DNA of 33,137 nt from Peptostreptococcus sp. MV1 (GTDB taxonomy: Bacteria > Bacillota > Clostridia > Peptostreptococcales > Peptostreptococcaceae). The notes beneath the pieces were generated by a model, which was not told where the DNA came from, made no database searches, and worked only from the letters and a program-made list of their open reading frames with translations. Where the stretch lies: the NCBI RefSeq assembly GCF_000758885.1, contig NZ_JRNB01000087.1, positions 130-33,266 on the forward strand, given 5' to 3'. Position numbers and translations under genes: made by a program. Every line of letters begins with the position of its first letter. Within the stretch, counting starts at the first letter, position 1. Positions 1-33,137 of the stretch are shown piece after piece.

Positions 1-433
1 AGGGCTGCTTCATCAATTTTTTCGTAAGTGTCCGTACACTTACTGTGCTTGCTACAAAAGAATGATTAGGGTAGCAAGCGTTAAGCTTTTATTAAGTATT
101 ACATTTGTATTATACCATAAATCAATTCCTTTAGCTGTATTTATATCATAGGTTTTGTATTAATTTTAAAATATTTCTCTCCATAGAAGAACGCAGATTT
201 GTTGATTTATATGGTGAATAATTCCAATCGAAGGACTTTTGTAATTCTTTATTATTTTGCAATAGTTTACATTCATAATAAACATTTCTTTGTTTTAAGG
301 CTCAAAAAGTTCTGGATTAAAGATAACATTAGCATTATAAGTTTAATTTGTTCTCGTATGATTTAATTTTTAGAGTAAATTTCAAACAGGAAATTGAAAA
401 AATGTGAATATTATTATGAATGTAAAAAAACTA
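1..433. other. AT-rich stretch without a recognisable gene
   Basis: No convincing coding region is seen on either strand in this AT-rich stretch. The one clear structure is an inverted repeat at 24-43, with arms GTAAGTGT and ACACTTAC around CCGT. It could be a regulatory site or a trace of a mobile-element junction. The left end of the element, and any conjugation genes, lie outside the window. Confidence 0.5.
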
Positions 434-490
434 TTGACAACAATATACCATCGGTATATACTGGTAGTATATACCGATGGTATATTGTTG
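434..490 (+). promoter_or_regulatory. tetR promoter inside a double palindromic operator
   Basis: A near-consensus sigma-A promoter is visible: TTGACA at 434-439, a 17-nt spacer, and TATACT at 457-462. It lies in a perfect inverted repeat with 24-nt arms at 438-461 and 467-490 around a 5-nt centre. Each arm is itself an operator-sized palindrome, ATATACC-N3-GGTATAT, at 443-459 and 469-485. A GGAGG ribosome site at 493-497 leads to the ATG at 505. Two adjacent sites over the -10 and start point suggest tight autorepression by the TetR protein. That the downstream operon is under the same control is inferred. Confidence 0.85.
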
Positions 491-504
491 ATGGAGGTGT
501 TTAA

Positions 505-1119
505 ATGACTATTTCTGAGACTCAAAAGAAAATATTGGCAGTCGGCAAGAAAGAATTTTTAAAAAAAGGATTTAAGGATGCTTCACTTAGAATAATTGTC
601 GAGGAAGCAGGATTTACGAAAGGTGCTTTTTATGGTTATTATCCTAATAAAGAGGCCTTATTTGAAGCTATTGTTTCTGATGTAGCTGATGGGTTAATAG
701 AACAGTTCAAAGCTGCACAAGATGCACATTTTGATTTAATTCCAGAAAATAAAACTTTAGAAAGCAGAGAGCTGTCTACAAAATATCTTTTGCATTTTGT
801 GAATTATATTTATGATTATTTTGAAGAATTCAAGCTTGTAATTTGCTGTTCTGAAGGCACAAAATACGAAGATTATATTCATGAACTTGTAGAATTGGAA
901 GTATCCCGTACGGAAAAATATTACGCTATTCTTAAAGAAAAAGGCAAAATGGCAGGAAACGTCAGTCATGATTTACATCACATGATTACCAGTGCATATT
1001 TTACAGCTGTTTTTGAAACGATTGTGCATGATATGACAAGAGAACAAGCCATTAAATATGTTAAAGAGCTTGCAGTTTTTTTTAATTCGGGATGGGATGG
1101 ACTTTTAAGGTTTAAATAA
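505..1119 (+). CDS. TetR/AcrR family transcriptional regulator
   Basis: This 204-aa protein has the normal size of a TetR repressor. The N-terminal helix-turn-helix (about residues 8-55) shows the family pattern, with a phenylalanine-rich first helix, a glycine turn, and the recognition segment around KGAFYGYYPNKEALF. The rest is a helical ligand-binding domain not recognisable at subfamily level. The start is fixed by GGAGG at 493-497, seven bases before the ATG. It lies directly upstream of and codirectional with a twelve-gene transport operon, so it probably senses a transported or related small molecule and represses that operon. The ligand is unknown. Confidence 0.9.
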   Translation: MTISETQKKILAVGKKEFLKKGFKDASLRIIVEEAGFTKGAFYGYYPNKEALFEAIVSDVADGLIEQFKAAQDAHFDLIPENKTLESRELSTKYLLHFVNYIYDYFEEFKLVICCSEGTKYEDYIHELVELEVSRTEKYYAILKEKGKMAGNVSHDLHHMITSAYFTAVFETIVHDMTREQAIKYVKELAVFFNSGWDGLLRFK

Positions 1120-1120
1120 A

Positions 1121-1156
1121 GCGTAAAATTTTCACGCAAGGTTAGCAAAGGCTAAC
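1121..1156 (+). other. Small hairpins between tetR and the transport operon
   Basis: The 66-nt gap after tetR contains GCGT/ACGC arms at 1121-1137 around an AT-rich centre, and a stem GTTAGC-AAAG-GCTAAC at 1141-1156. Neither is followed by a T-run, so they are poor terminators. They may tune read-through or mRNA processing between the regulator and the transport genes. No second strong promoter is seen here. Confidence 0.35.
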
Positions 1157-1185
1157 AACTATATTTAGAAAGGATATAGATTATT

Positions 1186-1785
1186 ATGAAAAATAGAGAA
1201 AATATATTACTAACAAGAGATTATATTTCCATAGGCGTTTTTTCACTTATTTATTTTGTTATTGCATTTGTTATAGGCGGTATCGCACAAATGACACCTG
1301 TCACTTTTCCGTTTATGCCGATGATAGTAGCTTTATTTGCGGGCAGTGTTTTTATGTTATACACCGCTAAAATACCGAAGCGCGGATCACTTTCCATACT
1401 TGGTATACTTGCCGGAATCTTGTTATTTGTTACCGGTATGTTTTGGATGATGTCGGTATTTTTCATCGTATTTGGATTTATTGCGGACTTTATTTGCCAA
1501 TCAGGAAATTTCAAATCATTCAGAAGAAATTTACTTGCCTATTGCGTGTTTGCGCTGTCTCCAATGGGAGCCTATATTCCCATGGCTATCATGCCTGCAC
1601 AGTTTGATGAATTCATGCGTAGAAAAGGAGATGTTTCTTCTTTTGAAGGAATCATCAATGCTATTAGAATAAATTGGTGGGTTATCCCCTTAATGATTTT
1701 GGGGACAATTATTTGTGCCATAATCGGAGGCCTTATAGGTAAAAAATTATTGAAAAAACATTTTGAAAAAGTGGGGATTATATAA
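1186..1785 (+). CDS. ECF transporter S component, MptD family (module 1)
   Basis: This 199-aa integral membrane protein has about five or six hydrophobic segments. It resembles the MptD-type putative S components (TIGR02185, Trep_Strep), the substrate-binding membrane subunit of an ECF-type importer. Typical features are a short polar N-terminus before the first membrane helix, and an end in which the last helix is followed by a basic GKKLLKKHFEKVG tail. An almost identical tail ends the second S component at 9401. The next two genes encode the matching T and double-A subunits, so a full dedicated ECF importer is present. The substrate is unknown. The ATG follows AAAGGA at about 1168. Confidence 0.8.
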   Translation: MKNRENILLTRDYISIGVFSLIYFVIAFVIGGIAQMTPVTFPFMPMIVALFAGSVFMLYTAKIPKRGSLSILGILAGILLFVTGMFWMMSVFFIVFGFIADFICQSGNFKSFRRNLLAYCVFALSPMGAYIPMAIMPAQFDEFMRRKGDVSSFEGIINAIRINWWVIPLMILGTIICAIIGGLIGKKLLKKHFEKVGII

Positions 1786-2490
1786 ATGGCTTTAGATCCC
1801 AGAACAAAGCTGCTGATTTTATCAATAACAAGTATTTCCGTGTTTCTGAATGAAAGTATCGTTATAGAATGCCTTTTTACAGCAATCCCTATATTATTGC
1901 TCTTACAGGCGAAAGAGTTCCGTACTGCTTCAAAATACGGAATTCTCTTTATTGTGTTATTGATGGTACAGCTTTTTGTTATATCAAAATTACCTGTTAC
2001 GATCGGAGGCATCATATATATGTTTGATGTCTATATAAGAAAACTTATTCCTTGTTTTATGCTCGGCACATTTTTAATACAAACTACAAAGGTCAGTGCT
2101 TTTTTAGCTGCATTCAGTCGATTGCATTTGCCTAAAGGTTTCACTATTGCACTTTCTGTTACATTGCGATACTTTCCGACAATGGCTGAGGAATGGAACT
2201 ATATTAAGGACGCCATGGCTCTTCGAGGGATAACCGCTTCTTTTACAGGATTTTTACGCCATCCGGTCAAAATAATGGAGTATGTATATGTACCCATGCT
2301 GGTATCTGCTTCTAAAATCTCTGATGAAATCACACAAGCCGCAATTACAAGAGGAATAGATCATGTCGGAAGGCGCAGCTGTATGGAAAAAGTTTGTTTT
2401 TCAATCCATGATGCTCTGATTGTAACAATCTATATAGGGATTATTTGCATGATATTTTTTGATTTTTTACGAGGAGGTGTATTCCCTTGA
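1786..2490 (+). CDS. ECF transporter T component, CbiQ/EcfT family (module 1)
   Basis: This 234-aa membrane protein belongs to the CbiQ/EcfT family, which couples the ATPase subunits to the S component. N-terminal hydrophobic helices are followed by a cytoplasmic part with two Ala/Arg/Gly coupling segments (around ALRGITASF and AAITRGID) that contact the ATPases, then a C-terminal membrane helix. The ATG abuts the TAA of the S-component gene. The stop overlaps the TTG start of the ATPase gene, so the three subunits are likely translationally coupled. Confidence 0.85.
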   Translation: MALDPRTKLLILSITSISVFLNESIVIECLFTAIPILLLLQAKEFRTASKYGILFIVLLMVQLFVISKLPVTIGGIIYMFDVYIRKLIPCFMLGTFLIQTTKVSAFLAAFSRLHLPKGFTIALSVTLRYFPTMAEEWNYIKDAMALRGITASFTGFLRHPVKIMEYVYVPMLVSASKISDEITQAAITRGIDHVGRRSCMEKVCFSIHDALIVTIYIGIICMIFFDFLRGGVFP

Positions 2491-3956
2491 TTGAATTTAT
2501 AAAACTTTCTTTTTCCTACAAGGATATGGAAAAAGCTTCTTTACGGGAATTACACTTAAATATTCCAAAAGGACAATGTGTTCTCTTGTGCGGTGCATCA
2601 GGATGCGGAAAAACGACTCTTACCAGATTGGTAAACGGGCTGATTCCTCATTTTTTTGAAGGAAAACTTTCAGGCAAAGTAACTGTAAAAGGAATGAATG
2701 TTGCCGAGACCGAAATTTCAACTCTTTCCGATAGTGTCGGCACGGTTTTTCAAAATCCGAGAACACAATTTTTCAACACAGATACAGATAGTGAAATTGT
2801 TTTCGGACTGGAAAACAGAATGCTGGAGATGAAAGAATTAAAACAGCAGCTTGAAAGGATTACTAAAGATTTGCATATAGAAAAATTAAAAGGATGCAGC
2901 ATTTTTGAACTTTCCGGAGGGGAAAAACAAAAAATTGCATTTGCGTCTGTGTATGCCACGAATCCGGATATTTTTGTATTGGATGAACCGTCCTCAAATC
3001 TGGATTTTCATTCCGTGCTTGAACTGAAAAAACTGATAGAAAAAAAAAAACAACAAGGGAAAACGATTATCATTGCAGAACATCGCTTGTGGTATTTAAC
3101 AGATGTTGCAGACAGGGTCATCTTAATGCAGGAGGGTCAGATTTTTAAGGATATGAGTATACAGGATTTTTGCGAGCTCCCGCTTGAACAAATACAAAAT
3201 ATGGGGCTCAGGTGTCGAAATCTTTCTGAAATCAAAACAAATACCAATGATAAAAAATTTTCCCAACACACCTTAGAGCTGAAAGATATTCATGTCAAAT
3301 ATGGTGAAAAGATTATCTTGCAAAACATCTCTTTTACCGCAAATGGTGGAGAGATCGTCGCAATTACCGGCGCAAACGGAACAGGAAAAACGACACTGGC
3401 ACGCACGATATGCGGACTGATAAAACAAAAATCGGGAAATATTTTTGTAGACGGCAGGAGTTTGTCTGCAAAAGCGCGTATTAAAAAATCTTACATGGTG
3501 ATGCAGGATGTCGGACATCAACTTTTTACGGATTGTGTGGAAACAGAATGCACACTCGGAACAAAAACAACAGATGAGTCTGTTATTGACGAAACTTTAT
3601 CGGCCTTATCTCTTTCCGAATTAAAAAACAGACATCCCCTTTCACTTTCAGGAGGACAAAAACAGAGGTTGGCAGTGGCAATCAGCTTGCTTTGTGATAA
3701 AGAAATTCTTATTTTCGATGAACCGACCAGTGGGCTTGACTTAAAAAGCATGCGGGAAGTAGGAACGATGGTAGAGAGACTTTCTGAACAGGAAAAAATC
3801 CTGCTCATTATTACACACGACATTGAATTTATAAAAACAATATGTTCCAGAGTTTTGCTTTTGTCAGGCGGTAAAATAATTGCCGATTTGAGAGGTGAAG
3901 AAAAGAAAAATATCGAAAAATATATTTTAGCAGAAGGAGATCGAAATGAAGAATAA
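2487..3956 (+). CDS. ECF transporter double ATPase, CbiO/EcfA type (module 1)
   Basis: This 489-aa protein is a fusion of two ABC ATPase domains, which replaces the usual separate EcfA and EcfA' subunits. Domain 1 has Walker A GASGCGKTT (about residues 36-44), signature LSGGEKQK and Walker B VLDEPSSNLD. Domain 2 has Walker A GANGTGKTT, signature LSGGQKQR and Walker B IFDEPTSGLD. The start is a TTG that overlaps the previous stop, preceded by a strong GAGGAGG at about 2471. It powers the S and T subunits encoded just upstream. Its end overlaps the start of the next ABC gene at 3946. Confidence 0.9.
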   Translation: MIEFIKLSFSYKDMEKASLRELHLNIPKGQCVLLCGASGCGKTTLTRLVNGLIPHFFEGKLSGKVTVKGMNVAETEISTLSDSVGTVFQNPRTQFFNTDTDSEIVFGLENRMLEMKELKQQLERITKDLHIEKLKGCSIFELSGGEKQKIAFASVYATNPDIFVLDEPSSNLDFHSVLELKKLIEKKKQQGKTIIIAEHRLWYLTDVADRVILMQEGQIFKDMSIQDFCELPLEQIQNMGLRCRNLSEIKTNTNDKKFSQHTLELKDIHVKYGEKIILQNISFTANGGEIVAITGANGTGKTTLARTICGLIKQKSGNIFVDGRSLSAKARIKKSYMVMQDVGHQLFTDCVETECTLGTKTTDESVIDETLSALSLSELKNRHPLSLSGGQKQRLAVAISLLCDKEILIFDEPTSGLDLKSMREVGTMVERLSEQEKILLIITHDIEFIKTICSRVLLLSGGKIIADLRGEEKKNIEKYILAEGDRNEE

Positions 3957-5700
3957 GAAGAACAAAAACACATTGCATCGCTTATTTGAGTTTGCCGGAT
4001 CATGTAAAGGCTTGCTTTTAAGTTCGGTTGTTTTTGCCGTTCTTGGTGCAGGGTTTGGAATCGTCCCGTATATTGCAGTTTCACGCATTATTATTCAAAT
4101 ATGCGCCGGCGATTACAGCTTGAAATCAATCATGCCGATGGCAGTAATTGCTCTTTTGGGGTACCTTTTGCAGCTTGGTCTATCAACTGTATCTACGGTG
4201 CGGTCTCACAAAGCCGCATTTACTATACTAAAAAATATTCGTACTGCACTTACGAAAAAGTTGTCACGAGTGCCCATGGGATTTGTCTTGGATACCCCGT
4301 CAGGAAAATTCAAAACGATGCTTGTAGATACGGTTGAAAAACTGGAGTTACCCCTTGCTCACATGATACCGGAATTAACAGCAAATATTATGATTCCTGT
4401 CTTAATGTTGATTTATTTCATGTTCCTTGATTGGAGGCTGGCACTTATTGCTCTTGCAACCTTTCCTGTCGGGATGCTCTGTTATATGGGAATGATGAAA
4501 GATTATGAGAAGCGTTATGACAGAGTTATTAAAGCCGCAAAAGCTATGGATGCCGCTACGGTTGAATATATAGGCGGAATCGAAGTGGTTAAGGCTTTTA
4601 ATCAAAGTAGCGATTCTTATCGCAAATATGCAGAGGCGGTAAAGGAGAATGAAAATTCTAAATCGGAATGGTTCAAAAAGACGAATCCGTACTATGCGGC
4701 AGGTATTGCAATAGCACCCTCAAGTCTAATCGGAGTTCTTCCTGTCGGAAGTTTGTTTTATATAGGCGGAAGCATAAGCGCAGGCAGTTTTATATCCTGC
4801 ATTATTTTATCATTGGGCTTGATTGCTCCGCTTATTCAGGCATTGCGATATACAGACAGCCTTGCTATGGTAGATGCCACCGTAAAAGAAATCGGAAGCC
4901 TTTTGGATACGGAAGAAATGGAACGCCCGGAAAAACGAGTACAGCTTAAAGGAGAAAAAATAGAATTTTCCAACGTCTCTTTCTCTTACAAGGATACAGA
5001 GGTTTTACACAGCATTTCCTTTGAAGCGAATGAAAATGAAATGACGGCTTTGGTCGGACCGTCGGGATCGGGCAAATCCACTGTCGCCAGACTCATTGCG
5101 TCTTTTTGGAATGCGGGAAGCGGAACCGTGAAAATAGGCGGTGTCGATGTGCAGAACATACCGCTTTCGCAGATAATGGAACATATTGCGTATGTTTCAC
5201 AGGATAATTATTTGTTTCATCTTTCTATACGAGAAAATATACGAATCGGTAAGCCGGATGCTACAAACAGCGAAATCGAAAATGCAGCAAAAAAAGCGGC
5301 ATGCCATGATTTTATTACATCACTTCCCAATGGCTACGATACCGTTGTCGGAGACAGCGGAAGCAATCTTTCCGGCGGAGAAAAGCAGCGCATTGCCATT
5401 GCAAGAGCCATATTAAAAGACAGCCCCGTAGTTATTTTAGATGAAGCTACCGCCTTTACAGACCCTGAAAATGAGTCGATAATTCAGCACTCCATCAGCG
5501 AGCTTGTAGCGGGAAAAACGCTGATTGTCATTGCACATCGATTATCTACTATCACATCAGCCGATAAGATTATCGTCATGAATGCAGGAAATATAGAAGC
5601 GGAAGGAAAACATGAGGAGCTTACCCAAAATTGTGTTCTTTACAGAGAACTTTGGAATACACATATCAGCACGCTTGATATGAAGGAGGTATCAGCATGA
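3946..5700 (+). CDS. ABC half-transporter (permease-ATPase), YbtP/IrtA-like, subunit 1
   Basis: This 584-aa protein has an exporter-fold membrane domain (about residues 1-320, six helices) and an ATPase domain with Walker A GPSGSGKST near 371, signature LSGGEKQR near 475 and Walker B VVILDEAT near 496. The D-loop reads AFTDPENE. From memory, AFxDPENE is frequent in the YbtP/YbtQ and IrtA/B group, exporter-shaped proteins that import metallophores. It overlaps the next half-transporter gene by four bases and matches it in length, so the two probably form a heterodimer. Direction of transport and cargo cannot be read from the sequence; a multidrug or peptide exporter remains possible. Confidence 0.85.
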   Translation: MKNKKNKNTLHRLFEFAGSCKGLLLSSVVFAVLGAGFGIVPYIAVSRIIIQICAGDYSLKSIMPMAVIALLGYLLQLGLSTVSTVRSHKAAFTILKNIRTALTKKLSRVPMGFVLDTPSGKFKTMLVDTVEKLELPLAHMIPELTANIMIPVLMLIYFMFLDWRLALIALATFPVGMLCYMGMMKDYEKRYDRVIKAAKAMDAATVEYIGGIEVVKAFNQSSDSYRKYAEAVKENENSKSEWFKKTNPYYAAGIAIAPSSLIGVLPVGSLFYIGGSISAGSFISCIILSLGLIAPLIQALRYTDSLAMVDATVKEIGSLLDTEEMERPEKRVQLKGEKIEFSNVSFSYKDTEVLHSISFEANENEMTALVGPSGSGKSTVARLIASFWNAGSGTVKIGGVDVQNIPLSQIMEHIAYVSQDNYLFHLSIRENIRIGKPDATNSEIENAAKKAACHDFITSLPNGYDTVVGDSGSNLSGGEKQRIAIARAILKDSPVVILDEATAFTDPENESIIQHSISELVAGKTLIVIAHRLSTITSADKIIVMNAGNIEAEGKHEELTQNCVLYRELWNTHISTLDMKEVSA

Positions 5701-7451
5701 TTCAGATGTTCAGACGACTTTTGGATTTTTCCGGAATGGAAAGAAAAAGATTGATTTTATCGTTTATTTTTCATATGTGCAATTCCGTGTTTGAGATGCT
5801 TCCCATTATGGCTGTGCTTGCAGTTTTGAACGGAATACTATTATCACTTTCAAGTGGCTTCATGTCGATTAAAACAATATGGGCAGCCTTGGGGATTATG
5901 CTTTTAAGTATTTCAGGACGCATTCTATTTACGAATCTTTCCGCTGTAAAAAGAACCCTTGGAAGCTTTTCCATGTGTTCCAAATGGCGCATGGAGCTTG
6001 GCGAAAAATTAAAACGCGTACCTATGGGATATTTTAATGAGCATCGCCTTGGAGATATTACAGCGGCAGTTACTACAACACTTGGAGATCTGGAAACCAA
6101 TGCAGTTACCGTCATGGAAGCGGTAGCCGGAGGATTTATCCACGCTGCAGTGATAGGGATATGGCTTTTGTTTTATGAATGGAAAATTGGAGTTTTGATG
6201 TTCATAGGGCTTTTTCTTTCCCTTTGTGTGTACGCAAAAACACAAAAAGCTGGTATGAAATATTCTCCGCGCAGGCAAGCTGCACAGGCCGGACTTGTTA
6301 CAGGCATTTTAGAATATATACAGGGGATGTCCGTGATAAAGGCATTCGGACTTGCCGACCGTTCGGACAAATCCGTAGACGCTGCAATCAATGAAAGCGC
6401 AGAGGCAAACATCGCTTTAGAAAAAGTTTTCTCCGGCTTAGCTGCCGTCTTTCAAATGATATTCAAATTTGCCAGATTCGCAATCCTTGTTGTTGCACCA
6501 TACCTGCTTATGAACGGAGAAATAACTCCTGAAAAGTGCCTGCTCCTTATTGTCGCAAGCTTTATGATTTATACGACTGTGGAGCTTGCAGGAAGTACGG
6601 CTGCCGTTGCAAGAGTTGTGGATGCTTCTTTAGACAGATTGGAAACAATATCCAATATTCCCCTTCTTGATGAAAAGGGAACAGACCTTATCCCGAAAGC
6701 ATACGACATAACCGTTTCAAACATTTCCTTTGCATATGAGGAAAAGGAAATTCTGCACGATATAAGCTTTTCTGTTCCTCAAGGTACGAGCTGTGCCATT
6801 GTAGGACCATCAGGCTCAGGAAAGACGACCCTTTGCAGTTTAATTGCACGCTTTTGGGACGTAAAAGATGGTGAGATTCTTTTAGGTGGCGTTAATGTAA
6901 AAGACTATACTTGCGATAGCCTTCTTAAGAATTTTTCCATTGTGTTTCAAAGGGTTTACCTTTTTGAAGATACCATTGAAAATAACATTCTTTTTGGAAA
7001 ACCGCAGTCAACAAAAGAAGAAATAGTGTCCGCGGCAAAGAAAGCATGCTGCCATGATTTCATATCCGCACTTCCGGATGGATACCAAACAAAGATTGGA
7101 GAAGGAGGTGCAACCCTTTCCGGCGGTGAGAAGCAGCGAATCTCTATCGCACGAGCGATTTTGAAAGATGCACCTGTTGTCATTTTAGATGAGGCTACGG
7201 CAAGTGTCGATCCTGAAAACGAACGGGAATTGCAGCAGGCTATTTCAGAGCTGACAAAAAATAAAACGCTTCTGATGATTGCTCACAGGTTGAATACAGT
7301 TCGAGAAGCAGATCAAATTCTTGTTCTTGAAAATGGACGAATTGTGCAAAGAGGAAAACATCAGGAGCTGATACAGCAGGAAGGACTTTATCGACGATTT
7401 GTTGAAATTCGGGGAAATGCAATTGGATGGAAATTAGGAGGCCTGGAATGA
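5697..7451 (+). CDS. ABC half-transporter (permease-ATPase), YbtQ/IrtB-like, subunit 2
   Basis: This second 584-aa half-transporter has the same layout: a six-helix membrane domain, then an ATPase with Walker A GPSGSGKTT near residue 371, signature LSGGEKQR near 475, and Walker B VVILDEAT followed by a conventional ASVDPENE D-loop. Its ATG overlaps the preceding stop (ATGA), with GGAGG just upstream. The TGA in turn overlaps the start of the hydrolase gene. It probably pairs with the upstream half-transporter as a heterodimer. The thiazoline-hydrolase family neighbour and the two ECF importers favour small-molecule uptake, but this is inference. Confidence 0.85.
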   Translation: MIQMFRRLLDFSGMERKRLILSFIFHMCNSVFEMLPIMAVLAVLNGILLSLSSGFMSIKTIWAALGIMLLSISGRILFTNLSAVKRTLGSFSMCSKWRMELGEKLKRVPMGYFNEHRLGDITAAVTTTLGDLETNAVTVMEAVAGGFIHAAVIGIWLLFYEWKIGVLMFIGLFLSLCVYAKTQKAGMKYSPRRQAAQAGLVTGILEYIQGMSVIKAFGLADRSDKSVDAAINESAEANIALEKVFSGLAAVFQMIFKFARFAILVVAPYLLMNGEITPEKCLLLIVASFMIYTTVELAGSTAAVARVVDASLDRLETISNIPLLDEKGTDLIPKAYDITVSNISFAYEEKEILHDISFSVPQGTSCAIVGPSGSGKTTLCSLIARFWDVKDGEILLGGVNVKDYTCDSLLKNFSIVFQRVYLFEDTIENNILFGKPQSTKEEIVSAAKKACCHDFISALPDGYQTKIGEGGATLSGGEKQRISIARAILKDAPVVILDEATASVDPENERELQQAISELTKNKTLLMIAHRLNTVREADQILVLENGRIVQRGKHQELIQQEGLYRRFVEIRGNAIGWKLGGLE

Positions 7452-8032
7452 CATACAAAAAATTTTACTTCGGAAAGTTAAATGCACAGATATTAAAAAA
7501 AATAGATGCGGAACATAAAACAAAAATGAAGCAGCTCATCAAAGAAATCAATCAAGGATCATGGACGGAAAAACAGAAAAAAAGGCAAAAAAGAAGCATT
7601 ATTTCAAATATAGCCCTATACCGATGTTTCATAGATAAAGGGCTTTCAAAAAATGAGGCAAAAGAATTGGTAAAGGAGTATTCATTTTATGTTGCCCAAA
7701 AGGCACATAAGCTTTTGAAAACATTTTTTTATATCCCCGGGTTTTTCAGGCTGTTCCGCTTGTTTATGAAAAAAGGGATGTCGGGCGATGAAATATGGAA
7801 AAGCAGAATCCTGTCGGATGACGGGGAATACTACCGTGTCGATGTGCTCAAGTGCCTTTGGGCGGATACCTGCAATTTTTTTGAATGCCCAGAGCTTTGT
7901 GAGATATTCTGTCTGTGTGATCATATCGTATTCGGAAATATAAAGGGATTTGTATTTGAAAGAAGTCAGACACTGGGAATGAACGGTGAAAAATGCGACT
8001 TTTGCTTCATAAATAGGAAAGGGGAAAGTTAA
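7448..8032 (+). CDS. L-2-amino-thiazoline-4-carboxylic acid hydrolase family protein
   Basis: The 194-aa product resembles the ATC hydrolase family (PF14196), whose namesake enzyme opens the ring of 2-amino-thiazoline-4-carboxylate on the way to cysteine. A basic helical N-terminal half is followed by a mixed domain. The protein ends with the family-typical CDFCF segment after a GMNGEK turn. I chose the ATG at 7448, which overlaps the previous stop as ATGA and has GGAGG at 7437-7441, over an in-frame ATG 21 bases upstream. Many relatives beside ABC transporters and methyltransferases are uncharacterised, so the true substrate is uncertain. A thiazoline substrate fits the metallophore-importer-like neighbours. 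Confidence 0.7.
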   Translation: MTYKKFYFGKLNAQILKKIDAEHKTKMKQLIKEINQGSWTEKQKKRQKRSIISNIALYRCFIDKGLSKNEAKELVKEYSFYVAQKAHKLLKTFFYIPGFFRLFRLFMKKGMSGDEIWKSRILSDDGEYYRVDVLKCLWADTCNFFECPELCEIFCLCDHIVFGNIKGFVFERSQTLGMNGEKCDFCFINRKGES

Positions 8033-8773
8033 ATGAATAGGGCTGAGGAAAAATGGTCCGGGGATGCCGGAAAAATGAAAATGTTTCTTCTTCAAGAAAT
8101 AGAAGAAAGAGGTCTGGAATGGAGAGGTTTGTTAGAACGGTGTCTTGGAGATTGTCAAAAAAACAAAATTTTAGATGTCGGATGTGGAACCGGGTTTATT
8201 TCGCTGCTTCTTGCACAAATTGGGTGTGATGTCATTGCAATAGACAATAATGTCGCAATGCTCAAGGAAGCTGAAAAAATATCTGAGGAGTTAGGATTTT
8301 CAAATAAAATCACTTTTATGCTTAAAGACACAGAGTTAGTGGATTTTCCCGATAATACCTTTAATGCAGTGGTCTCAAGACATGCCTTTTGGCTATTTAA
8401 TAATCCGAAAAAAGTTTATGCGCAGTGGTACAGAATTTTGAAATCCGGCGGTTGTATGCTGAATTTAGATGCAAATTGGCTTTTCCCTTTTTGGGGAGAG
8501 GAACAGGCAAAGCTCTTTCAGTCAGATGAAAACATTTTAACAAAACGCTACGGCAAATTTCAGGATTATTATCATGATACAGATATGATGGACGAATTGA
8601 AAAAACTCCCTTTAAGTTATATAAAACGCCCGGAATGGGATTTGGAAACATGCAGAGAAACAGGTTTTAAGAACATTGAAACAGAGACACTGTTACAGGA
8701 AAAGTATTGGAATCCTTTTATGGCACGCAGGTATCGCACGATGCCGACCTTTATCATCAAAGCTCAAAAGTAA
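8033..8773 (+). CDS. Class I SAM-dependent methyltransferase
   Basis: This 246-aa Rossmann-fold methyltransferase has a clear SAM-binding motif I, ILDVGCGTGF, at residues 46-55, an acidic residue ending the second strand (VIAIDNN), and a motif IV-like segment around FNAVVSRHAFWLFNNP. Length and pattern fit the UbiE/Methyltransf_11 small-molecule methyltransferases. The start codon directly follows the TAA of the hydrolase gene. In this operon it may modify the imported or processed compound. The acceptor is not predictable. Confidence 0.85.
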   Translation: MNRAEEKWSGDAGKMKMFLLQEIEERGLEWRGLLERCLGDCQKNKILDVGCGTGFISLLLAQIGCDVIAIDNNVAMLKEAEKISEELGFSNKITFMLKDTELVDFPDNTFNAVVSRHAFWLFNNPKKVYAQWYRILKSGGCMLNLDANWLFPFWGEEQAKLFQSDENILTKRYGKFQDYYHDTDMMDELKKLPLSYIKRPEWDLETCRETGFKNIETETLLQEKYWNPFMARRYRTMPTFIIKAQK

Positions 8774-8792
8774 TATTTACGGAGGAAAATAA

Positions 8793-9401
8793 ATGAAAAA
8801 AAATAAAGCATTAAAATGGGAAATTAAAGATGTCATTGCGGCTGCTCTGTTGAGTCTCTTTCTCATTCTCATCCAGTTTATTGTAAATATGGTATGCATG
8901 ACCAATCATTTTGTCAGTATGGTTTTATCAGTTGGTTTTACCATGTTCTTATGTGCACCTGTCTATTATCTGCTTTTGTGTCGGGTAAGGAAGCACTTTG
9001 TCAGCCTTGTTTATATGAGTATCGTCGGTATGATTTATCTGTTGATGGGGAACTGGTATCTTTTACCGTACTTTGTTGCAATTGGTATGATATGCGAAGC
9101 AATCTTGTGGAAAGATTGTTCTGAAAGGAATTCAAAACAAATTATAGCATCGTGGACTGTTGCCAGTCTTTTATATAACGGTGTCAATTTACTGCCGATT
9201 TGGTTCTTTTGGGAAACCTATTACAGCTTTGCAAAAAGCGGTGGCATGGATCAAAGCTATATAGACTCATATATCAGCTACTATAAGACTCCCGGATGGA
9301 TTATATTCATTGTTATCTTTACGGCGATATGTGGGCTTGCGGGTGGTCTGGCAGGCAAAAAAATTATGGGAAAACATTTCAAAAAAACGGGACTTCTATA
9401 A
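8793..9401 (+). CDS. ECF transporter S component, MptD family (module 2)
   Basis: This second MptD-type S component has 202 aa and several membrane helices. It ends in GGLAGKKIMGKHFKKTGLL, closely matching the end of the first S component at 1785. A GGAGG at 8781-8785 precedes the ATG. Its TAA overlaps the ATG of the T-component gene by one base. The body differs from module 1, with aromatic-rich loops, so the two importers probably recognise different substrates or forms of one. Confidence 0.8.
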   Translation: MKKNKALKWEIKDVIAAALLSLFLILIQFIVNMVCMTNHFVSMVLSVGFTMFLCAPVYYLLLCRVRKHFVSLVYMSIVGMIYLLMGNWYLLPYFVAIGMICEAILWKDCSERNSKQIIASWTVASLLYNGVNLLPIWFFWETYYSFAKSGGMDQSYIDSYISYYKTPGWIIFIVIFTAICGLAGGLAGKKIMGKHFKKTGLL

Positions 9402-10096
9402 TGAGAAAAATTTCTTTTGCTGTCATAACTAAAATATGGGGATTCATTTGTGTACTAATAGCCATTTATATGGGAAAAGATGTCGTTTTCAGCTGCATCC
9501 TTACAATTGCCACTTTTTTATATTTAGGTATACAAGGGAAATGGAAAATCGTATTTGATTACGGCATATTCTATATCTTATTGGGAATTTTACTCTACGC
9601 CATACAACGTTTCGGACTTCATATGCTGATTTTTTCGGAGTTTTATGTGCTGATGCTTTGGAATCTTTCTCCTGCTTTCTTGGTATCATGGGATTTGATT
9701 ACAACACCGCCTGGAAAAATTTCGGCATTCCTAAGTTCCATTCACCTTCCTACATCCGTTATTTTGGGTGTCCTTGTAGTATTTAGATTCTTCCCTACCA
9801 TGAAATCGGAGTTAAGGAGTGTGTATCTATCTATGAAAAACAGAAATTTGACAGGTCTTAAACAGATATTGCAAGCACCTGCAAAGACATGTGAATATGT
9901 GCTGATTCCCCTACTCGTCAGAATCTTGATGATAGCAGATCAGCTTTCTGTTTCAGCTATTGCAAGAGGTGGGGAATCACCGGGGAAAAGAAGCAGCTAC
10001 TATGAGAGCAAGATTGAAATAACGGATATATTTGCCATGATTTTATGGTTCGCTTTGATATCGGGTTATTTATGGATAGGAGGCATGAGAATATGA
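9401..10096 (+). CDS. ECF transporter T component, CbiQ/EcfT family (module 2)
   Basis: A 231-aa CbiQ-like membrane protein with N-terminal hydrophobic helices, a cytoplasmic region, the SAIARGGESPGKRSS coupling segment near the C-terminus and a last membrane helix. An open frame extends 35 codons upstream, but the ATG at 9401 is preferred because it overlaps the S-component stop (TAATG), like the other junctions. It is paralogous to the T component at 1786-2490. Its TGA overlaps the ATPase start. Confidence 0.85.
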   Translation: MRKISFAVITKIWGFICVLIAIYMGKDVVFSCILTIATFLYLGIQGKWKIVFDYGIFYILLGILLYAIQRFGLHMLIFSEFYVLMLWNLSPAFLVSWDLITTPPGKISAFLSSIHLPTSVILGVLVVFRFFPTMKSELRSVYLSMKNRNLTGLKQILQAPAKTCEYVLIPLLVRILMIADQLSVSAIARGGESPGKRSSYYESKIEITDIFAMILWFALISGYLWIGGMRI

Positions 10097-11490
10097 TCGA
10101 CTTACAGAATGTTTCCTTTCAGTATGCGGATAGCAATTATGGTGTGACGAATATAAATTTAGTGATAAAAGCCGGTGAATGTGTGGTTTTGACAGGAAAA
10201 TCAGGATGTGGAAAAACGACCATTACAAGACTTATCAACGGTCTTGCTCCAAAATATTACAAAGGAACAAAAAAAGGCAGTATACGAATTGCAGGAAAAG
10301 ATATTGAAATGATGCCGTCCTATGATATCGGTAAAATTGTTGGCAGCATATTTCAAGATCCTCAAAGACAATTCTTTTCATCAGAGCTTGAGGGTGAAAT
10401 AGCATTTGGATGTGAAAATTACGGTTTCTCAAAGTTTGAAATTCAAAAAAGAACAAAGGATGCTATTCATAAGATGAGATTGGAAAACATAGGAAAGATT
10501 TCCTTAGATTTGCTTTCAAGTGGTGAAAAACAACGAGCAGCAGTAGCTTCTGTATATGCAATGCATCCGGAGGTTTTTGTGTTTGATGAGCCGACTGCAA
10601 ATCTGGACAAAGACGGCATCATTCAAATGAAAAACATCCTTATGCAGTTAAAGAAAGCAGGATACACATTGCTGATTGCCGAGCATCGTCTCAGTTGGAC
10701 AGAAGAACTTGCCGACAGGTATTTATATATGAAAGACGGACAGATACAGCATGAATATTCTTCTTTAGAATTTAGTACAATGAATGACTTGGAACGCATT
10801 TCAAAGGGACTTCGCCGTATTATAAATAAACCTTTTACAAAACAGATTGCCCCACCCCGAACGGACAATATTGCAATACAAGGAGAAAGGCTCTCTCTCA
10901 AGAAAAATAAAAAACAAATATTAAAAAATGTGGATATTTTTGCTAATGAGAAAAGTGTTACTGCAATCACAGGCAACAATGGTGCGGGAAAAACCAGTTT
11001 AGCTTTAATTTTAAGCGGACTTGAAAAATTAACAGAAGGTAATGTTTATATTCATGGTGAGAAGGCAGGGTACAGAGAACTTTGCAAACATACCTATTAC
11101 TGTTCAAATGACACAGGGACACAATTTTTTACAGAAAGCATTTCAAAAGAACTTTTGCTTGGAACAAAATATGATGCAGAGAATTTAGAAAATGCAAAAA
11201 AATTGCTTAAGGATATGTGTTTATACGAATATAAAGATTCTCATCCTGCTTCCTTGTCGGGAGGTCAAAAACAAAGACTTGCAGTATGCTGTGCGTTGTT
11301 GTCAGGTAAAGATATTTTGATACTTGACGAACCGACCAGTGGCTTGGATGCCGAAAATATGTTTTTGATTGCAAGGGAACTAAAGAAAGCTGCAGAAAAA
11401 GAAAAAACTATTTTGGTAATCACTCATGATGAGGAATTTATGGATGCTTGCTGTGAATACAGAATAAGTATCGATAAAACGCAAAAATAA
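10093..11490 (+). CDS. ECF transporter double ATPase, CbiO/EcfA type (module 2)
   Basis: This 465-aa tandem ABC ATPase has Walker A GKSGCGKTT, signature LSSGEKQR and Walker B VFDEPTANLD in domain 1, and Walker A GNNGAGKTS, signature LSGGQKQR and Walker B LILDEPTSGLD in domain 2. The first signature has Ser in place of the usual first Gly, a mild change. The start is ATG 10093, overlapping the previous stop as ATGA with GGAGG at 10079-10083; an in-frame GTG 16 codons earlier lies inside the T gene. It completes the second ECF importer. Confidence 0.9.
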   Translation: MIDLQNVSFQYADSNYGVTNINLVIKAGECVVLTGKSGCGKTTITRLINGLAPKYYKGTKKGSIRIAGKDIEMMPSYDIGKIVGSIFQDPQRQFFSSELEGEIAFGCENYGFSKFEIQKRTKDAIHKMRLENIGKISLDLLSSGEKQRAAVASVYAMHPEVFVFDEPTANLDKDGIIQMKNILMQLKKAGYTLLIAEHRLSWTEELADRYLYMKDGQIQHEYSSLEFSTMNDLERISKGLRRIINKPFTKQIAPPRTDNIAIQGERLSLKKNKKQILKNVDIFANEKSVTAITGNNGAGKTSLALILSGLEKLTEGNVYIHGEKAGYRELCKHTYYCSNDTGTQFFTESISKELLLGTKYDAENLENAKKLLKDMCLYEYKDSHPASLSGGQKQRLAVCCALLSGKDILILDEPTSGLDAENMFLIARELKKAAEKEKTILVITHDEEFMDACCEYRISIDKTQK

Positions 11491-11511
11491 AGGACAAGGA
11501 GGGTTTTTATA

Positions 11512-12891
11512 ATGGATGTTCGTGATAAATTACTTATGGAAAATCCTTGGAAATTGATGATTCATCTTAGTTTGCCGGCAATTTTGGGTCAACTGATAGT
11601 AGGATTATATGCCTTTGTCGATTCAATTTATGTCGGGCAAATGGTGGGAACCGATGCCATGAGTGCAGTTTCGGTGGCATCTCCGTTTGTATTAATCAAT
11701 AATGCGATTGCTGTTCTTCTTGGGATAGGTTCGGGCTCTGTACTTTCTCGGGCAATCGGAAAAAAAGATAAAGAAACCGTGGATAAGATTATAGGAAATC
11801 TAACTTTCTTGGTAATCGTTTTATCATCAGTAGTTATGATTATCGGTATCATATTTGCTCCTGAATTTTTACGCTTATCTGGTGCCGGCGGTGAAGTGAT
11901 GGAGATGGGTGTTTCTTATTTAAGAACAGTATATCTCGGCTCCATATTCGTAAATTTTATGCAGGGTGCAAATATGGTAATAAGGGCAGAGGGTCGCATG
12001 GGAATTGCAATGGGAATCATGGCGGCTGGTGCTATTTTAAATATTATATTAGATCCTATATTCATTCTGTTTATGCCATCTCGAGGACCGCAAGCTGTTG
12101 CAATCGCAACTGTGATTTCTCAAATCAGTCAAGCTTTGGTCACCTTAATATACTTCTTGAAAAAAAGTCCGGTGGTTCGTTTTCATGGGATAAAACCTGC
12201 AAAAGATTTATTACCTGAAATTTTTTCCGTGGGAATGAGCGCTATGCTCATGCAAATTATGATGTTGGTTCAAATGACAGTTGTATATAATACGGCAGTG
12301 CATTTTGGCGGAGAAAAGCAAATAGCTCTTATGGGAGCCGCTCAAAGAGTTATGCAGCTTGCATTTGTTCCGATATGGGGAATGAGTCAAGGGATGCAGC
12401 CCGCTGTCGGAACAAATTTCGGAGCAAAAGAATATATAAGGGTTAAAAAACTTACGAATGTATTTATTATAGGTTCTACTTGTCTTGCCGGATTTTTCTT
12501 TGCCATAATTGAAATTTTTTCAGTGCAGATATTATCTGCATTTATTACCGATTCAGTTATTGTAAGTTCAGGATTATCTAATTTTAGGCTTATGTACTGC
12601 ATATTTCCTACTTATGGCATGCTCATAATGACAGTCACTTATTTTCAGGCTATCGGTAAAGCAAAGCAGGCAGGAGTATTGGTTATACTAAGGCAACTTG
12701 CGCTTGTAATCCCTTTAGTATTGATATTACCTCGTTTTCTGAACGAAAATGTTCTCGGAGTATGGCTGGCGTTGCCTTTGAATGATGTCGTTATAATTTT
12801 GATTGCCATTATATTGCTAATTAGTGAATACAAGCGCATTACTAAGCTTGCACAGGAAATAAACAAGGTTAATGTTGGTGAGATATCATGA
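11512..12891 (+). CDS. MATE family efflux transporter
   Basis: This 459-aa protein has about twelve membrane helices in two similar halves and the N-terminal MATE pattern PAILGQLIVGLYAFVDSIYVG. The family exports drugs or metabolites by sodium or proton antiport. An AAGGAGG at 11496-11502 gives strong initiation after a 21-base gap. The stop overlaps the next gene as ATGA. In this operon it may export an apo- or modified ligand, or detoxify a by-product; drug efflux is the alternative. Confidence 0.88.
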   Translation: MDVRDKLLMENPWKLMIHLSLPAILGQLIVGLYAFVDSIYVGQMVGTDAMSAVSVASPFVLINNAIAVLLGIGSGSVLSRAIGKKDKETVDKIIGNLTFLVIVLSSVVMIIGIIFAPEFLRLSGAGGEVMEMGVSYLRTVYLGSIFVNFMQGANMVIRAEGRMGIAMGIMAAGAILNIILDPIFILFMPSRGPQAVAIATVISQISQALVTLIYFLKKSPVVRFHGIKPAKDLLPEIFSVGMSAMLMQIMMLVQMTVVYNTAVHFGGEKQIALMGAAQRVMQLAFVPIWGMSQGMQPAVGTNFGAKEYIRVKKLTNVFIIGSTCLAGFFFAIIEIFSVQILSAFITDSVIVSSGLSNFRLMYCIFPTYGMLIMTVTYFQAIGKAKQAGVLVILRQLALVIPLVLILPRFLNENVLGVWLALPLNDVVIILIAIILLISEYKRITKLAQEINKVNVGEIS

Positions 12892-14711
12892 AAAAAATCG
12901 TCATTTTGAGTTGTTTCATTGCTTTTGCCTTTGTCGTTTTATTTCCGCGTTCCTTTATTTTTGCTGCGGAAGAAACTGAACATTACGAAACTGTTATTGA
13001 TAAAGTTGCGGATGCGTATATAGGTAAAAGCGTTCCAGGTGCATGTGTCATTGTATCTGAACACGGAGAAATTGTGTTTTCAAAAGCCTACGGATACGCT
13101 GATTTAGAAAAAAATATACCTATGGATCCTGAAAACACAGTTTTTGAATGGGGATCAATATCAAAAACCTTTATATGGGTAGGTGTGATGCAATTAAATG
13201 AAGAAGGAAAAATTGATTTGGATGCGGATATTCGCAACTATCTACCAAAAGGTTTTTTGAAAAATTTACACTATGATACACCTATTACAATGCGTCATCT
13301 CATGAATCATACGGCGGGCTTCGAGGAGCAGCTTATTAACCTTCGCTATTTTGAAAGTGATAAGGAATTTACATTAGCCGAAGTCTTGTCCTCACATCAA
13401 CCCGAACAGGTATTTTCACCGGGCAAGGTAAGCGCATATTCTAACTGGGGCGCTGCATTAGCTGCATTTATTGTAGAAAGAGTGAGTGGTCAAAATTACA
13501 AAGAATATGTAAATGAACACATTTTGAAACCTTTAGATATGAACAATACATCGATAGGTCCATTTCAAAATGATAATCCTACGATTTTGGCAAGAAAGGC
13601 AGTCGGTTATTCTTTTTTTGAAAAGGGATTCCGCAAAGAACCGAATATGTATTTAAGAATGTACCCTGCTGGTGGAATGAATGGCTCAGCTGGGGATTTG
13701 TTGAATTATGCACAAGAGCTGGCTAAAAATAATGATAAAGATAATCTATTGTTTAATAATCCTCATACTAAAAAAGAAATGTTTACAGAAACCTATCGCT
13801 CCTATGGTGCAAATTCAGGTTTATCTCACGGCTTCTGGCAATATGCGAATAATCCGGAAATGCATGGACATGAAGGTGGAACATACGGATTCAAAACACA
13901 AATATGGGTAGAACCGAAAAATGAGAGAGCAATTTTAATATTGACAAATGTAATGGAGACGGAGTTTTGCTCGGAGATTATGGAAAAAATTGCATATACA
14001 GAAGCTGATGAAAAAAAGATAAAAGAAAATTTAGATCTCAAGATGTTAAGCGGAGATTATCTTCCTGCCCGCTCTGCATTGAAAAATGTTGGAAAAATAC
14101 AAGGGAAAAAGCAAATGATTTCCATTAGAGTGACAGATGGAAATCGTCTTTGTCTTACCATGCCATTTGAAGATAAAAAGCAATATTACGAACAAATAGA
14201 TTCTAACATTTTCTTTTGCAAGGATGCGAGTCCTGAAGAAAAAATACTTGCTTTTAATATAAATGACGGCAAAGTACATTCTATGAGCTTTAGATTAGCT
14301 CATGATTATATCCCTGCCACTAACACACAAGGGAAAATAGCATTTTTGTTCAGCTTGGGAACTTATATATCAACCACATTATTATTTTTAACATTACTGA
14401 TTATATGCATCATTTCAACGCTACAAAGGTGGAAGAGATGTATGCGACATCATATATATCTATATATTTGTGGAGCTATGCTTGGGATTTCTGGAATTAC
14501 AGGAATGGCTCATTGGTTTTCAATATATGAAATTCTTGCTCATGAACTTATGATTATTATTATTGCTGGATGGTGTTTTAGTATTATAGGGATTTTATGT
14601 GGAGGATATGCAATTTTCAAAGAAAGAAGTATCAAAAACAGTGGATTACTACTAATATTTATAGCTCAGATTTTTTCGGCATATTATCTTGGGTTTTTAA
14701 CTGTTGTATAG
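12888..14711 (+). CDS. Membrane-anchored serine hydrolase, beta-lactamase/PBP4* family
   Basis: The 607-aa protein has a signal sequence (about residues 1-27, ending FAA), then a class C beta-lactamase-like domain with the catalytic SISK at 90-93, YSN at 184-186 and a third-motif-like HEGG at 328-331. A linker domain follows, and about four membrane helices form the last 130 residues. The catalytic domain should face outside the cell. Relatives include D-aminopeptidases, esterases and PBP-like proteins; true beta-lactamase activity is unlikely for this architecture but not excluded. It is the last gene of the transport operon, overlapping the MATE gene by four bases, so it may act on the transported compound. 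Confidence 0.8.
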   Translation: MKKIVILSCFIAFAFVVLFPRSFIFAAEETEHYETVIDKVADAYIGKSVPGACVIVSEHGEIVFSKAYGYADLEKNIPMDPENTVFEWGSISKTFIWVGVMQLNEEGKIDLDADIRNYLPKGFLKNLHYDTPITMRHLMNHTAGFEEQLINLRYFESDKEFTLAEVLSSHQPEQVFSPGKVSAYSNWGAALAAFIVERVSGQNYKEYVNEHILKPLDMNNTSIGPFQNDNPTILARKAVGYSFFEKGFRKEPNMYLRMYPAGGMNGSAGDLLNYAQELAKNNDKDNLLFNNPHTKKEMFTETYRSYGANSGLSHGFWQYANNPEMHGHEGGTYGFKTQIWVEPKNERAILILTNVMETEFCSEIMEKIAYTEADEKKIKENLDLKMLSGDYLPARSALKNVGKIQGKKQMISIRVTDGNRLCLTMPFEDKKQYYEQIDSNIFFCKDASPEEKILAFNINDGKVHSMSFRLAHDYIPATNTQGKIAFLFSLGTYISTTLLFLTLLIICIISTLQRWKRCMRHHIYLYICGAMLGISGITGMAHWFSIYEILAHELMIIIIAGWCFSIIGILCGGYAIFKERSIKNSGLLLIFIAQIFSAYYLGFLTVV

Positions 14712-14787
14712 AGGATCTTTTAAAAGAATGCTCTAATATATATTTTTCGAGTAAGGAAAATTTGATTAAATAGTGGAGGTAATTGCT

Positions 14788-14841
14788 ATGTGTTATGTAG
14801 GGTCTGTTATTTATATAGAAAATAATAATAGACCTTTTTGA
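14788..14841 (+). CDS. Very short ORF with good ribosome site (17 codons)
   Basis: A GGAGG at 14776-14780 sits eight bases before an ATG that opens a 17-codon frame (MCYVGSVIYIENNNRPF). The product is not recognised. It could be a leader peptide, since it precedes two hairpins and the sigma-factor gene, or the surviving start of a gene lost by deletion. Confidence 0.25.
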   Translation: MCYVGSVIYIENNNRPF

Positions 14842-14881
14842 TGTCAGTAATTATTATAAACAATTAAATTTAAAACATTTT

Positions 14882-14946
14882 GGAAGAACAGGTTTCTTCC
14901 GTTTTCGAGGACTTTTTATGCTTATGTGCAGGAGTCCTCCTTTTTT
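14882..14946 (+). terminator. Tandem hairpins with T-run before the sigma-factor gene
   Basis: The first hairpin is GGAAGAA-N5-TTCTTCC at 14882-14900. The second pairs GAGGACT (14907-14913) with AGTCCTC (14933-14939) and is followed by six T at 14941-14946. The second is a plausible intrinsic terminator for the transport operon. Together they could form a terminator/antiterminator for the gene at 14989. Confidence 0.55.
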
Positions 14947-14988
14947 GTCTGAAAAACAAATAGACAAAAAAGAAATGGAGGAAACTTT

Positions 14989-15405
14989 ATGGCAAAAGAG
15001 TATTACCTTTATGTCAGAGGGCAAAAGGTAAAAGTCAGTGAAGATATTTATAAAGTCTACTGGCGAGAAAAAGAACACGAGAAGTATTTAGAGCAGGTGG
15101 ACAGAAAAAACCACCTGCTTTTCTTTTCCTCTTTGGATCATGATGGGAATTTTGTAGATAACATCGCTGATGAAAGCGTTGATGTAGCAAAGATTGTTGA
15201 AACACAGATGATGATTGAGGCAGTCAGAAATGCTATATCAAAACTAAACGATGAGGAAAGGGACATCATAGAGCGTTTGTATTTCAATGATGAAACGCTA
15301 TCAAGCATAGCGAGAGGTAAGAAAGTGAGCTATCAAGCTATACAATGGCGAAAAAATAGCATTCTTAAAAAACTAAGTGTGCTATTGGAAGAATTTATGA
15401 AGTAA
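14989..15405 (+). CDS. Sigma-70-like regulatory protein of conjugative elements (Orf7-like)
   Basis: This 138-aa protein resembles the small sigma-factor-like proteins of Tn916/Tn1549-type conjugative elements. The N-terminal half has YYLYVRGQKVKVSEDIYKVYW, a motif seen in that group. The C-terminal half is a sigma region 4-like helix-turn-helix: LNDEERDIIERLYFNDETLSSIARGKKVSYQAIQWRKNSILKKL. In such elements these proteins regulate transfer or excision genes. The ATG at 14989 has GGAGG at 14977-14981. Its presence marks this stretch as part of an integrative element. Confidence 0.8.
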   Translation: MAKEYYLYVRGQKVKVSEDIYKVYWREKEHEKYLEQVDRKNHLLFFSSLDHDGNFVDNIADESVDVAKIVETQMMIEAVRNAISKLNDEERDIIERLYFNDETLSSIARGKKVSYQAIQWRKNSILKKLSVLLEEFMK

Positions 15406-15854
15406 TCGCCTTGTGCATGAGGGCAGATTTTCCTTGTATAAAGTGAAGGGAGATCTGTCCTCTTAATCTAATTGAAGAATTATTTTCAAGAATTGCTTAA
15501 AAGAAAATCTCTCTAAAAGCCAATAGGCACTTGTTCCTTGACAAACTGAATAGACCAAGGTAGGACTTTATCTACTTGTGGAGAATTATGACTTACGCCA
15601 TGACCTTTCTGCTGAAAGAAATTTTGGTTTTATGAATACTGATAAATCAAGGAAACAAGAAAGCGAGCGATAAATAAGAATACATAAAAACAGATGTGGC
15701 AATCTGTTCGTTGAAACAAGTAGTGATAATGATACTTCAATAGTTTAAGCCGGCTCGTCTGGAATAAGAGGCGGAGGTGAGATTCCTATGTTGCTGCCAA
15801 GCACCTACCAATGTCATTAAACTTAAAAATAAATTTGAATGAGGAGGAGTTGAA
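15406..15854 (+). other. Structured non-coding stretch before the recombination genes
   Basis: About 450 bases with no substantial coding frame. A long-armed hairpin pairs 15419-15428 with 15453-15462 (ten pairs, one G-U). A second hairpin, AACAGAT-N6-ATCTGTT, lies at 15689-15708. A strong GGAGGTG at about 15773 precedes a ten-codon frame at 15788-15820 (MLLPSTYQCH). The mix of stems and a short translated frame suggests a regulatory leader or small RNA, but no known RNA family is recognised. Confidence 0.4.
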
Positions 15855-16001
15855 ATGAATAATGAATTATTAAAATACAGCCTCCAATTATCTATGCTGT
15901 CTATGTTACTTTCTAAGCACTTACTCAGCGATATTGAATATAAAAAGATAAAAATTAAATTGATGAAAAAGTATAACATTCCCACAGAATTATATTTATA
16001 A
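15855..16001 (+). CDS. Small SHOCT-like protein
   Basis: A 48-residue protein starts at an ATG preceded by GAGGAGG at about 15841. The second half (LLSDIEYKKIKIKLMKKYNI) matches the pattern of the short SHOCT helical motif, in which hydrophobic residues and a Glu-Tyr turn precede a lysine-rich helix. Such mini-proteins are common just upstream of serine recombinases in clostridial integrative elements. Its stop lies 62 bases before the recombinase start. The function is unknown. Confidence 0.6.
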   Translation: MNNELLKYSLQLSMLSMLLSKHLLSDIEYKKIKIKLMKKYNIPTELYL

Positions 16002-16063
16002 TGTCTTGGAAGTGTGGTATAATAAAACTGCATAGAAAGATACAAAAAAAGGAGGCGGGTGCA

Positions 16064-17830
16064 GTGAAAAGAGATGTAAAAGTTATTAAAGGTGATACCA
16101 CACTGAAAAGAACTGCATCAGGCTGTGTAGAGCGCTCAATAAAGAGGGTAGCAGCTTATTGCAGAGTCAGCACGGATACCGAAGATCAAATTAACAGCTA
16201 TAATTCTCAAGTAGAACACTACACAGATTTTATAAAGCAAAATAATGAGTGGACACTTGCGGGGATATATGCTGATGAAGCGATAACCGGCACACAGGTT
16301 GACAGAAGAATTGATTTTCAAAGATTAATCAATGATTGTATGAACGGAGATATAGATATGGTAATTACAAAATCTATATCAAGATTTGCAAGAAATACTT
16401 TAGACACCTTGAAATATGTTAGAAAGCTGAAGGAATACAATGTTGCAGTATTTTTTGAAGAAGAAAATATCAATACATTAACGATGGATGGCGAATTGCT
16501 TTTGACTATTTTAAGTTCAGTCGCTCAACAGGAAGTGGAAAATATTTCAGCCAATGTTAAAAAAGGCTTGAGAATGAAGATGGAAAGAGGAGAAATGGTC
16601 GGGTTTCAAGGCTGCTTAGGTTATGACTATGATCCGGAGACCAAGAGTATTTCCGTCAATGAAAAAGAAGCTGAGATTGTACGATATATTTTCAGGAGAT
16701 ACCTTGAAGGTGTTGGTGGGATGGTTATTTCCAGAGAGCTTGAAGAACAAGGTTATTTATCACCAAGAGGGCATAAGAGGTGGACTGAAACCACTGTTTT
16801 AGGAATCATTAAGAATGAAAAATACAAGGGCGATCTTCTTATGGGCAAAACATTTACTGTTGATCCTATTTCAAAAAGAAGATTGGATAACTTCGGAGAA
16901 CAAGATAAATTCTATATTGAGAATCATCACGAACCTATTATTTCTGAAGAAGATTTTGAAAAGGCGCAGGGGATTAGATTAAGAAGAGCAAAAAATAGAA
17001 ATACTGTTGCTAACAATGGTGGCAAAAGAGAAAAGTATTCAAGAAAATACGCCTTTAGCAGTATGCTTGAATGTGGTTTTTGTGGACACATGCTTTCAAG
17101 AAGAAATTGGCATTCAAGCTCTGAATATACAAAGGTAATTTGGCAATGTGTTAATGCAACAAAAAACGGAAAGAAATATTGTCCACATAGCAAAGGCATT
17201 GAGGAAGAAGCCATAGAAAAAGCATTTATGGAAAGCTATCGTCAGGTATGCCACAATAATGTAGAAATTACAAATGAGTTCTTGAAAACTGTGGAAGAAG
17301 AGCTAAAAGATAATAGCTTAGCAAAGGACTTGAAGAAAATAAGCAATCAACTTGATAAAATACTGAAGAAAGAAAAAGACCTTGTAGAATTAAGACTTAA
17401 TGAAGCAATCAGTATGGAGATATATCAAGAGAAATATAATGAAATAGCCATAAGCAAGGAAAAATTGCTCGAAGAAAAGAGGACTTTAGAGGTAACACTG
17501 ACTGATGAAAAAGCATTGAAGAAAAGGCTTGAGGGGTTTAAGAAGTTACTGGAGTCTAATAAATATCTTGAAGAGTTTGATAGGACAGTATTTGAAAGTA
17601 TAGTAGACAAAATCGTAATCGGTGGGACAAATGATGATGGTGATATTGATCCTGCAATGATTACTATCATATATAAGACAGGGAAAAAGGATTCTCAAAA
17701 CGGACGATTATTCAAGAGCAGAAGAAAAAATGCAAAGGTTGTTGAGGAAAATGATGGCGATAAATTGTATTCTCAGTCAAGCAACGAGGTTAATAAATTG
17801 TGTTCCTATTCAACAGACAACACACTGTGA
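16064..17830 (+). CDS. Large serine recombinase of an integrative element
   Basis: The 588-aa protein has an N-terminal resolvase domain with the catalytic serine in YCRVST (Ser36), a Recombinase domain (about residues 175-290) and a zinc ribbon with CGFC near 337-340 and CVNATKNGKKYC near 362-373. A coiled-coil-rich C-terminal part follows. Such enzymes integrate and excise elements through short att cores. I chose GTG 16064, with GGAGG at 16051-16055, over an in-frame ATG at 16001 that lacks a ribosome site. The gene appears intact. Its stop codon lies inside a 38-bp direct repeat (17826-17863) that recurs at 20556, suggesting a junction or att-related sequence. Confidence 0.9.
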   Translation: MKRDVKVIKGDTTLKRTASGCVERSIKRVAAYCRVSTDTEDQINSYNSQVEHYTDFIKQNNEWTLAGIYADEAITGTQVDRRIDFQRLINDCMNGDIDMVITKSISRFARNTLDTLKYVRKLKEYNVAVFFEEENINTLTMDGELLLTILSSVAQQEVENISANVKKGLRMKMERGEMVGFQGCLGYDYDPETKSISVNEKEAEIVRYIFRRYLEGVGGMVISRELEEQGYLSPRGHKRWTETTVLGIIKNEKYKGDLLMGKTFTVDPISKRRLDNFGEQDKFYIENHHEPIISEEDFEKAQGIRLRRAKNRNTVANNGGKREKYSRKYAFSSMLECGFCGHMLSRRNWHSSSEYTKVIWQCVNATKNGKKYCPHSKGIEEEAIEKAFMESYRQVCHNNVEITNEFLKTVEEELKDNSLAKDLKKISNQLDKILKKEKDLVELRLNEAISMEIYQEKYNEIAISKEKLLEEKRTLEVTLTDEKALKKRLEGFKKLLESNKYLEEFDRTVFESIVDKIVIGGTNDDGDIDPAMITIIYKTGKKDSQNGRLFKSRRKNAKVVEENDGDKLYSQSSNEVNKLCSYSTDNTL

Positions 17831-17863
17831 GAGTGTCGTATTGATGACAAGAAAACAAGATAA
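17826..17863. repeat. 38-bp direct repeat, left copy
   Basis: This segment matches 20556-20593 at 36 of 38 positions, including an identical 21-base core at 17826-17846. It contains the recombinase stop codon. The two copies lie 2730 bases apart and bracket the DUF262 gene. They could be att-like ends of an inserted cargo, or the shared tails of two related recombinase genes that recombined. Confidence 0.85.
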
Positions 17864-17900
17864 ATAAGCACCAGAAAGCAAGTATTTTGGAGGTGGAAGT

Positions 17901-20426
17901 ATGAAAGGTTCAGAATGTAGATTAATAGAATATATGGAGGGTTCTAAAAAGCGCTTTATAATTCCGGTTTACCAGCGTAACTATGACTGGAAGATACAGA
18001 ACTGTAAACAGCTTTATGACGACCTTGTTAAAGTGATAAAAAACAAAAGAAAAAGTCATTTCTTTGGAAGTTTGGTTTCTGTTTATGAACCATCTGGAAG
18101 AAATACGGAGTTTCTTGTAATCGATGGCCAGCAAAGACTAACAACGGTGTCATTATTGCTCTTAGCAATGTATAATCTTATCAAGTCTGGGATAGTAACA
18201 CCGAGAGACGCTTTCATAGACAATCAGATTTATGAGGATTTCTTGGTTGATAAATATCAGCCAGAGGAAACTCGTGTTAAGCTAAAACCTGTAAAGAACG
18301 ATCAAAAGGCATTTGGCAAACTGTTTAATGATGTTAATGAATACATTATGGAGTCAAATCTTACCACTAACTACAATTACTTCTATGAAAGAATCCAAAA
18401 GCAGGAAATAACGATTGATGAACTCTTTGATGCAATATGCAGATTGGAGATTATTAACATCACATTGAACAATGAGGATAACCCTCAGTTAATATTTGAA
18501 AGCTTGAATTCAACTGGTCTTGATTTGAGCGAGGGTGATAAAATCAGGAACTTTATCTTGATGGGGCTTCCTTCAAAAGAACAAGATGAGTACTATGATA
18601 AATATTGGAATAGGATTGAAGAATTTACTAAATACGATGTTAGCTCCTTTATAAGGGATTATTTGAGTGTCAAGCAGTTTGCAATAGCATCACAAAAGAA
18701 GATTTATATAAGTTTTAAGGACTATGTCGATAGGCAATCAATTGAAACAGAAAACCTTCTTAAAGATTTACTGGCATATGCTAAACGATATGAAATTTTG
18801 CTATGTGGGGGAACAAAGAACAAGGCTTTAGATGCATGTATTTATAGGCTAAATAGATTGGAGACAACGGTTACAAGACCATTCTTCCTTGAAGTATTAA
18901 GGCTTTATGATGAAAATAAACTGGATATGTCGCAAGTTGCCGAAATATTTTTGATTACAGAAAATTATTTATTCAGAAGAACAATATGTGACCTGCCGAC
19001 AAATGCACTGAATAAAATATTCCTTATGCTCCATAGAGAAATCACCAGGTATGAAGATAATGATGTAGGATATGTTGAAAAATTTAAGTATGCACTTTTA
19101 TCAAAGAAAGAAAGGGCACGCTTCCCTGATGATGATGAATTTTCTGAAAGGTTTACTGACAGACAGGTCTACCAGATGAATAGCAAGAATAAGATTTATA
19201 TCATGGAACGTCTTGAAAATTATTCTACCGCAGAAGACAAGGATGTATATGGACATTGTGATGATGGTACCTATTCCATCGAGCATATAATGCCCCAACA
19301 TTTGACTCCCGCGTGGGTTAAGGTCCTTGGAGAAGACTATGAAGAGATTCATGAGATATGGCTTCATAGAATTGCAAATCTGACTTTGACTGCCTATAAC
19401 TCAAAGTATAGTAACAGTACATTCGATGAAAAGAAATCAATGAAGAATGGACTTGAAGACAGTGGTATTCGAATGAATACTTATATTGCTAAGAAAGATA
19501 AATGGACTTTGGCTGAACTGGAAGAGCGTAACCAATATTTGATGGGACGGGCTCTTGAAATTTGGTTTGCACCGGCAAGCACATTTAAGCCGGCAGAAAA
19601 ACAGATGGATTCATATACTTTGGACGATGACACTTCTTTAAGCGGAAGATTAATTGCACGTTTTAGTTATAAGAATACAGAGCAGCCAGTTTCAAGTTGG
19701 GTGGAAATGTTCCAGAAAGTATTGCAAATTCTATATGCTGAAGATAAGAGCGTGATTACAAAACTTGCTGTTTCTACAGAGGATAACGTCGCACAACACT
19801 TTACCATGAATGTAGCGGATTTCAAAAAGAATGTTGAAATTGGGGATGATATTTTCGTATGGACTAATACAAGCACACAGAGCAAGATTTCAGTATTGAA
19901 CAGAGTCTTTAAATTATACGATGCCGATCCAAGTGATTTAGTTTTTTACTTACGTGATGAAAGCGAAGAGAAAGAGACAGATATAGGAACGCGATACGAG
20001 ATACGAAGAAAGTATTGGACTTATGCATTAGAGATTATAAAAGAAGCTCATAGAGAAGGTGGTTCTTTTACTAACGTAAATATATCAAAAAATAACTGGA
20101 TTAGTGGTTTCATTGGAATTAACGGATTTAAGATTATCTGTGTAGCAAACTATGATTTTGCAAGGGTTGACTTGTTTTTAGGAAAAGCTAAGAAAGAAGA
20201 TAATAAAAAAGCTTTTGATATTCTGATGACTCATAAGGATGATATTGAAAAGACTTTAGGAGTATCGCTCATTTGGTACCGCGGTGATGATATCAAGTCA
20301 TCAAAGATTTCATATCAGTTAAATGGTGTAAGCATAAAAAATGAAACTGACTGGTTGAAGATGGCAAGGTTCCATGCTGATTGGAGTAAAAAATTCTATG
20401 ATGTTATAGTGCCTTATCTTGGATGA
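17901..20426 (+). CDS. GmrSD-like DUF262/DUF1524/DUF4268 protein, probable phage defence nuclease
   Basis: The 841-aa protein opens with a ParB-like DUF262 domain containing IPVYQRNYDW (21-30) and the nucleotide-binding IDGQQRLTT (74-82). A DUF1524 HNH-type domain follows, with IEHIMPQ near 460-466 and a downstream RIANLTLTAYNSKYSN. The C-terminal part resembles DUF4268 (RGDDIKSSKISYQL and flanking sequence). DUF262 and DUF1524 form the GmrS and GmrD halves of modification-dependent type IV restriction enzymes. A GGAGGTGG precedes the ATG. The position between 38-bp repeats beside a recombinase fits acquired defence cargo. Target modification is unknown. Confidence 0.85.
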   Translation: MKGSECRLIEYMEGSKKRFIIPVYQRNYDWKIQNCKQLYDDLVKVIKNKRKSHFFGSLVSVYEPSGRNTEFLVIDGQQRLTTVSLLLLAMYNLIKSGIVTPRDAFIDNQIYEDFLVDKYQPEETRVKLKPVKNDQKAFGKLFNDVNEYIMESNLTTNYNYFYERIQKQEITIDELFDAICRLEIINITLNNEDNPQLIFESLNSTGLDLSEGDKIRNFILMGLPSKEQDEYYDKYWNRIEEFTKYDVSSFIRDYLSVKQFAIASQKKIYISFKDYVDRQSIETENLLKDLLAYAKRYEILLCGGTKNKALDACIYRLNRLETTVTRPFFLEVLRLYDENKLDMSQVAEIFLITENYLFRRTICDLPTNALNKIFLMLHREITRYEDNDVGYVEKFKYALLSKKERARFPDDDEFSERFTDRQVYQMNSKNKIYIMERLENYSTAEDKDVYGHCDDGTYSIEHIMPQHLTPAWVKVLGEDYEEIHEIWLHRIANLTLTAYNSKYSNSTFDEKKSMKNGLEDSGIRMNTYIAKKDKWTLAELEERNQYLMGRALEIWFAPASTFKPAEKQMDSYTLDDDTSLSGRLIARFSYKNTEQPVSSWVEMFQKVLQILYAEDKSVITKLAVSTEDNVAQHFTMNVADFKKNVEIGDDIFVWTNTSTQSKISVLNRVFKLYDADPSDLVFYLRDESEEKETDIGTRYEIRRKYWTYALEIIKEAHREGGSFTNVNISKNNWISGFIGINGFKIICVANYDFARVDLFLGKAKKEDNKKAFDILMTHKDDIEKTLGVSLIWYRGDDIKSSKISYQLNGVSIKNETDWLKMARFHADWSKKFYDVIVPYLG

Positions 20427-20555
20427 TATGAGGCCAAGATGGTAAGTACGTTTAGAGACTTGAAATGATAAAGAATAAAAAATTAATCAACATATTCCCA
20501 TATACGAGGCATTTGTAAAATACCAAATTTTATCCATACTAACCACTCAAACCAT

Positions 20556-20593
20556 TGTGAGAGTGTCGTATTGATGTCAAGAAAATAAGATAA
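20556..20593. repeat. 38-bp direct repeat, right copy
   Basis: Second copy of the repeat at 17826-17863, with two substitutions. It lies in the non-coding gap of about 300 bases after the DUF262 gene. No recombinase coding sequence precedes it here, so it is either an att-type copy or the orphan tail of a lost recombinase gene. Confidence 0.85.
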
Positions 20594-20688
20594 CAGGATA
20601 TAAGACTGTTGAAATCAATGGCTTTTGTGGTTGGAGAAATAATAAATATAATACAAATTATCCATAAATTATTGTTTAGTATTAAAAA

Positions 20689-20707
20689 GTGTCACCACTG
20701 GTGACAC
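20689..20707. promoter_or_regulatory. Palindromic operator-like site upstream of rhuM
   Basis: A perfect inverted repeat GTGTCACC-ACT-GGTGACAC ends 13 bases before the GGAGG of the RhuM gene. Its size and place fit a dimeric regulator's operator. Which protein binds it is unknown. Confidence 0.5.
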
Positions 20708-20733
20708 AATCTAAATAATCGGAGGTGGTTGCG

Positions 20734-21515
20734 TTGGCAAAAAAGAAAAATGAAATAAGCATTCGTTCAAGTGCAGCAGAATATCTTACCTACCTTGCTT
20801 CTGTCGGAGAGCAGGAAGATAGCATTGAAATGCGCTACGAAGATGAAAATATATGGCTGACACAGAAGATGATGGCTAGGCTTTATGATGTTGATGTGCG
20901 TACAATTAGTGACCATATCAAAAAGGTGTATTCAGATAGCGAGTTGGAAGAAACGGCAACTATCCGAAAATTTCGGATAGTTCAAACCGAGGGTTCTCGC
21001 CAGGTTCAGAGAGAAGTGAACCATTATAACCTGCAGATGATTATTGCTGTCGGCTTCAAGGTAAACAATGAACGTGCCGTGCAGTTCACGGTCACACGGC
21101 TGCTGAATTGATTGTGGAGCGAGCCGACCACCAAAAGGAACATATGGGACTTACCACCTGGGCAGATGCTCCGGACGGCAAGATTAAGAAAAGTGATGTG
21201 ACGATTGCAAAGAATTATCTGAGTGAAAATGAATTGCATCAATTGAACCGTATGGTAACGGCGTATTCGGATTTTGCTGAAAACATGACTTTAAGACGTA
21301 TTCCTCTTACTATGGAGGATTGGGAAAAGAGACTCAACAGCTTTATTGAAATGTTTGATTATGGCATTTTGCAGGATGCCGGAAAGGTTTCTGCTGAAAT
21401 AGCCAAACTCCACGCCGAAACTAAGTTTGAAAAATATCGTATCATTCAAGACAGATTGTTCATGTCGGACTATGACAGGTATCTGCTTGAATTAGAGAAA
21501 AAGGCGAAGAAGTAA
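20734..21515 (+). pseudogene. RhuM family protein, broken by internal deletion and frame change
   Basis: Residues up to ERAVQF match the N-terminal half of the clostridial RhuM-type proteins (PF13310), with an N-terminal DNA-binding-like part (IWLTQKMMARLYDVDVRTISDHI). The frame then ends at 21111. The C-terminal half resumes in another frame: reading the +1 frame across the junction gives AVHGHTAAELIVERADHQKEHM, then runs to 21515. Intact relatives, as I recall them, carry about 110 residues between these blocks. The shared GCAGTTC at about 21079 belongs to both sides, which points to a microhomology deletion. The start is TTG 20734 with GGAGG at 20721. Probably non-functional. Confidence 0.8.
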
Positions 21516-21624
21516 TAAAAAAGCAAATGTAAAAGCATTTTGACACGTATTTTCTGCGATGTCAAAGCCGTTTGGCAGACTACAAGTTGTGGTTTTCCTA
21601 TAATAAAAGTGCAAGGGAGGTGCA

Positions 21625-21849
21625 ATGGCGTGGACACTACGAGAATATCTGTCCTTACTATCATACTTTGTAGAAAAAATCGGAATTAGCTTTGAAAGAT
21701 GTATAACTGCAAAAATTAATTCAAAGACAAAATAAGTAATACCTGGTGTTAAGTTTGGGATTTATAAAGGCTATACGAATGAAGATGTTCCTTATGGAAA
21801 AATTAAGAGTGTATGTAATTTTTTCTGTAAATTAGCCTTCTATGGCTAA
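21625..21849 (+). pseudogene. Possible decayed small gene (36 codons plus in-frame continuation)
   Basis: A GGGAGG at 21615-21620 precedes an ATG opening 36 codons (MAWTLREYLSLLSYFVEKIG...). After the stop at 21733-21735 the same frame stays open for 37 codons and reads protein-like (VKFGIYKGYTNEDVPYGKIK). This could be one gene with a premature stop, or chance. A seven-pair hairpin, ATTAGCC/GGCTAAT, overlaps its end at 21831-21850. Not recognised. Confidence 0.25.
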
Positions 21850-21891
21850 TCCGCATATTAGGCAGTTAAAAAATAAATATTTGATTATTGG

Positions 21892-21916
21892 GAAGGTTGG
21901 TGAAAATCCAGCCTTC
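21892..21916 (+). terminator. Hairpin, possible weak terminator
   Basis: GAAGGTTGG (21892-21900) pairs with CCAGCCTTC (21908-21916), nine pairs including one G-T, followed by a T-rich but interrupted tail. It probably ended transcription of the decayed region upstream. Confidence 0.4.
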
Positions 21917-22070
21917 TATTGTTTTATAGTATTATAATTCTTTGTCAGTTAGCATTGATGAATAAAATTGCTTGTATGATATATACCTTGCTATTCTACG
22001 TCCACCTCTAAATAGCATTTACATTTATATACTCTGATGATATCGTGTACTTAGTGAAAGAACATTATGA

Positions 22071-22508
22071 TTGAAATTAAGGATATTGGTGTATTTGAAG
22101 GAATATCGGATTCTACACTTGAGAGAATATACGAATTATCTGAGAGAGGGGCATAGACTGACAGATAGATTGCCTTTTACTAATGAGGTAACCGTAAAGC
22201 AAGGTTATAATGCATGGCGTATTAAGGACTCTGTGATTGTTCATCAAGTAAAGAAAGAATGGTACGAACTTGGTAAAGCTGAAATTAAAACGGATATGGG
22301 AAATTCTGTATATGTTTATGATATGGAAAGAACCATTTGTGATTTGGTAAGAGATAGAAAAAATCAAGATACAGAGATATTTTCTAAGGCTTGGAATCTA
22401 TATATCAAGAAAGACTCTAAGGATATATGGAAATTGAGAGAGTATGCTAAGGAATTTGGAATAGCACAGCAAATTGAAGAGATACTAGAGGTGATTGCAT
22501 ATGAATAA
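22071..22508 (+). pseudogene. Truncated AbiEi-type antitoxin (type IV TA)
   Basis: From about RLTDRLPFTNEVTVKQGYNAWRI onward the frame matches the C-terminal half of AbiEi-family antitoxins, through VYDMERTICDLVRDRK to the end at VIAYE. The normal N-terminal winged-helix and the residues before LTDR are missing. The 5' part of this frame looks random, while another frame from ATG 22067 gives a short unrelated peptide. So the N-terminus has been lost or replaced. Translation could start only at a TTG. It overlaps the AbiEii fragment by eight bases, as in intact abiE operons. Confidence 0.7.
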
Positions 22509-22809
22509 GGATAGCGTAACACAGAAACTAAGAAATAAAGCGAAGGAGCTTGGTTTAAATTATAATTTAGCATTAAGTAAATTTTTCTTTGATGAATTTT
22601 TGAAGCTACTTTCTAATAGCGCGCATAGAGAAAATTTTATGATTAAGGGTGGTATGCTATTAACTTATTCTTTAGGTGTACAAAATAGAGCCACTCAAGA
22701 TATTGATTTTTTAGTTAAGGGATTTCCATTAGAGCCCGTAGAGATGAGAAAACTTTTAAGGCAAATGAGGGGTCTTTTGAAACCACCGACCTTGAGATAT
22801 TTTAAATAA
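22501..22809 (+). pseudogene. Truncated AbiEii/AbiGii-type toxin
   Basis: The N-terminal 80 residues match the AbiEii nucleotidyltransferase toxin: FMIKGGMLLTYSLG followed by ATQDIDFLV, which carries the catalytic DxD (DID). The family runs to about 280 residues, but here the match stops after MRKLLRQM and a short unrelated tail ends the frame at 102 residues. The start is ATG 22501, inside the end of the antitoxin frame. With the rest of the polymerase-like domain missing it should be inactive. Confidence 0.75.
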
Positions 22810-22810
22810 A

Positions 22811-22835
22811 AAAGAGAGCAAATCTTGCCCTCTTT
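22811..22835. terminator. Bidirectional terminator between abiEii remnant and relE
   Basis: AAAGAGAGCAA (22811-22821) pairs with TTGCCCTCTTT (22825-22835) with one mismatch and a 3-nt loop. It lies three bases beyond the relE stop and just after the abiEii fragment. The minus-strand side is followed by T-rich sequence, so it should end the relBE transcript. Confidence 0.65.
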
Positions 22836-22837
22836 AA

Positions 22838-23170
22838 CTAGTCATTTGTATGTTTGATAACATCTTCAATGTTTCTGCCTGAACAGAAAATACGAATAAT
22901 GGAAACGGTGGATAACTTTTCATCAACACGATAAAAAATCATGTAATTATCAACCGGTACTTTATATATTTTCATGGAAGCCCAAGGCTCCCACTCAACA
23001 AGGGAATGCCTTGCCGGAAATGTATCAAGGGAGCGAATCATCTTTCTAATACGTGATGATTGATTCTCGGCTGCAACACGTGCTTGTAATGAAAAAAGAA
23101 TATACTCGTATATTTCTGTTAAATCCTCAAGTGCCTGTGGTGAGTAAATTACTTTATAGGTTTTACTCAT
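22838..23170 (-). CDS. relE: RelE/ParE family toxin
   Basis: This 110-aa protein has the RelE/ParE fold pattern: an opening KVIYSPQALEDLTEIYEYI helix block, then basic strands (WASMKIYKVPVDNYMIFYRVDE) and a final strand-turn IIRIFCSGRNIEDVI. RelE-type toxins cut mRNA at the ribosome, whereas ParE-type poison gyrase; the sequence does not settle which. The ATG overlaps the antitoxin stop by four bases. The pair is complete and looks functional, unlike its decayed neighbours. Confidence 0.85.
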   Translation of the reverse strand: MSKTYKVIYSPQALEDLTEIYEYILFSLQARVAAENQSSRIRKMIRSLDTFPARHSLVEWEPWASMKIYKVPVDNYMIFYRVDEKLSTVSIIRIFCSGRNIEDVIKHTND

Positions 23171-23472
23171 ATACCATATTCCTTTGTAAAGTAGTCATCG
23201 ACTTCATCCGCGCTATAGGCTTTTCCGGTATTTAAAGAATAGATTCCTTTTTGCAGTTCTAAGTCCAGTTCTTCTTTGGTTAGACTGCCTAGAGCTAAAG
23301 GTTTTTTAGACGGAAGACGAAGTTCAAAAGGCATGCCTTTTTGAAGAACAATCTGACTGTAAAGCATCTGTATTGCACTTGATGGAGAAATTCCAAGTTG
23401 ACTTAAGATGCTTTCCGCGCTTTCTTTTAAGTTTGTATCAATTCTTGCATAAACAGCACTTGTATTTGCCAT
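23167..23472 (-). CDS. relB: RelB/DinJ family antitoxin
   Basis: The 101-aa protein has an N-terminal ribbon-helix-helix domain (ANTSAVYARIDTNLKESAESILSQLGISPSSAIQMLYSQIV), typical of RelB/DinJ antitoxins. It then has a flexible acidic C-terminal part that should wrap the toxin. ATG 23472 is preferred over a GTG at 23481, which would leave almost no gap after the AGGAG at 23483-23487. It is cotranscribed with and overlaps the toxin gene. Confidence 0.85.
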   Translation of the reverse strand: MANTSAVYARIDTNLKESAESILSQLGISPSSAIQMLYSQIVLQKGMPFELRLPSKKPLALGSLTKEELDLELQKGIYSLNTGKAYSADEVDDYFTKEYGI

Positions 23473-23489
23473 GAGTTTCACACTCCTTT

Positions 23490-23527
23490 CTTGTCTATAT
23501 TATACAAGAAAGTAAATGCAAATGCAA
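23490..23527 (-). promoter_or_regulatory. relBE promoter with overlapping inverted repeat
   Basis: On the minus strand, -35 TTGCAT (23522-23527), a 17-nt spacer and -10 TATAAT (23499-23504) form a clear promoter. The -10 is embedded in CTTGT-N9-ACAAG (23490-23508), a likely operator for autorepression by the RelBE complex. Confidence 0.7.
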
Positions 23528-23573
23528 GCATACGCAAGCGAAACGAGAATCATAGATTTAATAAAAATGCGTA

Positions 23574-23615
23574 TTGTGAACTACCCATAGGCTTTAGATT
23601 ATGGGTAGTTCACAA
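23574..23615. repeat. Perfect 16-bp inverted repeat with 10-nt loop
   Basis: Arms at 23574-23589 and 23600-23615 pair perfectly (TTGTGAACTACCCATA and its complement) around GGCTTTAGAT. There is no T-run. The GTGAACTACCCAT-type sequence resembles subterminal hairpins of IS200/IS605-group elements as I recall them, so it may be a transposon-end remnant. It lies between relBE and bioY, where foreign-looking genes give way to core genes. Confidence 0.6.
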
Positions 23616-23664
23616 GCTAAAAGAATATACAACCATAAAACAAGAAACCAAATAAAAACAAATC

Positions 23665-23703
23665 AGACCTCAACGACCAACAATGGTAAACACCTTGAGG
23701 TCT
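23665..23703 (-). terminator. bioY terminator
   Basis: AGACCTCAA (23665-23673) pairs with TTGAGGTCT (23695-23703). On the minus strand it is followed by a T-rich tail, and it lies about 35 bases past the bioY stop. The loop can form a small inner stem. Confidence 0.65.
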
Positions 23704-23736
23704 AATTATATCCAAGCCAACCATCATTTCAATCTT

Positions 23737-24288
23737 CTAAAACTCAATATACCTAGCCAATCTCTGTCCAAGCAAGACTGCGATGGCGCAGCTTGCAAGG
23801 TCCTTTACAAAGGCCAATGGGAATAGGCTGACCAAGCATGCTAGATAAGAAATTTTAGTGCCCATTGCATAGTTCAAAATAAAATAAGTATAAAGACTAC
23901 CAAAGGCATAGGTAAATACCATACCAAGCAGGCAAGCTAGAAATAGCTTTACGAATGATCCAGTACCAAGTTTTTCCCTAAAATATCCAACCAAGTAGGC
24001 AGTGATTATAAAGGCTACTAGGTATCCAAATGTAGGTTTTAGTATGTACTGAGGTCCCCCACCTTCTGTAAATATTGGAAAACCTACCAAGCCGATTAAT
24101 ACATAGACTAGGACAGATAGTCCACCTCTTTTAGAACCAAGTAGCATACCAGCTAGCAATACAAATGTAAACTGGAAGCTAAATACAGTCACAGGAAATG
24201 GTATCCTGATAAAGGCCCCTATAGCTATCAGGGCTGTAAATAACGAACATAGAATCATTGTTTTTGTGTTCAAAAATTTCTTACTCAT
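23737..24288 (-). CDS. bioY: Biotin transporter BioY
   Basis: This 183-aa integral membrane protein matches BioY, the biotin-binding S component of an ECF importer. It has the typical N-terminal LFTALIAIGAFIRIPFPVTVFSFQFTFVLLAGMLLG and the GYLVAFIITAYLVGY segment, with about six membrane helices. ATG 24288 with GGAGGAG at 24294-24300 fixes the start, rather than a longer frame opening at 24342. It stands alone and probably uses a shared ECF T/A module encoded elsewhere. BirA-like sites upstream point to biotin-dependent repression. Confidence 0.9.
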   Translation of the reverse strand: MSKKFLNTKTMILCSLFTALIAIGAFIRIPFPVTVFSFQFTFVLLAGMLLGSKRGGLSVLVYVLIGLVGFPIFTEGGGPQYILKPTFGYLVAFIITAYLVGYFREKLGTGSFVKLFLACLLGMVFTYAFGSLYTYFILNYAMGTKISYLACLVSLFPLAFVKDLASCAIAVLLGQRLARYIEF

Positions 24289-24331
24289 ACAAACTCCTCC
24301 TAAATAAAAATATCTCAAAATAATTAGCATA

Positions 24332-24427
24332 TAGTAAACCAAACATATTGATAGGTTTACTAATCTTATGTATCATAGTTTACCACATGAAAACCATATT
24401 GTAAACCATAAAAATATAAAAGTTTAC
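24332..24427. promoter_or_regulatory. Two BirA-like operators upstream of bioY
   Basis: Site one pairs TAGTAAACC (24332-24340) with GGTTTACTA (24354-24362). Site two pairs GTAAAC (24401-24406) with GTTTAC (24422-24427). Both reduce to GTAAAC-N15-GTTTAC. This resembles the Firmicutes BirA operator, bound by the biotin ligase-repressor. Site one is 44 bases upstream of the bioY start codon; site two lies nearer the divergent aroF promoter. Confidence 0.65.
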
Positions 24428-24472
24428 TATATAGGCCTTTATAATATTTACTTATATTTGACCTGCAAAATA

Positions 24473-24506
24473 TGCTATAATGTACTTTAGCGTATTTTTA
24501 AAATAC
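24473..24506 (+). promoter_or_regulatory. aroF operon promoter and adjacent palindrome
   Basis: An extended -10, TGC-TATAAT, lies at 24473-24481. A TTGACC at 24458 is too close to serve as a standard -35. A perfect palindrome GTATTTT-T-AAAATAC at 24492-24506 sits just past the expected start point and could be an operator. AAAGGAGG at 24511-24518 is the ribosome site. Confidence 0.55.
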
Positions 24507-24523
24507 TTAGAAAGGAGGTCTAT

Positions 24524-25348
24524 ATGATTGAAGGTTTAAAGAGGACAAAAAGGGATTTTAGCAAGGAGTCTAGACCCATTAATATAAATACGGATAAAGG
24601 AATTTTAGAAATAGGTGGCAAGTCGCCTATCATAATAGCAGGCCCATGCTCTGTTGAGTCAGAGGACCAGATAGTTTCAATTGCTAGGTCTGTCAAGGCT
24701 GCTGGAGCCAATCTCTTGAGGGGAGGAGCCTACAAGCCTAGAACATCTCCCTATGATTTTCAGGGGATGAGGGCAGATGGCCTAGACCTACTGAAAATAG
24801 CCAAGGAAGAAACTGGTCTGCCAATAGTATCGGAAATAGTTGGTATCAGCCACTTGGACCAGTTTGCAGATGTGGATATACTCCAGGTAGGGGCCAGAAA
24901 CATGCAAAACTTTGAACTGTTAAAGGAACTGGGCAAGATAGGCAGGCCAGTCCTACTAAAAAGAGGCTTTTCTTCCACTATAAAGGAGTGGCTGATGAGT
25001 GCAGAGTACCTAATGTACCATGGCAATGACCAAGTCATCCTGTGCGAGAGGGGGATCAGGACCTTTAGTGACGTTACTAGGAATACCCTAGACCTATCAG
25101 TAGTACCGATTTTGAAAGAAGTCAGCCACCTACCAATAATAGTCGACCCTAGCCACGGAACAGGAATATCTAGCCTAGTGGGGTCTATGTCATTGGCGGC
25201 AATAGCAGCAGGGGCAGATGGCTTGATGATAGAGGTCCACAACGACCCACAAAATGCCCTATCAGATGGAGACCAGTCCATACTGCCGAGTAAATTTGCC
25301 CAGATAGTTGACCAGGTGGGCAAGATCAAAATAGCTTTAGAGGGTTAG
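24524..25348 (+). CDS. aroF: 3-deoxy-7-phosphoheptulonate synthase (DAHP synthase, class I beta)
   Basis: The 274-aa enzyme condenses phosphoenolpyruvate with erythrose 4-phosphate, the first step of the shikimate pathway. It matches the short KDO8P-synthase-like AroF type: [40 protein letters not shown] and DPSHGTG are all present, covering PEP and metal binding residues. A short N-terminal extension of about 30 residues precedes the barrel. No chorismate mutase or ACT domain is fused, so feedback control is not evident. It is the first gene of an operon; the aroB-aroE fusion follows after five bases. Confidence 0.93.
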
Positions 25349-25353
25349 TTGCG

Positions 25354-27276
25354 ATGGTAAATAATAATGTAAATAAAAGGCATATAAGTGCAGATACAAA
25401 CATAGATACAAACATAGATACAGACGTAGATACAGACGTAGATACAAATATAGATACAAACATAGATACAGACGTAGATACAAAGAGTACCTCATGCAAG
25501 TCAATTAAAATAGATACAAAGAGTAAGTCATACGAGCTTCTAATTGCTAGAGGCATCCTTGCCCAAGTAGGTGAGCTAATACTAGACAAACTACCATCGA
25601 GCAGGGGCAGCAAGATATGTATAGTTACGGACAAAAATGTTGATGCTCTTTATTCAGAGTTATTAGACCGGTCCCTAGTAAGGGCTGGATATACCACATC
25701 AAAGTACCTAATAGAGCCAGGTGAAGCCAGCAAGGACCTAGGCAACTACCAGGCAATTATAGACCATATGTCAAGTCAGGCTATGACTAGGCAGGACATA
25801 GTTATAGCCCTAGGTGGTGGCCTAGTAGGTGACCTAGCAGGTTTTTGTGCGGCAACCTACCAGAGGGGTATAGGCCTAGTCCAGCTACCTACCAGCCTGT
25901 TAGCCATGATAGATTCCAGTGTAGGTGGCAAGACTGCTATCAACACCAGCCATGGAAAAAATCAAATAGGGAGCTTCTACCAACCAGATTTGGTAGTATG
26001 TGACCCAGATTGCCTAGCAAGTCTAGGAGACCTAGACTGGGCATCAGGCATGGGAGAGATGATAAAGTATGCCATATTAGACAGGTCCATGGATATAAAC
26101 AAGATAGGTTCTAGATCAGACCTAGATGGCCTAATGGAAAATATATACCAAGCCATAAGCATCAAGGCCAAATACGTCCTAGCAGATGAACTTGACAGGG
26201 GGCAGAGGCAGGCCCTTAACCTAGGTCATAGCCTAGGTCACGCCATAGAGGCACTCAGTAACTACCAGCTCAGACATGGTCAGGCAGTAGCAATAGGTAT
26301 AAACCTAATATCAAGGTATGCAGTTGCCAAGGGTATGATGAAGTTTTCAGACCTTATCACCATAGTTATGGCCCTAGACAAGGCAGGCCTGGATATAGGG
26401 TGTCCATATGAAATGAGCCAAATGCTATCCCTGATAAGATCGGACAAAAAACGTCAGGGAGACAGGATAAGTCTAATAATTCCAAGGAGCATAGGTGACT
26501 GTCAGATAATCGATACACCAATTGATGACCTGGCAGCTTTTGACACAAAAACCCCAGACAGCTACAAGGGTATGAAGTTCGGACTCCTAGGAGAAAAGCT
26601 ATCCCACAGCAGGTCCCCTCAAATCCATGCCAGACTAGCAGACTACGACTACCAGCTATACGAGATAGACAGGGATAGGATAGACGAATATATGGAAACC
26701 TATCCACTAGATGGGTCCAATGTGACAATACCCTACAAAGAAACAGTCATGAAATATTGCAATGACCTCTCCGATAGGGCCAAGTCTATAGGGGCAGTCA
26801 ACACCCTAGTCAAATTAGGAAATGGTAGCCTATATGGGGACAATACAGATTACTACGGTTTTTCCAAGATGGTAGAGGACCTAGGCCTAGATGTAGGGGG
26901 CAAATACGTCCTAGTACTGGGCAGTGGTGGAGCATCACTGACAGTCAAGGCCTATATGGAAAATCACGGTGCAGGTCGTATAGTTACCATATCAAGAAGT
27001 GGTCAGGACAACTACCGAAATATAGATAGGCACTATGACAAGGCAGAAATTATAGTAAATGCAACACCGGTGGGTATGTATCCAGACCTAGACCAGTCAC
27101 CACTTGACCTAGCTGGATTTAAAAGGCTAGAGGCAGTCCTAGACCTTATTTACAATCCAGAGGAAACTAGGCTAATCAGTCAGGCCAAGAAGATGGGAAT
27201 TGCATCAGTAAACGGAATGATAATGCTAGAAGAACAGGCAAGACTAGCCTCATTTATCTTCAAGCAAAAGATATAG
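25354..27276 (+). CDS. Fused 3-dehydroquinate synthase / shikimate dehydrogenase (AroB-AroE)
   Basis: The 640-aa protein joins two shikimate-pathway enzymes. Residues about 45-390 are AroB, with GGGLVGDLAGF, TSLLAMIDSSVGGKTAIN, KNQIGSFYQP and the metal-binding LNLGHSLGHAIE. From Met407 the chain is AroE: SHSRSP substrate-binding serines, NVTIPYKE with the catalytic lysine, NTDYYGF with the catalytic aspartate, and the NADPH loop GSGGAS. Both halves keep their key residues. The two enzymes catalyse steps two and four, and the intervening dehydratase is not in this window. Residues 14-41 are tandem DTNI/DTDV repeats. No stop, frameshift or restart divides the halves. Confidence 0.9.
   Translation: MVNNNVNKRHISADTNIDTNIDTDVDTDVDTNIDTNIDTDVDTKSTSCKSIKIDTKSKSYELLIARGILAQVGELILDKLPSSRGSKICIVTDKNVDALYSELLDRSLVRAGYTTSKYLIEPGEASKDLGNYQAIIDHMSSQAMTRQDIVIALGGGLVGDLAGFCAATYQRGIGLVQLPTSLLAMIDSSVGGKTAINTSHGKNQIGSFYQPDLVVCDPDCLASLGDLDWASGMGEMIKYAILDRSMDINKIGSRSDLDGLMENIYQAISIKAKYVLADELDRGQRQALNLGHSLGHAIEALSNYQLRHGQAVAIGINLISRYAVAKGMMKFSDLITIVMALDKAGLDIGCPYEMSQMLSLIRSDKKRQGDRISLIIPRSIGDCQIIDTPIDDLAAFDTKTPDSYKGMKFGLLGEKLSHSRSPQIHARLADYDYQLYEIDRDRIDEYMETYPLDGSNVTIPYKETVMKYCNDLSDRAKSIGAVNTLVKLGNGSLYGDNTDYYGFSKMVEDLGLDVGGKYVLVLGSGGASLTVKAYMENHGAGRIVTISRSGQDNYRNIDRHYDKAEIIVNATPVGMYPDLDQSPLDLAGFKRLEAVLDLIYNPEETRLISQAKKMGIASVNGMIMLEEQARLASFIFKQKI
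25393..25476 (+). repeat. In-frame 12-bp tandem repeat at the aroB-aroE N-terminus
   Basis: Seven 12-base units, GATACAAACATA or GATACAGACGTA with one variant, run in frame from codon 14 and encode DTNI DTNI DTDV DTDV DTNI DTNI DTDV. A partial unit, GATACAAAG, follows. The alternation in pairs suggests growth by duplication of larger blocks. Copy number is likely to vary between strains. Confidence 0.9.
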
Positions 27277-27290
27277 ATAAGGAAAATAAA

Positions 27291-28142
27291 ATGTTTGGTT
27301 ATGTAAGAATAAACAAAATGGACCTAACCTTTCGTGAATATGACCACTACAAGGCCTACTATTGTGGCCTATGCAAGTACCTAAAGAGAAACCACACAGA
27401 GCTATCTAGGTTGACTATCAACTATGACATCACATTTCTCATAGTCTTGCTCAGCTCCATATACCAGCCGAGCGCCCAGGTATTTCACGAAAAGTGCATA
27501 GTAGATCCAGTAAAAAAGAAAAAACACATCATCAACGAAGTCACAGAGTATGCGGCAAGTATGAATATATTGCTAGCCTATTACAAGCTAGAAGATGATG
27601 TTAATGATGAAGGTGGTATCAAGTCTAGACTAGCCAGACGTGCCTACAAAAAATCCTTCAAGACAGCCTATGACAAGTATCCTCAAAAGGCAGAATATAT
27701 AAGGGCCTGTCTAGAAGACCTAAGGTCTCTAGAACAAGACCTGTCTAGCTCCATAGACCAGACCTCAAACTGCTTTGGAAGGCTACTAGAAGAGATATTT
27801 GATTATAGGGATGATGAATACAGGGATAGGCTGAGGAAGGTAGGCTTCAACATAGGCAAGTACATATATATTATGGATGCCTACGAAGACCTAGACGAGG
27901 ACCTAGAAAAAGGCAGATACAACCCCTTCACTAGTTATAGAGAGGATAGAGATGGCCTAAAAGACAGGGTAGACAAGCTAATAGGCATGACCCTGTCCAG
28001 ACTAGAAGGAGCCATACTTGACCTAGATATCAAGGTCAACATGGCAATAATAGACAATATAATATATTCAGGCGTCTACCTTCGCTACAAGGGCCTAATA
28101 AATGGAGCTAACAAGAAAAAACAAGAAGAAAATATGAAATAA
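27291..28142 (+). CDS. DUF5685 family protein
   Basis: This 283-aa protein has no known function and begins with the family-typical MFGYVRINK, then YYCGLCKYLK. Cys25, Cys28 and Cys69 form a possible metal or iron-sulfur set. Two acidic motifs, LEDDVNDEG (101-109) and MDAYEDLDEDLEKGRYNPF (195-213), resemble the paired aspartate motifs of squalene/phytoene-synthase-like isoprenoid synthases in a mostly helical protein. No signal peptide or membrane helix is seen. It lies 14 bases after aroB-aroE in the same operon. The function is unproven. Confidence 0.75.
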   Translation: MFGYVRINKMDLTFREYDHYKAYYCGLCKYLKRNHTELSRLTINYDITFLIVLLSSIYQPSAQVFHEKCIVDPVKKKKHIINEVTEYAASMNILLAYYKLEDDVNDEGGIKSRLARRAYKKSFKTAYDKYPQKAEYIRACLEDLRSLEQDLSSSIDQTSNCFGRLLEEIFDYRDDEYRDRLRKVGFNIGKYIYIMDAYEDLDEDLEKGRYNPFTSYREDRDGLKDRVDKLIGMTLSRLEGAILDLDIKVNMAIIDNIIYSGVYLRYKGLINGANKKKQEENMK

Positions 28143-28163
28143 TAGGAAAGTAAGGTAAGAATT

Positions 28164-29513
28164 TTGTCGAATAAATCAAAGAAAGAAAAAATAAATGAAA
28201 ACAAGATGGGGTCCATGCCTGTCAAGAGGCTAATACTCAGCATGTCAGCCCCCATAGTTGTATCCATGCTAGTCCAGTCCTTATACAATGTAGTGGACAG
28301 TGTCTTTGTAGCGCAGATTAGCGAAGAGGCAATAACAGCAGTATCAATGGCCTTCCCACTCCAGCAGTTGATGATGGCAGTAGGCTTGGGTACAGCAGTA
28401 GGTGTCAACTCCTACCTATCAAGAAGCCTAGGGGCTAAGAAATTCTCCCAGGTCAACAGGATAGCCAATAACGGTCTATTTCTAGCATTTATGAGCTTTT
28501 TAGTCTTCTTCCTGATAGGACTCTTCCTATCAGAACAGCTAATATCAATTCAGACTGACAACCTTGAAATCATCAGTCATGGGCCGGTATATCTAAGAAT
28601 ATGCCTGATGGGGTCATTTGCCATACTCATGCACCTAATGTTTGAGAGACTCTTACAGGCAACAGGCAAGACACTATACACCATGATAGCCCAGATGACA
28701 GGAGCCGTCATAAATATAGTCCTAGACCCAATCATGATATTCGGTTGGTTTGGCCTACCAGCAATGGGCCTATCAGGAGCAGCAATAGCAACCGTCATAT
28801 CACAGTGGATAGGCTTTCTATTGATAGCCTACTTCTGCATCAGCAAGGAAAAGGACATAAACATCAGCTTCAAATATATGAAGCCAGACCTCAAGATTAT
28901 AAGGGATATATATGCGGTGGGAATCCCATCAATAATAATGATATCAATAGTATCGGTTACCATATTCTCGCTCAACCAGATACTATCCAGATTCTCAATT
29001 ACAGCAGTAGCCCTACTAGGCATATACTTCAAGCTGCAGAGCTTCATATTTATGCCGGTATTTGGACTCAATAACGGAATAATACCTATAGTAGGCTACA
29101 ACTACGGAGCCAACAACAAAGAGAGAATGAGAGAAGTCATATTCCTAGGCATGAAGTATGCAGCCGGGATTATGTTCGTTGGAACCATGATAATGATGAT
29201 ATTCCCAGACCAGCTCCTAGGCCTATTCAACGCATCACCACAGATGATGAAAATGGGACGAGTAGCCTTTAGGGTATTTAGCACCAGCTTTGTATTTGCA
29301 GCCATATGCATAGTATCCACAGGAGTATTCCAGGCAATTGGCAAGGGAACGCTCAGCATGACCATATCCATCATCAGACAGCTAGTAGTCCTAGTCCCCC
29401 TAGCCTACCTATTCTCACTGACAGGGAACGTAGACAGGGTATGGTGGAGCGTACTGATAGCAGAGCTAATAGCCCTAAGCATATGCATCAAAAATATTAA
29501 AAAAATTTTATAA
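28164..29513 (+). CDS. MATE family efflux transporter (chromosomal)
   Basis: A 449-aa protein with about twelve membrane helices and MATE features (PIVVSMLVQSLYNVVDSVFVAQI, then internal repeats). It is distinct from the element-borne MATE at 11512 and uses the local AGG/CTA/ATA-rich codons. The best start is TTG 28164 with a weak AAGGTAAG upstream; ATG 28206 is an alternative that shortens only the basic N-terminus. It is the last gene of the aroF operon by spacing. The substrate is unknown. Confidence 0.85.
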   Translation: MSNKSKKEKINENKMGSMPVKRLILSMSAPIVVSMLVQSLYNVVDSVFVAQISEEAITAVSMAFPLQQLMMAVGLGTAVGVNSYLSRSLGAKKFSQVNRIANNGLFLAFMSFLVFFLIGLFLSEQLISIQTDNLEIISHGPVYLRICLMGSFAILMHLMFERLLQATGKTLYTMIAQMTGAVINIVLDPIMIFGWFGLPAMGLSGAAIATVISQWIGFLLIAYFCISKEKDINISFKYMKPDLKIIRDIYAVGIPSIIMISIVSVTIFSLNQILSRFSITAVALLGIYFKLQSFIFMPVFGLNNGIIPIVGYNYGANNKERMREVIFLGMKYAAGIMFVGTMIMMIFPDQLLGLFNASPQMMKMGRVAFRVFSTSFVFAAICIVSTGVFQAIGKGTLSMTISIIRQLVVLVPLAYLFSLTGNVDRVWWSVLIAELIALSICIKNIKKIL

Positions 29514-29525
29514 TATAAACTGTTA

Positions 29526-29569
29526 TAGCCTACCCACCTATGATATAATTCTAATAGGAGTGTAGGCTA
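29526..29569. other. Inverted repeat and -10 elements upstream of the sortase gene
   Basis: TAGCCTAC (29526-29533) and GTAGGCTA (29562-29569) are perfect complements around a 28-base loop containing TATAAT at 29544-29549. A further TAGGCTA at 29581 and TATAAT at 29576 lie closer to the gene. This is probably the sortase promoter region with an operator, or an end-of-operon stem. Confidence 0.45.
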
Positions 29570-29611
29570 TTATCATATAATAGGCTACTTATAAGAGTTA
29601 GGAGGAGAAAT

Positions 29612-30289
29612 ATGAAAAAATTGGGACTACTACTGGTACTAGTGGGGATAATATTTGTATCAGTACCAAAAATATCAGAATATATGTTGATGAAAAACAG
29701 CCAGGATATAGACATATCCAAGCTATCAGACAAGGACTTGGAAAAAAATGCCAACAAAAACAAGAACAACTATGACGCATCCAAGATAAATCCAATAGAC
29801 ATAAACGGAGTAATCTTGAATAGGGAAAAGGCAGACCTATCAAAGGTGGTCGGCCAGCTGGTAATACCATCAATCAATAAAAATATAGCAATCTTTGACG
29901 GACTAGAAAACAACAGCTTGATGTATGGGGCCTGCACTATGAAACCAGGCCAGCAGATGGGCCAGGGTAACTACGCCGTAGCAGGTCACTACTGCAAAAA
30001 TGACAAGGTACTATTTGGTGGTCTAATGAAGATCAAAGACGGCGACATCATCAAGTTGACTAACAAGAAGAACATCTATGAATACAAGGTGGTCAAGACT
30101 ATGAAGGTCAAGGAAGACAGGACAGACCTGATAGGTGACGGACTCCTAGGCCAGTACGATGGCAGGGCCATAGTGTCCTTGATGACGTGCTACTACGATG
30201 TAGAGGGCTATAGGTACTTTGTGATAGGTAGCTTTAGTAGGTTGTACCCTTACTCACAGGCAAAGATGCTAGAAGGTATAAGTGGATAG
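29612..30289 (+). CDS. Sortase (class A-like transpeptidase)
   Basis: The 225-aa protein has an N-terminal membrane anchor (about residues 4-22), a lysine- and asparagine-rich linker, then a sortase beta-barrel. The catalytic set is visible: His126 in AVAGHYC, Cys193 in SLMTCYY and Arg201 in YRYFVIG. It should join LPxTG-like proteins to peptidoglycan at the outer membrane face. A GGAGGAG precedes the ATG. No sortase substrate is encoded in the window; the CWB2 protein downstream does not use sortase. Confidence 0.88.
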   Translation: MKKLGLLLVLVGIIFVSVPKISEYMLMKNSQDIDISKLSDKDLEKNANKNKNNYDASKINPIDINGVILNREKADLSKVVGQLVIPSINKNIAIFDGLENNSLMYGACTMKPGQQMGQGNYAVAGHYCKNDKVLFGGLMKIKDGDIIKLTNKKNIYEYKVVKTMKVKEDRTDLIGDGLLGQYDGRAIVSLMTCYYDVEGYRYFVIGSFSRLYPYSQAKMLEGISG

Positions 30290-30454
30290 GAAGTAGATTA
30301 AATACACTCAGTATTTATAGTATAATAATTAAAATATTAGAAGAAGAGGTTGAAAGGGTTTTAAGGAATTACATTGCCTAGTCGGTAGGCAGGTAAGTAC
30401 CATAAAAATAAATAAAAATTATATGTAACAAAAAAGTTACAACACCAATACCTA

Positions 30455-30490
30455 GGGGGAATTTAGTGTCATAGATGTCACTGATCCCCC
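30455..30490 (+). terminator. Hairpin downstream of the sortase gene
   Basis: GGGGGA (30455-30460) pairs with TCCCCC (30485-30490), and AGTG (30465-30468) pairs with CACT (30479-30482) inside it. There is no proper T-run, so termination would be partial. A smaller stem TGTAAC-A6-GTTACA lies at 30424-30441. Confidence 0.45.
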
Positions 30491-30587
30491 TTGTAAATAT
30501 AAGAAGACTAATGTATAATAATACAGGTAATGATGTATTTGTAAATGAATAAGGATAGAAAATAGGGTCACTGAGTCTATTTTTTTG
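30491..30587 (+). ncRNA. Possible short RNA or attenuated leader upstream of the S-layer gene
   Basis: A promoter-like pair, TTGTAA (30491-30496), 17-nt spacer and TATAAT (30514-30519), is followed 40 bases later by a terminator-like stem AAAATAG/CTATTTT (30559-30583) with a T-run to 30586. A transcript of about 60 nt would result. No coding frame is seen. It may be a small RNA or an attenuated first promoter of the downstream gene. Confidence 0.4.
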
Positions 30588-30607
30588 AATTTTTTTGCAA
30601 AAACATC

Positions 30608-30636
30608 TTGAAATTATTACAATTTTGTAATAATAT
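30608..30636 (+). promoter_or_regulatory. Main promoter of the S-layer-like gene
   Basis: TTGAAA (30608-30613), a 17-nt spacer and TAATAT (30631-30636) form a good sigma-A promoter. The spacer is almost filled by a perfect palindrome, ATTATTACAA-TT-TTGTAATAAT (30613-30634), which could be an operator. The mRNA leader would be about 100 nt. Confidence 0.6.
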
Positions 30637-30741
30637 TAAAGTGTGAGAAATGTATGGTTACGTATATTTATTTGATGTTCGGAATCATAAGGAATTGTTA
30701 AAAGAAATGTAATCAATAATATGTTTGGGAGGAATGAAAAC

Positions 30742-32988
30742 ATGAAGAAACAAATAGCTGTTTTAATGGCTGCTGCGACTGCAGTAACAACTGTAGCTCC
30801 AGCGATTGCTACTGCTGCTGTAAATGAACATTCAGAGGTATCTGTTGCAACAGTAAATGCAAAGATAAAGGAAGCTTTGGACAAGAAATTTAAGTCTGAA
30901 GTAAATGAAGGTATAGGTAAGGATGACTTCAAGAAGACTGATGACGTTAAGGATTATCAGAAGTCTCAGTACCTTGTAGTTTTATCAACTAAGGGTACAG
31001 TAACTGACAATGAAGCGAATGGCTTATTGACTGATGCTGACAAGAAGGCTTATAATGATTTTATAAATGATTCAGAAGCTAAGAAAGTAACTGGCGGTAA
31101 GGAATATGTAGTTACAGATGCTGCTAAGGTATCAGGTCTAATAGAAAAGTTAGTTCTTTCTGGTGATGAGACAGTAGTTTCAATAATAGACAAGGGTGCT
31201 ACTAAGGATGGTGAAGCAGTTGAAATAATAACTGATAAGTTAGTAAAGTCTGGTTCTAAGGTGGATGAAAAGACTCAGCAGAGTTCTAAAAAAATTGTTG
31301 AAGTACTTGCTAAATTTATAAAGACTGATAAAAAAGCTGGTTTCGTTGATGAACTAAAGGTAGATGAAAAGGCTTATGATGCTTCAAAAGATTATACTGA
31401 TGCTAAAAAGATAGAAGTGAAGTTAACTAGTGGTAAGGAAATCAAGATAAAGGAAGGCGACAAGGCTATAGATCTTGAAACAGTTATGACTGATAAGACT
31501 GAGTTAAAGATTTATGATGCTGAAAGTAAGAATCCAGTTGAAGGTGTTGACCAGTCAGTTTATGATAAGATTACTGGATTTAAAAATCTTGCAACTGATG
31601 ATGATAAGAAGGTTCAGCGTGACGTTGCGACTGGTGATGTAGAAGTTTATACTCTAGATGACGTGGATACTAAGGAAGTTAAGATAGAGGATATATTTAC
31701 TAAGGACGGTGGATATACTGAAGCAGGTGCTGACTTTATTAATAAGATTAAGACTGCTAGAGATAAGACTGGTATATTTAATCATGCTGGTACTAGCTAT
31801 AAGGTTGACCAGACAGCTTTAAAGAATGCATTAAAGGCTGCCAAGATAGTTGAAAGAAATGGTCAGTTTGCTCTTGAATTTGTTGTGGCTGCAAAGGATG
31901 CAAATGATGAATTGAGAGATGTTAAACTAAAAATATCTATGAGTGGTAAAAATGCTGTTGATCTTCAGACAGTTAAGGATGACTTAAATACAGATGAAGA
32001 AGTAGTTGTTGGTAAGTTTGTTAAGCTAATAGGTGCAGACAGATATGCAACTGCCATAAAGGTTTCTGAAGAAACGTTTGAGGATAAGAAGGCGGATTCC
32101 GTAGTAATAGTGGGTGGAGCTTCTGTAATAGACGGTCTATCTGCAGCTCCTTTAGCTTCTGCCAAGAATGCTCCTATACTTTTAGCTGGCAAGAAGGGTC
32201 TAAGTGCTGATACATTGAACGAAATAGAAAGAGTATGCGACAAGTTATATAATAAGACTGTTTATATTGTAGGTGGACAAGATTCTGTAACTAAGGATGT
32301 TGAGAAGCAGTTAAAAGATAAATTCCCAAGTGTTGTTATTAATAGGATAGCTGGATCTGATAGATATGACACATCTCTTAAGATAGCAAAGAGATTGAAG
32401 GATGATAAATCCATTTCAAATAGAGCTTTTGCAGTTGGTGGTAAGGGTGCACCAGATGCAATGTCAATAGCTCCAGTGGCTGCTGATAGAGCTTATAACA
32501 AGGGCAAGGTAAATCCGATTATAGTAGTTCCAAAGGATGCTGTTTCTAAGGATGTTAGAGACTACCTAGGAAATTCTAGTATAAATGATATAGTTGCTCT
32601 AGGTGGAGAGTCTACAATATCTACTCAGGCTCTTAAGGACTTAAGGGCTATTGCTGGTGGTGCTTCTATAGAAAGAGTGTATGGCGAAAGCAGATATGCA
32701 ACTAACCTAGCGATACTTAAGAAGTACTACTCTGCTAGTGGCATAAAGAAAAATGGTCTAATAGTAGCAAGTGGTGCAGAGGATAAGTTGGTTGACGCTC
32801 AGACTGCAAGTATTTTTGCAGCAGGAAAAGAAACTCGTCCAATAATGCTTGCTGGTAATAAGGCAACTGATGATCAGGCTGACTACTTAAAGAATAATAA
32901 GAAGGATTTAGCTAAGAAGGTTTACCAGGTTGGTGGAGTTGTATCTGCTGACGTTATGAAGACTGTTGTTGAAAAGTTAGGTCTTTAA
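30742..32988 (+). CDS. SlpA-like S-layer precursor with three CWB2 repeats
   Basis: The 748-aa secreted protein has a signal peptide (MKKQIAVLMAAATAVTTVAPAIATAA), a lysine- and aspartate-rich N-terminal region to about residue 425, and three CWB2 (PF04122) repeats beginning near 428, 534 and 644 (IGADRYATA, IAGSDRYDT, VYGESRYAT). The order matches C. difficile SlpA, where the N-terminal part is cleaved off as the low-molecular-weight subunit and the CWB2 part binds a cell-wall polymer. A segment near 375-400 recalls the region before the SlpA cleavage site. ATG 30742 has GGGAGG at 30727-30732. Codon use (AAG, GCT, GTT, ACT) is biased and unlike its neighbours, which suggests high expression. 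Confidence 0.88.
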   Translation: MKKQIAVLMAAATAVTTVAPAIATAAVNEHSEVSVATVNAKIKEALDKKFKSEVNEGIGKDDFKKTDDVKDYQKSQYLVVLSTKGTVTDNEANGLLTDADKKAYNDFINDSEAKKVTGGKEYVVTDAAKVSGLIEKLVLSGDETVVSIIDKGATKDGEAVEIITDKLVKSGSKVDEKTQQSSKKIVEVLAKFIKTDKKAGFVDELKVDEKAYDASKDYTDAKKIEVKLTSGKEIKIKEGDKAIDLETVMTDKTELKIYDAESKNPVEGVDQSVYDKITGFKNLATDDDKKVQRDVATGDVEVYTLDDVDTKEVKIEDIFTKDGGYTEAGADFINKIKTARDKTGIFNHAGTSYKVDQTALKNALKAAKIVERNGQFALEFVVAAKDANDELRDVKLKISMSGKNAVDLQTVKDDLNTDEEVVVGKFVKLIGADRYATAIKVSEETFEDKKADSVVIVGGASVIDGLSAAPLASAKNAPILLAGKKGLSADTLNEIERVCDKLYNKTVYIVGGQDSVTKDVEKQLKDKFPSVVINRIAGSDRYDTSLKIAKRLKDDKSISNRAFAVGGKGAPDAMSIAPVAADRAYNKGKVNPIIVVPKDAVSKDVRDYLGNSSINDIVALGGESTISTQALKDLRAIAGGASIERVYGESRYATNLAILKKYYSASGIKKNGLIVASGAEDKLVDAQTASIFAAGKETRPIMLAGNKATDDQADYLKNNKKDLAKKVYQVGGVVSADVMKTVVEKLGL

Positions 32989-33034
32989 TATCTACTGATA
33001 AATAGAAATAAATACTAAACAATTAGTAATAAGG

Positions 33035-33069
33035 GTATGGATAGAGGATTTCCTCTATCCATACTTTTT
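33035..33069 (+). terminator. Strong intrinsic terminator of the S-layer-like gene
   Basis: A perfect 14-bp stem (33035-33048 with 33051-33064) is followed by five T at 33065-33069. It lies 47 bases past the stop codon and fits a highly transcribed gene. Confidence 0.9.
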
Positions 33070-33070
33070 G

Positions 33071-33100
33071 GGTTCTATAATATATGGTTCTATAATATAT
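33071..33100 (+). repeat. Tandem 15-bp repeat with TATAAT boxes
   Basis: GGTTCTATAATATAT occurs twice without a gap (33071-33085 and 33086-33100). Each copy contains a TATAAT -10-like box, so it may belong to the promoter of a gene beyond the window. Confidence 0.6.
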
Positions 33101-33137
33101 AGCGTTGATGGTAACAAAAATGCTTTCAAAGTCGTAA

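Follow-up and report, generated by a model that had tools for sequence, protein, structure and literature searches.

The window analysed here, a stretch of 33,137 nucleotides from Peptostreptococcus sp. MV1, carries 13 genes on the + strand, at 505–14711, that form a single operon headed by a TetR gene. In addition to TetR, the operon encodes two ECF importers, an ABC pair resembling YbtP/YbtQ (abcP and abcQ), a protein of the ATC-hydrolase family (PF14196), a methyltransferase, a MATE exporter and a serine hydrolase (Table 1). An original prediction described the segment 434–14711 as a mobile operon that may import and process a thiazoline-type metallophore. Every gene it named is present on the + strand by profile matches, and its 12 transport and enzyme genes together with TetR make up the 13 open reading frames. 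Its description of almost no gaps also agrees with the spacing, which is −25 to +66 bases with the provisional starts of the second ECF T component and ATPase. Both ECF S components pass the curated TIGR02185 cut-off (188.1 and 164.1 bits vs 76.45), and the PF14196 protein scores 65.6 bits against a gathering cut-off of 28.1.

Table 1. Features of the operon and of the element that carries it (window positions)
Feature	Position	Strand	Evidence
Cargo end and recombinase end of integrated mobile element	1..17824	+	Homology ends; left part past contig edge
Operon promoter overlapping putative TetR operator palindrome	434..490	+	Promoter scan; 53-base palindrome 438-490
TetR-family regulator	505..1119	+	PF00440
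ECF S component 1, MptD/Trep_Strep family	1186..1785	+	PF09605 207 bits; TIGR02185 over cut-off
ECF T component 1	1786..2490	+	PF02361
ECF ATPase 1, single chain with two ABC domains	2487..3956	+	PF00005, two stretches; TIGR04520 over cut-off
abcP, YbtP-like half transporter	3946..5700	+	PF00664 and PF00005; tree; TMD nearest YbtP and IrtA
abcQ, YbtQ-like half transporter	5697..7451	+	PF00664 and PF00005; tree; TMD by itself ambiguous
ATC-hydrolase family protein, Cys-rich C-terminal half, H-NOX/TRAPP/V4R-like model	7427..8032	+	PF14196
Class I SAM-dependent methyltransferase	8033..8773	+	PF08241/PF13649
ECF S component 2, MptD family	8793..9401	+	PF09605; TIGR02185 over cut-off
ECF T component 2 (inferred start; longest ORF from 9296)	9401..10096	+	PF02361
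ECF ATPase 2, two ABC domains (inferred start; longest ORF from 10045)	10093..11490	+	PF00005, two stretches
MATE exporter	11512..12891	+	PF01554 (MatE); 47% identity to MATE of host's own NRPS locus
Serine hydrolase, probably extracellular, hydrophobic C-terminal stretches	12888..14711	+	PF00144; signal-like N-terminal segment; S-x-x-K
Sigma-70 region-4 protein, element backbone	14989..15405	+	PF04545; 68% to counterpart beside NRPS locus on contig C6
Large serine recombinase, right end of element	16001..17830	+	PF00239, PF07508, PF13408

The sigma-70-like promoter starting at 434 (TTGACA-17-TATACT, 11 of 12 consensus bases) has the top score of a scan that overall gave 65 candidates against 62.8 expected by chance. 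The half-site of the putative operator, ATATACCnnnGGTATAT, is exact in 11 of the 13 carriers of the operon and, in the stretches examined, is located only upstream of TetR; it was not found in the two Treponema carriers. An operator common to the operon and the host NRPS locus (L084) was considered and rejected, as no match appears at up to three mismatches. TetR is the only regulator in the operon. Putative control by TetR, and not by a metal repressor, counts against a role in uptake.

The mobile element and its carriers

The right terminus of the element is at 17824, within about 10 bases. Homology stops at this position in A. massiliense (99.9%) and at 17832 in P. senegalensis (97.9%), with three differing flanks. 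A recombinase at a defined end and flanks that change with the host mark an integrative element, and P. senegalensis, where the region left of the cargo is available (that of the window lies outside its contig), has relaxase, MobC, TraG-like and topoisomerase genes there. The operon appears to be cargo of a conjugative-type integrative element, for which excision and transfer are predicted. Near-identical DNA is found in Alterileibacterium (99.9%), Peptoniphilus (97.9%) and, for the operon part, Eubacterium callanderi (98.7%). This presence in different families bears out the proposed carriage between hosts, and the sequences point to a recent transfer. Residence of the operon on plasmids as a family was rejected, since a tblastn search of 72,556 plasmid records (E 1e-5) gave no match to the window PF14196 protein.

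The operon genes recur in 12 named genomes at 48–100% identity, with the order conserved or some members absent, so the gene set is more than a chance assembly. Twelve of the 13 carriers retain TetR, 11 retain MATE and seven the two ECF importers; parts of the operon are also present in Treponema. The smallest version, in E. yurii, consists of TetR, PF14196 and MATE with the operator-like site. It has no importer, which counts against uptake. Both E. yurii and M. timidum lack the ABC pair in the operon and have other uptake cassettes. A further element, in Mogibacterium, matches the window at 1–119 and 14857–17835, a shared backbone, with different cargo in the same slot. This cargo is an uptake cassette sharing 93% identity with the uptake section of an NRPS locus in another Peptostreptococcus.

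The ABC pair and its relation to thiazoline loci

The D-loops AFTDPENE and ASVDPENE, reported previously for the pair, are exact, and the motif LDEATAFxDPENE is common to YbtP and abcP. Identity is 33% to YbtP and 32% to YbtQ. By its transmembrane domain (TMD), abcP is closer to YbtP (69.9 bits) and IrtA (56.8) than to MsbA (35.7) or BmrA (31.9). For abcQ, the TMD alone places TM288 and MsbA slightly closer than IrtA/YbtQ, an ambiguity that counts against uptake.

Two trees were computed from P/Q frames of at least 520 amino acids; an S. aureus record (L120) with frames in many pieces is listed only. The quick tree, from which L085, a truncated C6 gene copy, was dropped, gave long-branch warnings, and reliance is therefore placed on the careful tree, which leaves out IrtAB and has some warnings too (MdlA, MdlB, Monoglobus and YbtQ). 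The careful tree places YbtPQ together with the window pair, pairs linked to NRPS genes and pairs near TonB receptors, and separates them from MsbA, MdlA/B and further exporters at 100/100; abcP falls within the P side (98/100). Two Prevotella rows pre-labelled as exporters landed inside the siderophore-importer clade. The original prediction had named clustering with multidrug or peptide exporters as refuting evidence; the pair groups with YbtPQ, apart from MsbA/MdlAB, and so withstands this check. The abcP scores and the tree thus disfavour an ordinary multidrug exporter, and the NCBIfam tet(46) models are far below cut-off. Nine Gram-negative or cyanobacterial plasmid matches were inspected, and in eight of them the homologous pair has, no more than about 5 kb away, a receptor that is TonB-dependent or of the outer-membrane iron-complex type. 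Membership of the siderophore-importer clade would fit an inward direction of transport. The NRPS-linked P proteins themselves do not form a single clade, as eight rows need seven changes in the quick tree.

The absence of biosynthetic genes that had been predicted for the operon is upheld. The window has no equibactin-type set of NRPS, thiazolinyl imide reductase and salicylate ligase; its contig (C87) has no NRPS or reductase match, and NRPS reference proteins find nothing in the operon or in the flanking DNA examined for each of the 13 carriers. Elsewhere, the host genome has an equibactin-like thiazoline NRPS (contigs C72 and C6), with a DtxR-like gene in the C72 locus. The reductase is present in the host and in two of 12 other carriers. 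Scavenging solely from other microbes is therefore not general. Excluding the host, reductase is found in 2/12 carriers vs 3/291 order-sample non-carriers (Fisher p 0.013, mixed samples); restricted to the order sample, again without the host, the figures are 1/5 vs 3/291 (p 0.066). None was seen in 10 of 13 carriers, which makes the thiazoline link one by homology only.

That homology resides in the transporters. All seven loci found with a reductase over cut-off (five from the order sample, P. alactolyticus and G612) have a P/Q pair nearby, six have ECF genes, and the S proteins in five of five tested are PF09605. NRPS loci and sister elements repeat the order TetR-S-T-A-P-Q-(MATE), and uptake sets homologous to the operon's lie inside thiazoline NRPS loci, a link that the original prediction had put forward for checking. 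The majority of the P/Q loci encountered have no NRPS genes next to them, which counts against uptake: none of 40 further loci matches the NRPS references, save for one AMP ligase at 26% (L206).

Several known systems resemble parts of this arrangement. The equibactin locus eqbA-N on ICESe2 of Streptococcus equi likewise joins a YbtPQ-like pair (EqbKL) to an importer (EqbHIJ) on an integrative conjugative element. It differs in having NRPS genes and a DtxR-like regulator (PMC3672683), which the window lacks; the window in turn carries TetR, PF14196, a methyltransferase, MATE, the serine hydrolase and an additional ECF set. EqbHIJ is called a ferric-siderophore-like importer and, on deletion evidence, is required for equibactin-dependent iron import (PMC3672683); we read it as an ECF set whose S component belongs to the MptD family. 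Deletion of EqbKL did not stop the iron-overload phenotype, and its authors suggested efflux (PMC3672683). The dispensability of EqbKL counts against uptake and makes the ABC pair weaker evidence for import in Firmicutes. The exporter-fold half transporters YbtP/YbtQ, which import yersiniabactin, and IrtA/IrtB are like abcP/abcQ, but the partner of Firmicute pairs is often an ECF set. In Clostridioides difficile RT023, 023_CTn1 likewise has a serine recombinase, a sigma-70 gene, ABC, ECF and membrane protein genes, here adjoining a thiazolinyl imide reductase; it differs in having biosynthesis and an AraC regulator, with no ATC hydrolase among the table rows examined (PMC6814731). A gingival Parvimonas micra cassette, TetR-ABC-ABC-ABC-EcfT-MptD-sigma, is a module of the same kind; two gingival isolates have it and a tumour isolate does not. 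The rows examined contain no PF14196, MATE or second ECF, and siderophore uptake is not discussed in the part of the source used (PMC11076991). Uptake-only mobile islands are already known: the RUSTI islands of cheese bacteria, carried across genera on an ICE, likewise provide siderophore uptake without biosynthesis and are interpreted as cheating, although by description their importer is of the FepCDG type with binding proteins and a reductase, unlike the window's (PMC5526665). No publication on the operon itself was found among search listings of open-licence PMC.

PF14196 and the possible function of the operon

PF14196 is a broad family, present in 81 of 257 genomes. With four candidates per genome scored, 112 PF14196 places were listed, and eight are no further than 12 kb from listed P homologues (at least 150 places), vs about one expected for an assumed 3 Mb genome. 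As three of the eight come from operons of the window's type and another two are at a single locus, the link is modest, and a strict tie to P/Q transporters was rejected. A fold search with the PF14196 model gave H-NOX rows with Z <8, below the trust threshold, and TRAPP and phenol-sensor rows score alike. YxSxR is an H-NOX motif; it is found in 0 of 11 aligned PF14196 proteins. Hydrolysis of 2-amino-thiazoline-4-carboxylate (ATC) and opening of a thiazoline ring by the protein are predicted from the Pfam family name only.

It is hypothesized, with moderate confidence, that the cargo is one TetR-repressed operon that imports but does not synthesise a metallophore, for which the thiazoline (equibactin/yersiniabactin) class is the likeliest. 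Ligand would free TetR from the operator covering the promoter, and the two MptD-family ECF importers and the ABC pair would carry the metal-metallophore complex inward. The PF14196 protein and methyltransferase might bind or modify the compound such that metal is released, the MATE pump may export the remnant or excess, and the outer serine hydrolase might trim substrate outside the cell.

As the smallest version has only TetR, PF14196 and MATE, the main rival is a detoxification operon, which we consider unlikely. TetR would sense a toxin (an antibiotic, a sideromycin or a foreign thiazoline metallophore), PF14196 and the methyltransferase would inactivate it, and MATE and the ABC pair would expel it, with the ECF sets as passengers or regaining metal. 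The frequent retention of TetR and MATE, the E. yurii version and the efflux suggested for EqbKL fit this reading, as does a TetR gene adjoining PF14196 or within about 550 bases in five of 30 other PF14196 loci among those listed. The placement of the pair in the importer clade, its homologues near TonB receptors and the other uptake cassettes of E. yurii and M. timidum argue the opposite, and two energy-costly ECF importers retained in seven carriers would be odd for pure detoxification. It is improbable that the operon privately recycles, or takes up by a second route, the host's own metallophore from the C72/C6 NRPS: reductase is more frequent among carriers, but most have none, and the NRPS loci already own uptake sets.

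That the locus is simply a multidrug exporter, with ECF vitamin importers adjoining by chance, has very little probability; TetR and MATE genes typify drug pumps and the Pfam/NCBIfam labels are generic, yet the tree and the gene order recurring in NRPS loci and sister elements oppose it. Equally improbable is uptake of heme or a tetrapyrrole, with the YxSxR motif absent, the fold rows weak and the profile matches listed for the operon including no heme oxygenase family, although H-NOX rows were obtained and ECF heme importers (LhaSTA, SiaFGH) are known, one such importer being that of S. lugdunensis (PMC7299338).

With metallophore import as the preferred reading, a bolder version can be put forward tentatively. 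One element lineage of oral and mucosal anaerobes may have a swappable slot for a full thiazoline-metallophore factory plus uptake, near-identical uptake-only versions, or this operon, whose H-NOX/V4R-like PF14196 protein might open or strip the imported metallophore and free metal without oxygen. This would represent mobile public-goods piracy carrying its own unloading enzyme.

To our knowledge, little is known of siderophores in anaerobes of the mouth and gut. If the import reading is right, uptake-only elements cross bacterial families and metal piracy could spread like other mobile traits; the operon parts in Treponema would bear on its reach. The widespread, unexplained PF14196 and MptD families would gain a testable role, and near-identical uptake cassettes with and without NRPS would be matched pairs for probing transporter substrates. 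The operon probably enables the bacterium that carries it to exploit metal carriers produced by other organisms.

ABC pair, operon layout and spread

In a tree of 38 proteins, abcP and abcQ, the YbtPQ-like half transporters of the operon, are found together with pairs from thiazoline NRPS loci, pairs that neighbour TonB receptors, and YbtP/YbtQ. A 100/100 split separates this group from MsbA, MdlA, MdlB and Gram-positive exporters, which bears out the original prediction that the pair does not cluster with multidrug exporters; two Prevotella rows, labelled exporters beforehand, were placed inside the importer group. The DPENE D-loop is common to abcP and YbtP. Among solved structures, the abcP TMD is nearest to those of YbtP and IrtA, and that of abcQ is ambiguous, with TM288 and MsbA slightly nearer. 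Plasmid matches to the pair comprise 429 records. The best 40 were considered and 15 were opened from the top of the list, duplicates and unannotated records being passed over; nine of the 15 are Gram-negative or cyanobacterial. In eight of these nine, the pair has an outer-membrane receptor gene no more than about 5 kb away, a Prevotella plasmid being the sole one with no such gene within that distance.

The top promoter-like match in a scan of positions 1-18200 overlaps a 53-base palindrome; the scan overall gave 65 matches against 62.8 in shuffled DNA, i.e., no excess. The half-site ATATACC-nnn-GGTATAT is exact in 11 of the 13 carriers (the window and 12 other genomes), with one or two copies each, and within the stretches fetched per carrier these are 5′ of TetR only. 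It was not found in the stretches fetched from the two Treponema carriers. Because the promoter-like match overlaps the palindrome and the half-site is kept only 5′ of TetR, the TetR encoded by the first gene is the probable repressor of the entire operon.

The carriers derive from a scan of named genomes that yielded 22 loci with PF14196 ('ATC hydrolase' family) relatives; 12 have parts of the operon, and the window makes the thirteenth. Most are mouth or mucosal anaerobes, with two Treponema among them. Within the stretches fetched, TetR is present in 12 of 13 carriers, abcPQ and a MATE gene 3′ of PF14196 in 11 each, ECF set 1 in 10, a complete ECF set 2 and the methyltransferase in seven each, and the serine hydrolase in five. 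The smallest version, TetR-PF14196-MATE, is found in Eubacterium yurii. The PF14196 protein of the window is matched in 19/297 genomes of the order sample (host included) and 5/398 of the phylum sample (window included). In two loci, L098 and L099, an extra 1.7 kb that includes a 425-aa ORF is inserted left of TetR, probably an insertion sequence; the window is uninterrupted at the same point.

Features and matching stretches, in positions of the window (bases 130-33266 of contig C87; host genome 1.98 Mb) unless a contig is named
Feature	Position	Remarks
Promoter-like match	434-462	
Operon	505-14711	13 genes, all + strand; intergenic gaps -25 to +66 bases
Alterileibacterium massiliense match	52-17824	99.9% identity
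Peptoniphilus senegalensis match	1-17832	97.9% identity
Eubacterium callanderi match	52-15464	98.7% identity
Mogibacterium timidum backbone	1-119; 14857-17835	86.6%; 82.6%
pemK RNA motif (Rfam RF02913)	15726-15791	51.6 bits, gathering 34.8; just 5′ of serine recombinase
Region immediately past element	17901-23481	GmrSD-type restriction protein, RhuM-family gene split over two ORFs, then short ORFs, AbiEi/AbiEii-like and RelBE-like as read from sequence; family searches support GmrSD and the first RhuM ORF
Single ORF	25354-27276	looks like a 3-dehydroquinate synthase-shikimate dehydrogenase fusion, as read from sequence; D/T-rich N-terminal stretch
Further host uptake cassette (L193)	C68, 1787-9358	P-Q divergent from TetR-S-T-A, then DtxR-like gene

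Association with thiazoline synthesis

The host genome itself has an equibactin-like locus, which spans the end of contig C72 and the start of contig C6, two contigs that we infer to be contiguous. The order is relaxase, MobC, a DtxR-like regulator, thioesterase, phosphopantetheinyl transferase, AMP ligase (39% to YbtE), NRPS modules, two thiazolinyl imide reductases (both above cut-off), TetR-S-T-A-P-Q-MATE, a sigma gene (68% identity to that of the window) and serine recombinases (at most 27% to that of the window).

Reductases above cut-off are rare (2/398 phylum and 5/297 order genomes, the host counted in both). In the fetched neighbourhood of ∼20 kb, a homologous P/Q pair lies near all seven reductase loci, five from the order sample plus those of P. 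alactolyticus and G612, and ECF genes are present at six; in G612 none was seen, and the contig ends there. All five S proteins tested that come from NRPS loci belong to PF09605, as do both S proteins of the window and two tested from NRPS-free cassettes. On the other hand, 40 further P/Q loci from the top of the list, 20 of them with ECF genes, have no NRPS-reference match within the fetched stretch, save an AMP ligase at 26% in L206; most of the P/Q family thus lacks synthesis genes. Given the host's own NRPS locus, the proposal that the operon scavenges a compound made solely by other microbes does not hold generally. Co-occurrence of carriers and reductase is weak: 2/12 other carriers vs 3/291 non-carriers (p 0.013, mixed samples), and, for the order sample taken by itself, 1/5 vs 3/291 (p 0.066).

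By annotation, the Anaerococcus prevotii plasmid pAPRE01 (L121, typed conjugative) has a similar set with an Opp-type instead of an ECF importer. It encodes a condensation-domain protein, an oxidoreductase-methyltransferase fusion, an Opp/nickel-type importer, a P-Q pair and a recombinase with 67% identity to that of the window. At L180, L211, L215 and L216, P-Q pairs adjoin what look like five-gene Opp-type importers with no ECF set, the ATPases called by sequence match and the other genes by size. It is as if Opp-type and ECF importers replace one another beside P-Q. The DtxR-like gene of L193, with 34% identity to its counterpart in the NRPS locus, is a hint that members of the family may be under metal control.

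The mobile element and its cargo

The window, A. massiliense and P. senegalensis diverge directly 3′ of ...GACAACACA at 17824 into three different flanks, the P. senegalensis similarity extending a few bases further. Because homology stops there and the flank differs per host, this point is taken as the right terminus of an integrated element, whose last gene at that end is a large serine recombinase; the left end is beyond the C87 contig edge. To the left of the cargo, P. senegalensis has genes for a relaxase, MobC, a topoisomerase and a TraG-like protein, and we read the element as conjugative-type. It may resemble Tn1549. Peptostreptococcus canis, of the host's genus, has a further sister element; its named locus L115 corresponds to the G002 locus at C1:562241.

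In M. timidum, the window backbone flanks on either side a different cargo, TetR-S-T-A-P-Q-MATE. Over 8.4 kb, this cargo shares 93.4% identity with the uptake genes of an NRPS locus from another Peptostreptococcus (G008), in which ∼21 kb of mainly synthesis genes separate mobC from TetR. The M. timidum cargo is also matched by cassettes in G092 (95.2%) and E. yurii (93.0%), with no NRPS within the stretch fetched. The same transporters therefore occur with and without synthesis genes, a pattern that piracy or loss would be expected to give.

Function and significance

The best reading of the operon, one that goes beyond gene content, is ligand-induced uptake of a metallophore, by association a thiazoline-type one. 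The metallophore would be imported, handled intracellularly and then removed by MATE efflux. Counting against metallophore uptake are control by TetR with no metal repressor and the fact that TetR-PF14196-MATE can persist by itself. A further point against it is that Streptococcus equi does not need EqbKL for import, EqbHIJ being the importer shown there (PMC3672683).

ICEs are already known to carry thiazoline loci that include ECF-like and YbtPQ-like genes (PMC3672683, PMC6814731) as well as uptake-only siderophore islands (PMC5526665), and a cassette tabulated in Parvimonas micra, varying between isolates, resembles the operon as a module of the same kind (PMC11076991). As far as the literature was searched, what is new is the PF14196-MATE-double-ECF composition, the common cargo slot, and the occurrence of nearly identical cassettes both beside an NRPS and free of one.
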